From contig NZ_JADNAT010000005.1 in assembly GCF_015550425.1 (NCBI RefSeq), positions 132,852 through 196,851 of the forward strand: a stretch of 64,000 bases of DNA, in the 5' to 3' direction. Shown in pieces: positions 1 through 64,000 of the stretch. Made by a program: the position numbers and the translations under genes. This stretch comes from Clostridium sp. 1001275B_160808_H3 (GTDB taxonomy: Bacteria; Bacillota; Clostridia; Clostridiales; Clostridiaceae). Position 1 is the first letter of the stretch. Each line of letters begins with the position of its first letter. The notes beneath the pieces are model-generated. The model was not told the DNA's origin. It saw nothing but the letters and a program-made list of their open reading frames with translations, and searched no databases.

Positions 1-1359
1 GAAAATAAAGTGTTTCCATGTTTAAGTGGAAGTGCCCTTCAAGATGAAGGAATAGATAACTTTTTGAATATATTTAATGAGCTTACTTATACAAATTATG
101 ATGAAGAGGAAGAATTTTCAGGAAGAGTTCATAAGATAAGATACGATAATAATGGAACTAGAATTACTTTTATAAAAGCTATTAGTGGTAATCTTAAAGT
201 AAGGGATGAAATTACTTATGGAATGTTAGATGAAGAAATAACTGAAAAAATAAGTAGCATAAGACTTTATAATGGCAATAAGTTTTCTACTGTTGAAAAA
301 ATATCTGCTGGGGATGTGTTTGCAGTAACAGGAATCACTAAGGCTATGCCAGGAGAAGATACAGGGAAAAATAGGGGAAATATAAAGTTTAATATGATTC
401 CAACATTAACATCTAAGGTTATTTTTGATAAGTCTTATAACGTAAAAGAAGTTTTGGGATATTTTAGAATATTAGAAAATGAGGATCCAGCATTAAATGT
501 TATTTGGAATGAAACACATCAAGAAATTCAAGTTTCAATTATGGGTAAAATTCAGCTTGAAGTACTTAAAGAAGTTGCATTAAATAGATTTAATTTAAAA
601 ATAGAATTTGGGCCTTGTGAAATTATGTATAAGGAAACTATAGATAATAAGACATATGGATATGGACATTTTGAGCCATTAAAGCACTATGCTGAAGTTC
701 ATTTAAAAATAGAGCCAAATAAAAGAGGAGAAGGAATAACCTTTGAAAATAAGTGTCATGCTGATGATTTAACTACAGGAAATCAAAACTTAATTAAAAC
801 ACATATCTTTGAAAGAAATCATCATGGACTTTTAACAGGCTCGCCAATTACAGATATAAAAATTACTTTGCTAACTGGTAGAGCACATAATAAGCATACT
901 GAAGGTGGAGATTTTAGAGAAGCTACTTTTAGAGCAATGAGGCAAGGATTAGAAAAGGCTAATAATATACTTCTTGAACCATTTTATAAATTTAAAATAG
1001 ACATAGAGCTTGATTATATGGGGAAGGTTATATCTGATATTCAAAGGCTAAATGGGAGCTTTGATCCTCCAGAAACAAAATTAAATAAAGTTTCTATAAC
1101 AGGAAGAGGACCAGTAGCTACATTTATGGATTATAGCTCGGAAATACTTACATTTACTAAAGGAAAAGGCAGTATTAGCTTAATATTTGATGGATATGAT
1201 GTATGTCATAATACAGAAGAAGCAATTGAGAAAATAGGATACGATAAAAATGCAGATATAGAATATTCATCAAGTTCTATTTTTTGTTCAAAGGGACAGG
1301 GGTTTGTAGTTCCTTGGGATAATGTTGAAGAATATATTCATTGTGAAATAAAAGAATAA
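1..1359 (+). CDS. TetM/EF-G-like translational GTPase, 5' truncated by window edge
   Basis: The reading frame is open from base 1, so the true start lies outside the window. The first residues contain an SGSA motif that matches the G5 loop of the EF-G/TetM GTPases, meaning the G1-G4 motifs are missing only because the window cuts them off. What follows has the length and order of EF-G domains II to V. Domain IV carries GRAHNKHTEGGDFREATFRA, which lines up with the ribosome-contacting part of the family. Members of this family release tetracycline from the ribosome, but clostridia also carry chromosomal relatives with no proven resistance role. The visible part diverges clearly from TetM in domain IV, so I call the family and not the resistance. 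A GNAT gene follows after 25 bases and may be co-transcribed. Confidence 0.85.
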   Translation, partial: ENKVFPCLSGSALQDEGIDNFLNIFNELTYTNYDEEEEFSGRVHKIRYDNNGTRITFIKAISGNLKVRDEITYGMLDEEITEKISSIRLYNGNKFSTVEKISAGDVFAVTGITKAMPGEDTGKNRGNIKFNMIPTLTSKVIFDKSYNVKEVLGYFRILENEDPALNVIWNETHQEIQVSIMGKIQLEVLKEVALNRFNLKIEFGPCEIMYKETIDNKTYGYGHFEPLKHYAEVHLKIEPNKRGEGITFENKCHADDLTTGNQNLIKTHIFERNHHGLLTGSPITDIKITLLTGRAHNKHTEGGDFREATFRAMRQGLEKANNILLEPFYKFKIDIELDYMGKVISDIQRLNGSFDPPETKLNKVSITGRGPVATFMDYSSEILTFTKGKGSISLIFDGYDVCHNTEEAIEKIGYDKNADIEYSSSSIFCSKGQGFVVPWDNVEEYIHCEIKE

Positions 1360-1384
1360 AAGGTAAATTGGGGGAAAGAGATTT

Positions 1385-1921
1385 ATGTATAAAGAAATAA
1401 AATTAAAAAATGGGGAAAATTTAATTATAAGAAAAGCTGAAGTTAATGATGCGGAAAAGATGATTGAGTATTTAAATATAGTTGGTGGCGAAAGTGATAA
1501 TTTGCTATTTGGAGAAAATGAGTTTCACTTAAGTATAGATCAAGAAAAATCACATTTAGAAAATATGGCTAATCAAGAAAATTCTATCATGTTAGTAGGA
1601 GTAATAAATAAAAAAATAGTAAGTATAGCCCAAATATCTGCATCAAATAGAAAAAGAATATCTCATAATGCAGAAGTTGCCATTTCGGTAAAAAAAGAAT
1701 ATTGGAGTCTTGGTATCGGAAGTGAAGTAATGAAAACATTAATAGACTTTGCTAAATATACTAATAAAATAAAAAATATAAGCCTTGGGGTGAAAGCAAG
1801 TAATACAAAAGCTAGAAATTTATATAGAAAGATTGGCTTTAAAGAAGTAGGAGTTCATAGAAATTTCTTTTTTGTTAATGATGAATACGATGATGAGATA
1901 TTAATGGACCTATATATTTAA
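1385..1921 (+). CDS. GNAT-family N-acetyltransferase (RimL/RimJ-like)
   Basis: A 178-residue protein of typical single-domain GNAT length. The acetyl-CoA pyrophosphate-binding loop is visible as WSLGIGSEVMKTL near residues 106-118, followed by the conserved GVKASNTKARNLYRKIGFKEVG segment that forms the end of the fold in RimL-like enzymes. These enzymes transfer an acetyl group from acetyl-CoA to an amine on a protein, antibiotic or small metabolite; the substrate cannot be read from sequence. A purine-rich ribosome site (GGGGGAAAGAG) precedes the ATG. It sits 25 bases behind the TetM-like GTPase and is followed by a palindromic repeat that separates it from the convergent lipoprotein gene. 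Confidence 0.85.
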   Translation: MYKEIKLKNGENLIIRKAEVNDAEKMIEYLNIVGGESDNLLFGENEFHLSIDQEKSHLENMANQENSIMLVGVINKKIVSIAQISASNRKRISHNAEVAISVKKEYWSLGIGSEVMKTLIDFAKYTNKIKNISLGVKASNTKARNLYRKIGFKEVGVHRNFFFVNDEYDDEILMDLYI

Positions 1922-1924
1922 AAT

Positions 1925-2030
1925 AATGAAAGAATGAAAAATGAAAGAATTGAGGATGTTTTGCTCTGCAAAATTTAAATCCACAATTATTTCATTATTT
2001 CATTCCTTAATTACTTAATTCTTTAATTTA
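1925..2030. repeat. Palindromic AT-rich repeat element between convergent genes
   Basis: The left arm (1932-1957) and right arm (1979-2006) are imperfect inverted copies of GAATGAAA..AATGAAA.AATT..GGAT. Between them is a perfect small hairpin, TTTTGC-TCT-GCAAAA (1959-1973). The same plan, AT-rich arms around short hairpins with a 3-nt loop, recurs at about 61.8 kb. It may also act as a bidirectional terminator for the two convergent genes. The right arm reaches the end of the lipoprotein gene. Confidence 0.6.
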
Positions 2031-2675
2031 AAACAAGTGAGCCACAAGTTTATTTCCATCTTCAAAAACAGTTACAGTAAAGTAATTCCAAGGAACTACT
2101 GTTGCTCCTACTCTTGAAATAGCAACTCTTATTTTAAAACTATGTCCAGAGTTTGTATTAGAATCTAAGCCTTCATAAGTTACTCTGTCTAACCTAACTA
2201 CCATTTCCTCACCACTTGATAGTTCCATTTGACTTCTTAGTGAAGCTAAATCTTTTTTTAATTTTTCTTTATCTTCTTCAGAAATAGGCTCGTATCCTTT
2301 TTCACTAGTATTACTATATGTTATTAAATAGTTATATATAGAAGTATCTTCATTTAAGTAGGCATATAATAAATCATTTATAAAATCTATTTCTTTATAT
2401 TCACCAGAAGTATAATGAATAGATGTTTGATCATCATAAATATTAGTGCTTTTTTCTATTGCATTAATATCCTTAGTAGAGGTATATGATTTTCCAAATG
2501 CTTCAAAGGAAGTAGGGGATTTAGGTTCTTCTTTTACTGTATCATCTGATTGAATATTTTCTTCAATAGGATTATTGTCAGTTACATCATCTTTTGAGTT
2601 TGCGTTTTTACATGAAGTAAAATTCAAAGTAATTAACAATGAAATCAATAATAAAAATACTTTTTTTATTTTCAT
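2028..2675 (-). CDS. Predicted lipoprotein of unknown function
   Basis: A 215-residue protein with a lipoprotein signal: basic MKIKK, a hydrophobic stretch of about 15 residues and a lipobox-like FTSC, with Cys22 the likely lipidated residue. A low-complexity acidic linker (residues 23-55, many D, E, N, P) follows, then a mixed alpha/beta domain of about 150 residues that I do not recognise. It would sit on the outer face of the membrane. A good ribosome site (AAAGGAGC) precedes the ATG. It is monocistronic, convergent with the GNAT gene and divergent from the glyoxalase gene. No catalytic motif is apparent. Confidence 0.75.
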   Translation of the reverse strand: MKIKKVFLLLISLLITLNFTSCKNANSKDDVTDNNPIEENIQSDDTVKEEPKSPTSFEAFGKSYTSTKDINAIEKSTNIYDDQTSIHYTSGEYKEIDFINDLLYAYLNEDTSIYNYLITYSNTSEKGYEPISEEDKEKLKKDLASLRSQMELSSGEEMVVRLDRVTYEGLDSNTNSGHSFKIRVAISRVGATVVPWNYFTVTVFEDGNKLVAHLF

Positions 2676-2970
2676 ATGAGCTCCTTTACTAGATAATTAT
2701 TCCAAAAAACTTATGTAAATTTATTGTATGATAAAATATAAGAAAAGTAAATTAATAAAAGAAAACCTTTAAATATATTTAAAAAATTAAAAAGTGTTTA
2801 TGGATTAAACAATTGGTTGATAAAATGTAATTTCAGAAATATAATTATATATAAGAATTAATATTATCTAGTGATTAATATTATTATTTTAATTAAATGA
2901 ACTAATTATATAATAATTTTATTACTATAGTGATTAATAATTAAATAGATTAAATTTAGGAGGAAAAGAA
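2676..2970. promoter_or_regulatory. Divergent promoter region between lipoprotein and glyoxalase genes
   Basis: A 295-bp very AT-rich spacer without a plausible gene. A 13-base motif, TAGTGATTAATAT/A, occurs twice as a direct repeat about 60 bases apart within roughly 100 bases of the glyoxalase start, with TATAAT-like sequence between the copies. The repeats could be a regulator site, but I recognise no specific regulator. The glyoxalase ribosome site is TTTAGGAGGAAAAG. Confidence 0.35.
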
Positions 2971-3354
2971 ATGTCAGTTAAAATGTTACACACTTGTATT
3001 AGAGTTAAAGACTTAGAAAAGTCATTAAAGTTTTACAAAGAAGCGTTAGATTTAATAGAAACAAGAAGAAAGGAATATCCAGAAAATAAGTTTAGTCTTG
3101 TTTATTTATCTAATGAAGAAGGTGGATATGAAATAGAGCTTACTTATAATTATGATGTTGAAAAACCTTATGATTTAGGAAATGGTTTTAGTCATATTGC
3201 TGTTGAAGTAGAAGACTTAGAAGCAATGAGAGAAAAACATATAGCTTTAGGATATGAAGTAACTCCATTTAAGGGACTTCCAGGAACAAAACCTTCATAT
3301 TATTTTGTAACAGATCCAGATGGATATAAAATTGAAGTAATTAGAGCTAAATAA
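2971..3354 (+). CDS. gloA: Lactoylglutathione lyase (glyoxalase I), VOC family
   Basis: A 127-residue vicinal-oxygen-chelate protein with two beta-alpha-beta-beta-beta modules. The four metal ligands of bacterial nickel-type glyoxalase I are all in place: His7, Glu56, His75 and Glu122, almost the same numbering as E. coli GloA. GloA isomerises the hemithioacetal of methylglyoxal and a low-molecular-weight thiol, detoxifying methylglyoxal. Clostridia often lack glutathione, so another thiol may be the true partner; that is inference. It is a single gene with its own promoter region and terminator. The next gene, lactate dehydrogenase, is separate but metabolically close. Confidence 0.92.
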   Translation: MSVKMLHTCIRVKDLEKSLKFYKEALDLIETRRKEYPENKFSLVYLSNEEGGYEIELTYNYDVEKPYDLGNGFSHIAVEVEDLEAMREKHIALGYEVTPFKGLPGTKPSYYFVTDPDGYKIEVIRAK

Positions 3355-3362
3355 ATTAAAGT

Positions 3363-3402
3363 AAATCTAGTGGCTTTACAAAAGTTACTAGATTTATTTT
3401 TG
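3363..3402 (+). terminator. Rho-independent terminator after gloA
   Basis: A perfect 9-bp stem AAATCTAGT / ACTAGATTT encloses a 15-nt loop and is followed by ATTTTT. Confidence 0.8.
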
Positions 3403-3626
3403 TATATAATACATAAACTATTTAATGTAATATATAAATTAAACTAAAAATGCTTTTAAAAGGTTAATTATAAATTATATTAGTTAGTAATAAGAAGTTA
3501 TTAATTTTAAAAATATATAGTTTATATAATAAAAATTATCTAAAAGAAGTATAAATTACCAAGTAATTAGTTTATAATAGAAATAAATTACAATAAATTA
3601 AATAAAAGGATGAAGGAGTATTATAT

Positions 3627-4565
3627 ATGAGTAAAATATCAATAATTGGAGCAGGCTCAATTGGAGCAACTACTGCCTTTGCCTTACTACAAAAGGAAGT
3701 AGCAAGAGAAATAGTTATAAATGATATTAATCAAGAAAAAGCATTAGGAGAAGTTCTTGACTTAATGCACGGTAGTTCACTAAATAGTCCTTGTAATGTT
3801 ACACTAGGCTCTTTAGAGGATACCAAAGATTCAGATATAATTGTTATAACTGCTGGTGTTGCACAAAAGCCAGGAGAAACTAGACTAGATTTAGTTGATA
3901 AAAACTATAAAATATTCAAAAGCTTTGTTCCAACAATATCAAAATTAAGTCCTAATGCAATATTATTAGTTGTATCAAATCCAGTAGATATATTAGCATA
4001 CATGACTTATAAATTATCTGGATTTCCTAAGGAAAGGGTTATTGGTTCAGGTACAGTTTTAGACACAACAAGATTAAGAAGTTTACTTGGAAAGTACTTT
4101 GGTATCGATGGAAGAATTGTTCAAGGATATGTTTTAGGAGAACATGGAGATAGTGAATTTGTTCCATGGTCATCATTAACAATTGGAAATATTCCAATAA
4201 AAAATTTCTCAGAACAATTAAAAATAGAATGGGATGAAGCAACAGAAAAAGTTATTGCTGATGATGTTAAGAATGCAGCTTATGAAGTTATTAATAGAAA
4301 AGGAGCTACTGCTTTTTCAGTTGCAGCAGTTTTAACAAGAATAGTGGAAGCATTCTTAAAAGATGAGAAAACTGTATTATCAGTATCTACTTTATTAGAT
4401 GACTATTTAGGGGTTAACAACACATACTTAAGTGTTCCAACAATAGTAGGTAAAAATGGAGTAGAAAAAGTATTAAATATAGAATTATCAGAAGAAGAAA
4501 AAGAAAAGTTTGTTTCATCAGCTAAGATAATGAAAGAATATATTGATAGAATCGATAATAATTAA
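3627..4565 (+). CDS. ldh: L-lactate dehydrogenase
   Basis: A 312-residue NAD-dependent L-lactate dehydrogenase, full length for the family. The Rossmann motif GAGSIGA is at residues 8-14. The substrate loop reads AQKPGETR with Gln80 and Arg86; Gln at this place favours lactate over malate. Arg149 binds the substrate carboxylate and the catalytic pair is Asp146/His173 in GEHGD. It reduces pyruvate to L-lactate and regenerates NAD+ in fermentation. It is a single gene behind a 270-bp AT-rich leader with a TATAAT-like box at about 3572-3577 and is followed by a strong terminator. Allosteric control by fructose-1,6-bisphosphate is usual in this group but cannot be judged here. Confidence 0.95.
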   Translation: MSKISIIGAGSIGATTAFALLQKEVAREIVINDINQEKALGEVLDLMHGSSLNSPCNVTLGSLEDTKDSDIIVITAGVAQKPGETRLDLVDKNYKIFKSFVPTISKLSPNAILLVVSNPVDILAYMTYKLSGFPKERVIGSGTVLDTTRLRSLLGKYFGIDGRIVQGYVLGEHGDSEFVPWSSLTIGNIPIKNFSEQLKIEWDEATEKVIADDVKNAAYEVINRKGATAFSVAAVLTRIVEAFLKDEKTVLSVSTLLDDYLGVNNTYLSVPTIVGKNGVEKVLNIELSEEEKEKFVSSAKIMKEYIDRIDNN

Positions 4566-4577
4566 AACTTTAATGTG

Positions 4578-4610
4578 AAGGTATGAAATTTTAATTTCAT
4601 ACCTTTTAAA
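4578..4610 (+). terminator. Rho-independent terminator after ldh
   Basis: A 12-bp perfect stem AAGGTATGAAAT / ATTTCATACCTT is followed by a T-rich tail. Confidence 0.85.
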
Positions 4611-4779
4611 TTTATATTGGGAATATAGATCGAAAAACTTTCTACTAAATTTTATAAGTGCTTAATAAATATTATGAGTCTATAACGTAATAATAAATCT
4701 TTAAGGAATCATCTTATATTAAACATTGATATATATAATATACATATAAATTAGAAATTATTTAAAAGTGTTAACATAG

Positions 4780-4808
4780 TCGACACTTTACTATTTTTAT
4801 TGTAAAAT
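4780..4808 (+). promoter_or_regulatory. Candidate sigma-A promoter for the L,D-transpeptidase gene
   Basis: TCGACA (4780-4785) and TAAAAT (4803-4808) are separated by 17 bases, giving a predicted leader of about 110 nt. A second TATAAT lies close to the gene (4901-4906). The remainder of the 358-bp gap after ldh (4566-4923) holds only the ldh terminator and featureless AT-rich sequence. Confidence 0.45.
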
Positions 4809-4923
4809 ATATTATTATTGGGAAAAAATAACATTAATTAAGGTTTAAAACGAAAAATTAAAGCATAGTATAGATAGAAATTATGTTTAATTTAAATGAG
4901 TATAATGAGAGGGATACAGTAAT

Positions 4924-6318
4924 ATGAAAAAAATTAATATAAGGGAATTTTTTGAAAATAAAATAACAGGATACATTATTATTATATTTGCGGCAATTAT
5001 ATTTGTTTATTTACTTATATCAATATTTTTTACTAATCATTTATTCTTTAATACTAGTATAAATGGAATTAATTTATCATTAAAAACTTATGAAGAGGCA
5101 CAGGATATACTAAAAGGCTCCATAAGTGATTATAAATTACAAATAATAGAGAGAGATGGCAAAATAGAAGAAATATTAGGAAAGGATATAGAGCTAAAGT
5201 TTAAGGAAAACAATAGTGGTATTAACATAAAAGAAGTACAAGCCCCATTAAAGTGGATTGTAGGATTAATTAAAAAGCAAAACTATTATATGAATGATTT
5301 AGTAATTTATAATGATGAAAAATTAAAAAATAAAATTAAAGAGTTAGACTGTTTAAATAAAGATATTATTGAACCTAAGAATGTAGGATTCAAATATTCA
5401 AATGGTTCATATGAGTTTATTGAAGAGATTTATGGAAATAAGGTAGATGAAAATAAATTATATGAAACTATAGAAAACAGTATATTAAGAGGAGAAGCTA
5501 AATTAGATTTAAATGAGAAACTATGCTACGAAAATCCAGAGTACACAATAAACTCTGAAAAGGCAATGACAACTAAAGATACTTTAAATAAGTATGTATC
5601 AACCCAAATAACATATTTATTTGGAAATAAAAATGAAGTATTAGATGGAAATAGAATAAACGAATGGCTTAGTGTTAATGACGATTTAGAAGTAATAATA
5701 AATGAAAACTCAGTAAAAGATTATGTATTAGAGCTAAGTGCAAAGTATAACACAGTTGGAATAGCAAGAAATTTTAAATCTTCTACAGGAAAAGTTGTTG
5801 AGGTTAAAGGTGGATATTATGGGTGGAAAATTAATTATGTAGCAGAAACAAAGATGTTATTGGAAAATATAAAGCTTGGTGCAGTACTTGAAAAAGAACC
5901 AATATACACACAAAAAGGTATCAATAGAGATGCAGATGATATAGGGGATACCTATGTAGAAATCAATATAACAAGGCAGCATTTATGGTTTTATAAAGAT
6001 GGTGAACTTATTACTCAAGGGGATGTGGTAACTGGAGATCCTGGGAAAGGATATTCCACTAAACTTGGAACGTATATGCTTAATTATAAGCAAAAGGAAG
6101 CAACTTTAAGAGGTCCAAATTATGAAGCAAAAGTAATTTATTGGATGCCTTTTAATGGGAACATAGGAATTCATGATGCAAGTTGGAGATATTCTTTTGG
6201 AGGGACAATATATAAATCAAATGGAACTCATGGTTGTGTAAATTCTCCGTCATATTTAGCAAAAACTATTTTTGATAATATAGATGAAGGAACTCCTGTT
6301 ATTTGCTATGAAGAATAG
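4924..6318 (+). CDS. Membrane-anchored L,D-transpeptidase (YkuD domain)
   Basis: A 464-residue protein with one N-terminal membrane segment (residues about 16-37), then a long extracellular region resembling the tandem peptidoglycan-binding PG_binding_4 modules (about 60-330), and a C-terminal YkuD catalytic domain (about 340-462). The catalytic signature is intact: an upstream GIHDA histidine and SNGTHGCVNSP with nucleophile Cys438. Such enzymes make 3->3 cross-links in peptidoglycan or attach proteins to it, outside the membrane. The ribosome site GAGAGGGA is close to the ATG. It is monocistronic with a strong terminator. The length and architecture are normal for clostridial homologs. Confidence 0.92.
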   Translation: MKKINIREFFENKITGYIIIIFAAIIFVYLLISIFFTNHLFFNTSINGINLSLKTYEEAQDILKGSISDYKLQIIERDGKIEEILGKDIELKFKENNSGINIKEVQAPLKWIVGLIKKQNYYMNDLVIYNDEKLKNKIKELDCLNKDIIEPKNVGFKYSNGSYEFIEEIYGNKVDENKLYETIENSILRGEAKLDLNEKLCYENPEYTINSEKAMTTKDTLNKYVSTQITYLFGNKNEVLDGNRINEWLSVNDDLEVIINENSVKDYVLELSAKYNTVGIARNFKSSTGKVVEVKGGYYGWKINYVAETKMLLENIKLGAVLEKEPIYTQKGINRDADDIGDTYVEINITRQHLWFYKDGELITQGDVVTGDPGKGYSTKLGTYMLNYKQKEATLRGPNYEAKVIYWMPFNGNIGIHDASWRYSFGGTIYKSNGTHGCVNSPSYLAKTIFDNIDEGTPVICYEE

Positions 6319-6340
6319 AAATATTAAAGTAAAAGAATTT

Positions 6341-6380
6341 AAGGTTAGATATGTGTTTTAGACACTAATCTAGCCTTTTT
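6341..6380 (+). terminator. Rho-independent terminator after L,D-transpeptidase
   Basis: AAGGTTAGAT pairs with ATCTAGCCTT (one G-U) and runs into CTTTTT. An outer AAAGTAAAA / TTTTACTTT pairing can extend the stem. Confidence 0.85.
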
Positions 6381-6528
6381 ACTTTAAAAAAATAATAATA
6401 GATTTACTTTAAGAATGACCTTTTTATAGTAGAAATATATAAAAAATTAAATACTTTATATGATATAATTAGTTTAATTATTATAAGGATTAAGGATTTA
6501 ACTATGGCTTTAAAGGAGGTCATTTTAT

Positions 6529-7452
6529 ATGGCGAAAAGAAGGGTAACATTAAAAGATATTGCAAGAGAAGCAGGTGTATCTGCAGCAACAGTATCATAT
6601 GTTCTTAATTATTCAGAAAAAGAAAAGATTAGCCATGAAACAAGATTAAAAGTTTTTGATATAGCGAAAAAATTAAACTATGTTCCCAACATGGCAGCTA
6701 AATCTTTAGCAAGTAAAAGAAGTTATTTAGTTGGAATCATAATAAATTTAGGTGAAAAAAATCTAAAGAGTAAATTATATGAGTACTATGATTTAACTAA
6801 TGAAATTCAAAAAGAAGTTTATAAGCTTGGATATGATGTAGTGTTTTTAGCTACTAAAGAACCAAATAAAGATATACAAGTTGGACAAAAAAGATCTTTA
6901 GATGCTGTATTTGTTATTGATATGGATAAAAGTAAACTAAAATATCTCACAAGTAATTTTTATGTACCAGTAATATTTATTGATGGATATTTAGAAGATC
7001 CGATATTTTGCAAGATATTAAGTGATTATAATGAGTTGTTTAATATATTAGAAAAAAAATCAGAGATTAAAAAAGATTCCTATATTATTATGGAAGATTA
7101 CTCAAATGAAAACTTAAGAGAAATTGTAAATGAAAGATTCCCAAAAGAAAATATATTTGTAAATAAACATGATAGTGATTTAATTGGATTTTTAGAAAAG
7201 CATAAGAATAAAAGAGGCGTAGTTTTAGGGGAGATATTAGGAATGCAAGTAGAAAAATATGTAGATACTAAAGATATAATAGTTATTATTGGATCAGAAG
7301 AATCAAATTTATTATTTTCTCATACAAAAACAATTTCTATGAGTAATAAAGAAAAAGCAAAAAAATCAGTTGAACTCATGCAAAAATTAATTAATTTAGA
7401 TGAAGAGGAAATTATAAATACTACATATATAAAACCAATTTTTAAATATTAG
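6529..7452 (+). CDS. LacI-family transcriptional regulator, probable maltodextrin repressor
   Basis: A 307-residue protein. The N-terminal LacI helix-turn-helix is clear: VTLKDIAREAGVSAATVSYVLN (residues 6-27), followed by the hinge helix region PNMAAKSLASKRS. The effector-binding core is recognisable but short and divergent for the family (usual total 330-340), so the ligand cannot be read. It lies directly upstream of, and in the same direction as, the maltodextrin importer operon, from which it is separated by its own terminator and a promoter carrying a LacI-type operator. Control of that operon is therefore the obvious inference. The start ATG follows AAAGGAGG. Confidence 0.88.
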   Translation: MAKRRVTLKDIAREAGVSAATVSYVLNYSEKEKISHETRLKVFDIAKKLNYVPNMAAKSLASKRSYLVGIIINLGEKNLKSKLYEYYDLTNEIQKEVYKLGYDVVFLATKEPNKDIQVGQKRSLDAVFVIDMDKSKLKYLTSNFYVPVIFIDGYLEDPIFCKILSDYNELFNILEKKSEIKKDSYIIMEDYSNENLREIVNERFPKENIFVNKHDSDLIGFLEKHKNKRGVVLGEILGMQVEKYVDTKDIIVIIGSEESNLLFSHTKTISMSNKEKAKKSVELMQKLINLDEEEIINTTYIKPIFKY

Positions 7453-7460
7453 AAATAATA

Positions 7461-7497
7461 AAAATGTGAGTTTGCACAAAGTTCACATTTTTTTATT
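7461..7497 (+). terminator. Rho-independent terminator after the LacI gene
   Basis: An 8-bp stem AAATGTGA / TCACATTT is followed by a run of T (ATTTTTTTATTTTT). Confidence 0.8.
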
Positions 7498-7679
7498 TTT
7501 TTACTGATTTTAGAGATAAGTTAACATGATGCTTAACAAATATAAGGAAGATATCATAGGAGTGCAATATCAAAGTGTTTTAAATAAAATATTTTTACTT
7601 AACAAAAAGCTTTTAGAAATTTACTTAAATTTAGATGAAAATTTGAATTGTACATATGTATGAAAGTTCTTGAATGTAA

Positions 7680-7708
7680 TTGACTACAAAAGGATATATT
7701 GTTATACT
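7680..7708 (+). promoter_or_regulatory. Sigma-A promoter of the maltodextrin operon
   Basis: TTGACT (7680-7685) and TATACT (7703-7708) have the ideal 17-base spacing. Transcription should start near 7715, inside the adjacent operator. The rest of the gap from 7498 to 7679 shows nothing else recognisable. Confidence 0.8.
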
Positions 7709-7711
7709 CAG

Positions 7712-7733
7712 GTTACTTAAACGAATAAGTTAA
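7712..7733. promoter_or_regulatory. LacI-type operator overlapping the transcription start
   Basis: A pseudo-palindrome centred on CG at 7722-7723, with arms TtACTTA and TAAGTtA. LacI-family operators are typically CG-centred palindromes of this size. Its place over the predicted start site fits repression of the importer operon by the regulator encoded just upstream. Confidence 0.6.
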
Positions 7734-7752
7734 ACAGAAAGAAGGAGTGGAA

Positions 7753-9090
7753 ATGAAAAGAAAAAAGGCGCTTTTATTATCGTGCTTAGTATGGGGAAGT
7801 GGTCAGTTTTTTGTCTGTAAACAACGGATAAAAGGATTACTGTTTTTTATGATGCAAGCTATACTTATAGCTATTGAATTGTTAAGTGGTTATTGGATTG
7901 AATATCTTTTAGGCTATATTAAAAATTTTCAAATTAGATTGCATGGAGGTTTTTTTACTAAAGGAATTTGGGGACTAATAACTTTAGGAGAAAAAGTAGG
8001 AGTAAAAAATGGAGATCATTCAACCCTTTTATTAATAAATGGAATAATTTCAGTTATATTGATTTTTATTTTTGCAGTTATTTATTTTTTAAATGCAAAA
8101 GATGCATATGAAACTGGAAAAAAGATTGATGAAACAGGAATATATATAAGTTCAAAAGATTATGGTAAGAAAATATTTGAAAAAAAGTTTCCTTATATAA
8201 TTCTTAGTCCTATAGCTGTAGCATTTATTTTTGTAGTAGTTATGCCAATTATATTTTCAATATTAACAGCATTTTTAAATTATAATAGAGATCATCTTCC
8301 ACCAGGAAATTTAATAGATTGGGTTGGTTTTGATAATTTTATTAAGTTATTTAGAGTGCCAGTTTGGTCTAATACATTTTTTCATGTTTTAATTTGGACT
8401 ATAGTTTGGGCCTTTACGGCAACGTTTTCAACGTATTTTTTAGGAATGCTACAAGCAATAATATTAAATCATAAGTCTATTAAATTCAAAAAAATTTTTA
8501 GAACAGTTTTAATTTTGCCTTGGGCAATTCCTCAAATAATATCACTTATGGTATTTAGGAATTTATTAAATGGACAATTTGGACCTATAAATCAATTTTT
8601 GTTAGATATTGGGCTTATATCTGAAAGGATACCTTTTTTAACAGATCCAATAATTGCAAAGATAACTGTTATAGTAGTAAACCTTTGGCTTGGATTCCCC
8701 ATGTTTATGGTTATGATGCTTGGAGTATTTGCAAATTTAGATGAAAGTTTATATGAAGCAGCAGCTATAGATGGAGCAAGTAAATTTCAAATATTTAAAC
8801 ATATTACCTTGCCATTAGTTATGCTTGCTACAGCACCACCACTTGTTATGAATTTAGCTTCAAATTTTAATAACTTTGGCTCTATTTATTTCCTAACACA
8901 GGGTGGACCAGCGAATACTTCATATCAATTTGCTGGAGATACAGATATTTTAATTTCATGGATATATAAATTAACACTTGACCAGCAAATGTATAATATG
9001 GCAGCAGTTATGAGTGTGTTGATTTTTATCATAATTGGTGGATTCTCTTTCTGGCAATTTAAAAACACTACGTCATTTAAGGAGGTTTAA
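7753..9090 (+). CDS. malF: Maltodextrin ABC transporter permease (MalF type)
   Basis: A 445-residue polytopic membrane protein. The C-terminal two thirds form a binding-protein-dependent permease with the EAA loop EAAAIDGASKFQIFKHITLPL (about residues 334-354) that contacts the ATPase. The N-terminal extension with extra membrane segments (residues 1-125) is what separates MalF-type maltodextrin permeases from shorter UgpA-type ones. An ATG at 7753 is preferred over the in-frame GTG at 7747, because the GTG overlaps the ribosome site AAGGAG. It is the first gene of an operon with the second permease, the binding protein and the amylase. No ATPase gene is present, so a shared MsmX/MalK-type ATPase elsewhere in the genome is expected. 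Confidence 0.9.
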   Translation: MKRKKALLLSCLVWGSGQFFVCKQRIKGLLFFMMQAILIAIELLSGYWIEYLLGYIKNFQIRLHGGFFTKGIWGLITLGEKVGVKNGDHSTLLLINGIISVILIFIFAVIYFLNAKDAYETGKKIDETGIYISSKDYGKKIFEKKFPYIILSPIAVAFIFVVVMPIIFSILTAFLNYNRDHLPPGNLIDWVGFDNFIKLFRVPVWSNTFFHVLIWTIVWAFTATFSTYFLGMLQAIILNHKSIKFKKIFRTVLILPWAIPQIISLMVFRNLLNGQFGPINQFLLDIGLISERIPFLTDPIIAKITVIVVNLWLGFPMFMVMMLGVFANLDESLYEAAAIDGASKFQIFKHITLPLVMLATAPPLVMNLASNFNNFGSIYFLTQGGPANTSYQFAGDTDILISWIYKLTLDQQMYNMAAVMSVLIFIIIGGFSFWQFKNTTSFKEV

Positions 9091-9095
9091 GAAAA

Positions 9096-9920
9096 ATGAG
9101 AAAAAAAATAACATCGATATTATTGCATCTTGAACTTATTTTAATGTCTATAATAGTGTTGGTTCCAGTAATTTGGATTGTGATGTCATCTTTTAATAAA
9201 GGGGCTGGATTATCATCTGCAACATTAATTCCGAAAGAATTAAGCTTAGAAAATTATAAAAATTTATTCACTCAAACTAATTATCCAGTTTGGTTCTTTA
9301 ATACATTAAAAATTGCAATAGCAAATACAGTTTGTTCAGTTACTTTGATAATGATTACGGCATGGATTATGTCTAGATTTAAATTTAAAGGAAAAAAGAC
9401 AAGCCTTATGACAATATTAATAGTATCAATGTTTCCAACATTCTTATCTATGACAGCAATATACACTTTGTTTTTAACTTTAGGATTAGTCGGAAAGCCA
9501 ATATCATTGATAATTATTTATGCAGTAGGGGCTATTCCTTACAATACTTGGCTAGTTAAAGGATATCTAGATGGAATACCAATGTCTATAGATGAAGCAG
9601 CATATATTGATGGCTGCAGTAGATTTAGATCTTTCTTTAAAATAATACTTCCTATGGCAAGGCCTATAATAACTTATTGTGCAGTTTCACAATTTATGAT
9701 GCCTTGGATGGATTACGTTTTACCAAATATATTACTTTCAAGTGATAAGAGTAGGACACTTGCTGTAGGATTATTTTCTATGATAGTTGGTAAAGAAAGT
9801 TCACACTTTACAATGTTTGCAGCTGGTTCAGTTTTAGTTGCTATTCCAATTACTATCCTATATATGATTTTCCAAAAATATTTAGTTCAGGGCATTGCCT
9901 CAGGAGCTGACAAAGGTTAA
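9096..9920 (+). CDS. malG: Maltodextrin ABC transporter permease (MalG type)
   Basis: A 274-residue permease with six predicted membrane segments. The EAA loop is DEAAYIDGCSRFRSFFKIILP (about residues 166-186). It begins 5 bases after the upstream permease stop codon, with the ribosome site AAGGAGG inside the end of that gene, so the two are translated together. The pair forms the heterodimeric membrane channel for maltose or maltodextrin. Homologs in Firmicutes are named MdxG or MalD. Length and topology are normal. Confidence 0.9.
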   Translation: MRKKITSILLHLELILMSIIVLVPVIWIVMSSFNKGAGLSSATLIPKELSLENYKNLFTQTNYPVWFFNTLKIAIANTVCSVTLIMITAWIMSRFKFKGKKTSLMTILIVSMFPTFLSMTAIYTLFLTLGLVGKPISLIIIYAVGAIPYNTWLVKGYLDGIPMSIDEAAYIDGCSRFRSFFKIILPMARPIITYCAVSQFMMPWMDYVLPNILLSSDKSRTLAVGLFSMIVGKESSHFTMFAAGSVLVAIPITILYMIFQKYLVQGIASGADKG

Positions 9921-9956
9921 TAAAAAATAATTAAATATAAAATGGAGGAATTTATT

Positions 9957-11237
9957 ATGAAGAGTATATCAAAAAAATTATCAGCATTAGTATTAATGAG
10001 TACGATGCTATTTTCACTAGCAGGTTGTAAAGATGTTTCAAAATTAGAGGAAGGAGAAAGTAATGAATCAGTTAGTTCATCAGAAGAAATGAAACCAGAA
10101 GATGGGGCAGAACTTCTTTTTTGGACAAACGATATAGAATATGGAAAAGATGTAGCATCTTCTTTTGAAACAAAGTATGGAGTAAAAGTAAACGTTGAGC
10201 AAATAGGTCTTGATGGTATGGGAAAAATTATGCTAGATGGTCCAGCAGGAAAGGGAGCAGATATATTTATTGCGCCTCATGATGCTATGAATACTGGAAG
10301 AACAGCAGGAATATTTGCAGAATTAGATGAAAGTATTGTAAAAGATTTAGAAAAAGAATTGAATCCAGTAGCTGTTAAGGCAGCCATGTATGATGGAAAA
10401 ATGTATGGAGTTCCTTATTCAGTTGAAACAACAGCTCTTTTATACAATAAAGATTTAGTAAAAGGAGAACCAGCTAAGGAGTTTGAACAAATAGTTAAGG
10501 AAGCTAAGGAATTTAATAATAGTTCAGAAAATAAATTCTGGTTTTTAACTATAGCTAATAATGGATATAATGCGTACCCATTTTTAGGTGCAGATGGATT
10601 CCAATTGTTTGGAAATGATGGTAATGATGATGATAATCCTGGTTTTAATACAAAAGCTTTTGAAAATGGACTTGCTAATGTAGCAGCTTTAAAAGAAATA
10701 ATTCCAATGAAATCAGAAGATTTAAAGACAAATGCAGAAACATTTATAGATGAAAACTTTATTAATGGTAAAACAGCTTATTACCCAAGTGGTCCATGGG
10801 CTATAAAGAAAATGAAAGATGCAGGAGTAAATTTTGGTGTAACAACACTTCCAACTATTAATGGAAAATCTATGAAAGCTTTTGGTGGAGTTCAAAATGC
10901 TCACGTATCAGCTTATTCTAAATATCCAAAAGCGGCCCAATTGTTTGCAAAGTTCTTAGCATCTAAAGAAGGTGCTGAAATTCTATATAGCAAAGCTAGT
11001 AAGGTTACTTCAAGAGCAGATATATCAGATGTGAAGGGTCTTGCAGAAGATAAAGATTTAAGCGTATTCGTTGAACAATTTAAGAATGCAGTTCCAATGC
11101 CAGCTTCAAAAAGAATATCATATTATTGGACAATATCAGATGGATTATTAAGTGCAGTATTTGATGGTGCATTAACACCTGAAGATGGAGCTAAGAAGGC
11201 ACAAGCAGACTTTGAAGCACTTGTACAAAGTGAATAA
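9957..11237 (+). CDS. malE: Maltodextrin-binding lipoprotein (MalE type)
   Basis: A 426-residue extracellular solute-binding protein, family 1. The N-terminus is a lipoprotein signal ending in LAGC, with Cys24 as lipid anchor, and an acidic Ser/Glu linker follows. The core begins at ELLFWTNDIEYGKDVASSF and contains the features of maltose-binding proteins: GADIFIAPHD, YGVPYSVETTALLYNKDL and the C-terminal ISYYWTISDGLLSAVFDG segment. The ATG at 9957 is preferred over 9942, which overlaps the GGAGG ribosome site. It delivers maltodextrins to the two upstream permeases. A stable hairpin lies between this gene and the amylase gene. Confidence 0.92.
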   Translation: MKSISKKLSALVLMSTMLFSLAGCKDVSKLEEGESNESVSSSEEMKPEDGAELLFWTNDIEYGKDVASSFETKYGVKVNVEQIGLDGMGKIMLDGPAGKGADIFIAPHDAMNTGRTAGIFAELDESIVKDLEKELNPVAVKAAMYDGKMYGVPYSVETTALLYNKDLVKGEPAKEFEQIVKEAKEFNNSSENKFWFLTIANNGYNAYPFLGADGFQLFGNDGNDDDNPGFNTKAFENGLANVAALKEIIPMKSEDLKTNAETFIDENFINGKTAYYPSGPWAIKKMKDAGVNFGVTTLPTINGKSMKAFGGVQNAHVSAYSKYPKAAQLFAKFLASKEGAEILYSKASKVTSRADISDVKGLAEDKDLSVFVEQFKNAVPMPASKRISYYWTISDGLLSAVFDGALTPEDGAKKAQADFEALVQSE

Positions 11238-11248
11238 ATAATTTAATG

Positions 11249-11311
11249 AGCTGTCGCAAATAGCAATTTAATGAAAAGTGGAAGAAGTAAAAGTTAAATT
11301 GTGCGACAGCT
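11249..11311 (+). repeat. Intercistronic hairpin between malE and the amylase gene
   Basis: AGCTGTCGCA (11249-11258) pairs perfectly with TGCGACAGCT (11302-11311), and the stem extends through CAATTTAA / TTAAATTG with a 5-nt bulge. There is no T run, so it looks more like an mRNA-stabilising or processing hairpin, or a small mobile palindrome, than a terminator. The end sequence resembles the GCTGTCGCAAA type seen at ends of some insertion sequences. Confidence 0.6.
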
Positions 11312-11353
11312 AAATTTATAAAACTGAGATATAGAAATAAAGGAGAAAATATT

Positions 11354-13204
11354 ATGAATTTAGCTGCAGTTATACATGAATCAAAAAGTTCACTATCATA
11401 TGCTTATGATAAAGATACATTACATGTAAGGATTAAAACAGCAAAGGATGATGTTACGAAAGTTACATTAATTGCACTTGAGCCATTTAATTGGGCTCCT
11501 AAAAAGGATGATCCAACGATATATGAGTTTAGATATGATGAAGTTCAATATATAAATATGGAAAAGGAATATACTACTGATTTATATGATTGTTGGTTTG
11601 CGGAAGTAAAGAATTTTCCATGGCTTAGAATAAAGTATTGCTTTATATTGGAGACCTCTACTGAAAAGTACGTAGTTGGGTGCAGAGATATAATAAAATA
11701 TAATGAAAATGAAAAAGCTCTAGATAATTTAAGAAATTACTACAACTTCCCTTACATTAATGAAGAAGATATATATTCTTCACCAGAGTGGGTTAAAGAT
11801 ACTGTTTGGTATCAAATTTTCCCTGAAAGATTTCATAATAGTTCAACTATCAATAAGAAAGATATTTTGCCTTGGGGAAGCGATGATATAGATGGATATA
11901 GTAAAAAATTTGGAGGAGATCTTCAAGGAGTAATTGAAAAGTTAGATTATATAAAGGAATGTGGTTTTACAGGAATATATTTTACTCCAATTTTTGAATC
12001 ACCTAGCTCACACAAATATGATACTACGGATTACTTGAAGATAGATCCTGAATTTGGGAATAATGAAACATTCAAATTATTAGTTGAAGAAGCACATAAA
12101 AGAGGAATGAAAATAATGATTGATGCAGTATTTAATCATTGTGGTTTTTTACATCCATTTTGGCAAGATGTAGTAAAAAATGGAGTGAACTCAAAGTATT
12201 ATGAGTGCTTTTATGTTTTAGACGAAAACAAACCTATTGTTCAGGGAGATTTAACAAATGGACTTCCAAAAGATTGTTTAAAGGAAGATTTAAATTACAG
12301 AACCTTTGCCTTTACACAAATTATGCCTAAGTGGAATTTATCAAGTGAAATTGCAAGAAATTATCTTTTAGATGTAACTAGGTACTGGACTGAAGAATAT
12401 AAAATAGATGGATGGAGATTAGATGTATCTAATGAGGTTTCCCATGACTTTTGGAGAGAGTTCCGAAAAGTTGTAAAAGATATAAATCCAGAAGTATATA
12501 TATTAGGTGAAAATTGGGATAATTCATATCCATGGCTTAAAGGAGATCAGCTTGATGCTGTGATGAATTATGAATTTACTAGCTCTATATGGAGTTATTT
12601 TGGAAAAGGCGAAGAAAATAGCCCTAAATATAACTCTAGTCAATTTAAAAATGCAATTAATAATTTACTGTTCATGTACCCTAAAAATGTTTCTGAAAAT
12701 ATGTTTAACTTATTGGATAGTCATGATACTTCCAGAATACTTACATTATGCTATGATAATGTAGAAATATTAAAGTTAGCATATGTATTTCAAATGACTT
12801 TTTCTGGAGCACCAAGTATTTATTATGGTAGCGAAGTTGGAATGGCTGGAGGAACAAATAGTAATCGTAGGTGTATGATTTGGGAAGAAGACAAACAAGA
12901 TAAAAATCTTCTTGAAACTATAAAAAAATTAATAATCCTAAGAGGGAAATATAAATCTTTTAAATCTGTTGATTTAGAATGGCTATATGTAGATGATGAT
13001 AAGAATTGCATAATATATAAAAAGGAAAGTATGGATGAAAAATTATTTATCATTATTAATAACTCAAGTAATGATGTTGACATAATCTTACCTGATGAAA
13101 TGAAATTTAATAGATATAATGATATTTATGAAGATGTAAATATAGATCTTAAAGAAGAAATATCGTTAAAGTCTTATAGTTTTAGGATCCTATTGAATAT
13201 TTAA
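11354..13204 (+). CDS. GH13 alpha-glycosidase: cyclomaltodextrinase / neopullulanase / maltogenic amylase
   Basis: A 616-residue enzyme with an N-terminal CBM34-like domain (about 1-125) and a GH13 barrel, the layout of subfamily 20. The four conserved GH13 regions are present: DAVFNHCG, GWRLDVSNEV with nucleophile Asp357, GENWD with acid/base Glu386, and LLDSHDT with transition-state Asp458. There is no signal peptide, so it acts in the cytoplasm on imported cyclodextrins or maltodextrins, releasing maltose and glucose. It is the last gene of the importer operon, 116 bases after malE, and is followed by a strong terminator. The preference among cyclodextrin, pullulan and starch cannot be read from sequence. 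Confidence 0.92.
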   Translation: MNLAAVIHESKSSLSYAYDKDTLHVRIKTAKDDVTKVTLIALEPFNWAPKKDDPTIYEFRYDEVQYINMEKEYTTDLYDCWFAEVKNFPWLRIKYCFILETSTEKYVVGCRDIIKYNENEKALDNLRNYYNFPYINEEDIYSSPEWVKDTVWYQIFPERFHNSSTINKKDILPWGSDDIDGYSKKFGGDLQGVIEKLDYIKECGFTGIYFTPIFESPSSHKYDTTDYLKIDPEFGNNETFKLLVEEAHKRGMKIMIDAVFNHCGFLHPFWQDVVKNGVNSKYYECFYVLDENKPIVQGDLTNGLPKDCLKEDLNYRTFAFTQIMPKWNLSSEIARNYLLDVTRYWTEEYKIDGWRLDVSNEVSHDFWREFRKVVKDINPEVYILGENWDNSYPWLKGDQLDAVMNYEFTSSIWSYFGKGEENSPKYNSSQFKNAINNLLFMYPKNVSENMFNLLDSHDTSRILTLCYDNVEILKLAYVFQMTFSGAPSIYYGSEVGMAGGTNSNRRCMIWEEDKQDKNLLETIKKLIILRGKYKSFKSVDLEWLYVDDDKNCIIYKKESMDEKLFIIINNSSNDVDIILPDEMKFNRYNDIYEDVNIDLKEEISLKSYSFRILLNI

Positions 13205-13280
13205 TTTAAAATTATATAATATATGATTTAAAATTAGATATCTCTATTTAAAATTATTTAAAATAAGTATATTAGCAAAT

Positions 13281-13315
13281 AAAAAGGAAAGTTATAATAC
13301 AAACTTTCCTTTTTT
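13281..13315 (+). terminator. Rho-independent terminator of the maltodextrin operon
   Basis: AAAAAGGAAAGTT pairs with AACTTTCCTTTTT around an 8-nt loop and ends in a T run. It is also the first hairpin of the dispersed repeat described next. Confidence 0.85.
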
Positions 13316-13520
13316 AGTGTAAATAATAGGCAAAGATCTCCATTTGAGTTCAAAAATATTTTTAATCAAGTAAAATCAATGGTTTATAAAGGGTCTCACG
13401 TTTCGTGAGATCCTTTATAAAAATGAGAGATTAAATTTTTAAAGGCAATAAAGCTTACTCGAAATTGAATAAATTTTATATTAAATAGAGTTCTGAGACT
13501 ACATCGTTTTATCTAAAAAT
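13281..13520. repeat. Dispersed structured repeat, copy 1
   Basis: This stretch matches 32254-32500 over most of its length. Shared blocks include AAGTAAAATCAATGGTTT, GCAATAAAG, ATTTTATATTAAATAGA and TCTGAGACT. Each copy carries two hairpins at equivalent places. The second here (13383-13420) has a 17-bp stem with a TTT loop and no T run. The stems of the two copies differ by paired changes. It fills most of the 419-bp gap between the amylase and acyltransferase genes. Confidence 0.75.
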
Positions 13521-13525
13521 TAAAA

Positions 13526-13598
13526 CATATATTAAATAATCACAATATATGTTAAATAATTACAAAGGTGCTATAATATACATATTAAATAAATATTA
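13526..13598 (+). promoter_or_regulatory. Promoter with three direct repeats upstream of the acyltransferase-TraB gene
   Basis: The unit (C)ATAT(G)TTAAATAAT(C/T)ACA occurs at 13526-13544 and 13545-13564, with a weaker third copy (CATATTAAATAAATATT) at 13581-13598. A TATAAT box (13572-13577) sits between copies two and three, so the repeats cover the -35 region and the start site. This is typical of a regulator-binding array; the regulator is unknown. Confidence 0.5.
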
Positions 13599-13623
13599 TT
13601 AATGAATATAAGGGGAGATAATA

Positions 13624-15591
13624 ATGGAGGAAATTAAGCAAAGGTATGATTCAGTTAATATTATGAGGATGGTAAGTGCTTTACTAGTTATCGCCATTCA
13701 TACTTCAATATTTGGAAGTATCAATCAGACAGCTAACGACATTGTTACTAAGGGCATATCTAGAATTGCAGTTCCGTTTTTCTTTATTTCTACTGGGTAT
13801 TTTATGTTTAAAAATATTAATAGACAAGGGTATATTAAGAGCTTTATAAAAAGGCTAGTAAAAATATATCTAATAATAGGTGTAATTGATGTTTTGTTAA
13901 TTATGCCATATGTTTCTGTAAGGTTACAAGGTGGTTTCATTAAAGCATTACAAGTTATATTAATAGGAGGTATTACTGAAAGTTTATGGTATGTACCTGC
14001 AATAATATTATCAGTATTAGTTGTAAGTGTTTTTATTAAGAAAAATTGGGTAAAACCATTAGTAATAGTAAGTATTTTATTATATATAATAGGACTACTA
14101 GGGGATAGTTACTATGGGTTAATTGTAAATACACCATTAGAAAAAATAGTTGATATTTATAAAATGTTATTTATAAATACAAGAAATGGAATAACCTTTA
14201 GTGTACCTTTTGTTGCAATAGGAGCTTTAATGGCAAAGGGTAATATAGCAAATAGTATAAAGAATATAAAATATGCTGTTTTAGGATTTTCTATTTTACT
14301 TGGAATAGAAGGATATTTATTGAATGCTAATAATATAGCTATTGATACAAATATGTATATATCACTTATTTTGCTAGTTCCAGCAATATTTCTATGCCTT
14401 TTAAATTTAAAATTTGAAATAAGTGAAAGAACTTCTAATATATTAAGAGAAATGAGTTTATGGGTATATTGTGTACATGAAACAATAATGCTTATGTTAC
14501 TAATATATGTTGGGAATTTTAATACTATAATGATGTTTTTAATTGTATCATCTATTTCAATATTTATTGCATATTTAATTTCAGCAAAAAAAGTAAAAAT
14601 ACCTGCAGTTAATATTAAAAAAGAAAGAGTGATAGCATGGTCATTTTTAGCTTTAGCTATAATTATTTTAGCTACTAACTCAATTAAAGGTAGTAAATCT
14701 GTAAATAATTCTTCAACTGCCTTTAATTTAGATGGAGAAGCAACTGATATAGTTGGACCATTATATAAAATAAGTGATGAAAATAGTAGCTTATATATTT
14801 ATGGGTATTATTCAGCAGGAACTCAAGATATGTATCCATTAAATGAGGCAGTGCAAGAAGCTGTAAAAAATAGTGATGGAGTAGTAGTTGAGGTAAATAC
14901 GCCTAATCCATCAGATAATAGGTATATTGAATTAAGTATGTATGCGAAAGATGATAGTATTGAAAAGCATATAACCAGTGAAGCTTTAGAAATATTGAAA
15001 GAGATTTCATCAGAAAAAAATATGAGATTTGATCAAATAAAAAGTTATAAACCTATACCAATAGGCTCAAATTTTCGAATGTTATATTCAGAGGTAGAAG
15101 GGCATTCAATGAATTATTCACCACAAGGTTTTGTAGAGGCCTTTGCATCAAAATATGAAAAAGATAAAATACCAATGATGGATATTTATGAACTTTTAAC
15201 TGATATGGTATCTGTATCTAATGAAGTAGAGGATGCAAGTATTAAGCTAATAAAATATTATAAAGAAATAAAGCCGGAAAATTTAATAAAGTCATTAGAA
15301 TTATGGAAAAATGGTGACTTAGAAGCCTTTAATAAATTTGATTCAGTGGAAGAAAGCTTAAATGATACTGAAAAGAAAGAGTATCAAAAGATCAACGATG
15401 TATATAAAAAGCATAATGATGAGTTAAACAACAAATATTATGAAATTTACTTAGGTAAATTAAAAGACTTTATGAAAGAAGATAAAAATTATTTTGTATC
15501 AATTTCCTCTGATTTTATGGGAGGAGAAAATGGTATATTAGAGAGATTAATTAAAGAAGGATATAAAGTAGAAAAGATTGATAAAAAATGA
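13624..15591 (+). CDS. Acyltransferase-3 family membrane protein fused to a TraB/GumN-like extracellular domain
   Basis: A 655-residue protein. Residues 1-330 form an acyltransferase-3 domain of about ten membrane segments, starting with the hallmark MRMVSALLVIAIHTS containing the catalytic-type His. A further membrane segment (about 337-357) carries the chain outside. Residues 370-655 resemble TraB/GumN (Tiki-like) proteins: SLYIYGYYSAGTQDMYPL, the VVVEVNTP strand, ELWKNGDLEAFNKF and the C-terminal GENGILERLIKEGYKVEKI. Both histidines that bind metal in active TraB proteins are missing: GxxH is GYYS (394-397), and the second His is Phe631. The acyl group and acceptor, probably a cell-surface glycan, are unknown. 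It is monocistronic or followed loosely by the 7alpha-HSDH gene (70 bases). Confidence 0.8.
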   Translation: MEEIKQRYDSVNIMRMVSALLVIAIHTSIFGSINQTANDIVTKGISRIAVPFFFISTGYFMFKNINRQGYIKSFIKRLVKIYLIIGVIDVLLIMPYVSVRLQGGFIKALQVILIGGITESLWYVPAIILSVLVVSVFIKKNWVKPLVIVSILLYIIGLLGDSYYGLIVNTPLEKIVDIYKMLFINTRNGITFSVPFVAIGALMAKGNIANSIKNIKYAVLGFSILLGIEGYLLNANNIAIDTNMYISLILLVPAIFLCLLNLKFEISERTSNILREMSLWVYCVHETIMLMLLIYVGNFNTIMMFLIVSSISIFIAYLISAKKVKIPAVNIKKERVIAWSFLALAIIILATNSIKGSKSVNNSSTAFNLDGEATDIVGPLYKISDENSSLYIYGYYSAGTQDMYPLNEAVQEAVKNSDGVVVEVNTPNPSDNRYIELSMYAKDDSIEKHITSEALEILKEISSEKNMRFDQIKSYKPIPIGSNFRMLYSEVEGHSMNYSPQGFVEAFASKYEKDKIPMMDIYELLTDMVSVSNEVEDASIKLIKYYKEIKPENLIKSLELWKNGDLEAFNKFDSVEESLNDTEKKEYQKINDVYKKHNDELNNKYYEIYLGKLKDFMKEDKNYFVSISSDFMGGENGILERLIKEGYKVEKIDKK

Positions 15592-15661
15592 TTATTTAAA
15601 AAATTGAGCTTATGGGCAAAATATAATTTGATACATTGATATTATATTTCGGAGGTGCCAT

Positions 15662-16450
15662 ATGAAAAGATTAGATAATAAAATTTCTTTAGTAACTTCA
15701 TCAACAAGAGGAATAGGATTAGAAATAGCTAAAAAATTAGGTGATAATGGGTCAAAGGTTTATCTTGCTGTAAGGAGGTTAGATGCAGGTAAGAGGATTG
15801 CTGATGAAATTATTGCAAATGGTGGTAAAGCGGGTGTAGTATATTTTGATGCAAGTAAGCCAGAAACATATAAAACTATGATAGAAGAAGTTATTAATAA
15901 AGAGAAAAGATTAGATGTATTAGTAAATAACTATGGAGGAACTGATGTAAAAGCAGACTTTGATGTAGTTACAGGAAATACAGAGGATTTTTTTAGAATA
16001 GTACAAGATAACTTGCAAAGTGTATACTTACCTTGTAAAGAAGTAATACCTCATATGATAAAAAATGGAGGTGGAAGTATAATTAATATATCGACTATAG
16101 GTTCAGTAATTCCTGATTTATCACGTGTAGCATATGTTGTATCAAAGGCAGCAATTAACTCACTAACTCAAAATATAGCAGTTCAATATGCGAAGCAAGG
16201 AGTTAGATGCAATGCGATATTACCAGGTCTTATAGCAACTGATGCTGCTATGGACAATATGTCAGAGGAATTTATAAAAGGATTTTTACGACATGTTCCA
16301 TTAAATAGAGTTGGAAAGCCAGAGGATATAGCAAATGCAGTAGTATTTTATGCTAGTGATGAATCATCTTTTATTACTGGAGATTTAATTGAAGTTGCAG
16401 GAGGATTCGGACTTCCAACTCCATTATATGGTGATTCTATCACTAAGTAA
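15662..16450 (+). CDS. 7alpha-hydroxysteroid dehydrogenase (SDR family)
   Basis: A 262-residue classical short-chain dehydrogenase. Long stretches match what I know of clostridial NADP-dependent 7alpha-HSDH, such as VTSSTRGIG, LVNNYGGT, DNLQSVYLP, NGGGSIINISTIGSV and HVPLNRVGKPEDIANAV. The cofactor loop has Thr15, Arg16 and Arg38, which favour NADP(H). The catalytic residues are Asn117, Ser144/Thr145, Tyr158 and Lys162. The enzyme oxidises the 7alpha-hydroxyl of primary bile acids such as cholate and chenodeoxycholate to the 7-oxo form. A near alternative is another SDR acting on different alcohols; the close match makes this less likely. The ribosome site is CGGAGGTG. No bile-acid transporter or 7beta-HSDH is adjacent. 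Confidence 0.85.
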   Translation: MKRLDNKISLVTSSTRGIGLEIAKKLGDNGSKVYLAVRRLDAGKRIADEIIANGGKAGVVYFDASKPETYKTMIEEVINKEKRLDVLVNNYGGTDVKADFDVVTGNTEDFFRIVQDNLQSVYLPCKEVIPHMIKNGGGSIINISTIGSVIPDLSRVAYVVSKAAINSLTQNIAVQYAKQGVRCNAILPGLIATDAAMDNMSEEFIKGFLRHVPLNRVGKPEDIANAVVFYASDESSFITGDLIEVAGGFGLPTPLYGDSITK

Positions 16451-16531
16451 AATGAATTTATAATTATTTTATATAGTAATATATACAATAAAGGGAAATA
16501 ATGCTATAATAGTAAAAAGGGGGTATTTAAT

Positions 16532-16903
16532 ATGAAGGATAACAGAATTAACTTAGTTATAAAATCTTTACTTTGGGGTATAGCTTGGCTTGGGGTAGCA
16601 GCATTAATAGGATTTATAATAACTAAAGTAACACCATATAAAAACTTTGAAAATATCTTATTTATAGAAGGTATTATATTAGTTTTTGTAGGAATCTTTG
16701 CGTCAATATCAGGAGATCCAATGGGGCTTTCTATGCAAGGACTTGGGCAAAACAGTGCTCAATATGCAGCTATTGCAAATTTAGAAACTACTAAAATGGA
16801 AAGAGAAAAATCTAATAGAAAGTTAAATGTAGCACTAGCTGTTAGTACATTTTCCTTAATATTAGGTGGGTTGTTTAGTGCAGGTTTAACTTTTATTATA
16901 TAG
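16532..16903 (+). CDS. Small membrane protein of unknown function
   Basis: A 123-residue protein with three predicted membrane segments (about 10-30, 42-60 and 100-122) and a hydrophilic loop that is rich in Gln, Asn, Glu and Lys (64-98). I do not recognise a family. A TATAAT box lies at 16504-16509, and the ribosome site is AAAGGGGG. A decayed copy of its C-terminal part lies immediately downstream, which suggests a past tandem duplication. Confidence 0.7.
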   Translation: MKDNRINLVIKSLLWGIAWLGVAALIGFIITKVTPYKNFENILFIEGIILVFVGIFASISGDPMGLSMQGLGQNSAQYAAIANLETTKMEREKSNRKLNVALAVSTFSLILGGLFSAGLTFII

Positions 16904-16983
16904 TTTTATAGAAAGCTATTAGGCATTATAGAAATCAAGAATAAAGCTTTTTATTAGTATTATTTATAAAAATATATAATTAA

Positions 16984-17136
16984 ATTTTTTCATCAATATC
17001 AGCAGATTCAATTGCCCTTTCACTAATGGGAGGGGGTAGAAGCTATAGAACAGAAACAGACATCTCATTTGCTTTTAGTAGTTTATCTTTAATAATTGGT
17101 GGAATTTTATCTACTGCATTAACTTTTATAATGTAA
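16984..17136 (+). pseudogene. Decayed C-terminal copy of the upstream small membrane protein
   Basis: The frame ending at 17134-17136 reads FSSISADSIALSLMGGG... then FAFSSLSLIIGGILSTALTFIM. This parallels FASISGDPMGLSMQGLG and ALAVSTFSLILGGLFSAGLTFII of the gene at 16532-16903. A stop codon at 16981-16983 closes the frame upstream, about 17 central residues are lost, and no ribosome site is seen before the only internal ATG (17026). It is best read as a relic of a tandem duplication. The rest of the 522-bp gap up to endonuclease IV holds a terminator and featureless AT-rich sequence. Confidence 0.75.
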
Positions 17137-17157
17137 ATTAGAATTTATGTTTTTATA

Positions 17158-17193
17158 ATAGAGTTGCTGTTTTAATTATAGCAACTCTATTTT
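17158..17193 (+). terminator. Rho-independent terminator after the pseudogene
   Basis: An 11-bp perfect stem ATAGAGTTGCT / AGCAACTCTAT is followed by TTTTGATTT. It probably once served the duplicated gene and now ends the 16.5-kb transcript. Confidence 0.75.
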
Positions 17194-17425
17194 GATTTAC
17201 TTAATAAAATATTATATTTATATATTTTTATTAAGTAATAAATATTATTAATTAGTTCTTGATTTACTACAGACTATTATAGTATTATTTTATATAACTA
17301 ACAGAAACTAATAATTAATAGGATTAGTTTATAAATTATAAAGATTATATGATAGTTTAATATTATCTAATAAAAAGATTATTAAAAGTTACAAATTGAA
17401 ATAAGACTATACTTTGGAGGTAATT

Positions 17426-18259
17426 ATGTTAAATATAGGATGTCATTTATCAACTACAAAAGGTTTTGAAAATATGGGAAAAGAAGCACTACAAATTGGA
17501 GCAAATACATTTCAGTTCTTCACTCGTAATCCAAGAGGTGGTAAGGCAAAAGAAATAGATATGGATGATATGGAAGGTCTTTTAAAAATTGCAAGGGAAA
17601 ATAACTTTGCAACTATTTTAGCACATGCTCCATATACATTAAATGCATGTTCAGCAGATGAAAGAACAAGAGAATTTGCAAGAGAAATGATGGCTGATGA
17701 TTTAAATAGAATGGAACTTATGCCAAATAACTTATATAATTTTCATCCAGGAAGTCACGTAAAGCAAGGGGTAGAGATAGGTATAAATTATATAGTAGAT
17801 TTACTTAATACTGTATTAAGTAAAGACCAAACTACTACAGTTTTACTAGAAACTATGGCTGGAAAAGGTTCAGAAGTTGGAAGAACCTTTGAAGAAATAG
17901 CAGAAATAATATCAAGAGTTGAATTAAAAGAAAAGATGGGAGTTTGTCTTGATACTTGCCATATTTATGATGCGGGATATGATATAGTAAATGATTTAGA
18001 TGGGGTTTTAGAAGAGTTTGATAGAATAATAGGATTAGATAGATTAAAAGCAATTCACTTAAATGATAGTAAAAATCCATTTAAGAGTCACAAAGATAGA
18101 CATGAAAAAATAGGAGAGGGTTCTTTAGGGTTAGAAGCTATAACAAGAATAATAAATCATCCAAAGCTAAAGCATTTACCATTTTTCTTAGAAACTCCAA
18201 ATGAACTTGATGGTTATGCAAAAGAAATAGAACTATTAAGAAGCAAATATGTAGAATAA
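17426..18259 (+). CDS. nfo: Endonuclease IV (AP endonuclease)
   Basis: A 277-residue member of the xylose-isomerase-like TIM barrel AP endonucleases, normal length. All zinc-site signatures are visible: [36 protein letters not shown] and DRHEKIGEG. It cuts DNA 5' to abasic sites and acts in base-excision repair. The start is placed at the ATG (17426), because the longer frame from a TTG at 17414 would contain the GGAGG ribosome site. The methyltransferase gene follows 91 bases later in the same direction. Confidence 0.96.
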
Positions 18260-18350
18260 TAAAATTTCTTGCTATCTAGTAATTTCTTGTGTAATATTTA
18301 CTTATCGTAGCCCTTATATTTGCAATTTATAGCAAGGAGTTGTTTTAGAT

Positions 18351-19517
18351 ATGGAAGATTTAAAAAATGCTATTTATGAAATGTTAGAAGAAGAAATTTT
18401 AAAGATAGTTATTAGTAATAAAGCAAATAAAGAAATTGAATATAATAAAATAAGTTTTTTACTTAAGGAAAATAATAAGGGGAAAAAATATTATCAAATA
18501 GAAAAATTTACTGATAAGCAAGTTTTTCATGAAAACATTGAAATTAATCAATTGGAAAAAGCACTATTTGAGATTGTAAATGAAAATTACAAACAATTGT
18601 CAGCATGGTCTAATGAAACATCTTTTGATTTAAAAATATCAAAAAAGGGAAAAGTATTTTTAGGAAAGAAAAAGAGTAATAATTCTAATCTTTCTAATAA
18701 GAGCCATAATAAAGAAAAAAATTACATATTAAAAGAGGGTATGATAATAGAGCCTTTAATAGATTTAGGGGTTTTCACTAAAGAAGGTAAAGTTATAAAT
18801 TCTAAATATGATAAGTATAAGCAAATAAATAGGTTTATTGAAATAATAGATGATGAAATAAAGAAAAATGATTATAAAGAACTTACTATATTAGATTTTG
18901 GTTGTGGAAAATCATACTTAACTTTTGTTTTATATTATTATTTTGTAGAGATAAAAAATATAAATGTTAAAATGATAGGATTAGATCTTAAAGCTGATGT
19001 AATTAAAAAATGTAATGAAATTGCTAAAAGATATAAATATGATAATTTACATTTTGAACTTGGAGATATAAATGGATACAAGTATGAAAATAATGTTGAT
19101 ATGGTAATAACACTACATGCTTGTGATACAGCAACAGATTATGCATTGTATAATGCAATAAAATGGAATGCAAAGATGATTTTCTCAGTACCATGTTGCC
19201 AGCACGAATTCAATCATCAAATGGAAGCAAGTACATTATCTATATTAACTAAATATGGAATAGTTCAAGAAAGAGTAGCGGCATTAATGACAGATGCAGT
19301 AAGGGGAAATCTTTTAGAAGCAGCTGGTTACAAGACACAGCTTTTAGAATTTATTGATATTGCACATTCACCTAAGAATATATTAATAAGAGCTTCAAAA
19401 TCTAAAATTTCAATTGAGAAAAGGGAAAAAGCTTTAAAGGAAGTAGATTCACTTATAAATGAATTTAAATTTAATCCAACATTATTAAATTTATTGAAAA
19501 AAGATGATTTAATATAA
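18351..19517 (+). CDS. SAM-dependent methyltransferase (Methyltransf_32 / METTL25-like)
   Basis: A 388-residue protein. The N-terminal 125 residues are a lysine-rich domain I do not recognise. The C-terminal half has a class I methyltransferase fold: SAM-binding LDFGCGKSYLTF (about residues 182-193), an acidic strand IGLDLK, LGDIN, and the THLHACDTA-like segment (TLHACDTATDYAL) followed by SVPCCQHEFNHQ. The CC-containing motif is typical of the Methyltransf_32 group related to eukaryotic METTL25/RRNAD1. The substrate is unknown; an RNA or protein target is possible. It has its own terminator. Confidence 0.8.
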   Translation: MEDLKNAIYEMLEEEILKIVISNKANKEIEYNKISFLLKENNKGKKYYQIEKFTDKQVFHENIEINQLEKALFEIVNENYKQLSAWSNETSFDLKISKKGKVFLGKKKSNNSNLSNKSHNKEKNYILKEGMIIEPLIDLGVFTKEGKVINSKYDKYKQINRFIEIIDDEIKKNDYKELTILDFGCGKSYLTFVLYYYFVEIKNINVKMIGLDLKADVIKKCNEIAKRYKYDNLHFELGDINGYKYENNVDMVITLHACDTATDYALYNAIKWNAKMIFSVPCCQHEFNHQMEASTLSILTKYGIVQERVAALMTDAVRGNLLEAAGYKTQLLEFIDIAHSPKNILIRASKSKISIEKREKALKEVDSLINEFKFNPTLLNLLKKDDLI

Positions 19518-19525
19518 TTTACAAT

Positions 19526-19555
19526 GCTGTACTTTGAAAAGTACAGCGTTTTTTA
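19526..19555 (+). terminator. Rho-independent terminator after the methyltransferase gene
   Basis: A 9-bp stem GCTGTACTT / AAGTACAGC with a TGAA loop is followed by GTTTTTTA. Confidence 0.85.
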
Positions 19556-19641
19556 TATTAATGAGTAAGTTACAATAACTTTGATAAAAATAATAAGGAA
19601 TAGTCTAATTACAGTAAATTATAAAATGAATGGGAGGACAT

Positions 19642-22600
19642 ATGGATAGAGATGAAATGATATTAAATATAGAAAAGAAATTAAATAAAGAATTTATAGG
19701 TCAAAAAGAGTTTTTTAAAGAGGTATCAGAATATTTTATAAATAAAATAGAAAATGAAGAAAAAGGAATTTTAACTGTAGCAGGGCATAAGAACACATTT
19801 AAAAAGATAAGTATAAGAGCTATTTTCGAAGAGTTATATAAAAATAAGCTAATAAGAAATAGAAATTTAGATGAAATTGATTTAGCATCTTATAATTTTA
19901 ATATGGGATATAATGCTTTTTTAACAGATTTATATGAAAAGTTAAATAATAATAAATCTGAGGGATTGATGTTTAAAAATACAGAAAAAGCGTCAAAGGA
20001 AATAATGAAACTATTATCAAGTATATATCCTAATACTTGTATTCAATTAAACCATGATTATGTAATTAAGAACAAATTTTTAGTAGAAGCTAAAGAGCAA
20101 GATAAAAATAAAATTAATAAGATAGTTTGTCATAATAAATTTTTTATATTTATTTATAACTATGAAGATAAGAATGAATTTGAGGACTTCTTACAGGTAT
20201 CATTAAAAAATAGCGATAGAATTTTTTATACTAGAGAGCTTACTGAAAAAGAAAAAAATATAATTATAAGAAAAAAGTTAACAAATGAAATTGAAAAAAT
20301 AAAAGATGATTTTGGCATACAAGTTCTATTAGGATTTAAGGACAGTATTAATGAAAAAGAAAAGTTCGGTGTTTGCGAGTATCTTCAAAAGAACTTTAGC
20401 AAAAATAGTGGCTTTGATATTACAGAATATATATATTATAAAGTAAGTGATCCTTTAAGAAACTTGGTATTGAAAGAATCAATAGAAGCAGGAGAAAAGA
20501 TATTACTATATATAGATAATAATAAAATGCAATGTAAAGTAAATAATGAAATATATAGGTTAAATAAGTATTCTACTCCTACTTTGGATGAGGTTAGATA
20601 TAAATTAGAATCTATAATAGGGGTTAAAGAGCTAAAAGAGTTCTTAGTAAATATAGAAAATAATTATAAGGTACAAAAAATAAGAGAAAAATTAGGACTA
20701 AGAGTATCTAGAATATCTTTAAATATGATATTTGCGGGAAATGCAGGTACTGGAAAGACAAATGCAGCAAGGATAACTTATGAATATTTAAATGCTTTAG
20801 GTTTATTGTCAAAAGGAGTATTTGTAGAGGTTAGCAAGGCAGATTTTATAACAGAACATATTAATGAAACTGCTAAAAGAACAAATGACATAATTAATTC
20901 AGCAATAGGAGGAGTATTGTTCATTGATGAAGCATACGCTTTGTGTGAAAGCGAAGATGATAAGGTTGGAAAGGAAATAGTAGATGCTTTACTAAAAGGA
21001 ATTGAGGATAATAGAAATAATTTAACAGTCATATTGGCTGGATATGAAAAAGATATGGAAGAATTTTTGAGTTTTAATCAAGGACTTAAATCCAGGTTTC
21101 CTAATACGATACATTTTGAAGATTATAATCCAGAAGAAATGTATAAAATTGCTAAGCAAATTGCAAAAACAAAGGGATATAGAATTGCAAATAATGTTAA
21201 AAATGATTTAATAGATTTGTTTACCAGAAATCAGCTTACAGGAAAAAATGATTTAGGGAATGCAAGGTTTGTAAGAAATATAATAGAAAATGCTATTATA
21301 TATTCTTCAAGAAAATATCTAAATAGCAATAAAAGTGAAATAGACTTATTAGAAAGAGAAGATTTTAACTTTAAAGCTAGTGCTAAATTTGATTTGGAAG
21401 AAAAGTTAAAGGATATAATAGGGTTAGAAGAAGTTAAAAATCTTTTAAGAAGTCAATATAAGCTTTTAATTGCTCAAGAGAAAAGAAAGTCTGTTGGAGT
21501 AAATACGGAGATAGATCAAAACTTAAATATGGTATTTGCGGGTAATCCTGGTACTGGGAAAACCAGTATAGCAAGATTAGTTGCTCAAATGCTTAATAGT
21601 ATGGGATTATTAAAAGTAGGTCAATTAGTAGAAACAGATAGGTCTAGTTTTGTTTCAAATATCCCAGGAGAAACTTCTAAAAAAACAGAAGAAAAATTTA
21701 AAGAAGCCTTAGGTGGCGTATTATTTATAGATGAAGCATACACTCTTGCTAACGATAGTTTAGGAAGAGAAGCCATAGAAACACTTCTTAAATTAATAGA
21801 GGATTATTCAAAAGAGGTAATAGTTATTTTAGCTGGATATGAGCAAGAAATGGAAGAATTCTTTGATGTAAATATAGGACTTCGATCAAGATTCCCATTA
21901 TGGACTAATTTTGAAGATTATAATCCAAATGAACTTTTAGAAATGGCTATAAGGTTAGTTGAATCAAAAGGATTTAAGTTATCTAAGAATGGATATACAG
22001 CACTTAAAAAGAGTTTTGTTGACATATATGAAAATTCTGATGCACAGTCAGGAAATGGTAGAATGGTAAGAAATTATGTTGAGAATTTAATAAGAATTCA
22101 AAGCATAAGAATTGCAGAAGAAGATATAAGTGTTTACGAGATGAATTTAATAACATATAAGGATGTTGAAAAACTTAATACTTCCCAATATGACAATGAG
22201 TTTGATTTAGAGGAAAAACTAAAAGATTTAATTGGAAATGAAGAAGCTAAAGAGTTTTTAAGAAATCAATATAAATTAATGAGAGTAAAGGAAAGAAGAA
22301 AAAGATTAGGGTTATCTACAGATATAAATAGATATATGAACATAATTTTTACTGGGGATATCGGAACAGGTAAAAAAACTGTATTAAATATATTATCAGA
22401 AACATTATATAGTATTGGTGTTGTAAAAGCTAAAAGTATAGTAGACCTAAATAAAGAAGAAATTATAGATAATATGAAAAATGGAATATCTTTTGAAGAT
22501 ATTTTAAATAAGCAAGTTGGTAAAGTAGTTTATATAGATAATGCTGAGTTCTTATTAGAAGATACATCAAATAGAATAATAAAGGACTTAATCAAATTTA

Positions 22601-23016
22601 TAGACAAGAATAGTAATAGAATAGTTATAACTTTATCAGGAAAAAGTAAAGATATTAAAAGTCTTATGCAGTTAAATCCAGAATTAAATTATAGGTTTCC
22701 ATCAATGTTAAACTTTAAAGATTATAACAAAGATGAATTATTTAATATGGCACTAAGCATTTTAGAAAATAAGAAATATGTTATAGATGATGAATCTAAA
22801 GAAACTTTAAACAAGACAATAATAGAATTAGATGATAATAGAAATTTAAGTTTAAGAAATGGCTTAATGATAAAACAATATTTAGATATTCTTATTAGAG
22901 AACAAAGTATTAGAATTTGCGATTCTAAAATAAATCCTAAAGAAATGAATACAATAATCTCAAGTGATATTACTAAGAGTAAGAATCAATTTTTATTAAA
23001 GAATATTTTTGATTGA
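19642..23016 (+). CDS. SpoVK/CbbX-like multi-AAA+ protein with four AAA modules
   Basis: A 1124-residue protein. Module 1 (about 1-310) resembles a ClpB/C D2-type AAA+ domain (FIGQKEFFKEV at the start, GEKILLYIDNNKMQ near the end) but has lost its Walker A: AGHKNTFKK. Modules 2 (about 320-590) and 3 (about 590-850) are CbbX/SpoVK-type and look active: GNAGTGKT / VLFIDEAYAL and GNPGTGKT / VLFIDEAYTL, with arginine fingers GLKSRFP and GLRSRFP. Module 4 (about 850-1110) keeps a GDIGTGKKT loop, but its Walker B is VVYIDNAEF, so hydrolysis is doubtful. SpoVK-type proteins take part in spore maturation; the target is unknown. The ATG at 19642 is used because the one at 19630 precedes the GGGAGG site. 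Confidence 0.85.
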   Translation: MDRDEMILNIEKKLNKEFIGQKEFFKEVSEYFINKIENEEKGILTVAGHKNTFKKISIRAIFEELYKNKLIRNRNLDEIDLASYNFNMGYNAFLTDLYEKLNNNKSEGLMFKNTEKASKEIMKLLSSIYPNTCIQLNHDYVIKNKFLVEAKEQDKNKINKIVCHNKFFIFIYNYEDKNEFEDFLQVSLKNSDRIFYTRELTEKEKNIIIRKKLTNEIEKIKDDFGIQVLLGFKDSINEKEKFGVCEYLQKNFSKNSGFDITEYIYYKVSDPLRNLVLKESIEAGEKILLYIDNNKMQCKVNNEIYRLNKYSTPTLDEVRYKLESIIGVKELKEFLVNIENNYKVQKIREKLGLRVSRISLNMIFAGNAGTGKTNAARITYEYLNALGLLSKGVFVEVSKADFITEHINETAKRTNDIINSAIGGVLFIDEAYALCESEDDKVGKEIVDALLKGIEDNRNNLTVILAGYEKDMEEFLSFNQGLKSRFPNTIHFEDYNPEEMYKIAKQIAKTKGYRIANNVKNDLIDLFTRNQLTGKNDLGNARFVRNIIENAIIYSSRKYLNSNKSEIDLLEREDFNFKASAKFDLEEKLKDIIGLEEVKNLLRSQYKLLIAQEKRKSVGVNTEIDQNLNMVFAGNPGTGKTSIARLVAQMLNSMGLLKVGQLVETDRSSFVSNIPGETSKKTEEKFKEALGGVLFIDEAYTLANDSLGREAIETLLKLIEDYSKEVIVILAGYEQEMEEFFDVNIGLRSRFPLWTNFEDYNPNELLEMAIRLVESKGFKLSKNGYTALKKSFVDIYENSDAQSGNGRMVRNYVENLIRIQSIRIAEEDISVYEMNLITYKDVEKLNTSQYDNEFDLEEKLKDLIGNEEAKEFLRNQYKLMRVKERRKRLGLSTDINRYMNIIFTGDIGTGKKTVLNILSETLYSIGVVKAKSIVDLNKEEIIDNMKNGISFEDILNKQVGKVVYIDNAEFLLEDTSNRIIKDLIKFIDKNSNRIVITLSGKSKDIKSLMQLNPELNYRFPSMLNFKDYNKDELFNMALSILENKKYVIDDESKETLNKTIIELDDNRNLSLRNGLMIKQYLDILIREQSIRICDSKINPKEMNTIISSDITKSKNQFLLKNIFD

Positions 23017-23107
23017 TGGTTTTAAATATAAGCGTAGAAGATATATATGAAAATAGAAAAGCAATAGGGGCAATAGAATATTTATATATTTTATTTATTC
23101 ATTGTTT

Positions 23108-23216
23108 GTAGTTACTATTAATTTCTTTATAGTAACTACATATATTTGAAATTTAGAATTTGGGTTAATAGATATAGTAGTTAGTCTTGTATGAAAACAA
23201 AACTAACTACTTTTTT
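23108..23216 (+). terminator. Two consecutive hairpins after the AAA+ gene
   Basis: The first hairpin (23108-23139) has an 11-bp stem, GTAGTTACTAT / ATAGTAACTAC, without a T run. The second (23176-23216) has AGTAGTTAGT / ACTAACTACT followed by TTTTTT and is a standard terminator. The two stems share the GTAGTTA sequence. Nothing else is seen in the 293-bp convergent gap. Confidence 0.75.
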
Positions 23217-23309
23217 AATAAAAGATTATGAACTTATTTATATAAATAAATTGGAATAGTGTGAAGGTACTAGTATCTAAATTAATTATCAATCTAATAA
23301 AATAATTTA

Positions 23310-24419
23310 TTAGATATTTAAAGGCTTGATATTATCTACATCTATATTAATACATTCATTTACTTCTAAAATTATATGGCTACCTGAATAAGGTTTGCCA
23401 TTTACTAATATTATAACTTTATCTACGCCATAATTATATCCATAAGTTAATGCTAATGATTTTAAAGCAGCGGCTTCACTTCCAGAACCAAGATTACTTA
23501 ATAAATTATAATAAGATTTTGACAAGTCAACAGTTAGTGTATTATTTTCTCTATCTAGCTTAGCCGAACGAATAGATAAGCTATCGCCAAAATTAAATAA
23601 ATTTTTATCTGGAGGATTTTTTAGTTCATTTGATAATGCAGTTACTAAGGCACCATCTATAACTTCAATAGGTTTATCTTTATAATAAAATACATCGTCA
23701 ACGCAATTGTAGTAATATATTCTTGAATTTATAGTCTTTTTTACAGCATTAGTTTCGCTATTATTACCAGTATTAGAATTATTGTAAGAATTTTTAGAAT
23801 AAGGGATAGCAGAGCTATAATCTACATTAAAATAACCATTAGGAAGATCACCTTTTAAAGAAGTATATAGCTTATCTCCAAAATAAATGGCAACTTTATC
23901 AACATTTAAATTATAAGCATAGGTAGATATTAATGAAGATAATAATCCGCTTTCTGTTGAAGATCCAAGAGTCATTTTATCAACATACGAAGAAGAAAAT
24001 ACTACAGTTAGAAGTTTTTTATTTTCATCTAATTTAGCAGAAGTGATTTCTACTTCGTTAGTTAAATTTAAAAAATTGTTGTTAGGGGAATAGTTTTGAA
24101 GCTCTTTGGTTAAAGCTTTTACTATAGCTTTGTCTGATATTTGAATTTCTTTATCTATATAATAAAGTTTCAATTTTGAAGAATCGAAATAAAATAAACG
24201 AACTTTAGTATTAGTAATTGATTTATTTTCATTAGAGTTATTATTTGATGGTTTATCATCAGATGGATTATCCGTATCCTTATCATCATTTGGATTTTTT
24301 TCTTCATCAACAATATTTTTTGAAGGAGTAGATACTGGCTCATCTTTACTTTTATTACATCCAATTAAAATAAGTGAAAATACTAATGAAAATATTAATA
24401 GAAATAATCTTTTTTTCAT
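23310..24419 (-). CDS. Lipoprotein with two GerM (GerMN) domains
   Basis: A 369-residue lipoprotein: MKKRLFLLIFSLVFSLILIGC, with lipobox LIGC and Cys21 as anchor. A Asn/Asp/Pro/Ser-rich linker (22-68) follows. Two homologous GerMN domains (about 70-210 and 230-369) each run from a KLYYIDKEI- or DVFYYKDKPI-like strand through an ...SAKLD...LTV.(F/D)S.SY segment to a (V/A)YGYNYGVDKV-like helix. In Bacillus subtilis GerM acts in sporulation and germination; a role at the spore or forespore envelope is therefore likely here. The ATG at 24419 is chosen because the frame from 24446 crosses the ribosome site AGGAAGTG. Confidence 0.88.
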   Translation of the reverse strand: MKKRLFLLIFSLVFSLILIGCNKSKDEPVSTPSKNIVDEEKNPNDDKDTDNPSDDKPSNNNSNENKSITNTKVRLFYFDSSKLKLYYIDKEIQISDKAIVKALTKELQNYSPNNNFLNLTNEVEITSAKLDENKKLLTVVFSSSYVDKMTLGSSTESGLLSSLISTYAYNLNVDKVAIYFGDKLYTSLKGDLPNGYFNVDYSSAIPYSKNSYNNSNTGNNSETNAVKKTINSRIYYYNCVDDVFYYKDKPIEVIDGALVTALSNELKNPPDKNLFNFGDSLSIRSAKLDRENNTLTVDLSKSYYNLLSNLGSGSEAAALKSLALTYGYNYGVDKVIILVNGKPYSGSHIILEVNECINIDVDNIKPLNI

Positions 24420-24581
24420 AGAATCACTTCCTAAATTTAATATCAATATAGTGTATTATTATACATAAGTATTATTGACAAAAATATAAAATTAATAAAA
24501 GTTTAATTTATTGTATAAATATTTGAAATATAATATAAATTAAAATAGTAAGGGACTATTATATTAATGGAAGGAGAAACA

Positions 24582-25562
24582 ATGAAGAAATTTTTAAAAG
24601 TTTTAGGGATAATAATTTTAGTAGTAGTTTTAGTAGGTGGAATTTTTCTATATTCTATAAGAGATAGAATATCTTTATATACAAGTGTATTAAAGAAATA
24701 TAGTGAGTTTGTAGAAAATGAAAAAAGTTTAACAGAAAATTTGTCGTTAAAATCTATAGATTCTATTGATTATGATGATATTATATATAAAAACACTAAT
24801 GGAGTTCCATTAACCCTTGATATTTATGGACCAAAGAAAAGTGTTAAGGGTGGTTCACCAGTAATATTATATGTGCATGGTGGAAGCTGGGTGTATGGAA
24901 ATAATGAAATACCAGAAGCAATATCACCACTTTTAGATGCATTTAGAGAAGAAGGCTTTACAATAATAAGTACTAGCTATGAGCTTATGAAAGGTGAGGA
25001 AAATTTCAGTAAACAAATTAGTGATGTAAAAGATACAATAAGATGGATACATAAGAATAAAGATGATTATGGATTTAATGCTGAGAGGATAGGTGTTATA
25101 GGTGCATCATCTGGAGCACACTTAGCATTAATGGCTGCATATAGTAGCGAAGATGAATTTGTTGATTCACAGGAACTACAAGGTTATCCATCAAATATAA
25201 AGTATTTAATAGATTTTTTTGGACCAACAGATTTAACAACTTTAGATACTAGCAATGTTCAATGGGATTTAGAACAAATAATAAATTCAGTAGGAGAACA
25301 AAAAGAAGATATTTTAAAACTTTATAGTCCAGTGAATTATGTAGATAAAAATGAGCCAAATACGTTAATAGTTCATAGTAAACAAGATAATACAGTACCT
25401 TATGAAAATGCAGAAATATTATATAATGAGCTTAAAGAAAAAGGAAATAAAACAGAACTTATAACATTAGAAGGAGCTAGCCATGATTTTTCACAAATAA
25501 ATATAGATGAAATTGTATCAGTTGGCATAAAAATGTTAGAATTTATTGCAAAAAATATGTAG
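24582..25562 (+). CDS. Membrane-anchored alpha/beta-hydrolase (esterase, BD-FAE-like)
   Basis: A 326-residue protein with an N-terminal membrane anchor (residues about 5-25) that places the enzyme outside. The alpha/beta-hydrolase core shows the oxyanion motif VHGGSW, the nucleophile elbow GASSGAHLA, the acid in HSKQDNTVPY and the catalytic His in GASHDF. This HGG-type arrangement is that of small esterases or lipases, including carbohydrate esterases; the natural ester is unknown. The ATG at 24582 follows AAGGAG, and the upstream in-frame ATG (24567) lies before that site. It is divergent from the GerM gene and 84 bases ahead of the NADH oxidase gene. Confidence 0.88.
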   Translation: MKKFLKVLGIIILVVVLVGGIFLYSIRDRISLYTSVLKKYSEFVENEKSLTENLSLKSIDSIDYDDIIYKNTNGVPLTLDIYGPKKSVKGGSPVILYVHGGSWVYGNNEIPEAISPLLDAFREEGFTIISTSYELMKGEENFSKQISDVKDTIRWIHKNKDDYGFNAERIGVIGASSGAHLALMAAYSSEDEFVDSQELQGYPSNIKYLIDFFGPTDLTTLDTSNVQWDLEQIINSVGEQKEDILKLYSPVNYVDKNEPNTLIVHSKQDNTVPYENAEILYNELKEKGNKTELITLEGASHDFSQINIDEIVSVGIKMLEFIAKNM

Positions 25563-25646
25563 ACTACATTATAAATGAATATTAAATAATTTTTAGCAAA
25601 CTCTATTTATATAATAGTTAAACTAATTATATAAAGGAGAATATTT

Positions 25647-26981
25647 ATGAAAGTAATTGTAATAGGATGCACTCACGCTGGTACATCAGCTGTTGTAAAT
25701 TTAAAAGAATTATATCCAGATTCAGAAGTAGTAGTATATGAAAAAAATGATAATATTTCATTTTTATCATGTGGAATAGCTTTAAGTGTTGGAGGAGTAG
25801 TTACAGAGCCAGAAAAGCTTTTTTATAATTCTCCTGAAAACTTATCTTGCAGTGGAATAGTTGCAAAAATGAAGCATGAAGTGTTAGATATAGATTTTGA
25901 TAATAAAAGGATTAAAGTTAAGAATTTAGTAAGTTCAGAAGAATTTGAAGATAATTATGATAAACTTATTTTAACTTTAGGTTCTTGGCCGATAGTTCCA
26001 AATTTAGAAGGACTAGATCTTGAAAATATATTATTATGTAAAAATTATAATCATGCTAAGATAATTGATGAAAAGAAAGATTCAGCAAAAAATGTTGTTA
26101 TAATTGGAGCTGGATATATAGGTGTGGAGTTAGCTGAGTCATTTGAAATGTTAGGAAAAAAAGTAACATTAATTGATGCAGAAGATAGAATTATGTCTAA
26201 GTATTTAGATAAGGAATTTTCTGATATTGCAGAAAAAGAGTTTACTAATAGAGGAATTAAATTAGTTCTAGGAGAAAAAGTAGTAAAGTTCAGCGGCGAT
26301 AATGGAGAAGTTCAAAAGGTAGTTACTGATAAAGGAGAATACGAAGGTGACTTAGTAGTACTTTGCATAGGATTTGCTCCAAGCACAAAATTAGTAAAAG
26401 GAAAATTAGAAACTTTAAAAAATGGTGCAATAATAATAGATGATTATATGAGAACTAGTAGGGAAGATGTTTTTGCAGCAGGAGATTGTTGTATGGTAAG
26501 ATATAATCCAGCAAAAGATAGTAGATATATTCCTCTTGCAACAAATGCAGTTAGAATGGGAATGTTAATTGCTAGAAATATAAAAGAGCCAAAATTAAGG
26601 TATATGGGAACACAAGGAACATCAGGAATAAAGATTTATGATGAGTGTATTGCATCTACAGGGTTAACAGAAGAAGGAGCAAAACTTACTACAAATTTTG
26701 AAGTAGAAAGTGTAACAATAAATGAAAAAAATAGACCTGAATTTATGCCTACGTTTGAAGATGTTATGTTAAAATTAGTTTATGAAAAAACTACAAAAAG
26801 AATTGTTGGGGGACAAATTGCTTCCAAAGTAGATATGACTGAATTTATGAATACTCTTTCAGTTGTAGTTCAAAATGAAATGACTGTTGAAGAACTTGCA
26901 ATGACAGATTTCTTCTTCCAACCACATTTTAATAAACCTTGGAGTATTTTAAACTCTGTAGCATTAAAAGCATTAAAATAA
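25647..26981 (+). CDS. nox: NADH oxidase (H2O-forming, FAD-dependent)
   Basis: A 444-residue pyridine nucleotide-disulfide oxidoreductase that matches water-forming NADH oxidases along its whole length. It has the FAD motif GCTHAGTSA at the N-terminus, the redox-active Cys42 in FLSCGIALSVGG, the NAD-binding GAGYIGVELAE (about 155-165), VFAAGD (FAD ribityl contact) and the C-terminal dimerisation domain ending FFFQPHFNKPWS. It reduces O2 to water with NADH, protecting an anaerobe from oxygen and regenerating NAD+. Close relatives include CoA-disulfide reductase and NADH peroxidase, but the sequence is nearer Nox. It ends at a strong terminator, so it is not part of the ygeY operon. Confidence 0.9.
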   Translation: MKVIVIGCTHAGTSAVVNLKELYPDSEVVVYEKNDNISFLSCGIALSVGGVVTEPEKLFYNSPENLSCSGIVAKMKHEVLDIDFDNKRIKVKNLVSSEEFEDNYDKLILTLGSWPIVPNLEGLDLENILLCKNYNHAKIIDEKKDSAKNVVIIGAGYIGVELAESFEMLGKKVTLIDAEDRIMSKYLDKEFSDIAEKEFTNRGIKLVLGEKVVKFSGDNGEVQKVVTDKGEYEGDLVVLCIGFAPSTKLVKGKLETLKNGAIIIDDYMRTSREDVFAAGDCCMVRYNPAKDSRYIPLATNAVRMGMLIARNIKEPKLRYMGTQGTSGIKIYDECIASTGLTEEGAKLTTNFEVESVTINEKNRPEFMPTFEDVMLKLVYEKTTKRIVGGQIASKVDMTEFMNTLSVVVQNEMTVEELAMTDFFFQPHFNKPWSILNSVALKALK

Positions 26982-27081
26982 AGGTTGAAAATAGAGTTTA
27001 TAAAATTATAGCTTATCAAAATGATAAAAATAAAAAAATAGCACTAAAAAGCTTATAAAATACTGGATTTAACCAAAGTGA

Positions 27082-27118
27082 TAAAGGATTATCAAAATGA
27101 TAATCCTTTATTTTTTTA
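27082..27118 (+). terminator. Rho-independent terminator after nox
   Basis: A 12-bp stem TAAAGGATTATC / GATAATCCTTTA with an AAAAT loop is followed by seven T. Confidence 0.9.
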
Positions 27119-27190
27119 ATAAAATAGTCTTTAAAAAGGCCTTAAAATCATAAAAATATTAAGAAATCATATTAATAATTAAAGAAAAAG

Positions 27191-27207
27191 TTGGCATGGG
27201 TTTTGCT
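27191..27207 (+). promoter_or_regulatory. Sigma-54 (RpoN) promoter of the ygeY-ygeW-arcC-ygeX operon
   Basis: TTGGCATGGGTTTTGCTT carries the -24 element (TGGCA, GG at 27193-27194) and the -12 element (TTGC, GC at 27205-27206) with exactly ten bases between GG and GC. This is the strict spacing of sigma-54 promoters. Transcription should start near 27217, leaving a 60-base leader before ygeY. Such promoters need an enhancer-binding activator; none is encoded in this window, and no clear activator site was recognised upstream. Confidence 0.85.
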
Positions 27208-27279
27208 TAAAATATAAATGATGATTTTAATAATAATATTAAAAATTTAATATATTAAAACTATAAGGGGGAAAAGAAT

Positions 27280-28596
27280 ATGGATTTTACGAATATTAAA
27301 TCACAAGCAGAGGGATATAAAGTTCAAATGACTAAATTTTTAAGAGATTTAGTAGCTATTCCTGGAGAAAGCTGTGAAGAAAAAGGTGTTGTTAACCGTA
27401 TAGCAGAGGAAATGAGATTATTAGGTTTTAATAAAGTTGAAATAGACCCACAAGGTAATGTGCTAGGATATATGGGAACTGGTGAGACATTAATAGGATT
27501 TGATGCACATATTGATACTGTTGGTATAGGAAATAGAGCAAACTGGAACTTTGATCCATATGAAGGATATGAAAGTGAAACTGAAATAGGTGGACGTGGT
27601 ACTTCAGATCAATTAGGTGGAATAGTTTCAGCTGTTTATGGTGCAAAAATAATGAAAGATTTAAATCTTTTAAGTGAAAAATATACAGCTTTAGTTGTAG
27701 GTTCAGTTCAAGAAGAAGACTGTGATGGACTTTGCTGGGAATATATAATTAAAGAAGATAATATAAGACCAGAATTTGTAGTTTCTACAGAGCCAACAGA
27801 TGGAGGAATCTATAGAGGACAAAGAGGTCGTATGGAAATTCGTGTTGATGTTCAAGGAGTTTCATGCCATGGTTCAGCTCCAGAAAGAGGAGATAATGCA
27901 ATTTACAAAATGGCTGAAATATTAATGAATATTCGTGACCTTAATGAAAATGATGCAGCTGATGATAAAGAAATCAAAGGCTTAGTAAAAATGTTAGATG
28001 AAAAATATAATAAGGAATGGAAAGAAGCTAACTTTTTAGGAAGAGGTACAGTTACAACTTCTCAAATATTCTATACTTCTCCAAGCCGTTGTGCCGTTGC
28101 TGATTCATGCTCAGTATCTTTAGATCGTCGTATGACTGCAGGTGAAACTTGGGAAAGCTGTTTAGAAGAAATCCGTAATCTTCCAGCTGTTAAGAAGTAC
28201 AATGCAACAGTAAGTATGTATAACTATGATAGACCAAGCTACACTGGATTAATATATCCAATTGAATGCTACTTCCCAACTTGGGTAATTCCAGAAGATC
28301 ATATTGTAACAAAAGCAATGGAAGAATCATACAAAGGACTTTATGGAACAACAAGAAGTGGTGCTACTGTAACTGAGGAAATGAGAAAAGCTCGTCCACT
28401 TACTGATAAATGGACATTCTCAACAAATGGAGTATCAATAATGGGACGTAATGGAATTCCTGTAATAGGATTTGGACCAGGTGCAGAAGCAGAAGCACAT
28501 GCTCCAAATGAAAAGACTTGGAAAGAAGATTTAGTTAAGTGTGCTGCTGTATATGCTGCATTACCAACAATTTATTGTGCTAATAAAGAAAAATAA
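27280..28596 (+). CDS. ygeY: YgeY-type M20 metallohydrolase
   Basis: A 438-residue M20-family hydrolase, somewhat longer than E. coli YgeY. The di-metal ligands are visible: His77 and Asp79-region in [10 protein letters not shown], Asp110 in [10 protein letters not shown], Glu145/Glu146 in VQEEDCDG, Glu171 in STEPTDGG and His407 in EAHAPNE. YgeY is annotated as a hydrolase tied to selenium and purine metabolism and is found with YgeW, YgeX and carbamate kinase; it likely cleaves a peptide-like or ureido C-N bond. Homologous clusters have been reported to support anaerobic urate/purine breakdown. It is the first gene after the sigma-54 promoter. Arg codons CGT/CGC are more frequent here than in neighbours. 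Confidence 0.9.
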
Positions 28597-28651
28597 TAAA
28601 TTAATATTTGAATAAATAAAAATCAAAATAATGAAGGGTAGGAATTTTAAA

Positions 28652-29845
28652 ATGGCTTTAATGGACAAGTATATTAATGAACTTAATCAATTAGATTTTT
28701 CAAAAATGTATAATGATGACTTTATGGAGACTTGGAAAAAAAGTGACGATGAATTAAAAGCTGTCTTTACAGTTGCAGAAGCTTTAAGAGATTTAAGAAA
28801 AAATAATATTTCTACAAAAATATTTGATAGTGGACTTGGAATTTCTTTATTTAGAGATAATTCAACTCGTACAAGATTTAGCTTTGCATCAGCTTGTAAT
28901 CTTTTAGGATTAGAAGTACAAGATTTAGATGAAGGAAAATCACAAGTAGCACATGGAGAAACTGTTAGAGAAACAGCTAATATGGTTTCATTTATGGCTG
29001 ACGTTATAGGGATAAGAGATGATATGTATATAGGTAAAGGAAATACTTATATGAGAGAAGTATCAAAGGCTGTAAGAGAAGGATATGAAGAAGGAACATT
29101 AGAACAAATTCCAACTTTAGTAGACTTACAATGTGATATTGATCATCCAACACAAGCTATGGCAGATGCTCTTCATTTAATTAATGAATTTGGTGGAATA
29201 GAAAACCTAAAAGGTAAAAAAGTAGCTATGACTTGGGCATATTCACCATCCTATGGAAAGCCATTATCAGTTCCTCAAGGTATTATTGGACTATTAACAA
29301 GATTTGGAATGGACGTTGTTTTAGCTCATCCAGAAGGATATGAAGTAATGCCAGAAGTTGAAGAAATTGCTAAAGAAAATGCTAATATTTCAGGTGGATC
29401 ATTTACAAAAACTAATTCAATGGAAGAAGCATTTAAAGATGCTGATATCGTATATCCAAAGAGCTGGGCTCCATTTGTTGCTATGGAAAAGAGAACAGAT
29501 TTATATGGAAATGGAGATTTTGATGGAATAAAGGAATTAGAAAAGGAATTATTAGCACAAAATGCTGAACATAAAGATTGGCAATGTACTGAAGAGTTAA
29601 TGAAGACAACTAAGGATGGAAAGGCATTATATTTACATTGCTTACCAGCGGATATTACAGGAGTTAGTTGTGAAACTGGAGAAGTTGATGCTTCAGTATT
29701 TGATAGATATAGAAAACCTCTATATAAAGAAGCTAGTTATAAGCCATATGTTATAGCAGCTATGATTTTCTTAAGTAAGGTTAAAAATCCACAAGAAGTT
29801 TTAGATAAATTAGAGTCAGCTAAGAAAGAACGTCAATTTAAATAA
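28652..29845 (+). CDS. ygeW: YgeW knotted carbamoyltransferase
   Basis: A 397-residue protein of the aspartate/ornithine carbamoyltransferase superfamily. The carbamoyl-phosphate motif is LFRDNSTRTRFSF, followed by DHPTQAMADALH and the second-domain motif LHCLPADITG. It is much longer than ornithine carbamoyltransferase (about 330) and equals YgeW (about 396), a knotted relative whose natural substrate is not settled. The position between ygeY and carbamate kinase suggests it phosphorolyses a carbamoylated intermediate to carbamoyl phosphate. The ATG at 28652 is used; the 28631 ATG lies before the TAGGAA ribosome site. A hairpin separates it from arcC. Confidence 0.92.
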   Translation: MALMDKYINELNQLDFSKMYNDDFMETWKKSDDELKAVFTVAEALRDLRKNNISTKIFDSGLGISLFRDNSTRTRFSFASACNLLGLEVQDLDEGKSQVAHGETVRETANMVSFMADVIGIRDDMYIGKGNTYMREVSKAVREGYEEGTLEQIPTLVDLQCDIDHPTQAMADALHLINEFGGIENLKGKKVAMTWAYSPSYGKPLSVPQGIIGLLTRFGMDVVLAHPEGYEVMPEVEEIAKENANISGGSFTKTNSMEEAFKDADIVYPKSWAPFVAMEKRTDLYGNGDFDGIKELEKELLAQNAEHKDWQCTEELMKTTKDGKALYLHCLPADITGVSCETGEVDASVFDRYRKPLYKEASYKPYVIAAMIFLSKVKNPQEVLDKLESAKKERQFK

Positions 29846-29861
29846 GCTTAACACTATAAAT

Positions 29862-29901
29862 AGGCTTTTATCCTAGAATAGAAAAAGATGGATAAAAGCC
29901 T
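29862..29901 (+). terminator. Intercistronic hairpin between ygeW and arcC
   Basis: A 12-bp perfect stem AGGCTTTTATCC / GGATAAAAGCCT with a 16-nt loop lies 16 bases after ygeW. There is no clear T run, so it may attenuate or process the transcript and not fully end it. Confidence 0.6.
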
Positions 29902-29968
29902 CTAAAATATTTAGAAAAACTCAAAATTTAAATCATAAATTCTAAGGGAGTATATAGGGAGAGAAATT

Positions 29969-30901
29969 ATGAAAAAGAAAATTGTAATAGCATTAGGTGG
30001 GAATGCATTAGGAAATAATTTAGAAGAGCAAATGGGTGCAGTTAAGTCAACTGCAAAGGCTATAGTAGATTTAATTGAAGAAGGACATGATGTCGTTATA
30101 TCTCATGGAAATGGACCTCAAGTTGGTATGATAAACCTTGCTATGGATGCATTAACTAAGTCAAATCACAAATATTCATCTATTCCAATGTCTGTATGTG
30201 TTGCAATGAGTCAAGGATATGTAGGGTATGATTTGCAAAATGCACTTAGAGAAGAGCTATTAAGTAGAAATATAGATAAATCAGTAGCAACAATTATTAC
30301 TCAAGTTGAAGTAGATAAGAATGATAAAGCATTTGATAATCCAACTAAACCTATTGGAAGTTTTATGACTAAAGAAGAGGCAGATATGTTAATTGCAAAA
30401 GGTGAAAGTGTAGTAGAAGATGCAGGAAGAGGATATAGAAGAGTAGTTGCATCTCCAAGGCCAAAGAGTATTATAGAAATTAATACAATTAGAAGTTTAG
30501 TAGATGCTGGACAAGTTGTTATAGCCTGTGGTGGCGGTGGAATTCCAGTAATTAAAGAAGGAAATCACTTAAAAGGAGCTAGTGCAGTTATAGATAAAGA
30601 TTTTGCTAGTTCTACATTAGCAAAAGAGTTAGATGCTGATTTTCTAATTATATTAACAGCTGTAGAAAAGGCTGCTATAAACTATGGTAAGGAAAATGAA
30701 AAATGGTTAGATAATGTTACAGTTGAAGAAATGAAAAAATATGTTGAAGAAGGGCATTTTGCTCCAGGATCAATGAAACCAAAGGTAGAAGCTGGAATAG
30801 AGTTTGCAGAGTCAAAAGAAGGAAGACATGCTCTTATAACATTATTAGAAAAAGCTAAAGAAGGAATTCAAGGAAAGACTGGAACAAGGATTATTAGATA
30901 A
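29969..30901 (+). CDS. arcC: Carbamate kinase
   Basis: A 310-residue carbamate kinase of normal length. N-terminal IALGGNALG and SHGNGPQVG form the phosphate-binding loops, RRVVASPRPKSI and ACGGGGIPV are family hallmarks, and the C-terminus ends KAKEGIQGKTGTRII. It converts carbamoyl phosphate and ADP to ATP plus carbamate, which breaks down to NH3 and CO2. In this operon it would harvest ATP from the carbamoyl phosphate presumed to be released by YgeW, in the way YqeA does in the E. coli cluster. It lies 16 bases ahead of ygeX. Confidence 0.95.
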   Translation: MKKKIVIALGGNALGNNLEEQMGAVKSTAKAIVDLIEEGHDVVISHGNGPQVGMINLAMDALTKSNHKYSSIPMSVCVAMSQGYVGYDLQNALREELLSRNIDKSVATIITQVEVDKNDKAFDNPTKPIGSFMTKEEADMLIAKGESVVEDAGRGYRRVVASPRPKSIIEINTIRSLVDAGQVVIACGGGGIPVIKEGNHLKGASAVIDKDFASSTLAKELDADFLIILTAVEKAAINYGKENEKWLDNVTVEEMKKYVEEGHFAPGSMKPKVEAGIEFAESKEGRHALITLLEKAKEGIQGKTGTRIIR

Positions 30902-30916
30902 TTAGGAGGTTTAATA

Positions 30917-32131
30917 ATGGGGGAAAATATACTGTGGAAAGAAAATACCATGCCAAAAAGTAAAAAAGATGGTGATTTGGATTTTTTAAGTATGGATGAA
31001 ATAAATAAAGCTAGAAACTTTCATAAGAGTTTTCCAGAATATAGTGTTACACCATTAATTAACTTAGAAAATTTAAGTGAAAGATTAGGACTTGGAGGAA
31101 TTTATTTAAAAGATGAATCATATAGATTTGGTTTAAATGCTTTTAAAGTTCTAGGTGGATCTTATTCAATGGGAAAATACTTAGCACAAAGGTTAAGTAT
31201 GGATATATCAGAATTGCCATATGAAAAATTAACTTCAGATGAAGTTAGAGAAAAACTTGGTGATATTACTTTTGTTACTGCAACAGATGGAAATCATGGA
31301 AGAGGGGTTGCATGGACAGCTAATAGATTAAAACAAAAGTCAGTAGTTTATATGCCAAAGGGATCGTCCTTAATAAGGCTTGAAAATATCAGAAAAGAAG
31401 GAGCAGAGGCTTCAATCACAGATATGAATTATGATGATGCTGTAAGACTTGCAGCTAAATATGCAGAAGATCATAATGGAGTAGTAGTTCAAGATACTGC
31501 TTGGGAAGGATATGAAGAAATTCCAGCATGGATAATGCAAGGATATGGAACCATGGGACTTGAAGCATTAGAGCAATTAAGAAATGATTATAAAGTAGAA
31601 AGACCAACGCATATATTCTTACAAGCAGGGGTTGGTTCACTAGCTGGTGGAATACAAGGATTTTTTGCTTCTGTATTTGGTGAAGATTGCCCAACTACCA
31701 TTGTAGTTGAAGCTAAAGAAGCAGCATGCTACTATGAATCAGCTATGGCGAATGATGGAAAACCAAGAGCTGTTGGTGGAGATATGCCAACAATAATGGC
31801 TGGACTTGCATGTGGTGAAGTTAATATAACAGGATTTGAAGTTTTAAAGAATCATTCTAAAGTTTTTGTATCAGCTCCAAATTATGTTGCAGCAAATGGA
31901 ATGAGAGTTTTAGGAAACCCACTTAATGGAGATAAGAAAGTTGTTTCTGGAGAATCAGGGGCAGTTACTTTAGGGTTAGTTTATGAATTAATGACTAATC
32001 CAAAATACAAGGATTTAAAAGAAAGTATTGGACTAAATGAAAATTCAAGAGTTCTTTTATTTAGTACAGAAGGAGATACTGATCCAGATAAGTATAGAGA
32101 AATTGTTTGGGAAGGAAGCTATAATAGATAA
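30917..32131 (+). CDS. ygeX: Diaminopropionate ammonia-lyase
   Basis: A 404-residue fold-type II PLP enzyme that matches 2,3-diaminopropionate ammonia-lyase. The PLP lysine is Lys77 in RFGLNAFKVLGGSY, identical in number to the E. coli enzyme, and the ATDGNHGRGVAW segment contains the conserved Asp. The enzyme splits diaminopropionate into pyruvate and two ammonia. It is the last gene of the sigma-54-driven operon, with ribosome site AGGAGG. With YgeY, YgeW and carbamate kinase it forms a route that yields pyruvate, NH3 and ATP. The transcript ends at the hairpin at 32254-32298. Confidence 0.95.
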   Translation: MGENILWKENTMPKSKKDGDLDFLSMDEINKARNFHKSFPEYSVTPLINLENLSERLGLGGIYLKDESYRFGLNAFKVLGGSYSMGKYLAQRLSMDISELPYEKLTSDEVREKLGDITFVTATDGNHGRGVAWTANRLKQKSVVYMPKGSSLIRLENIRKEGAEASITDMNYDDAVRLAAKYAEDHNGVVVQDTAWEGYEEIPAWIMQGYGTMGLEALEQLRNDYKVERPTHIFLQAGVGSLAGGIQGFFASVFGEDCPTTIVVEAKEAACYYESAMANDGKPRAVGGDMPTIMAGLACGEVNITGFEVLKNHSKVFVSAPNYVAANGMRVLGNPLNGDKKVVSGESGAVTLGLVYELMTNPKYKDLKESIGLNENSRVLLFSTEGDTDPDKYREIVWEGSYNR

Positions 32132-32219
32132 TTGACAGTTGATAGTGCATAATTGATAATTAAGCATCTTTTTAGGAATTTTAGGTCTAGAAATTTAGAT
32201 AGTATAAATGTGTAAAAAG

Positions 32220-32500
32220 GGCTGTATCAAAATAAATTTTGATATTAGCCGATAAAAAGGGAAGTTCTGATTAGATTCGAACTTCCCTTTTTGCGTATAT
32301 ATAAATAACAGAAAAAATTTAGATTTAAGTTCAAAAACGCCTTTAAGCAAGTAAAATCAATGGTTTGAAAGGGGCTCGCAAAACGCGAGCCCCTTTATAA
32401 AAATAAGAAATCAACTTTTCTAATGCAATAAAGATTACTTAAAATTAAATAAATTTTATATTAAATAGATTTCTGAGACTGCATCTATTTTATTTAAAAC
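32220..32500. repeat. Dispersed structured repeat, copy 2
   Basis: It matches 13281-13520 in sequence blocks and order. The first hairpin is the terminator above; the second (32368-32396) is a GC-rich 12-bp stem AAAGGGGCTCGC / GCGAGCCCCTTT that is striking in this AT-rich genome and has no T run. At its left edge is GGGCTGTATCAAAA, resembling the ends of some insertion sequences. The 490-bp gap also holds, at about 32131-32170, a short AT-rich stretch (CATAATTGATAATTAAG) resembling a remnant of the palindromic elements, and the operator region of the next operon. Confidence 0.75.
32254..32298 (+). terminator. Rho-independent terminator of the ygeY operon
   Basis: A 14-bp stem AAAAAGGGAAGTTC / GAACTTCCCTTTTT ends in a T run. 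It is the first hairpin of repeat copy 2. Confidence 0.85.
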
Positions 32501-32545
32501 TATTTAAATAAAATATTAATAATAAAAATAGGAAAATACTTGAAA

Positions 32546-32601
32546 TTGATTCCATTAGTATATATACTGTATATATAGATATAAACAGTATATATACTGT
32601 T
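32546..32601 (+). promoter_or_regulatory. Promoter and twin palindromic operators of the GntR/ABC operon
   Basis: A -35-like TTGATT (32546-32551) and -10-like TATATA (32570-32575) are 18 bases apart. Operator 1 is the perfect palindrome AGTATATATACT (32557-32568), between the two boxes. Operator 2 is an 18-bp perfect palindrome AACAGTATATATACTGTT (32584-32601), just after the predicted start. YtrA-type GntR proteins bind such palindromes; the gene at 34252-34626 encodes one, so autoregulation is likely. Confidence 0.75.
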
Positions 32602-32621
32602 ATTTATAAGGAGGAACTTTT

Positions 32622-33482
32622 ATGACTGCTTTAATGGAGATAGAAAACTTAGAGAAGAATATAGGAAATTTACATTTAAGAGGAGTTAATTTTAAAATAG
32701 AGCCTGGTTATATAGTTGGATTAGTAGGTGTAAATGGTTCAGGTAAAACAACACTTATTAATACAATATTAAATTTATATAAGAAGGATAGTGGAAGTGT
32801 AAAAATTAATGGCATTTCTATGGATGCTAATGAAAAAGATGCAAAAGATCAAATTGGTTTTGTTCTTGATGAAAATATGTTTGAGGATACTATAAGTGTA
32901 ATAAGTAATGGAAAAATTTATGGAAGTCTTTATAGTAAGTTTGATGAAAATTTATTCCGTAAATTTTGTCAGCGTTTTGAAGTACCTCTTAAGAAGAAAG
33001 TAGGTAAGTTATCTGCAGGTTTAAAGGTTAGATTCCAGTTAGCCTTTGCTTTATCTCATGATGCAAAACTATTTATAATGGATGAACCAGCAGCAGGGTT
33101 AAACCCTCTATTTAGAAAAGAGCTTATAAATTGTATGCAGGAAATTGTAGAAGATGGAACTAGAAGTGTGTTATTTTCCACTCATATTACAGAAGATCTT
33201 GATCAAGTTGGAGATTATATAGCTTTACTTCATGATGGGGAAATATTTTTCTATTTAAGTAAAGAGGAGCTTCAGGAGAAGTATTTAATTATTAAAGGTA
33301 GTAAAGAGCAAATTCAAAATCTTAAGGTCTCTAATATTATTTATCGAGAATATGGAGAATATCATAATTGTGCTTTTATTGAAAAGGTAGAAGGAGAAGA
33401 TTATATAGATATGGAAGTTAAAGTTCCAGCAATAGAAGAGGTAATGTATTATTTAGACAAAGGAGGGTACTCTAAATGCTAA
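32622..33482 (+). CDS. ABC transporter ATP-binding protein (YtrB-like)
   Basis: A 286-residue ATPase. The Walker A GVNGSGKT is at residues 36-43, the signature is a variant LSAGLKVRFQ, and Walker B is LFIMDEPAAGLNP. The short ATPase with an LSAG signature and a C-terminal extension is typical of YtrB-type subunits of GntR-linked exporters. These systems respond to cell-wall-active antibiotics in other Firmicutes; the substrate here is unknown. It is the first gene of a five-gene operon and overlaps the next gene by 7 bases. Confidence 0.88.
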   Translation: MTALMEIENLEKNIGNLHLRGVNFKIEPGYIVGLVGVNGSGKTTLINTILNLYKKDSGSVKINGISMDANEKDAKDQIGFVLDENMFEDTISVISNGKIYGSLYSKFDENLFRKFCQRFEVPLKKKVGKLSAGLKVRFQLAFALSHDAKLFIMDEPAAGLNPLFRKELINCMQEIVEDGTRSVLFSTHITEDLDQVGDYIALLHDGEIFFYLSKEELQEKYLIIKGSKEQIQNLKVSNIIYREYGEYHNCAFIEKVEGEDYIDMEVKVPAIEEVMYYLDKGGYSKC

Positions 33483-34249
33483 AAATTATTATTAGTGATT
33501 TATTAGTAAACTTAAAAAGGTCTTGGGTAAGTGTAGTACTCAATATAATTTTATTTATTTTAATAACTATTTATATATCATCTTTTGTATTGGCTACAAA
33601 TATACCAGCGGATATTCCTAGAACAAAAGAAGCTGTAAGTAAATTATTATTGGAAGAGCATATGATAAGGCTTATTTTCCCTGTTATATATAGTATGGCA
33701 TTTATTACAATGTTTGATATAACAAAAAAAATTCCATTAAGGCTTAGTAAAGCAATGTTTGTATGTGCAGCAGGTGAAAAGGAAAAAATGAAATATATGT
33801 ACTTACAGTTATATATAAAGATTATTTTTGGATTTATGTTTATTTTTATAGCAAGTTATAGTTATATAGGTAAAATATTTCTTAATAAAGGTATAATATT
33901 AAATTTAATAGAGCTTATTTTATGGTTTTTTATTATATTAGATATTAATTTAAAAATAGGTATAGGTGAACAAGGATTAAAAAAGAAAGATAAAGAAGGA
34001 TATATAATATATTCTAAAGAGGAAGAAATAGTTAATTATTATTGGATTTGTTTATTAATGCTGGAGGCTATAGTTTTTTATTCATTGTCTATTATTAATG
34101 TGCAATTGAATTTTTTAGGGGGAATAGGCTGGATTATAGCTCTTATAGTAAATGCATACATTGCTTACCATTGTATAAATCCAATTTTAAAGAAATCTCT
34201 TTCATATGAAGATGTTTATAGGCAAATACCAGATACGAAAGAAGGTTAA
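33476..34249 (+). CDS. Membrane subunit of the YtrABC-like ABC transporter
   Basis: A 257-residue protein with about six predicted membrane segments (near residues 16-38, 60-80, 107-127, 135-155, 188-206 and 213-232). No conserved family is recognised by eye; it is judged a permease from its position between two ATPase genes and from its overlap with the first. Ribosome site AAAGGAGGG lies inside the upstream gene. Confidence 0.7.
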   Translation: MLKIIISDLLVNLKRSWVSVVLNIILFILITIYISSFVLATNIPADIPRTKEAVSKLLLEEHMIRLIFPVIYSMAFITMFDITKKIPLRLSKAMFVCAAGEKEKMKYMYLQLYIKIIFGFMFIFIASYSYIGKIFLNKGIILNLIELILWFFIILDINLKIGIGEQGLKKKDKEGYIIYSKEEEIVNYYWICLLMLEAIVFYSLSIINVQLNFLGGIGWIIALIVNAYIAYHCINPILKKSLSYEDVYRQIPDTKEG

Positions 34250-34251
34250 TA

Positions 34252-34626
34252 ATGAATATTATTTTAGATACAGATAGTAATATTTCAATTTATGAGCAAA
34301 TAGTTAAATCTATAAAAAATTCAATCATACAAGAATCTATAATGCCAGGAGATTTATTACCATCCATTAGATCCCTTGCTAGAGATCTACAAATAAGTGT
34401 AATCACAACAAAACGTGCATATGAGGAACTTGAAAAGGAAGGGTTAATTTATTCAGTTCAAGGTAAGGGGTTTTACGTAAAAGAGCCAAATCGTCAAAAG
34501 CTTCGAGAGGAGCAGCTTAAAGATTTTGAAAATAATTTTGAAAGTTTAATTAGTGAGGGTAAAAAATTAGAACTTACACTTGAAGATATGCAAGATATTT
34601 TAAATACTCTATATGAAGGGAGATAG
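34252..34626 (+). CDS. GntR-family regulator, YtrA subfamily
   Basis: A 124-residue protein. The winged helix-turn-helix is standard: SIYEQIVKSIKNSIIQ, GDLLPSIRSLARDLQISVITTKRAYEELEKEGLIYSVQGKGFYV (residues about 10-80). The C-terminal tail is only about 45 residues, the mark of YtrA-type regulators. They repress their own ABC transporter operon, so the twin palindromes at 32557-32601 are the natural target. It starts 2 bases after the preceding stop codon, which implies translational coupling. Confidence 0.93.
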   Translation: MNIILDTDSNISIYEQIVKSIKNSIIQESIMPGDLLPSIRSLARDLQISVITTKRAYEELEKEGLIYSVQGKGFYVKEPNRQKLREEQLKDFENNFESLISEGKKLELTLEDMQDILNTLYEGR

Positions 34627-34631
34627 CCTTT

Positions 34632-35351
34632 ATGACAAATAGTATACAATGTGAAAATATAGTAAAAAAATATAAAGATTTTTCACTTAAATCAGTTTCT
34701 TTAACAATTAAACCAGGATATCTTACAGGGCTTATTGGAATAAATGGCGCAGGTAAAACTACACTTATTAATATTATATCTGGATTAGATACTGACTTTG
34801 AAGGGAAAGTAAATATAAATGGAATTGATATAAAAAAGAATACTTCTGAAGCAAAGCAAGAAATTGGTCTAATTTCTGAAAAACTTTCATTTTTTATGGA
34901 TAAGACAGCATATGAAAATGGAGTACTTCTTGGAGAATATTTTAATAATTGGAGTATGGAAGATTATTATATATGGCTAGATAAAATGAATATTCCTAAG
35001 GGGCAACCATTATATCAATTTTCTAAAGGAATGAAAATGAAATTTCAAGTATGTTTTGCTATGGCACATAGTCCCAAATTTCTTCTTTTAGATGAACCAA
35101 CAGCGGGATTTGATCCTGTTTTTAGAAAAGATTTTTTAAATATGCTACAAGATATATTAAATAAAGATATTGGAATTCTTATGTCAACTCATATAACTAG
35201 CGATCTTGATAAGATTGCAGATTATATTATCTTACTTGATAATGGTGAAATTAAAATAAATGATACTAAAGAAGCTCTTGAAGATAATTTTAAAAGAAAG
35301 CAATTAGAAGATTCCTTAAATAAAAAATTTCACATAAGTGATTTACTTTAA
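34632..35351 (+). CDS. Second ABC transporter ATP-binding protein of the GntR operon
   Basis: A 239-residue ATPase with Walker A GINGAGKT (36-43), signature FSKGMKMKFQ and Walker B FLLLDEPTAGFDP. It closely resembles the first ATPase of the operon (same GYLTGLIG.NG.GKTTLIN and similar STHI(T)xDLD(Q/K) D-loop region), suggesting duplication. It begins 5 bases after the regulator gene. The two ATPases may form a heterodimer or serve two membrane proteins. Confidence 0.88.
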   Translation: MTNSIQCENIVKKYKDFSLKSVSLTIKPGYLTGLIGINGAGKTTLINIISGLDTDFEGKVNINGIDIKKNTSEAKQEIGLISEKLSFFMDKTAYENGVLLGEYFNNWSMEDYYIWLDKMNIPKGQPLYQFSKGMKMKFQVCFAMAHSPKFLLLDEPTAGFDPVFRKDFLNMLQDILNKDIGILMSTHITSDLDKIADYIILLDNGEIKINDTKEALEDNFKRKQLEDSLNKKFHISDLL

Positions 35352-35371
35352 AAATAAGGAGGTATAGCAAA

Positions 35372-35890
35372 ATGAGCTATTTAGAAAATGAAAAAGAAAG
35401 AATAAAGTATCATTATCAAAAATTAGTGCTTGGAGTATTATTATTTTTCTACTTTGTAGTAATTCAATCAGATGTTTCTTCTCATAAAGTTATATGGGGG
35501 AAGGGGTTGGATCCTAAACCTATTTCTTTTATAAATCCTATATTAGTTTTTGGAGTGATTATATTGATACTATATCTTAATAATCATTTATTTTGGATAA
35601 AGGAGCAAGGAAAACGAGTTTTTATATTAAGGAAATATGATACTATACCTCTTAGTAAAAAGGAAATGTATAGTTCAAAATTAAAAATAATAATTAATAA
35701 TTTACTAACTTTTTTGTTAGGGGATATCATAATTTATGCAGGAACTATGATGTTTAATTCTTATTTAGAAATTGATATTTGGATGAATGTTATGGAAATA
35801 TTACAAGTGCTATCAGCTTCAGCAATTTTAATAGGGTTTCTTTTAATAATAAATCTTATTCAGGATAATAAAACGAAAAAAGAAGCTTAA
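35372..35890 (+). CDS. Small membrane protein, probable ABC-2-type subunit
   Basis: A 172-residue protein with about four membrane segments (near residues 18-33, 52-66, 105-125 and 142-160). It is too short for a full ABC-2 permease. It is the last gene of the GntR operon, 20 bases after the second ATPase, and is judged a transporter subunit from position. No motif was recognised. Confidence 0.65.
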   Translation: MSYLENEKERIKYHYQKLVLGVLLFFYFVVIQSDVSSHKVIWGKGLDPKPISFINPILVFGVIILILYLNNHLFWIKEQGKRVFILRKYDTIPLSKKEMYSSKLKIIINNLLTFLLGDIIIYAGTMMFNSYLEIDIWMNVMEILQVLSASAILIGFLLIINLIQDNKTKKEA

Positions 35891-35910
35891 GTAAAGAGTA
35901 GTAGATACTA

Positions 35911-35973
35911 TTCCCAATAAAGTATGTTAGATTAAAAACTTCTTTATTTAACATACTTTATTGGGAATTTTTT
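35911..35973 (+). terminator. Rho-independent terminator of the GntR/ABC operon
   Basis: A 19-bp perfect stem (TTCCCAATAAAGTATGTTA and its complement at 35949-35967) is followed by TTTTTT. Confidence 0.92.
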
Positions 35974-36097
35974 AGTTAAGTTTACTTAAAGATGGCTATA
36001 ATCATATATATAATAATTTTACTAAGTTCATATTTAGTTCATAAAACTAAAATATTATTTAAACTACCGTAGTAAAATTTATTGCAGGAGGAAAAGT

Positions 36098-38449
36098 ATG
36101 TTATCGCTAAAAAATATAAAAAAATCATATGTAACAGGCGAATTTAAACAAGTTGCTTTAGGTGGGGTAAGCTTAAACTTTAGACAAAATGAATTTGTAG
36201 CAATACTTGGACCGAGTGGTTCAGGAAAAACTACTTGCCTAAATATTATTGGAGGATTAGATAAATATGATAGTGGAGACTTAATTATAAATGGGAAATC
36301 CACTAGAGAATTTAAGGATTCAGATTGGGATGCTTATCGTAATAATAGTATAGGATTTATTTTTCAAAGTTATAATTTAATAAGCCACTTAAGTATTTTA
36401 GACAATGTAGAAATGGGAATGACATTAAGTGGAGTTTCATCTGCTGAAAAACATAAAAAAGCTTTAGAATCTTTAGAAAGAGTTGGACTTAAAGACCACG
36501 TTCACAAAAGACCTAATCAGCTTTCAGGTGGACAAATGCAAAGAGTTGCTATTGCAAGAGCGCTTGCAAATGATCCAGATATAATACTAGCAGATGAACC
36601 AACAGGAGCTCTTGATACTAAGACTAGTATTCAAATAATGGATCTTATAAAAGATATAGCAAAAGATAAGCTAGTTATAATGGTAACTCACAATCCAGAA
36701 CTAGCTAAAGAATATGCAGATAGAATAGTTGAATTTAGAGATGGTAATGTTATTTCAGATACTAATCCATTAGAAGAGGAAAAAAGTAATAATTCGTATA
36801 GCCTTAAAAAGACAAGTATGAGTTTCTTTACAGCATTAAAGTTATCAGGAATGAATATAAGAACTAAAAAATGGAGAACTTTCTTAACAGCATTTGCATC
36901 AAGTATAGGTATTATAGGAATAGCATTAATTTTATCACTTTCAAATGGATTTGATAAGCAAATAGATATTTTTGAATCAGATACCTTATCAGGATTTCCA
37001 ATTATGATAACTCAAAAAGCTGCTGAAGTTGATATAAATAGTATGATGGAACATAGCAAAGAAATGAGAAAAGAGATGTCTGGAGATGGTGAGGAAGATG
37101 GAAAGTATCCAGAAACAGATGTTATTTATCCATATAACACTAAAGAAAATACATTTATGCACAATAATAAGCTAACAGAAGAATATGTAGACTATGTTGA
37201 AAAAATAGATAGCAATTTACTTTCAGGAGTATCATATACTCGCTTAGTCAACATGAATCTTTTAAAAAGTGATGGTAATGTTGCAACTCCAGTAAGTGTT
37301 TCAGATTTAAATTTATCATCTTATCCAATAAAGCTAGATAATAGTACAGAAGGATATTTAGAGACATCATATGACTTACTTTCAGGTGAATATCCAAAAG
37401 AAATGACAGATTTAGTTTTAGTTGTAGATGAATATAATAAAATAGATACAGCAATTTTAGATGCACTTGGAATTGATAGCAATAAAGAAGAAATTAACTT
37501 TAATGATATTATAGGTCATGAATTAAGAGCTATATTAAATAATGATTACTATACTAAGGTTGGAAATTACTTTACACTAGCAGGAAATCCTAGTGACATG
37601 AGTGAAATATATAATAATGAAAGAGCAATTCCACTTAAGATAACTGGAATCTTAAGATTAAAGAAAGATGTGACTATTCCTGTTTTATCCTCAGGTCTTG
37701 CTTATTCAGATGAATTAAGTAAGCACTTTATAGAAGATGCTAAAAATTCAGAAGTAGCAAAAGCTCAGCAAGCAGTTGATTATAATGTATTCACAGGAGA
37801 AAGATTTGATAAAGTAAGTGATAGACCAGATAGCAATAATCAAAATACTAAGGAAAATATACTTTCTTCAATAGGGGCAGTTGGTACTCCATATATGATT
37901 ACTTTATATCCAAAAGATTTTACAACAAAAGAAGCTGTAACTGACTATTTAGATGATTGGAATGAAGGGAAAGAAAAAGAAGATGTTGTTATATACAATG
38001 ATATGGCAAGTACATTTGTAAGTTTATCAGGTGGAATAATGGATGCTATAACAATGGTTTTAATAGCATTTGCTGCAATATCTTTAGTAGTTTCATTAAT
38101 AATGGTTGGAATAATAACTTATATTTCAGTTCTTGAAAGAACAAAGGAAATAGGAGTATTGAGAGCTTTAGGAGCTAGAAAAAAAGATATAACTCGCGTG
38201 TTTAATGCAGAAACATTTATTGTTGGAAGTTGTTCTGGTATTCTAGGAATAATAATTGCTTGGCTATTAACATTCCCAACAAATAATATATTATATAAGA
38301 TAACAGATTTAAAGGGTGTAGCAGTTTTAGATCCAGTTCACGCTATTATATTAATAGTTATAAGTGTATGTTTAACTATGCTAGGGGGATCTATACCAGC
38401 TAAAATGGCATCTAAGAAAGATCCAGTTGAAGCTTTAAGAACAGAATAA
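36098..38449 (+). CDS. MacB/LolCDE-like ABC transporter, ATPase fused to FtsX permease
   Basis: A 783-residue fusion. The N-terminal ATPase (1-225) has Walker A GPSGSGKT (38-45), signature LSGGQ (142-146) and Walker B IILADE (162-167). The permease has one membrane segment (about 266-292), a large extracytoplasmic domain (about 295-640) and three C-terminal segments (about 647-678, 707-727, 741-765) with the FtsX hallmark ERTKEIGVLRALGARKKDI. Such proteins work as mechanotransmitters that expel or extract peptides or lipids at the outer face. The two-component system starting 117 bases downstream probably controls or senses it, as in Bce-type modules. The substrate is unknown. Confidence 0.9.
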   Translation: MLSLKNIKKSYVTGEFKQVALGGVSLNFRQNEFVAILGPSGSGKTTCLNIIGGLDKYDSGDLIINGKSTREFKDSDWDAYRNNSIGFIFQSYNLISHLSILDNVEMGMTLSGVSSAEKHKKALESLERVGLKDHVHKRPNQLSGGQMQRVAIARALANDPDIILADEPTGALDTKTSIQIMDLIKDIAKDKLVIMVTHNPELAKEYADRIVEFRDGNVISDTNPLEEEKSNNSYSLKKTSMSFFTALKLSGMNIRTKKWRTFLTAFASSIGIIGIALILSLSNGFDKQIDIFESDTLSGFPIMITQKAAEVDINSMMEHSKEMRKEMSGDGEEDGKYPETDVIYPYNTKENTFMHNNKLTEEYVDYVEKIDSNLLSGVSYTRLVNMNLLKSDGNVATPVSVSDLNLSSYPIKLDNSTEGYLETSYDLLSGEYPKEMTDLVLVVDEYNKIDTAILDALGIDSNKEEINFNDIIGHELRAILNNDYYTKVGNYFTLAGNPSDMSEIYNNERAIPLKITGILRLKKDVTIPVLSSGLAYSDELSKHFIEDAKNSEVAKAQQAVDYNVFTGERFDKVSDRPDSNNQNTKENILSSIGAVGTPYMITLYPKDFTTKEAVTDYLDDWNEGKEKEDVVIYNDMASTFVSLSGGIMDAITMVLIAFAAISLVVSLIMVGIITYISVLERTKEIGVLRALGARKKDITRVFNAETFIVGSCSGILGIIIAWLLTFPTNNILYKITDLKGVAVLDPVHAIILIVISVCLTMLGGSIPAKMASKKDPVEALRTE

Positions 38450-38460
38450 TTTTAAAAGTA

Positions 38461-38498
38461 ATAGGCAAATATCTATTAAGGTATTTGCCTATGTTTTT
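38461..38498 (+). terminator. Rho-independent terminator after the MacB-like gene
   Basis: An 11-bp stem ATAGGCAAATA / TATTTGCCTAT is followed by GTTTTT. Confidence 0.88.
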
Positions 38499-38565
38499 AA
38501 CTATACTATAATATTTAGTTAAGAGATAGTTTTTTAGTTAAGAGGTAAATTTTGAGGAGAATATA

Positions 38566-39240
38566 ATGATAAACATATTAATTGTTGAAGATGACAAAAA
38601 CTTAAGAAGATTAATGGAAGTATTTTTAAAGCAAAATGGATATGAAATATATTTAGCAGCGGATGGAGAAAAAGCTATTGAAATATTTGAAGATAAGCAT
38701 ATTGATTTAGTAATTTGTGATATTATGATGCCAAAGATAAATGGATATGAATTAGTAAAAGATTTACGTAATTCAAATTATGAACTCCCAATTTTAATGG
38801 TTACAGCCAAAGAAACTATAGAAGATAAGAAAAAAGGATTTTTAGTTGGGGCAGACGATTATATGGTAAAACCAATTGATTTAGATGAAATGCTTCTTAG
38901 AATAAATGCACTTTTAAGAAGATCAAGAATATCCAATGAACATAAGTTAGTAATTGGTGATGTAGTTTTGGATTACGATGCGTTAACAATAAAAAAAGGA
39001 TCAAAGATAGTAGAACTAGCTAAAAAAGAGTTTTATTTATTATTTAAATTACTTAGCTATCCTAAACAAATTTTTACTAGAAATCAACTTATGGAGGCAA
39101 TTTGGGGTATAGATATTGAAAGTGACGAAAGAACAGTAGATGTCCACATTAAGAGAATAAGAGAAAAGCTTAGTGATTTTAATGAGTTTAGAATTGTAAC
39201 TGTGAGAGGGCTTGGTTATAAGGCGGAAAGAAATATATGA
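38566..39240 (+). CDS. OmpR/PhoB-family response regulator
   Basis: A 224-residue two-domain regulator. The receiver domain has the acidic pair ED (8-9), the phosphorylated Asp52 in LVICDIMMPK and Lys102 in MVKPID. The C-terminal winged helix of the OmpR type ends with TVDVHIKRIREKL and TVRGLGYKAE. It overlaps the histidine kinase gene by 4 bases (ATGA), so they are a coupled pair. Likely targets are this operon and the ABC gene upstream; that is inference. Confidence 0.95.
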   Translation: MINILIVEDDKNLRRLMEVFLKQNGYEIYLAADGEKAIEIFEDKHIDLVICDIMMPKINGYELVKDLRNSNYELPILMVTAKETIEDKKKGFLVGADDYMVKPIDLDEMLLRINALLRRSRISNEHKLVIGDVVLDYDALTIKKGSKIVELAKKEFYLLFKLLSYPKQIFTRNQLMEAIWGIDIESDERTVDVHIKRIREKLSDFNEFRIVTVRGLGYKAERNI

Positions 39241-40298
39241 ATAAGATATATAATTATTTTAGACATACTTTACAAGGAAAAATAATAGTATATTTTTTTA
39301 CAACAATTCTTTTAAGTAATATAGTTACATTTTTTATCGTATCTCCAATAGTAAATAGTAAAATTTCAAAACATAGTCAATACTTAATTCCTATTATGAA
39401 AGAGTTTCATGGATTGAAGTTTATAATTTTAGTGATAAGCTTTATAGTTTGTTTAACATTGTTATGCTTTATTTCTAGAATAGTAGTTAAGCAAATACAA
39501 AAATTGACTAAGGCAACTAATGAAGTTGCAGAAGGAAATTTTGATATTAAATTAGAAACAAAAGAAAAAGATGAAATAGCTCAATTGATTTTTCATTTTA
39601 ATGATATGACAAAGAAACTAAAAAATACAGCTTATATTCAAAAGGATTTTATAAATAATATTTCACATGAGTTAAAGACTCCCATTGCATCTATCCAGGG
39701 ATTTGCTAAGATTCTCAAGAATAATAACTTAAATGATGATGAAAGAGAAGAATACCTAAATATTATAATTGAAGAATCCAAAAGACTTGAAAACTTATCA
39801 AGTAATATATTAAAAATATCTAAACTAGAAAATCAAGATGCTTTAGAAAATCAAAGTAAGTTTGCATTAGATGAAAATATAAGAAGAGCAATACTTTTAT
39901 TGCAAAGCAAGTGGATTGAAAAGAATATTAAATTTAATTTAGATTTGGCAACCACTTATTATTATGGTGATGAAGAGCTATTTTTACAGGTTTGGAGCAA
40001 TATTATAGAAAATGCAATTAAGTTTTCATATGAAAATGGAGAAATCAATATTAAAATAGAAAAAAGTCTTGATTTTATAAAAGTTTATATACAAGATGAA
40101 GGGATAGGTATGAATGAAGAGACAGTAAGTCATATATTTGATAAATTTTATCAAGAAGATAACTCTAGAAATGATTTGGGGTATGGATTAGGACTTACAA
40201 TAGCTAAAAGAATAGTTGAAATTTCAAAAGGAAATATTATTGTAGAAAGTGAGTTAAATAAAGGAAGTACTTTTATTATAAATTTAAGTAGAGAATGA
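39237..40298 (+). CDS. Sensor histidine kinase
   Basis: A 353-residue membrane kinase. Two membrane segments (about 15-36 and 60-80) flank an extracytoplasmic loop of only about 24 residues, too short for a sensor domain. A HAMP linker (about 80-132) follows, then the phosphorylated His144 in NISHELKTPIASIQGF, and a HATPase domain with NIIENAIKFS, DEGIGM and GYGLGLTIAKRIVE. A short loop is typical of kinases that sense through the membrane or through a partner transporter, here probably the MacB-like protein. It is followed by a strong terminator. Confidence 0.93.
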   Translation: MNKIYNYFRHTLQGKIIVYFFTTILLSNIVTFFIVSPIVNSKISKHSQYLIPIMKEFHGLKFIILVISFIVCLTLLCFISRIVVKQIQKLTKATNEVAEGNFDIKLETKEKDEIAQLIFHFNDMTKKLKNTAYIQKDFINNISHELKTPIASIQGFAKILKNNNLNDDEREEYLNIIIEESKRLENLSSNILKISKLENQDALENQSKFALDENIRRAILLLQSKWIEKNIKFNLDLATTYYYGDEELFLQVWSNIIENAIKFSYENGEINIKIEKSLDFIKVYIQDEGIGMNEETVSHIFDKFYQEDNSRNDLGYGLGLTIAKRIVEISKGNIIVESELNKGSTFIINLSRE

Positions 40299-40334
40299 TA
40301 GGCTTTGGCAAGCAATTATTTAATTTAAAGATTT

Positions 40335-40380
40335 AAATGTAAGTAGTATTTCAGACTGGAATACTACTTACATTTTTTTT
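40335..40380 (+). terminator. Rho-independent terminator of the two-component operon
   Basis: A 16-bp stem AAATGTAAGTAGTATT / AATACTACTTACATTT is followed by eight T. It also faces the convergent threonine aldolase gene. Confidence 0.9.
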
Positions 40381-40450
40381 GAATTGCTTTCAGTAATTTT
40401 TACATTAAGTATAAATATTTAATTGTGAGATATTCCTATTTATAAGAATA

Positions 40451-41497
40451 TTAATTTCTGTTTTTATTTAAGTATGTTTTTAATGTATCAACTATTTTTG
40501 AGATATCTTCTTTAGTAACCCAATAATGAGTTACAAATCTCATTTGACCATTTTCAACATCATTTATTTTAATATCATTTTCTAAAAAGTAATTTACTAA
40601 TGCTTTAGTATCTATATTAGAATTTTTAAAACTGAAAAATACCATATTTATTTTAACATTATCTAAATTAACACTAAGTTCAGGGATTTTATTTAATTCA
40701 CTAGCTAAAAGCTTAGCATTTTCATGGTCATCTTCTAATCTTTTAGACATATCATTCAGTGCAACAATTCCTGCAGCTGCAAGGAAACCAGCTTGTCTTA
40801 GACCACCACCCATAAGCTTTCTCTTTTTTCTAGCTTTAGCTATAAAATCTTTGCTTCCAGCTAAAATTGAACCAACAGGGGCACATAGTCCTTTTGATAA
40901 GCAAAACATAACTGAATCACAATATTTAGTAATTTCTTTTACATCAACTCCAAGGGCTGTAGATGCATTAAATACTCTTGCTCCATCTAGATGAACAGGT
41001 AAATTGTATTTTTTTGCTGTATTAAATACATCCTCCATATTTTCAAGAGTTAACACATTACCACTTGAATGAGCATTTTCAATACAAATTAAAGATGTAG
41101 AAGGAAAGTGTATATCATCATCTTCAAAACGAATTCTTTTTTCTATATCGTGAGAATTTATAATACCATTTGGGGAATCTATAGTTCTTAGCTGTACACC
41201 AGCAATTACAGAGCTTGCCCCAACTTCATGAGCAACTATATGATTAGAATCAGCTATAATTACCTCACTACCTCTTTTACAATGAGTAAATAAAGCAAGT
41301 TGATTACCAAAAGTACCACTTGGAACAAAAAGGGCAGCTTCCTTACCAACTATTTCTGCAGCAAGAGCTTCAAGCTTTATAACAGTAGGATCATCTCCAT
41401 AAACGTCATCACCTACTTCAGCATTAATCATAGCTTCTTTCATAAAATCTGGTTGCTTAGTTACTGTATCACTTCTTAAATCTATAAAATTTTTCAA
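40451..41497 (-). CDS. ltaE: Low-specificity L-threonine aldolase
   Basis: A 348-residue fold-type I PLP enzyme. Hallmarks of threonine aldolase are present: FIDLRSDTVTKQP at the N-terminus, GDDVYGDDPTV, VPSGTFGNQLA, HLDGARVFNA (Asp171, Arg174) and the PLP-binding Lys202 in FCLSKGLCAPVGS. It cleaves L-threonine or allo-threonine to glycine and acetaldehyde. It is a single gene on the minus strand; the ribosome site (GAGGTG) is just upstream. No partner genes are nearby. Confidence 0.95.
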   Translation of the reverse strand: MKNFIDLRSDTVTKQPDFMKEAMINAEVGDDVYGDDPTVIKLEALAAEIVGKEAALFVPSGTFGNQLALFTHCKRGSEVIIADSNHIVAHEVGASSVIAGVQLRTIDSPNGIINSHDIEKRIRFEDDDIHFPSTSLICIENAHSSGNVLTLENMEDVFNTAKKYNLPVHLDGARVFNASTALGVDVKEITKYCDSVMFCLSKGLCAPVGSILAGSKDFIAKARKKRKLMGGGLRQAGFLAAAGIVALNDMSKRLEDDHENAKLLASELNKIPELSVNLDNVKINMVFFSFKNSNIDTKALVNYFLENDIKINDVENGQMRFVTHYWVTKEDISKIVDTLKTYLNKNRN

Positions 41498-41628
41498 TCA
41501 AAACACCTCGTTTACATAAATTTATAACAATTATTAACACTATTATAATATAATAGAAGTAGATAATAAAACTAATTTATAAATAATATAGATATTATTT
41601 ATTTTAAAGCAATAAAGGAGTTGTTGTT

Positions 41629-42525
41629 ATGGGATCAGAAAAAAGAAGCCTAGAGAACATGAGAATATTTGGAGCTTTCGGATTAGTTTTAGGATTTATA
41701 GCTAATTTAGATTACTATTTTAAATACAAAGGAATTAAAATTCCATTTTTTAATAATATAGATATAAATTCTATAAGTATAATGATGATATTTTCTATAA
41801 TAGCATTAGGAATTTTTTCTATAAGTAATATTAAGTTAAATGCAGAAGAGGATATACTTATAGAAGTTAAAAAGAAAACAATTATCTTAAAGATAGTATG
41901 TATTCTTTTTGTTGTTTATTCAATGATTATAGCCATATTATCTAAAGATCCAGCTTTAGTTAGAATAGAAATATTAGCTGAAATAATTTTAATTTTAATA
42001 TATATAATTGAAAGAAAGATAAAATTATTACAAATTACCGATAGGCAATTAAAATGGAAGAGGGATTATGAGTATCCAGGTAGTTATAATAAGGAAAGCA
42101 ATATATTTTGGAGAATGAAATCTAAGTTTTCGCCCCATATTAAAGTTAAATGGAAAGATAGAATCAATAGGGTTAGGTGGATAAAGTTATTATTAATTAT
42201 ATTTTTATTATCAGGATATTTCGATAAAGAGTTTTATATATTTTTAATATTATTTATTCCAGATTTTATATACTTTTTTGAAGTTTTATTTGGATTGTAT
42301 ACTAAAACTAGTGGAATATGTACAGGAGTTGTAGAAACTACAAAAGGATCTACTAAAATACCGGTTTATAGAATCTATATTACTGATTATGAAAATGAAT
42401 ATGAAATATCATTTAGCGTTAGAGATTATTGCTATATTGCTGAGAGAGATGAAGTAGTTGTAGTTCATAGTATGATAACGAAGCGAGTTATAGAGGTTCA
42501 AGGAATAAGAATGGATATTTTATAA
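41629..42525 (+). CDS. Membrane protein of unknown function
   Basis: A 298-residue protein with about six predicted membrane segments (near 14-32, 48-68, 85-104, 111-128, 186-197 and 203-222). A basic cytoplasmic loop (130-182) and a C-terminal soluble beta-rich tail (about 225-298, with VPVYRIYI-like strands: STKIPVYRIYITDYENEYEISFSV) follow. The tail recalls DUF3592-like domains, but I would not assign it. It is a single gene with a long terminator hairpin. No catalytic motif is seen. Confidence 0.7.
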   Translation: MGSEKRSLENMRIFGAFGLVLGFIANLDYYFKYKGIKIPFFNNIDINSISIMMIFSIIALGIFSISNIKLNAEEDILIEVKKKTIILKIVCILFVVYSMIIAILSKDPALVRIEILAEIILILIYIIERKIKLLQITDRQLKWKRDYEYPGSYNKESNIFWRMKSKFSPHIKVKWKDRINRVRWIKLLLIIFLLSGYFDKEFYIFLILFIPDFIYFFEVLFGLYTKTSGICTGVVETTKGSTKIPVYRIYITDYENEYEISFSVRDYCYIAERDEVVVVHSMITKRVIEVQGIRMDIL

Positions 42526-42536
42526 AATAATAAATT

Positions 42537-42600
42537 AGGCTATCATAAATTAATTATTAATAAATTTTTTATAATTAATTTATGATAGCCTTTTCATTTA
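42537..42600 (+). terminator. Rho-independent terminator, 20-bp stem
   Basis: AGGCTATCATAAATTAATTA (42537-42556) pairs perfectly with 42572-42591 and is followed by TTTCATTT. Confidence 0.88.
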
Positions 42601-42690
42601 AAGTTTGAAAATAGAAGTTACTTTAGATATATGTTATTATATTATTTATGTAATAAATACTTAAATGACGGAAAAGGATAGGTGAAGAAA

Positions 42691-43464
42691 ATGAAAACTA
42701 ATTATCATACACATAATTATAGATGTAACCATGCTATTGGAACAATAGAGGATTATGTAGAGGAAGCAATAAAGGAAGGTTATGATGAAATAGGAATATC
42801 AGACCATCTACCTCATCCAGGCAAAAATATAGATAATGGAAATAGAATGTCATATGAGGACTTAGATATTTATTTTAAGGAAATAGATGATGCTAAAGAG
42901 AAATATGGAGATAAGATATCAGTAAAAAAAGCAATAGAATGTGAGTATTTTGAAGATTATCATTGGTTATATGATGAATTTAAAGAAAAATATAAAGTTG
43001 ACTATTTATTATTAGGAGTACATTTTTTCCCATATAAAGGTGAATGGCTTTATGTAGGTGGAGTTAAATTAACTCCAGAAATTTTGGAATGCTATATAGA
43101 CTATGTAATAAAGTCTATGGAAAGTGGATATTTTGCTTACATAGCTCATCCAGATTTATTTGCAGTATCATATAGAAATTGGGATGAACACTCAATTAAA
43201 GCATCAAGAAGAATTTTAGAAGCAGCAGAAAGATTAAATATGCCTCTTGAAATCAACATAAATGGATTTAAAAGAGGGAAAGTTAAATATAACTTAGGTG
43301 AAAGATATTTTTATCCTGTAGAAGAGTTTTGGAATTTATCAAAAGAATATAATGTTAAAAGAATACTTGGGGTAGATGCACATGAACCTGAAGATTTAAG
43401 ATTTAGATTTAGGGGAGAAGAATTTGCAAAAAAATTAAACTTAGAAATTATAGATAAAATATAA
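42691..43464 (+). CDS. PHP-domain histidinol-phosphatase-like phosphoesterase
   Basis: A 257-residue PHP metallophosphatase. Metal-binding motifs are N-terminal YHTHNYRCNHA (His6, His8), GISDHLPH (Asp38, His39), IECEYFED, GVHFFP, AHPDLF and C-terminal GVDAHEPEDL. It resembles HisK-type histidinol phosphatases, the eighth step of histidine synthesis, but no other his genes are near and other phosphates are possible. The ATG at 42691 is preferred over the GTG at 42682, which overlaps the ribosome site GGATAGGTG. Confidence 0.85.
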   Translation: MKTNYHTHNYRCNHAIGTIEDYVEEAIKEGYDEIGISDHLPHPGKNIDNGNRMSYEDLDIYFKEIDDAKEKYGDKISVKKAIECEYFEDYHWLYDEFKEKYKVDYLLLGVHFFPYKGEWLYVGGVKLTPEILECYIDYVIKSMESGYFAYIAHPDLFAVSYRNWDEHSIKASRRILEAAERLNMPLEININGFKRGKVKYNLGERYFYPVEEFWNLSKEYNVKRILGVDAHEPEDLRFRFRGEEFAKKLNLEIIDKI

Positions 43465-43476
43465 AATAAATTAAAA

Positions 43477-43490
43477 GTAACAAATGTTAC
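43477..43490. promoter_or_regulatory. Palindrome upstream of the hemerythrin operon (candidate Crp/Fnr-family site)
   Basis: GTAACA-AA-TGTTAC is a 14-bp perfect inverted repeat, and a further TGTTAC half site lies at 43511-43516. GTAAC/GTTAC palindromes of this kind are used by Fnr/HcpR-type regulators of nitrosative stress in anaerobes, as far as I recall; the link to HcpR is tentative. It lies between the phosphatase gene and the operon start at 43561. Confidence 0.5.
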
Positions 43491-43560
43491 CGAAAAATAT
43501 TATGATCCTATGTTACACTATCATTATAAAATTAGTAATGGATATTGGAGGAAAAAATAG

Positions 43561-44196
43561 ATGAGCTTATATTTAGGAAAAATTCACTATTGGTTATTTA
43601 ATAAAATAGTTTGGTTTGAAGGACTTGAAGAAGAAATAATTGCTTTAGCAAAAAATGAAGGATTAGATATAGAAAATTTATCAAAAGAAATAAATAATAA
43701 ATATGGAGAAAAGTTACCTAATCTTCCTCTTGAGCAAATGATTGATACATCAAATATTCACGGATGGTTACAAGACAAGATTCATTCTGCAGAAGGAAGA
43801 CTTGCAACATGGACTGGTAAGCTTTTAGAAAAAGAAAACACAACTTCTAAGCTAGAAGGTTTATATATGAATCAAGGTATAAAGGCTGCAAAAGAAGCAA
43901 AAGAAGAAGGAAAGCCTGTAAGTAATGCTGTTGAAATATTCAATGCAGTAAATGATTATATATTAGATGGAATGCCTTGTGATAGAGTAAATGAAGTAAT
44001 TTCACAAGATGAAAATAAAGTTGTTTGGAAGAGAAGAATTTGCGTTCATAAAGATATATGGGATGCCGCAAACGGAGATGTAAATTATTTTTATACTTTA
44101 AGAAACTTATGGATAAAAGCTTTTGTTAATGAAGTTAACAAAGATTTTAAATATAGTGTATGTGAAAATGATGAATTTTCAATAGAAAGAGTATAG
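43561..44196 (+). CDS. Conserved hypothetical protein of the hemerythrin operon
   Basis: A 211-residue soluble protein that I do not recognise by name. It contains conserved-looking His/Trp/Cys features: KIHYWLFNKIVWFEGLEEE, NIHGWLQDKIHSAEGRLATW and WKRRICVHKDIWDAA, with two internal Cys (CDRVNEV, RRICVHK) and one near the C-terminus. There is no signal or membrane segment. The His and Glu residues in helices could bind metal. It is the first gene of a set with a hemerythrin and a DUF1858 protein, 11 bases apart from the next, so a role in the same oxygen or nitric-oxide response is inferred. Confidence 0.75.
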   Translation: MSLYLGKIHYWLFNKIVWFEGLEEEIIALAKNEGLDIENLSKEINNKYGEKLPNLPLEQMIDTSNIHGWLQDKIHSAEGRLATWTGKLLEKENTTSKLEGLYMNQGIKAAKEAKEEGKPVSNAVEIFNAVNDYILDGMPCDRVNEVISQDENKVVWKRRICVHKDIWDAANGDVNYFYTLRNLWIKAFVNEVNKDFKYSVCENDEFSIERV

Positions 44197-44207
44197 GGGA
44201 TGAGAAA

Positions 44208-44759
44208 ATGAATGCAATAGAATTAATGATGGAAGAGCATAAAAATATAAAAGAAATGCTAAAAGTAGTTAGAAAAGCTTGTTTTTCTGTTTTAGAAGGT
44301 GGAGAAGTTAACTATGAAGATTTCTATAAGATGATACATTTTATAAGAAATTATGCAGATTCTCATCATCATAAAAAAGAGGAGATAATGCTATTTAATA
44401 GAATGGTTGATGAAATTGGTGAAACAGCAGAAAAGGTAGTTAAATACGGAATGTTGGTAGAGCATGATCTTGGTAGATTATATGTAACCAATTTAAATGA
44501 AGCATTAGAATCTTTAAAAAATGGAAATGCTGAAGCTAAATTAGACGTAATAGCAAATGCTGTTTCTTATACAAATCTTTTAGAAAGACATATTCATAAA
44601 GAAGATAATGTAATTTATAAGTTTGCACAAAGAGAATTAAAAGAAGAAACTATGGATGTAATTAATGAAGAATGTGTAAGCTTTGAAGATGAATATAATA
44701 GTGTTAAAGATGAAAATCTAGCTATACTTAAAAATTTAAAGGAAAAATATTGCATTTAG
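44208..44759 (+). CDS. Hemerythrin (HHE) domain protein
   Basis: A 183-residue four-helix protein with di-iron-type motifs: MMEEHKNIKEML (His14 region), ADSHHHKKEEIMLFNRM, MLVEHDLGRLY and LLERHIHKEDNVIYKFA. Hemerythrin-like domains bind O2 or handle NO, and in RIC/ScdA/YtfE proteins they repair iron-sulfur clusters. Here the domain stands alone, but a DUF1858 protein follows 63 bases later, so the pair may form a split RIC-like unit. An 11-base spacing from the preceding gene indicates co-transcription. Confidence 0.9.
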   Translation: MNAIELMMEEHKNIKEMLKVVRKACFSVLEGGEVNYEDFYKMIHFIRNYADSHHHKKEEIMLFNRMVDEIGETAEKVVKYGMLVEHDLGRLYVTNLNEALESLKNGNAEAKLDVIANAVSYTNLLERHIHKEDNVIYKFAQRELKEETMDVINEECVSFEDEYNSVKDENLAILKNLKEKYCI

Positions 44760-44822
44760 TAGTTAAGATAAATTAAAATTAATATGGTATTAAATTAAAA
44801 AATATTAAGGATAGGTGATATT

Positions 44823-45005
44823 ATGATAACTAAGGACATGACTATTGGAGAAGTTATAAAGGTAAAGGAAAATGCACCACAAATTTTAATGGATTTTGGT
44901 ATGGGATGCGTAGGTTGTCCATCAGCTCAAGCAGAAACAATAGAAGATGCAGCAAAGGTGCATGGATTAGATTTAGAATCATTACTTGAAGCATTAAATA
45001 AATAA
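44823..45005 (+). CDS. DUF1858 domain protein (ScdA N-terminal-like)
   Basis: A 60-residue protein that consists only of a DUF1858/ScdA_N-like domain: MITKDMTIGEVIKVKENAPQ followed by DFGMGCVGCPSAQAETI with the CxxC pair (Cys29, Cys32). In RIC proteins a similar small domain precedes the hemerythrin domain and binds or transfers iron or sulfur. Here it is a separate gene downstream of the hemerythrin gene, followed by a strong terminator. Confidence 0.9.
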   Translation: MITKDMTIGEVIKVKENAPQILMDFGMGCVGCPSAQAETIEDAAKVHGLDLESLLEALNK

Positions 45006-45017
45006 TATATATAAATT

Positions 45018-45057
45018 AAAAAGACACTGAACATATTAAGTTCAGTGTCTTTTTTTA
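45018..45057 (+). terminator. Rho-independent terminator of the hemerythrin operon
   Basis: A 15-bp stem AAAAAGACACTGAAC / GTTCAGTGTCTTTTT with a 7-nt loop is followed by a T run. Confidence 0.93.
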
Positions 45058-45133
45058 CTCTAAAAGTTCAAGAGACCTTTGATTATAAGCAATTTATATG
45101 TAAAAAAAAGTTATATTATAAGACCTTTTAATA

Positions 45134-45162
45134 GCACCACTTTTATATTTCAACATAACATG
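45134..45162 (+). promoter_or_regulatory. Sigma-K-like promoter of the MSINFKKF-family gene
   Basis: GCACC at 45134-45138 and CATAACATG at 45154-45162 leave 15 bases between CACC and CATA. Sigma-K promoters of the mother cell use an AC-rich -35 and a CATAnnnTA -10. The same arrangement, CACC-N15-CATAnCATG, precedes the inverted paralog (51861-51888), at almost the same distance from its start. Confidence 0.65.
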
Positions 45163-45221
45163 TATTATAAATAAATATTAAATTAATTTAGAGTATCGTA
45201 GTTTTAAGGAAAGGAGAGTTT

Positions 45222-45983
45222 ATGTCCATTAACTTCAAAAAATTCGTGCCACGCCCAGGCCTTGTTAATAAACAAGGGCGTTTACCAGATCCATCGGAGT
45301 TAGTTTGCATAGAAGTACCTAAGGTATTTGATCAATGCTTAATAAAGAGATGTCTTGTGTACGGGGAAGGTCCAGATACAAATACGACAGATAGTGAATT
45401 AAGAAGTGATCCACTAATTGAACCTAAGAGATATATTTCTAGTAGGGATTTCAGTGTAACATTAACTTCAGTAGATAAAATACCTGTTAAAGGCAACCCT
45501 AATTTCAAAAAAATAATTCTTAATTACGTTATCTCTTTCTATTCTGATTATATTGATGACAATGGTGTAAATAGAAGTGAATTTTATGAAATCCATAGAA
45601 CAGATATAATTGGTAAATTCTATTGTCCTGATTCTATAGTTCAAATTTCAGCAACTACTGAAGCAGAAGAATGTGAAGGTGAGGATAGTAATATTATAAA
45701 ACTTGAAATGGTAGCAGAGGCACTAGATGGTCAAATAGTTGAAGATGAAGAAGGAAACGAAGTTCTAGATATAACTTTAGGTTACTATATAGTTGTAAAG
45801 TGTGAACTTATTGTACAATTATTAATTCCTGCTTATGATTATTGTCCAGTTCCTAGAGAAGCATGTGAAGAAGAACCTGAAGAAGATCCATGTGAAAGAT
45901 TTGATAGAGCTCCAGTTCCTAAGTTCTATCCAGACCAAAATTTAGATCCATTATTCCCAGAAACTGATGAGCCAGAGAGATAA
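45222..45983 (+). CDS. Predicted spore-surface protein, MSINFKKF family copy 1 (SPOCS/DUF3794-like?)
   Basis: A 253-residue soluble protein without signal peptide. It starts MSINFKKFVPRPGLVNKQG, has Cys at VCIEVPKVFDQCLIKRCLVY, a beta-rich core with IILNYVISFYSDYI, EFYEIHRTDIIGKFYCPDSI and LGYYIVVKCELIVQLLIPAYDYCP, and an acidic, proline-rich tail ending in ...FYPDQNLDPLFPETDEPER. The core pattern recalls SPOCS/DUF3794 domains of spore coat morphogenetic proteins, but I could not confirm this. A paralog lies inverted at 51043-51807. The sigma-K-like promoter and lack of a signal peptide fit a protein made in the mother cell and laid on the spore. N-terminal codons include CGC and CGT, unusual here. 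Confidence 0.65.
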   Translation: MSINFKKFVPRPGLVNKQGRLPDPSELVCIEVPKVFDQCLIKRCLVYGEGPDTNTTDSELRSDPLIEPKRYISSRDFSVTLTSVDKIPVKGNPNFKKIILNYVISFYSDYIDDNGVNRSEFYEIHRTDIIGKFYCPDSIVQISATTEAEECEGEDSNIIKLEMVAEALDGQIVEDEEGNEVLDITLGYYIVVKCELIVQLLIPAYDYCPVPREACEEEPEEDPCERFDRAPVPKFYPDQNLDPLFPETDEPER

Positions 45984-46191
45984 AGTAGTTAAAAAATTTC
46001 AGTTACTACAAAAGAAGTTTAAAAAAACAATGTTCACAAATATTATCAATAGAATAATTATTAATAGTAATATTATATTAATTAAGTATAATTTTTGTGA
46101 TAAAAAATAATATAAGACTAAAAACTAACTGATACTAAATTAATAAAAGAAGATTTTATAAAAGATAGATATGAAAGGGAGGATTCAATTT

Positions 46192-46803
46192 ATGAATTCA
46201 ATGTCTAGAAGATATCAAGAACAATATAGAAGAGATTGTGAAAAAGATTATAGAAGAGATTGTGAAAAAGATTATAGAAAAGATCATGAAAAAGAAGAAG
46301 AAAAGTGCCCAACTATTATAAAATGTGGATGTCCTTCTTCTACTCCATTGCCAGTTCTTGCAGCAGTAGGACCTGCTACAGTAACACTTACATCACTTAC
46401 TGTAGACACTTCTTGCATTTGTGATCCTATTATTAAGTTAGATTTTTCAAGTGTATTTACTACAATAGCTGCTATTACTATAGGCGGATTAAGTGTCCAA
46501 GTATTTAAGCAATGCAGAAATCAAGTAACTCCAGTTCCAATAGGACCTTCATACACTGTACTTCCAGCTATAGCTGTTGCACTTGTTATTCCATCAGTAT
46601 TTACTTCATTTACTATTTGTGATGAAGATACTTGTTTAAATAGAGATTGCTGCACTTATACAGTAGTTGCAACAGTTACTGGACCTCTTACTGCTGCAGT
46701 TGGAGCTGCATTTAATAACTCAAGATTAACTGCAACTATAACTTGTAAATCAAATGAATGCACTAGAGAATGTCATAGAAAATGTGAAAGAGATTTTTAT
46801 TAA
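46192..46803 (+). CDS. Cysteine-rich DUF4489-like protein 1, probable spore surface component
   Basis: A 203-residue protein. The N-terminus has three tandem 8-residue repeats (RRDCEKDY, RRDCEKDY, RKDHEKEE). A beta-rich domain follows: CPTIIKCGCPSS, LTVDTSCICDPIIKLDF, VQVFKQCRNQ(V)TPVPIGP, FTICDEDTC, DCCTYTVVATVTGPL, CKSNECTRECHRKC. About 16 cysteines are present and no signal peptide. The conserved block matches my recollection of DUF4489 in clostridia. Cys-rich jellyroll proteins form disulfide-linked fibres on Bacillus spores, so a spore appendage or exosporium role is a hypothesis. The ATG at 46192 is used; 46171 lies before GGGAGG. Confidence 0.7.
   Translation: MNSMSRRYQEQYRRDCEKDYRRDCEKDYRKDHEKEEEKCPTIIKCGCPSSTPLPVLAAVGPATVTLTSLTVDTSCICDPIIKLDFSSVFTTIAAITIGGLSVQVFKQCRNQVTPVPIGPSYTVLPAIAVALVIPSVFTSFTICDEDTCLNRDCCTYTVVATVTGPLTAAVGAAFNNSRLTATITCKSNECTRECHRKCERDFY
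46228..46299 (+). repeat. Three tandem 24-bp repeats in the 5' part of the DUF4489-like gene
   Basis: The 24-bp unit encoding RRDCEKDY occurs at 46228-46251 and 46252-46275 with identical sequence, then 46276-46299 as a diverged copy (RKDHEKEE). Identical copies suggest recent expansion by slippage. Confidence 0.85.
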
Positions 46804-46864
46804 AATAAGCTGAGTAATAAAAGCTTACTATAAATAATATAAACTAAATTTATAAATTAAGATG

Positions 46865-46902
46865 AATCCTGGATATGAGTTTTTCATTCCAGGATTTATT
46901 TA
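46865..46902 (+). terminator. Rho-independent terminator after DUF4489-like protein 1
   Basis: A 9-bp stem AATCCTGGA / TCCAGGATT with a loop of 14 nt is followed by TATTTAAATT. Confidence 0.65.
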
Positions 46903-46971
46903 AATTAAATTTATTATGATAACTAATAAAAAATTATATAATATATAGTTTGGAAAGGAAGTATAAAATTC

Positions 46972-47517
46972 ATGGATTCAATATCAAAAGAATCTTATGA
47001 TTTATTTGTAGGAAGTAATGAAACTGCTAATTATAAAATGAAAGAAACGTGCCCAACTATTATAAAATGTAGTTGTCCAAGTTCTATTACTCTCCCAATA
47101 GGTGCTTTAGTAGGAGATACTTTTACACTTGCAGCTCTTACTCTAGACACTTCTTGTTTATGCAATCCAATCATTAAGTTAGAGTTTGCAAGTAATGTTG
47201 TTATTCCTGTTCCGGCTGCAGGAGCATTTTCTTTAAGGATTTTTAAACAATGTAGAAATCAATTAGCTCCTATTCCTGTTGGACCAGAATGGACATTTAT
47301 ATCAGCGTTAATAGCAACAGATGCAAGAGCTGGTTCTAGTACTTTATCATTTTTTATTTGTGATGATAACTTATGTAGCGATGAATGCTGTGTTTATACG
47401 GTAGTTGCAACAGTTACAAGGGCTATAATTCTTGGAAACATTAATATTTATAATGCTACACTTGGAGCAATAGCAACATGTCATTCAAATAAATGTAGGA
47501 AAAATTGTACTAAATAA
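46972..47517 (+). CDS. Cysteine-rich DUF4489-like protein 2
   Basis: A 181-residue paralog of the preceding protein, sharing CPTIIKC.CPSS, LTLDTSCLCNPIIKLEF, RIFKQCRNQLAPIPVGP, FFICDDNLC and CCVYTVVATVTRA. It lacks the RRDCEKDY repeats and has a shorter N-terminus (MDSISKESYDLFVGSN), and its C-terminus CHSNKCRKNCTK keeps the Cys pairs. Two copies in tandem may form alternate subunits or caps of the same structure. The ribosome site is GGAAAGGAAG. No signal peptide is present. Confidence 0.7.
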   Translation: MDSISKESYDLFVGSNETANYKMKETCPTIIKCSCPSSITLPIGALVGDTFTLAALTLDTSCLCNPIIKLEFASNVVIPVPAAGAFSLRIFKQCRNQLAPIPVGPEWTFISALIATDARAGSSTLSFFICDDNLCSDECCVYTVVATVTRAIILGNINIYNATLGAIATCHSNKCRKNCTK

Positions 47518-47586
47518 TGAAGATATTATTATAAAATATGATTTAATATGTTTTGATTAGAGGATATAAGATAATTATATAAAGTT

Positions 47587-47630
47587 AAATAAGCTCCGGA
47601 TATGGCTTTTCCATACCGGGCTTTATTTAT
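47587..47630 (+). terminator. Rho-independent terminator after DUF4489-like protein 2
   Basis: AAATAAGCTCCGGATATGG pairs (with mismatches and G-U pairs) with CCATACCGGGCTTTATTT around a short CTTTT loop. The tail is AT-rich. The rest of the 344-bp gap (47631-47822) shows nothing recognisable. Confidence 0.65.
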
Positions 47631-47822
47631 ATTTAAACCCTATGGGTTGATTATTGTAGTATTAATTATAAATTGTTTATATAAGTGTAATCTTATATTT
47701 ATATTAGCAAGCACGAAATTTTCTTTATTTTAATATAATGAATAGTAAGTGACTTTATAATATATAAAGTATATCAACCTATATTATTAAAGAATGAAGA
47801 AGATAAATATAATTAAAAATCA

Positions 47823-47847
47823 AAATGTGCAAAAATATAGCACATTT
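47823..47847 (+). promoter_or_regulatory. 5' leader hairpin at the cysteine desulfurase ribosome site
   Basis: A perfect 8-bp stem AAATGTGC / GCACATTT with a 9-nt AT-rich loop ends 3 bases before AGGAGG (47851-47856). It could control translation initiation or simply keep the site open. Confidence 0.4.
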
Positions 47848-47861
47848 ATAAGGAGGGTAAA

Positions 47862-49001
47862 ATGATTTATTTAGATAATGCAGCTACATCATTTCCAAAG
47901 CCATCTAAAGTTTATGAAGAAGTATTAAATTGCATGAAAAATTATTGTGCAAATCCAGGTCGAGGCTCTCATGATATGGCAATTAAATCAGCTTTAAAAA
48001 TTACTGAAACAAGAAGACTAATTTGTGAAATATTCAATATAAAAGATCCATTTAATTTGATTTTTACAAGTAATGCAACAGAAGCTTTAAATATAGCTAT
48101 TAAGGGAATCTTAAAAAATGGAGATCATGTTATTAGTACAGTTATAGAACATAATTCTGTTTTAAGACCCCTTAATTCAATGGAAAAGCAAGGTGTAGAA
48201 ATAACTTTAGTTGGAGTAGATAAAGCTGGCTATGTAAACCCTTTAGATATTAAAAATGAAATAAAAAAGAATACTAAATTAATAATAATTAATCATATTT
48301 CTAATGTATTAGGTAGTATTCAAGATATTACTGCTATAGGTAAGATATCAAGAGAAAAAGAAGTTATATTTATGGTAGATGCATCTCAAAGTGCTGGAAT
48401 TATACCAATTGATGTAGAAGATTCATGTATAGATTTATTGGCTTTTCCTGGACATAAGGGATTGCTTGGTCCACAAGGAACAGGAGGATTATTTATAAGG
48501 GATGGAGTAAAGTTAAGTAATTTTAAGGAAGGGGGAACAGGGAGTAATTCACATTTTATGATTCAGCCAGATTTTATGCCTGATAAGTTCGAAAGTGGAA
48601 CTTTAAATACTCCAGGTATCGCAGGATTATGTGAAGGATTAAAATTCATACAAAGAGTTGGTATAGATAATATAAAAAAATCAGAAGATGAGTTGATGGA
48701 ATATTTTCTAAAGGAAATAAAAAAGCTTTCTTATATTAAAATATATGGAAGTGATTCTTTAAATGAAAGAAGTGCTGTAATTTCTTTTAATATAGATGGA
48801 ATTGATGCATCTGTTGTGGGTGAAGAATTGAATGAGTATGGAATTGCTGTTAGAACAGGATATCATTGCACTCCATTAATACATGATATTATTGGAACTG
48901 AATATGCAGGTACAGTTAGGGTAAGTCCGGGATGTTTTAATATTCTTCAAGATATAGATGAATTATTGGAAGCTATTAGAAAAATATATAAGTCACATTA
49001 A
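47862..49001 (+). CDS. Cysteine desulfurase family protein (EF2568/CsdB-like)
   Basis: A 379-residue class V aminotransferase. It starts MIYLDNAATSFPKP, binds PLP by Lys199 in FPGHKGLLGPQGTGG, and the catalytic-type Cys336 is in VRTGYHCTPLIH. It resembles the cysteine desulfurase subfamily found next to selenium-cofactor genes (SelD, YqeB, YqeC) in Firmicutes; the activity is release of sulfur or selenium from cysteine or selenocysteine to a carrier. A DUF3343 protein, a proposed carrier from the same context, is encoded at 54001-54270. It is separated by spore-like genes on both sides. Confidence 0.88.
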   Translation: MIYLDNAATSFPKPSKVYEEVLNCMKNYCANPGRGSHDMAIKSALKITETRRLICEIFNIKDPFNLIFTSNATEALNIAIKGILKNGDHVISTVIEHNSVLRPLNSMEKQGVEITLVGVDKAGYVNPLDIKNEIKKNTKLIIINHISNVLGSIQDITAIGKISREKEVIFMVDASQSAGIIPIDVEDSCIDLLAFPGHKGLLGPQGTGGLFIRDGVKLSNFKEGGTGSNSHFMIQPDFMPDKFESGTLNTPGIAGLCEGLKFIQRVGIDNIKKSEDELMEYFLKEIKKLSYIKIYGSDSLNERSAVISFNIDGIDASVVGEELNEYGIAVRTGYHCTPLIHDIIGTEYAGTVRVSPGCFNILQDIDELLEAIRKIYKSH

Positions 49002-49057
49002 TAAAAAACTAATACATATATGATTATATATGTAATAAACATTAGGATGTGAAAGTT

Positions 49058-50785
49058 ATGGAATCTTGCAATAACTCAATGTATATTAATCAAGTAGACA
49101 ATCCTAGCGATGATGAAAGATATAATATGCTTGAATATATACTAAAGAATCAAAAAAGAGTAAATGATATAGATAATATAGTCGAATTAATGAGCCCACC
49201 TACAGATATAACTAATATATGCCCAAGTGGTTATGCAAAAGGCATAAAAGTAGCAATAATTGGCGCAGGAGAAGCAGGTTTATCAGCTGCATTTGAATTA
49301 AGGAAGATAGGATGTGATATTACATTATTTGAAGCGAGCCAGAGAATAGGAGGGAAAGTTTACACTTATTATTTTGATAGAAAAAATAGAAAATATGGTG
49401 AGCTTGGAGAATTTAGCATACCAATATCACATTATACAACATGGCATTATATTAATCTTTTCAATCTTGAGACTAAACCTTTCGTAAATAATAATAATAA
49501 TTCCTTATTTTATATTAGAGGAGAAAAGGCATTAAATGATCAAAAGGGAAAACAAGTATCAAAAAATATATATCCAAAGTTTGAGTTATCAAATAGTGAT
49601 AAAAAGAAGTTAAAAGAACAAGTAGATAAAGAATTTTATAAAGAGTATTTAGAATCTCTTACCCCTGAAGAGAGAAGAGAATTACTAGAAATTAAAGATA
49701 AATATTCAGAAAAAATAGTGAAAATAGATAAATTAAGTTATAGAAAAGCATATGAAAATGCTGGATTTAGTGAAGAAGCAATATCAATGCTAGGATATCT
49801 TGATGGAAGTAAACAATTTTTTCAACTTGGTCTTATGGAAATGTTACAAAGATATTATACAGCAGATTCAGAATTTAATTATTATATTAAAGATGGAATG
49901 ATAAATTTACCTCTTTCCTTATATGAAGCTCTGTTCGATGAAAATGAGAAAATATACAAGAATATTGATAAAGATAAATTAGGAAAAGTAAAAGTGAAAA
50001 TGAGAACACCAGTTGAAGGAATATATGGTTTAGAAATAGAAGATAGAATTGTTCTTAAGTATGTAGAAAGAGAAATGAATAGGGAAGTTTTAGAAAGTTT
50101 TGATTATGTAATATGCACAGCACCTTTTCAAAGTTTAAGACGTATGAATATAGAGCCGAGTTTTAGTTCTAAAAAAATACGTGCAATAAATGAAATGAAT
50201 TATGAAACATCAGAAAAAATATATTTTTATCTCAAGGAAAGGTTTTGGGAGATGGGAGGTAAATCAAAAGGAATAGTAGGAGGAAGAACATTTACTGATA
50301 TTCCACTAGTTTCTATTTATTATCCATCAGATCATTCAGAATCTGTAAGTGATAAGATTGACAGCTATATACTAAAACCAGGTACAAGTCCTAAGGAACC
50401 TGGGGTATTACTTGTAAGCTATAGTTGGGGTAAAGAATCAATGTTGCTTGGAAGTGAAAACACAGAACTACAAATTAGTGACGCTATAAGATATATAGAA
50501 AAAATTCATGATCTACCATTACATTATATTGATGATAATTTAATTGACTATAAGTCATTGATATGGTCTGATGTTCAATATATATGGGGATCAGGGGCAT
50601 TATCAAAACCTGAAGATAAAATATTATATTCTTATGGAGCAAAAATGCCAGAAATGAATAATAGAGTATTTTTTGCAGGAGAGCATATATCTCAAAAACA
50701 TGGAACTCAGCAAGGTTCTCTTCAAAGTGGTATGATTGCAGCTAATGAAGTTGCTGAAAAAATATTGTTAAATGATAAAGTATAG
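49058..50785 (+). CDS. FAD-dependent amine oxidase (L-amino-acid oxidase-like)
   Basis: A 575-residue flavoprotein. The FAD motif is VAIIGAGEAGLSAAFELRKIGCDITLFEAS (about residues 68-97), followed by RIGGKVYTYYF and the family C-terminal motif VFFAGEHISQKHGTQQGSLQSGMIAANEVA. It matches flavin amine oxidases that act on amino acids or polyamines; in an anaerobe O2 is not the likely acceptor, so a dehydrogenase or a radical-free oxidase role is open. The ATG at 49058 is preferred over the GTG at 49049, which lies within the purine-rich ribosome region. It starts 56 bases after the cysteine desulfurase gene and may be co-transcribed. Confidence 0.85.
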   Translation: MESCNNSMYINQVDNPSDDERYNMLEYILKNQKRVNDIDNIVELMSPPTDITNICPSGYAKGIKVAIIGAGEAGLSAAFELRKIGCDITLFEASQRIGGKVYTYYFDRKNRKYGELGEFSIPISHYTTWHYINLFNLETKPFVNNNNNSLFYIRGEKALNDQKGKQVSKNIYPKFELSNSDKKKLKEQVDKEFYKEYLESLTPEERRELLEIKDKYSEKIVKIDKLSYRKAYENAGFSEEAISMLGYLDGSKQFFQLGLMEMLQRYYTADSEFNYYIKDGMINLPLSLYEALFDENEKIYKNIDKDKLGKVKVKMRTPVEGIYGLEIEDRIVLKYVEREMNREVLESFDYVICTAPFQSLRRMNIEPSFSSKKIRAINEMNYETSEKIYFYLKERFWEMGGKSKGIVGGRTFTDIPLVSIYYPSDHSESVSDKIDSYILKPGTSPKEPGVLLVSYSWGKESMLLGSENTELQISDAIRYIEKIHDLPLHYIDDNLIDYKSLIWSDVQYIWGSGALSKPEDKILYSYGAKMPEMNNRVFFAGEHISQKHGTQQGSLQSGMIAANEVAEKILLNDKV

Positions 50786-50812
50786 TTTTTTTAATTAATT
50801 TTGATATTTATC

Positions 50813-50860
50813 ATAAAAATAATGACCTACATCTTTGAGTGAAGGTCATTATTTTTATAA
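50813..50860 (+). terminator. Rho-independent terminator after the amine oxidase gene
   Basis: A 15-bp perfect stem ATAAAAATAATGACC / GGTCATTATTTTTAT. Confidence 0.85.
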
Positions 50861-50923
50861 TAAATAATTTACTTTATTTCTATTTATTAAGTACTTTTAT
50901 TAAAGTATATAAATATTGTAAAA

Positions 50924-50978
50924 GGTGATGATAGATAAAACTAAATAGATATATAAAGATATTTAAGCTGTCATCACC
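50924..50978 (-). terminator. Candidate terminator of the minus-strand MSINFKKF paralog
   Basis: GGTGATGATAG pairs with CTGTCATCACC (one G-U) around a 33-base loop. Read on the minus strand it is followed by TTTTAC. A further 16-bp perfect palindrome CTACTAAATTTAGTAG lies at 50987-51002. Confidence 0.55.
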
Positions 50979-51042
50979 ATTTATAACTACTAAATTTAGT
51001 AGACATACTAAACACTTTTAGTTATATTGAAGAGAACAATTT

Positions 51043-51807
51043 TTATTCATCAACATCATCATCGTCATCATCATAGCAGTCAGGGAATAGTGGTTCTAAA
51101 TTTTGATCTGGATAGAACTTAGGAATAGGAGCTTTATCGAATATTTCGCATGGATCTTCATCTGGTTCATCCTCACAAATAACTTTAGGAACAGGACAAT
51201 AATCATATGCAGGAATTAGTAGTTGTACAAGAAGTTCACATTTTACTACAATATAGTAACCTAAAGTGATATCTAAAACTTCATCCCCGTTTTTATCTTT
51301 AAGTATTTCGCCGTGTAGTGCTTCTGCAACCATTTCAAGTCTTATAATGTTAGAGTCTTCTTCTAGGTCAGTACTAGCTGAAATTTGAGCGATTGAATCA
51401 GGACAATAGAACTTTCCAATTACATCAGTTCTATTAATCTCATAAAATTCACTCTTAGTTTTACCATCACAATCAAGATAATCAGCATAGAAAGAAATCA
51501 TGTATTTAAGCACTACTTTTTTAAATCCACGTTTACCTTTAAGTGGTATCTTTTCTACTGAAAGAAGTGTTACATTGAAGTCTCTACTAGAAATATATCT
51601 CTTAGGAGCAACTAGGGGATCACTTCTTAATTCACAATCAGTTGTATTTGTGTCTGGACCTCCACAATATACAAGACATTTTTTAATTAAACATTGATCA
51701 AACACCTTAGGTACTTCAATACAAACTAACTCCGCAGGATCAGGTAAACGTCCTTGCTTATTTACTAGACCTGGACGTGGTACGAATTTTTTGAAGTTAA
51801 TGGACAT
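51043..51807 (-). CDS. Predicted spore-surface protein, MSINFKKF family copy 2
   Basis: A 254-residue paralog of the protein at 45222-45983, sharing nearly the whole N-terminus (MSINFKKFVPRPGLVNKQG...LVCIEVPKVFDQCLIK) and the core (LGYYIVVKCEL.VQLLIPAYDYCPVP). The C-terminus has an acidic stretch ending DDDDDDVDE. It is inverted relative to the first copy, about 5 kb away. The ATG at 51807 follows GGAGGATAT; the longer frame from 51840 is not used. The promoter motif CACC-N15-CATATCATG lies at a matching distance. The same spore-surface role is inferred. Confidence 0.65.
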   Translation of the reverse strand: MSINFKKFVPRPGLVNKQGRLPDPAELVCIEVPKVFDQCLIKKCLVYCGGPDTNTTDCELRSDPLVAPKRYISSRDFNVTLLSVEKIPLKGKRGFKKVVLKYMISFYADYLDCDGKTKSEFYEINRTDVIGKFYCPDSIAQISASTDLEEDSNIIRLEMVAEALHGEILKDKNGDEVLDITLGYYIVVKCELLVQLLIPAYDYCPVPKVICEDEPDEDPCEIFDKAPIPKFYPDQNLEPLFPDCYDDDDDDVDE

Positions 51808-51860
51808 ATAATATCCTCCTTTTAAAATAATAAAAAACAAAAATTTATTTACTCACATTA

Positions 51861-51888
51861 CATGATATGTAAGAAGATAAAAGAGGTG
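51861..51888 (-). promoter_or_regulatory. Sigma-K-like promoter of the inverted MSINFKKF paralog
   Basis: Read on the minus strand: CACC (51888-51885), 15 bases, then CATATCATG (51869-51861). It repeats the layout found 5' of the paralog at 45.2 kb. The rest of the 295-bp gap (51808-52102) holds AT-rich sequence; an AAACC-N15-ATAATAG element near 52032-52058 could be a weaker site of the same kind for the next gene. Confidence 0.65.
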
Positions 51889-52102
51889 ATATTAAAAAAT
51901 ATATATAAAATAAATTTTTTACTCCATAAAATTGCATAATAATTGCTTATTTTAAATATAATCTTATAGATAGTATAAGTAAGAGAGAAAATAAACGAAT
52001 TAATTGGCTACATTTTATAACTATAATTATTAAACCTTATTATATACGAAGATAATAGAATAAATGGATTTGTATTAGAATTCTATAAAGGGGAGAGTGA
52101 AT

Positions 52103-53902
52103 ATGAGGGATATATATCCATGGATATATTTAGATTGTAAAGAGAACTTGTGGAAGTTTTCTTTAAACAATAATAAAGAGTTAAGCTATGGGATTATGTA
52201 TAAGGAAGGAAAATGGACTAAGGAAATTTTAATTGATACAAAGGTTCTTGGATTTGCTATTTATATTGATGAAAATGAAGGAATACATTTGGTTTATAGC
52301 AATACTAAAGGCGAACTAAGATATTGTACAATGAAGAATAAACAATGGGTAGGAAAAACTATATATCAATTAGATAATAAAGATTTTGAAATAGAAAACT
52401 TGAAAGTTGAAATTATAGGGTCTAATATGCATATCTTCTATTTATTGGTAGGCAATGATGGAAGTGATCATGGAGTATTAATGCATTGCGTATGGAGTGG
52501 ACAAGAAACAACTATTAATAGATTAGCAGATATTATCTTAATTTCTAATCTAAAGGAATACTATTCTATAAATACAAACTATAAGGGCGATATTTATGTA
52601 TTCTTCCTTTCAGATGAAGGAGATGAAATATCTTTAAATTATTGTACTTTTGAAAATAATAGATGGATACAATTAAAAAGGCTCTATGGAATTCAGGGAG
52701 AAGATATAGGATTTGAAGTTGTTATTGATAAGCATGATATTCATATATTAAATAAATCCAGAGAAGGTTTAATATATTCTTTAGATCATGTTTACATAGA
52801 CTCTATTGGGAATGTGAAGGATTTTAAAATATATGAAATTAAAAGTAATTTATTAGAACCTTTATTATTTATTGAAAGTAATAAATTATGTTCTTGTTGG
52901 TTAGAAAATGATAAGATTTTTTATTCGATTTTCAATAAAGATAAATGGGAAGATCCTGTTTACTTTGATAGAGGGAATAATGATACATTGGGAAAATATA
53001 ATGCTTTTATTTGTACTGATAATGATAGGTATATTAAAGAAAAAAAGGTTTATGGAACTGATAATTTAGATATGAAGATATATGACCCAAGTGAATTTTT
53101 AATTACTATGAAAGATTCATTAAGACATGATAAAAGTAAATATGAAGGAAATTCTTATTCTGAAAATGAACTAGTTGAAAGCTTAAAGTCGGAACTATCT
53201 AAAGAAAAAGTAGAAAATAATAACCTAGTGAATAGAATAGCGCATCTAAATTTGAGGTTGCAAAAAAATCAAAAGTTTATGGAGGAATATGAACAACAAA
53301 TAGCTAGAACAATAGAGCAAAAAAGGAAGGCAGAAGAAAATTGTAATGTATTTTTGGAGCTACAAAAAAAGATTCAAAAGGATCTTGAAAATGCAAATAG
53401 TCAGTTATTAGAGATGAGGGAATCAAAAGAAAAACTTGAGGATAGTATGAAAGATTATGAAGATGAAATTATATCACTAAAAAATCAATTAGAATTAGCA
53501 AATGATAAGATTTATAAATTATCATTTGAGCTTAAGGAAATAAATAAAAAAAATCAAGAAGAAAAAGACGCTAGGTTAATAGTAGAAGATAATTTAAAGG
53601 GAATTCTAAAAGAAAATGCTTCAATCATAATAGAAATAACTTTAGTGAAGGAAGAAAATAAAAAAATAATCTCTGAATTAGTAGATAAAAATAAACAATT
53701 AATAGAAGAAAAGGAGTATAAGCTGCAAATAGAAAATAAATTAAAATACTTGGAAGAAGAAAATATGTTAATAAAAGAAGAAACTAGGGTAATAACTGAA
53801 GAAAATAATAGATTAAAAGTAGAATTAGATCTAGAGAGAAACCAATCGGTTATGGATAGGCTACTAAGAAGAAGAGCTAGTAGTAATCAAAATAATTTTT
53901 AA
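52103..53902 (+). CDS. W-repeat (propeller-like) plus coiled-coil protein, copy 1
   Basis: A 599-residue protein without signal peptide. The N-terminal half (about 1-330) has roughly six 50-residue repeats, each with a small strand and a Gly/Asn-rich turn before Trp: KEGKWTKEILID, KNKQWVGKTIYQ, ENNRWIQLKRLYG and NKDKWEDPVYFD are the clearest. This suggests a six-bladed beta-propeller. The second half (about 365-590) is an almost unbroken coiled coil with heptads of L, I, V and charged residues. A tail of RRRASSNQNN follows. A paralog lies at 55827-57398. The ATG at 52103 is used instead of the GTG at 52097. Function unknown; a structural spore protein is inferred from context. Confidence 0.7.
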   Translation: MRDIYPWIYLDCKENLWKFSLNNNKELSYGIMYKEGKWTKEILIDTKVLGFAIYIDENEGIHLVYSNTKGELRYCTMKNKQWVGKTIYQLDNKDFEIENLKVEIIGSNMHIFYLLVGNDGSDHGVLMHCVWSGQETTINRLADIILISNLKEYYSINTNYKGDIYVFFLSDEGDEISLNYCTFENNRWIQLKRLYGIQGEDIGFEVVIDKHDIHILNKSREGLIYSLDHVYIDSIGNVKDFKIYEIKSNLLEPLLFIESNKLCSCWLENDKIFYSIFNKDKWEDPVYFDRGNNDTLGKYNAFICTDNDRYIKEKKVYGTDNLDMKIYDPSEFLITMKDSLRHDKSKYEGNSYSENELVESLKSELSKEKVENNNLVNRIAHLNLRLQKNQKFMEEYEQQIARTIEQKRKAEENCNVFLELQKKIQKDLENANSQLLEMRESKEKLEDSMKDYEDEIISLKNQLELANDKIYKLSFELKEINKKNQEEKDARLIVEDNLKGILKENASIIIEITLVKEENKKIISELVDKNKQLIEEKEYKLQIENKLKYLEEENMLIKEETRVITEENNRLKVELDLERNQSVMDRLLRRRASSNQNNF

Positions 53903-54000
53903 ATATATGGCGCAAATTAGCGCTGAGTAACCTAGAGTATTTTAGAGCATACAATATAAGGAAAAATCGATGAAAATCTAGGAAGTTAAAGGAGAAAATT

Positions 54001-54270
54001 ATGAGATTGGAAGACTATGATTATGTAATGGCATTTACATCTCATTATAGAGCTGTATATATGTATGATAGATTAACTCAAAAGAAAATAGAAGTAAAAT
54101 TAGTTACGGCACCAAATAAGGTTAATATTAGCTGTACACAAGCATTAAAGTTTAAAGAAAAAGATAAAGAGGAAATAGAAAAAGAATTAGCAAAGAATAA
54201 TATATATCCAACTGCAGTATTTAAGGTAATAAAAGAAGGAAAAAAAGAAACTTATGAGTTAATTGAATAA
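54001..54270 (+). CDS. DUF3343 protein (putative sulfur/selenium carrier)
   Basis: An 89-residue protein matching the DUF3343 pattern: a VMAFTSHYRAVYMYDRL start, KLVTAPNKVNISCTQALKF with Cys45, then a short alpha/beta C-terminus. DUF3343 proteins are suggested to carry persulfide or selenide sulfur/selenium and often sit with an EF2568-like cysteine desulfurase, as found at 47862-49001, about 5 kb away. It is flanked by propeller/coiled-coil genes on both sides. The ribosome site is AAAGGAGAAAATT. Confidence 0.8.
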   Translation: MRLEDYDYVMAFTSHYRAVYMYDRLTQKKIEVKLVTAPNKVNISCTQALKFKEKDKEEIEKELAKNNIYPTAVFKVIKEGKKETYELIE

Positions 54271-54331
54271 GGAGAAAATAACTTTATTTAGCTAGAGAAT
54301 TAAGTATTATTAAGCAATTAAAAGGGGGGAA

Positions 54332-55834
54332 GTGGAATCCTTGGTTAATGTAAGTAAAAAGATTATCTATTATGTATCTAACTTAGGTGCTGATAAAGTA
54401 TCTATAATTGATGGAAATAGTTATAGTGTTATAAAAGAAGTTGAAGTTGGTTCTAGGCCTCAAGATATTGTTGTAGATGAAAAAAATAATGTTTATATTG
54501 CAACAGATAGAAATAGTAAAGTTACACTTATTGACCATTTATATAATACTAATAAAACTTGGAGTATGCCTAATAATGGAAGTATAAAATTGGATTCCAT
54601 TTCTCAAAAAATTTATGTTTGTAATACAGAAGAAATATGTATTTATAATATAAGTAGTGGAGAAATACTTGGAAGAATAACAGGATTTATTGCTGCAGAT
54701 AGCATGGAACTTGATAAGAGTAGAAAAAAATTATTTGTACTTGATATTTTTCAAAATGAAATAAAAGTTTATGATACTACAGATTTTAAATTAATTAAAG
54801 AATACAAGGAAGTTGGAAATACTCCAAGCTATATTTTTATGGGAGAAAACGAACGATATTTATATATTTCAAATAAAGGATTAAATAGAGGTTCTTATAG
54901 TGGAAATATCTCTATATTAGATCTTGAAACTGGAAAAATTTCATATATAAATTTCCAAGAAGGATCAAGTATTATTGATTTAGATGGAAATGAAAATTTT
55001 TTATATGCAGCAAATAATGGATTACATAGAATTGAAGTTATAGATATAATAAATAAAAAATGTATAGCGAGTATTAGTACAACTTTGCCAGAATTACAGA
55101 GGATTAGGCTATCTCCTGATGAAAAACTACTTTTAGTAACTAGTAAAAATAGTGAAGGAAAAGGAGTACTTGATAGAATAGATATTTCTAAAAATGTTAT
55201 TTTAGATACTTTCATTTTTGATGAAAAGAATATAGTTCCATATGATATAGGTATTGTTATAGAAAATAAAAAGATAGAAGAAAAAAATTATATTTCTATG
55301 AATTCAAATGATAAGTTGCAATATGAAAATGGAAGCACTATATTAGCAAGGAAAGTTTTATCAACTTACAAAGAAAAGATAAATTTTACCCAAGTATGTA
55401 TGGAAATATCATTGAAAGATGATGAAAGTCTAAGGATAGAAGATATTATTTTTGAAAATTGTAATGTTATAGAAGAAAGCAAAAGTAGAAAAATTTTAGA
55501 GAGTAAAGAGAAGTATTTAATACTAGAGTATGACTTTTATATTCCATACTATATAAAATGTAAAAATCAAAATGAAGAAAAATATATAATTGAAGGAAAG
55601 CTTAAAGGAAAACAAAAAGCCAGATTATATGTTTCAGATTATAAGGAAGGTAACGGAGTAGAATATGTAGTAAAATCATTAACTAAGCTAATAAGTTCTC
55701 CAATAAAAAAAGATAACCTTATTACGTTTGATGTTAGCTCTATAATTTCCACACATGCAATTATAGAGGATCTAGTAGTCATACCATTTTGTAATCGGTG
55801 TATGGAATTTAAGGGAGATATTAGTTATGAATGA
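54332..55834 (+). CDS. YVTN beta-propeller protein with C-terminal spore-coat-like domain
   Basis: A 500-residue protein. The first 300 residues form a YVTN-type propeller (YYVSNLGADKVSIIDGNSYSVIKEVEVGSRPQDIVVDE, ...YLYISNKGL...). The last 190 residues resemble the core of the MSINFKKF proteins: VCMEISLKDDESLRIED, YLILEYDFYIPYYIKCKNQNEEKYIIEGKLKGK and LVVIPFCNRC, mirroring VCIEVPKVFDQ, IILNYVISFYSDY and LLIPAYDYCP. So a propeller is joined to that domain. The GTG at 54332 sits very close to its ribosome site (AAAGGGGGG); a TTG at 54341 is a second option. It overlaps the next gene by 8 bases. Confidence 0.7.
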   Translation: MESLVNVSKKIIYYVSNLGADKVSIIDGNSYSVIKEVEVGSRPQDIVVDEKNNVYIATDRNSKVTLIDHLYNTNKTWSMPNNGSIKLDSISQKIYVCNTEEICIYNISSGEILGRITGFIAADSMELDKSRKKLFVLDIFQNEIKVYDTTDFKLIKEYKEVGNTPSYIFMGENERYLYISNKGLNRGSYSGNISILDLETGKISYINFQEGSSIIDLDGNENFLYAANNGLHRIEVIDIINKKCIASISTTLPELQRIRLSPDEKLLLVTSKNSEGKGVLDRIDISKNVILDTFIFDEKNIVPYDIGIVIENKKIEEKNYISMNSNDKLQYENGSTILARKVLSTYKEKINFTQVCMEISLKDDESLRIEDIIFENCNVIEESKSRKILESKEKYLILEYDFYIPYYIKCKNQNEEKYIIEGKLKGKQKARLYVSDYKEGNGVEYVVKSLTKLISSPIKKDNLITFDVSSIISTHAIIEDLVVIPFCNRCMEFKGDISYE

Positions 55835-57398
55835 AAAAAAATGTGATTGCTTTTTAGTAAGAAATAAAATGAACAGTTTACTAAGATTTTCATATAGCAA
55901 TAGTCTTGGAATATATTATCAGACATTTAGAAATGGGAAATGGCAAGAAAAAGATATTATTTATAAAGAAAGTTTTGAAACTTTTTATGTTATAGAAGAT
56001 TTTAATGGTAATGTAAATGTACTATGTCAGGATGTTTGTGGAGATGTTGTTTTATGTACATTAGATGATAGTAGGTGGAAGTATAAAACTCTACTTCATA
56101 TGAAATATAATGAAATAATGCCCATAGAATTAAAAGCTTTTTTTATAGGGAAAAAGATACATTTTTTATATAATTTAATAAATGAAAATGATGAAACTCA
56201 AATGATAATACATCAACATAATAAGAGATTAAATGATCTAGCACCATCAGAGGTTCTTATTACCTTAGACTGTTACTCAAATCTATCTTATTATATTTCT
56301 CAAAGTTACAATTATTGTGTAGTTTTAATAAATACTATGTCATATGGTATATATAAACTGAGCTCAAGAGTATTTAATATATCTAAAGATCTTTGGGAAA
56401 AAGAAATGATTATATATATATCTAGATTACCTTATAAAGATTTTTCTTTTTGTGTATTAGAAAATAGATGTCATTATCTTATTGTTACTGAAGAGAATAA
56501 TCTTAATGTATTAATTTATCAATATAAAGATATATTAAGTGATAAACAAAAAGAATTACAAAAAAATTTAATATTATTTGAAAATGAAAAAGTTGATTCA
56601 TGTACAATACTAACTTTAGATAAAGTATTATGGGCATTATGGATAAGTGACAAAAAGTTATATGGATGTTTTTCTAAAAACAATGGACAAGACTTTAGTA
56701 ATCCAGCAGTATACAAAATTTTTGAGGATATAATGCCTACCAAAGCTTATTATAAAGAGTTTATAGAAGAAAATAGATATATAGATAATGAAATATATAT
56801 TATTAATTATAATAATGAAGTGAATTTATTTTTACATGAACTTTTGATTGCTAAAGTGGATTTAGATATAGATAGCAACAAGCAAGATGTAGGCTTTGAA
56901 GATATACTTTATGGAAATATAGAAATAAGTTACAAAGATATAGATAATAAAAGCAGAGATTTAATTAGTTTAGATAAGGAAGTAAAAGATAATTATGAAC
57001 ATATTGAAGTTTCTAGTACAGAAAAATTACAAAATGAAATTAAATGTCAAAATGAAAAAATAATAAAGTTAGATAATAAAATAAAAATGTTGAATAATAC
57101 CATAGGTAAACAAAAGAATGAATTAGCAAGTCTAAGATATACCCTTAATAAGGAAAAGGAAAAAGTTTATAGAATTAATAAAGATAATAATAGTTTAAAA
57201 GAAAAAAATGAGTTTTTAGAAAAGAAATTATTATTAAAAGATAAAGAAAAGCTATCACTTGAAAAAAGATTAATAGAAAAGAATAAGGAAAATGAAAATC
57301 TAAAACAAGAAATAAATGAAAAAAACTCTAACAATAAAGATAAAACTAGGGAAGAAAAATTCTCAATAAAAAAATGGATTTTTGATAATAAAGGATAA
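55827..57398 (+). CDS. W-repeat (propeller-like) plus coiled-coil protein, copy 2
   Basis: A 523-residue paralog of the protein at 52103-53902: repeats such as NGKWQEKDIIYK, DSRWKYKTLLH, SKDLWEKEMIIY and NNGQDFSNPAVYK occur in the first 330 residues, and a heptad-rich coiled coil occupies about 400-505. The C-terminus is basic (FSIKKWIFDNKG). No signal peptide. It overlaps the YVTN gene by 8 bases, so the two are translationally coupled. It is probably the last gene of the spore-surface cluster. Confidence 0.7.
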   Translation: MNEKKCDCFLVRNKMNSLLRFSYSNSLGIYYQTFRNGKWQEKDIIYKESFETFYVIEDFNGNVNVLCQDVCGDVVLCTLDDSRWKYKTLLHMKYNEIMPIELKAFFIGKKIHFLYNLINENDETQMIIHQHNKRLNDLAPSEVLITLDCYSNLSYYISQSYNYCVVLINTMSYGIYKLSSRVFNISKDLWEKEMIIYISRLPYKDFSFCVLENRCHYLIVTEENNLNVLIYQYKDILSDKQKELQKNLILFENEKVDSCTILTLDKVLWALWISDKKLYGCFSKNNGQDFSNPAVYKIFEDIMPTKAYYKEFIEENRYIDNEIYIINYNNEVNLFLHELLIAKVDLDIDSNKQDVGFEDILYGNIEISYKDIDNKSRDLISLDKEVKDNYEHIEVSSTEKLQNEIKCQNEKIIKLDNKIKMLNNTIGKQKNELASLRYTLNKEKEKVYRINKDNNSLKEKNEFLEKKLLLKDKEKLSLEKRLIEKNKENENLKQEINEKNSNNKDKTREEKFSIKKWIFDNKG

Positions 57399-57482
57399 AA
57401 TATAGTAACAATATTTAAATTTAAAGAATAAAGTATGAAATTGAGAAAACTAATATATAAAAAATAAAAAGGAGGGAATTGA

Positions 57483-59162
57483 GTGGAATATAATATTTTA
57501 ATTGGTGGAAGTGCTGGGCAAGGACTTGATACATTAAGCGATTTTTTAGAAAAATCAATAAAGAAGTTTGGATTTTATGTTTTTTCAAATAAGGATTATA
57601 TGTCAAGGGTTAGAGGCGGACATAACTTTATACAAATAAGATTTGGAGAAAATAAAATATATTCACATAAGAATGAGGTAGATTTAATACTTGCTTTAGA
57701 TGAAAATACAATCGTATATCATAAAGATAAATTAAAAAATGATGGAATTATAATATCAGATAAGAGCATAAAATTTGAAGATGAAAAAGTTAAAAAGTTG
57801 CCTCTTATAGAAACTGCAAAGAAATTAAGTTTATCTAAGGCATTTACATCAGTAGCAGCAGGAGTAATATTAAAATATTTTTCAATAAGCTTAGATAATA
57901 TTGATAAATACTTTAGTAATAAGCTATCAGAAGATGTAAGAAGTAAAAATATACAAGCAGTTAGATTAGGATATGATTTAATTGAATCAAAGTATAAAAT
58001 GCAAGGAAATGATTTAAGTAATTATATATTAATAAATGGTAATAGCGCTATTGCATTAGGGGCTATTGCTGGAGGATTAGATTTTTACTCTGCATATCCA
58101 ATGACACCGGCAACTAGTATAATGACTTATTTATCTAAAAAACAAGTAGAAACAGGAATGGTTGTTGATCAAGCAGAAGATGAAATAGCAGCTATAAATT
58201 TTGCAATTGGGGCTTCATATGCAGGAGCAAGAGCTATGACTGGAAGTTCTGGTGGTGGAGTTTCATTAATGGTAGAAGCATTTGGCCTTTCAGGTATAAC
58301 AGAAACACCAATAGTTATAGTAGATTCTCAAAGGCCAGGGCCAGCAACAGGGCTTCCAACAAGAACAGAGCAAAGCGATTTAAGCTTTTTATTAACAGCA
58401 TCTCAAGGTGAATTCCCAAGAATATTAATAAGCGTTAGAAATGCTGAAGATGCATTTTATAAAACTGTTAAAGCATTAAATTTAGCTGATAAATATCAAA
58501 CTGTTGTAATCTTATTAACAGACCAATATTTAGCTGATGCAAATATAACAATTCCTAAATATGATTTAGATAATATTAAAATAGAAAGATATATCTCAAA
58601 TGGAGAAGACCTAAAAGAAGATGAGGAATATAAGAGATATAAGGTAACTCAAAGTGGAATATCTCCTAGAATGATTCCGGGTAATTCTAAACATCAAGTA
58701 GTTTTAGTAGATAGTGATGAGCATACCGAAGAAGCACATATAACAGAATCAGCAGAAGTTAGAAATGCGCAAATGGAAAAAAGAATGAAAAAGTTAGAAC
58801 TTATTAAAAAAGATATTGAAGAACCAGAATTTATGGGTAAGGAAGATTTAGAAATTCTATTATTAGGATTTGGATCAACTTATGGAGCATTAAAAGATGC
58901 AGTTGATGAATTAAATAGCCAAGGTAAAAAGGTTGGGGCTTTGAGTTTCGGAGATATATATCCATTACCACAAGAAAGATTAAAAAAATATTCAAAACAA
59001 GCTAAAGAAATTATAAATGTTGAGCAAAACTTTACAGGACAATTAGGTAAGTTAGTAACTCAAGAAACTGGAATATTAATGACCAATAGTATCTTGAGAT
59101 ATGATGGAAGACAAATATGTGGAAGTGATATAGTAATGAAACTAAGAGAGGAGGAGTTTTAA
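57483..59162 (+). CDS. 2-oxoacid:ferredoxin oxidoreductase, fused gamma-alpha subunit
   Basis: A 559-residue protein. Residues 1-180 form the gamma domain (ILIGGSAGQGLDTLSDFLEK, RVRGGHNFIQIRFG). Residues 185-559 form the alpha domain with YPMTPATSIM, the conserved GSSGGGVSLM and SQRPGPATGLPTRTEQSDL. The gamma-alpha fusion with a separate beta subunit is common in KorA/VorA-type enzymes of anaerobes. It oxidatively decarboxylates a 2-oxoacid (2-oxoglutarate, pyruvate or a branched-chain oxoacid) with CoA and ferredoxin. The GTG start follows GGAGGG. The beta gene overlaps by one base. Confidence 0.9.
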   Translation: MEYNILIGGSAGQGLDTLSDFLEKSIKKFGFYVFSNKDYMSRVRGGHNFIQIRFGENKIYSHKNEVDLILALDENTIVYHKDKLKNDGIIISDKSIKFEDEKVKKLPLIETAKKLSLSKAFTSVAAGVILKYFSISLDNIDKYFSNKLSEDVRSKNIQAVRLGYDLIESKYKMQGNDLSNYILINGNSAIALGAIAGGLDFYSAYPMTPATSIMTYLSKKQVETGMVVDQAEDEIAAINFAIGASYAGARAMTGSSGGGVSLMVEAFGLSGITETPIVIVDSQRPGPATGLPTRTEQSDLSFLLTASQGEFPRILISVRNAEDAFYKTVKALNLADKYQTVVILLTDQYLADANITIPKYDLDNIKIERYISNGEDLKEDEEYKRYKVTQSGISPRMIPGNSKHQVVLVDSDEHTEEAHITESAEVRNAQMEKRMKKLELIKKDIEEPEFMGKEDLEILLLGFGSTYGALKDAVDELNSQGKKVGALSFGDIYPLPQERLKKYSKQAKEIINVEQNFTGQLGKLVTQETGILMTNSILRYDGRQICGSDIVMKLREEEF

Positions 59163-60031
59163 TGTTAGATTTAAATTTGTATAAGAGTAATGATGAGATT
59201 GCTTGGTGCCCAGGTTGTGGAAATTTTGGTATATTAGCAGCATTAAAAGAAACTTTAGCAGAGCTTGAATTAAAACCAGAAGATGTAGTTATAGTATCAG
59301 GAATTGGACAAGCCGCTAAAACTCCTCACTATTTAAAAGTAAATGGATTTAATGGACTTCATGGTAGAGCTTTACCACCAGCACAAGCTATAAAAATGGT
59401 TAATAAGAATCTTAAAGTTATTATAAATAGTGGTGATGGAGATTCATATGGTGAAGGCGGTAATCATTTTATTCATAATATAAGAAGAAATGTAGATATG
59501 GTACACCTTGTTCACGATAATCAAATTTATGGATTAACAAAAGGACAAGGCTCTCCTACAACTGCAAAAGGTCAGGTTACTTCTATGCAATTTGAAGGTG
59601 TATATTTAGAGCCAATAAATCCTTTAGCTGTAGCTATCAGTGCTGGAGCAACATTTGTAGCTAGAAGCTTTTCAGGCGATAAAGAGCATTTAAAATCGAT
59701 GATAAAAGCAGCAATGAATCATAATGGATATGCATTAGTAGATATAATGCAGCCATGTGTTGTATTTAATAAAGTAAATACATTTAAATGGTATAAGGAT
59801 AGAATATATAAGTTAGATGATAACTATGATAAAAGTAATAAAATAGAAGCGCTTAAAAAGGCTGAGGAATTTGGTGATGAAGGAATCCCAATAGGTATAA
59901 TATACAAAGATGATACTAAAGAAAGTTACCATGAAGTGCATCCAGTATTAAAGAGTGGAGTAAATTTAATAGATAGAAAATGGGCTGTTAAAGATACTGG
60001 AAAGTTTATAGATGAGTTTTTATATAATTAA
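59162..60031 (+). CDS. 2-oxoacid:ferredoxin oxidoreductase, beta subunit
   Basis: A 289-residue thiamine-diphosphate subunit. CPGCGNFG (Cys16, Cys19) supplies ligands of the [4Fe-4S] cluster, and the ThDP motif is SGDGDSYGEGGNH with the HDNQIYGLTKGQGSPTT loop. It starts with the overlap TAATG of the alpha gene stop, so the two are made in equal amounts. It is the catalytic partner of the gamma-alpha subunit. The oxoacid cannot be decided from sequence; no delta (ferredoxin-like) subunit is present. Confidence 0.93.
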   Translation: MLDLNLYKSNDEIAWCPGCGNFGILAALKETLAELELKPEDVVIVSGIGQAAKTPHYLKVNGFNGLHGRALPPAQAIKMVNKNLKVIINSGDGDSYGEGGNHFIHNIRRNVDMVHLVHDNQIYGLTKGQGSPTTAKGQVTSMQFEGVYLEPINPLAVAISAGATFVARSFSGDKEHLKSMIKAAMNHNGYALVDIMQPCVVFNKVNTFKWYKDRIYKLDDNYDKSNKIEALKKAEEFGDEGIPIGIIYKDDTKESYHEVHPVLKSGVNLIDRKWAVKDTGKFIDEFLYN

Positions 60032-60058
60032 AAGATATGAGTTGTAAATTAATTTTTT

Positions 60059-60098
60059 AAAATAGTAAGTAAATTTAAGTTTTACTTACTATTTTTTT
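60059..60098. terminator. Bidirectional terminator between the oxidoreductase and mnmH
   Basis: A 15-bp stem AAAATAGTAAGTAAA / TTTACTTACTATTTT has T runs on both strands, serving both convergent genes. Confidence 0.85.
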
Positions 60099-60105
60099 AT
60101 GTAAA

Positions 60106-61212
60106 TTATTTTAAGGTTTGAAAAAATTCTGTAACTTCTTTGGAGTTACCTCTAAAAATAATTTTATCTTTTATTTTTTCTAAAGAGTATTTATAAAGAG
60201 GATCATAGTATTCTTTAAGGAATACTTCTATCCAGCCTTTATGTGAATCAATATTATTAGTAGATAATTGATTTTTATAGGCTAAATTAAGTTCGTTTAG
60301 AACTTCTTTAAATCTATCTCCACCAAGCCTTTTCTTTAATCTATCCATGCTTGAGTATATGTAATTGAACCATTCGCTTAATCCAAGCTCATTACCGAAT
60401 TTGTTGATATATTCTATTTGAGAGTCTATAACATATTCTTTTAATGTATTTTCTACACGTTCTTCTAGTGATGCCTCCAAAAATACTACACTTCCGCTAT
60501 GAAAGTAGTTAAAAAAGTCCTGAGGAATAAAATTCTTTCCGATGTTTTTTCCTTCATCCTCAAAAATTATGTGCTTAAATTCATGTTCTGTGCATTTAAT
60601 TAAAGAATATGCTAAATTATTTTCAAAGTTAATTTGTGTAGGTTGAGGATCTGCATGGGAACCAAAAGAGGATCCCCTATGATTAGCTATTCCTTCTAAG
60701 TCTATTGAATTTTCTATTGTTTTTAAAACTATAGTCTTTCCAGAACCTGTGAAGCCTGTTAAAACAATAGGTTTATATTTTTGATTTTCTTTAGATAACG
60801 AATCTATAAGATAATTACGAAATGCCTTATACCCACCATCTAATCTATAAATTTCTCTGCCTAAAGCATCTGTAATCCATTCTTGAGCAATCCTTGAGCG
60901 TGAGCCACCCCTAAAGCAATATAACATAGTAGATGGATTAGATTTTATAAATTCAATCCAAGAATTTAATCTATCTTCTTTGATTTTACCTGATACTAAT
61001 TTATATCCAAGTTTTGTAGCTTCTTCATTTCCATTTTCTTTATAACAAATTCCTATAATATGTCTTTCTTCATTATTTAAAATTGGTGAATTAAAAGAAT
61101 TTAAAAATGCTCCTTTTTCATATTCAATAGGTGCTCGTACATCTATAAGTGGTATGTCTTCTAATACTATTTTTTTAAAATCATTTATTAATGGATATTT
61201 CATATTAATCAT
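60106..61212 (-). CDS. mnmH: tRNA 2-selenouridine synthase
   Basis: A 368-residue MnmH (SelU, YbbB) protein. The N-terminal rhodanese domain has the active Cys99 in YCFRGGSRS, and the second domain has the P-loop GFTGSGKT (153-160) and SSFGSHADPQPTQINFENN. It replaces the sulfur of 2-thiouridine at the wobble position of some tRNAs with selenium from selenophosphate, by way of a geranylated intermediate. This needs SelD, which is not in the window. The ATG at 61212 follows AAGGAAG. Its presence shows the organism likely uses selenium. Confidence 0.93.
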   Translation of the reverse strand: MINMKYPLINDFKKIVLEDIPLIDVRAPIEYEKGAFLNSFNSPILNNEERHIIGICYKENGNEEATKLGYKLVSGKIKEDRLNSWIEFIKSNPSTMLYCFRGGSRSRIAQEWITDALGREIYRLDGGYKAFRNYLIDSLSKENQKYKPIVLTGFTGSGKTIVLKTIENSIDLEGIANHRGSSFGSHADPQPTQINFENNLAYSLIKCTEHEFKHIIFEDEGKNIGKNFIPQDFFNYFHSGSVVFLEASLEERVENTLKEYVIDSQIEYINKFGNELGLSEWFNYIYSSMDRLKKRLGGDRFKEVLNELNLAYKNQLSTNNIDSHKGWIEVFLKEYYDPLYKYSLEKIKDKIIFRGNSKEVTEFFQTLK

Positions 61213-61376
61213 AATTCTTCCTTTTATTTTTGATATTTATTAATTATTACTATTTTTGGTAGGCTTTATTCAATATTATAAAATTTTATGTATATAATTT
61301 GCAATAAAGATTTTGAATTTAATAAATTTTGTTTAAAGTGAGAAAAATAAATAATATGATTACAGTATATATTGAG

Positions 61377-61431
61377 TTATGTGACATAGTCACATAAAAA
61401 TTGTTTTATATGCTGTAGAATAGTCACATAA
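61377..61431. promoter_or_regulatory. Crp/Fnr-like palindrome and half site upstream of the rhodanese gene
   Basis: The palindrome has 9-bp arms TTATGTGAC and GTCACATAA around ATA (61377-61397). A second GTCACATAA half site is at 61423-61431, 34 bases on. A -10-like TAGAAT lies at 61416-61421, so the start would be near 61427, about 40 bases from the palindrome centre, the usual place for a class II Crp/Fnr-type activator. The regulator is not identified. Confidence 0.55.
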
Positions 61432-61469
61432 TCAAAATAGTAAAATTTATTAATAGGAGTGAATGTAGA

Positions 61470-61790
61470 ATGTTTGGTTTATTTAATAAAAATTCAGGAA
61501 AAGTTATAAATGTAAATGATATTGATAATTTAATTGGTAAAATAGATTTAATTGATATAAGAGAACCATACGAATATAGAACTGGAAGTATAAAAAGTGC
61601 AAAAAATATTCCAATGGGGGATCTTCTAAACGATCCAGAGAAATATTTAAATAAGGAGAAAGAATATCATATAGTATGCCAATCAGGAGGAAGAAGTTCA
61701 ACTGCATGTAATAAGCTAAGAAGCCTTGGATTTGATGTAGTTAATGTTGCTGGTGGAGTTGGATCATATGTTGGGAGCAAAAGAAAATAG
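61470..61790 (+). CDS. Single-domain rhodanese-like sulfurtransferase
   Basis: A 106-residue rhodanese domain. The active-site loop is VCQSGGRSSTA with Cys near residue 71, and DIREPYEYRTGSIKSAKNIPMGDL is the family's usual start motif. It moves sulfane sulfur between thiols and can handle persulfides. It is the first of two genes downstream of the palindrome; the CoA-disulfide reductase follows 185 bases later behind a palindromic repeat, so they may be under common control. No signal peptide is present. Confidence 0.9.
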   Translation: MFGLFNKNSGKVINVNDIDNLIGKIDLIDIREPYEYRTGSIKSAKNIPMGDLLNDPEKYLNKEKEYHIVCQSGGRSSTACNKLRSLGFDVVNVAGGVGSYVGSKRK

Positions 61791-61807
61791 CAAATGCTAT
61801 TTTCTAA

Positions 61808-61960
61808 TGGATAATGCACAATGGATAATGAATAATTAAGGAAAAAATTCAGCTATGCTGAATTATAAAAAGTATTAATTATAAAAACTAAAATCGATGA
61901 ATTTTTACAAAAATTATCCATTATTAATTGTTAAGTATCAATTTGGCTGCGTAGCAGCCA
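61808..61960. repeat. Palindromic AT-rich element with two internal hairpins
   Basis: Outer arms ACAATGGATAATGAATAATT (61819-61838) and its inverted match ending at about 61933 agree in 17 of 20 bases. A small hairpin inside the element has a perfect stem, AATTCAGC-TAT-GCTGAATT (61848-61866). A second, GGCTGC-GTA-GCAGCC (61946-61960), lies just beyond the right arm and ends near the ribosome site of the next gene. It resembles the element at 1.9 kb in plan. Confidence 0.65.
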
Positions 61961-61975
61961 CTAGGAGGATTTTGT

Positions 61976-63673
61976 ATGAAGAAGATATTAATAGTTGGTG
62001 GGGTAGCTGGAGGAGCTTCAGCTGCAGCAAGATTAAGAAGATTAAGTGAAGAAGATGAAATAATAATGTTTGAAAAAGGTCCTCATGTATCCTTTTCTAA
62101 TTGTTCATTACCTTATCACTTAAGTGGAATTATTGATGAAGCAGATAAGCTTGTATTAATGAGTCCAGAAAAGTTTAAAGCTCAATATAATATAGAAGCT
62201 AGAGTAAATAGTGAAGTAATATCAATAGATAGAAAAAATAAAGAACTTGAAATAAAAAATGCACAGACAGGAGAAATTTATAGAGAAAATTATGATAAAT
62301 TAATTTTATCACCAGGAGCAAAACCGATAGTACCTAATATTCCAGGAATTGAAAATGTAAATATTTTTACTATTAGAAATGTTGTAGATATAGATAGATT
62401 AAATAAATTTGTTAAAGAGCTTAATACAAAGGAAGTAGCGGTAATTGGCGGTGGATATATAGGAGTGGAAGTTGCTGAAAACTTAAGAGAAGCAGGATAT
62501 GAAGTTTCTTTAATAGAAGCTATGGATCAAATATTAAAGCCATTTGATTACGATATGGTTCAAATATTACATAAAGAAATTTATGATAATGGTATAAATT
62601 TAATTGTTGGAGATAAGGTTTCAAGCTTTGAAGAAGGTAAAGTAGTATTAGCTTCAGGTAAGAAGATTAATGCAAAGGCAGTAGTTATGGCAATTGGTGT
62701 TTCTCCAGAAGTATCATTAGCTAAAGAGGCAGGCTTAGAACTTGGTGAAACTGGAGCTATTAAGACTGATAGGAATTATAAAACTAATGATGATGATATT
62801 TATGCTGTAGGAGATGCAATTGAAGTATATAATGCATTAACACATTCTATGACAAAATTATCACTTGCAGGTCCAGCTCTAAAAGAAGCTAGATCAGTTG
62901 CAGATCATATAAATGGTAAAAGAGGAATAAATAACGGTTATATTGGATCATCTGCTATAAAGGTATTCGATTATAATGCTGCTGCAACAGGATTAAATGA
63001 GTCCTTAATTAAAGTTTTAAATCTGAATATAAAATATGATATTGTAAGACTTATAACTAATGATAAAGTTGGAATAATGCCTGATGCATCACCAGTTCAT
63101 TTTAAACTTATATTTGAAGTTCCAACAGGTAAGGTGTTAGGAGCACAAGCAATAGGTAGAGGTGATGTTGCCAAAAGGGTTGATATAATAGCTACTATTA
63201 TAAAACTTGGAGGAACTGTCGAAGACTTAAAAGACTTGGAACTATGTTATGCGCCACCATATAGTACAGCAAAGGATGTAGTTAACTATGCTGGATATGT
63301 AGCATCAAATTTATTAAATGGAGATTTTAAACAAGTTAATGTTGATAAGATAAGAGATTTAGTTGAAAGTGGAGCTTATATAATAGATGCTAGAGAAATT
63401 AGAGAATATGAAAATGGACATATAAAAGGGGCTAAGAATATTCCTCTTAGTCAGCTTAGAGAAAGAATAAATGAAATACCAAAGGATATTCCTGTTTACA
63501 TACATTGTAGGACTGGTCAAAGAAGTTATAATGCAGTATTAGCATTGCAAAATTTAGGATATAGAAATGTCCATAATATAACTGGAAGTTTTCTAGGTGT
63601 ATCATTTTATGAATATTTTAATGATAAAACAACAGAAAGAGAAAGTATAGTTACACAATATAATTTTAAATAA
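61976..63673 (+). CDS. CoA-disulfide reductase fused to a rhodanese domain
   Basis: A 565-residue fusion. Residues 1-445 form an FAD/NAD(P)H disulfide reductase with VGGVAGGASAAARLRRL, the single active Cys43 in FSNCSLPYHLSG, VAVIGGGYIGVEVAENL and IYAVGDAIEV. The C-terminal rhodanese (about 465-555) has IIDAREIREYENGHIKGAKNIP and the active Cys in YIHCRTGQRSYNA. This CoADR-Rhd architecture reduces CoA disulfide or CoA persulfide, linking sulfane sulfur to CoA thiol. With the single-domain rhodanese it forms a sulfur-handling pair. The ribosome site is AGGAGG. Confidence 0.93.
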   Translation: MKKILIVGGVAGGASAAARLRRLSEEDEIIMFEKGPHVSFSNCSLPYHLSGIIDEADKLVLMSPEKFKAQYNIEARVNSEVISIDRKNKELEIKNAQTGEIYRENYDKLILSPGAKPIVPNIPGIENVNIFTIRNVVDIDRLNKFVKELNTKEVAVIGGGYIGVEVAENLREAGYEVSLIEAMDQILKPFDYDMVQILHKEIYDNGINLIVGDKVSSFEEGKVVLASGKKINAKAVVMAIGVSPEVSLAKEAGLELGETGAIKTDRNYKTNDDDIYAVGDAIEVYNALTHSMTKLSLAGPALKEARSVADHINGKRGINNGYIGSSAIKVFDYNAAATGLNESLIKVLNLNIKYDIVRLITNDKVGIMPDASPVHFKLIFEVPTGKVLGAQAIGRGDVAKRVDIIATIIKLGGTVEDLKDLELCYAPPYSTAKDVVNYAGYVASNLLNGDFKQVNVDKIRDLVESGAYIIDAREIREYENGHIKGAKNIPLSQLRERINEIPKDIPVYIHCRTGQRSYNAVLALQNLGYRNVHNITGSFLGVSFYEYFNDKTTERESIVTQYNFK

Positions 63674-63677
63674 TTCA

Positions 63678-63711
63678 AAAGACTTCAGGAAAATTTCTTG
63701 AAGTCTTTTTC
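63678..63711 (+). terminator. Rho-independent terminator after the CoADR-rhodanese gene
   Basis: A 10-bp stem AAAGACTTCA / TGAAGTCTTT is followed by TTT. Confidence 0.85.
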
Positions 63712-64000
63712 TATTAGTAGGTTTTAGTAGATAAAGGGATAAATCACATAGTTATTTTGTGTATTTAATATAAACTTATACATATAAAATTTAAAAATTA
63801 TAGAGTTTAAAGTTATATGTGTTAAAATATAGAGTATGAGATAAAATATGTAAAAATAATTTATATTAAATTAACTTTATATATAGTATATTTTATTTTA
63901 ATAAGTAAAAAAACAATATAAGAGATAGTGTAAAGTTTCGTATGAAAAAAATAGATAAATCAACATAAAGGTAATTATTTGAATAAATTGATTTATGTTG
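63712..64000. other. Gene-free AT-rich tail of the window with a hairpin at the edge
   Basis: No coding frame or RNA gene is seen. At the very end CAACATAAA (63961-63969) pairs with TTTATGTTG (63992-64000), a 9-bp stem that may extend beyond the window. It could be the terminator of a gene outside. Confidence 0.4.

Follow-up and report, generated by a model that had tools for sequence, protein, structure and literature searches.

We analysed a window of 64,000 nucleotides, of which positions 52103-57398 hold four forward-strand genes: A, a gene for an 89-residue putative Se/S carrier, B and C. A sequence-only reading of this DNA had described two paralogs built of W-containing propeller repeats and coiled coils, with a YVTN propeller between them and an overlap of 8 bases, and had proposed a new spore-surface system. 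The B and C reading frames indeed share 8 bases, and A and C are paralogous by profile comparison; the carrier gene at 54001-54270, which matches PF11823 above its cut-off (E 1.3e-17) and lies close to A in 16/36 loci examined, had been overlooked. By hydropathy, A, B and C have neither a signal peptide, as that reading had stated, nor a transmembrane segment.

Gene A (52103-53902, + strand) encodes 599 residues that comprise a propeller, a linker, a long helix and a basic C-terminal motif. In the AlphaFold2 model (mean pLDDT 81.2, pTM 0.56) the propeller occupies residues ~1-320 (52103-53062), and a helix of 236 residues runs from residue 358 to 593 (53174-53881), terminated by the conserved basic motif ELDLERNQSVMDRLLRRR at residues ~573-590. 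Structural matching of this predicted model identifies the sugar-binding, seven-bladed PLL/PHL lectins as the closest folds to the propeller, at 12 % identity. The propeller seen in the W repeats is thereby retained, and the six blades assigned to it, for which an AlphaFold check had been suggested, are rejected. No lectin family matches A up to E 1 in Pfam or NCBIfam, and neither collection gives a family for A. A PDB sequence search with A returns matches to the helix only, all of them coiled coils, a PDB search with the A profile gives no meaningful match, and no relatives of A were found among viral contigs. The basic C-terminal motif recurs in 110/120 homologues among the matches listed, under a loosened pattern adopted only after a first, stricter version had scored 96/120. 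A is near-identical to a protein of Clostridium sp. D46t1_190503_E9, which places the window in a Clostridium.

Gene B (54332-55834, + strand; 500 aa) combines a YVTN propeller with a second, C-terminal domain that had gone unnoticed. The propeller (residues ~7-314) scores 30.3 bits against TIGR02276, whose cut-off is 27.85, and its computed fold is seven-bladed; the YncE equivalog model NF052280 falls far below its cut-off on B. The C-terminal beta domain (residues ~334-485, 55331-55786) is of the type found in P250, the protein of about 250 residues encoded beside A. This homology is transitive, since a head-on comparison of the domain with P250 gives no signal (hhalign, probability 0.2) and the relationship emerges only through the B homologues of five divergent loci (L085-L089), each a fusion of a YVTN propeller and a P250-type domain. 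In profile comparisons, the P250-type domain of these fused proteins matches P250 at 98.6 % (E 1.1e-15) and the C-terminal domain of B at 98.4 % (E 5.1e-15). At E 1e-20, B occurs in 42 of 194 family genomes, 39 of them with A, and is missing from 22 of the 61 A genomes. In one of the five loci, the N-terminal part of a collagen-like ORF (L085:1209-2792) matches CBM96 (PF24517, E 3.2e-20), and an A-type gene is nearby.

Gene C (55827-57398, + strand; 523 aa) is, as judged from aligned sequence profiles, a paralogue of A. The coiled coils ascribed to both paralogs are borne out in A by the modelled helix; the corresponding part of C is coiled-coil-like and shorter. Most full-length relatives of C share the conserved end FSxxKWxF, and the gene is missing from several loci and has lost its rod in two relatives.

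Divergent from A lies P250b (51043-51807, - strand; 254 aa, 12 Cys), and a second copy, P250a (45222-45983, + strand; 253 aa, 9 Cys), is 77 % identical to it. The arrangement recurs in all of the 16 A loci from titled genome records (16/16). Among 194 related genomes of the family, A is present in 61, P250 in 65 and both in 60, which leaves one A genome in 61 without P250; these genomes are not independent of one another, which applies equally to the promoter and neighbourhood counts given below. Where A and P250 matches share a contig, the two are divergent in 55/56 genomes, 51 of them with the genes within 1 kb, and three of the 55 (G010, G055, G090) owe their P250 match to the domain of a fused B. 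Pfam and NCBIfam give no family for P250, and PDB sequence searches with P250 and with its profile yield no meaningful match. An identity with SPOCS/SipL was considered and rejected: P250 has no Pfam SipL match, and six SipL proteins compared with P250, fused B and B give hhalign probabilities of 0.2, 0.1 and 1.7 %.

A candidate identity for this pair comes from the csxA locus. According to the available portions of one study (PMC7333573), csxA of C. sporogenes (CLOSPO_00498) sits between zapA and a U32-peptidase gene, in the company of genes for collagen-like proteins and a glycosyltransferase, a Cys-rich ORF and a divergent 'highly conserved' ORF, which those portions draw but neither name nor analyse, giving no function or fold. 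The same portions report that csxA and its partner are intact in C. botulinum Hall and Langeland, in which the bcl genes are not, and that the partner is retained where collagen-like genes are broken or lost. In four loci of relatives (L086, L092, L094, L097) the P250/A pair is flanked by zapA and U32-peptidase genes; Pfam supports ZapA above its cut-off in L092 and L097 and U32 in L094 and L097, the remaining assignments in L086, L092 and L094 are NCBIfam matches below cut-off, and L086 carries its P250-type domain within a fused B. Because these loci hold the pair where csxA has been mapped, and given the neighbours found in relatives, P250 is probably the exosporium lattice protein CsxA, with A probably as its unnamed, highly conserved divergent partner.

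CsxA is characterised by self-assembly into a hexagonal sheet. The published protein has about 299 residues and 25 Cys (PMC4942563), against 253 and 254 residues and 9 and 12 Cys in the P250 proteins of the window. The Cys count reaches 28 among P250 relatives (L099). A hunt for a CsxA of 299 residues and 25 Cys led to two candidates with 22 Cys (L112, L113), which are paired with C-type proteins and are not certain to represent the C. sporogenes locus. Expanded arrays were also seen, with three P250 genes amid several DUF4489-like genes in one locus (L100) and two amid short Cys-containing ORFs in another (L110).

In relatives, P250 and A are found near genes for collagen-like proteins, glycosyltransferases and the exosporium family CsxC. 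The locus also occurs in the solventogenic C. saccharoperbutylacetonicum. In C. tyrobutyricum (L016), A is flanked by two P250 genes behind pheT-like and zapA genes, two glycosyltransferase genes (PF00534, PF00535) lie beside the pair, and the next ORF carries BclA_C (PF18573, E 1.6e-21) and Collagen matches. The available portions of PMC7333573 describe nearly identical exosporium lattice maps in C. tyrobutyricum and C. puniceum. A CsxC-family gene (NF045794, E 8e-56) adjoins P250 in L094. The search for collagen and CsxC genes covered 57 of the 61 A genomes. For CsxC, 50 places in 41 genomes among the matches listed entered the count, and the gene lies no more than 3 kb from P250 in at least 6 of the 41, one of these six matches being below the family cut-off, against an expectation of 0.07. 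A collagen gene stands no more than 10 kb from A or P250 in at least 7 of 38 genomes, counted over 65 collagen places among the matches listed, where 0.31 would be expected; 11/57 A genomes have no collagen match at E 1e-4, and none appears in the close relative G001 among the matches listed.

In the window itself the cluster does not lie between zapA and a U32-peptidase gene, and the ORFs listed around it include no collagen-like, glycosyltransferase or CsxC gene. The Cys-rich DUF4489-like neighbours reported earlier are confirmed as PF14879 proteins with 16 Cys (46171-46803, + strand, E 6.2e-34) and 13 Cys (46972-47517, + strand, E 2e-40); DUF4489 occurs in 85/194 family genomes. SpoIVA is present in 185/194, including all 61 with A (chance 0.03), a co-occurrence that says little because nearly all genomes have SpoIVA. 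Rfam gives no match over 44000-64000. A flavin amine oxidase gene (PF01593, E 3.8e-44) at 49049-50785 adjoins the cluster, as it does in seven loci, and possibly encodes a spore enzyme. Genes of sulphur/selenium type also accompany the exosporium genes. Besides the putative carrier gene at 54001-54270, they comprise an aminotransferase class-V gene (Aminotran_5, Pfam) at 47862-49001, presumably cysteine desulfurase-like and of a kind present in 14/36 loci, and a rhodanese-domain gene (Rhodanese, Pfam) at 60106-61212, which we take to be MnmH.

Sigma-K-type promoter elements precede both P250 genes of the window, as the sequence-only reading had noted: at 45135-45162 (+ strand) ahead of P250a, with CAC(C)AC at 45135 and CATAACATG at 45154-45162, and at 51861-51888 (- strand) ahead of P250b, with CACCTCTT ... 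CATATCATG. The available portions of a C. difficile study cite CATATAAT as a sigma-K -10 box and describe sigma-E and sigma-K promoters as having similar -10 boxes and -35 elements of ATA and AC, respectively (PMC3789822). The element AC-N15-18-CATAnnnTR is found upstream of 36/46 P250 genes, compared with 41/439 controls, and upstream of none of 31 A genes (0/31). A second pattern, ATA-N15-17-[AC]ATATAAT, precedes 19/31 A genes compared with 7/415 controls, and in 15 of these 19 its -10 part lies 27-32 bases ahead of the start. Since the patterns were chosen after upstream regions had been inspected (24 of the 46 for P250, all 31 for A), the Fisher values of 5e-24, and 7e-18 against AT-rich controls, are descriptive. 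With its -35 ATA and shared -10, the A element may be of sigma-E type, and so earlier than sigma-K. We keep this assignment tentative because the ATA-N16-[AC]ATATAAT-type element is absent from the A gene of the window and from its closest relatives (L001, L002), and because the first base of its -10 part departs from the consensus.

The pair extends beyond the family. A wider P250 profile matches 90/206 family genomes and 223/371 genomes drawn from class Clostridia. The best 30 loci from these 223 genomes were examined, and one had no usable ORF. A divergent ORF lies no more than 600 bases from the P250-like gene in 17 of the 29 remaining best loci; it is of A/C type in 14 and unrelated or unassigned in 3, and 12/29 have no such ORF. 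Among the 19 best loci outside the 206 genomes (G424 excluded), an A/C-type partner is present in 7, an unrelated ORF in 2 and no divergent ORF in 10. The seven partners had first-pass E values of 3e-7 to 5e-26, the iterated A/C profile used class-wide containing its own hits. On the evidence of these partners beside P250-like genes outside the 206 family genomes, sequence comparison dates the pair as older than the family, within class Clostridia, with a large share of P250-like genes lacking a partner. In G424 (L121, L152) the order of A, B, P250 and a Cys-rich ORF is unchanged, and the pair is also present in two loci chosen by hand (L148, L149). A distinct P250-like group (L130-L136, L139; start ...GPKIEAGQILNP...) is without a divergent partner within the short loci examined. 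In L106 and L127, the partner's place beside the P250-like gene is taken by a different ORF, about 420 aa long (...KDLNII...), that matches none of the A/C profiles.

Gene neighbourhood, co-occurrence and promoters together give good support to the spore-surface, or exosporium, role that the sequence-only reading had proposed for the cluster. We infer the presence of A, B, C and P250 on the spore, as well as the rod assembly, docking partners, oligomeric state and functions proposed here. On balance we favour the explanation that the cluster represents a csxA-type exosporium locus, with A, B and C as undescribed partner proteins of its lattice protein. Weighing against it are the Cys counts of the P250 copies in the window, the missing neighbours there, the lack of the A promoter element in its A gene, the patchy distribution of B and C, the P250-like loci devoid of an A/C-type partner and the absent signal between the C-terminal domain of B and P250. 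Under this explanation P250, as probable CsxA, would form a disulphide-linked basal sheet, and would do so late in the mother cell given its sigma-K-type promoter. A, probably made in the mother cell since it has no signal peptide, would act as a rod-and-head tie, in which the basic C-terminal peptide would fix one end of a helical rod, whose 236 residues would measure about 35 nm if straight, and the lectin-like propeller would dock the opposite end to the sheet itself or to sheet-borne glycans. C would be a second, shorter tie, and B would be a YVTN propeller set into the sheet through its own P250-type domain. A broader reading, which we offer tentatively and with some doubt, is that the divergent pair of sheet protein and propeller-rod protein forms an ancient core of two genes for the exosporium of clostridia, the rod protein being the missing factor by which the sheet is tied to the spore or its assembly is ordered. 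If so, a propeller-rod protein would do the job of unrelated Bacillus proteins, and the pair would have been kept in several Clostridia families.

The propeller of A might instead act as a functional lectin and hold collagen-like nap proteins by their glycans, making A a nap anchor that replaces ExsFA. The closest folds are sugar-binding lectins, and several relatives have collagen-like and glycosyltransferase genes close to the pair; in the available portions of PMC7333573, moreover, clostridia lack an ExsF homologue and the anchoring of BclA to the CsxA layer is described as not known. Against this stands the identity of 12 % to those lectins, and any sugar site in A is putative. The retention of csxA and its partner in strains Hall and Langeland despite loss of the bcl genes, together with the 11 A genomes devoid of a collagen match, argues against nap anchoring as the sole role of A, and we consider this alternative as a whole unlikely. 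That A and C are mother-cell-only morphogenetic scaffolds, which order or deliver the sheet protein and are not lasting surface parts, would agree with the sigma-E-like element upstream of most A genes, earlier than sigma-K, with the lack of a sigma-K-type element there and with a long helix bearing a fixed end motif. This possibility, too, strikes us as quite unlikely: the element begins its -10 part with a non-consensus A and is absent from the lineage of the window, and B, at least, seems from its P250-type domain to be built into the sheet. The PF11823 and aminotransferase class-V genes that recur near A could also be read as signs of a module that is cytoplasmic or vegetative, possibly tied to these Se/S genes, but the pairing of A with P250 is far tighter, and the sigma-K-type elements, the csxA position and the nearby CsxC and collagen genes all point to the spore, so that we regard it as very improbable that A, B and C are not spore proteins.

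Our literature search, which covered open-licence papers without their supplements, found no description of head-plus-rod proteins with the A/C architecture, and the available portions of the sporulation literature on C. beijerinckii and solventogenic clostridia contain nothing on the A, B, C or P250 genes. No name or function for the csxA partner or for P250 was found in the literature, Pfam or NCBIfam. The claim of a new system is not supported, since elsewhere the pair occupies the csxA locus set out in the available portions of PMC7333573, although components of the locus appear to be undescribed; the observation behind that claim is partly confirmed and its interpretation partly supported.

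Compared with known proteins, the predicted propeller of A shares seven blades with the PLL/PHL lectins of Photorhabdus, which bind sugars at sites with a tryptophan between blades. A differs from them in its long rod, its lack of any sign of secretion and its divergent sequence, and any sugar binding by it is putative. B differs from YncE/YVTN propeller proteins in having no signal peptide and an added P250-type domain. B also resembles F-Anchor-3 of the F-ENA fibres, whose CsxA-like domain has been proposed, in the available portions of a preprint (PMC11952670), to set the protein into the CsxA lattice. Both would thus use a lattice-type domain as an insertion device, F-Anchor-3 bearing DUF4183 and DUF11 domains and holding fibres where B has a YVTN propeller. 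ExsFA/BxpB of the Bacillus cereus group links basal sheet and nap, and A is at most a possible analogue of it. A further close counterpart is the csxA locus of C. sporogenes and C. botulinum group I, which comprises CsxA, BclA, BclB and CsxC (available portions of PMC7333573 and PMC4942563). In common with it are a Cys-containing sheet protein divergent from a conserved ORF, the zapA-U32 position in four relatives, and collagen-like, glycosyltransferase and CsxC neighbours in relatives of the window. The cluster in the window differs in lying elsewhere and in having two P250 copies, B, C, two DUF4489 genes and fewer P250 Cys. The locus is thus already known; what appear to be new are the partner's architecture, the occurrence of this partner outside the family and the domain link between B and P250. 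A fold, with a lectin-like head and a long rod, is now predicted for the probable csxA partner, for which no name or function was found. Together with a second propeller joined to the lattice-type domain and promoter elements of mother-cell type, this fold opens to test how the exosporium of clostridia is attached and assembled, and A and C may supply the ties, so far missing, by which the spore shell is built or held.
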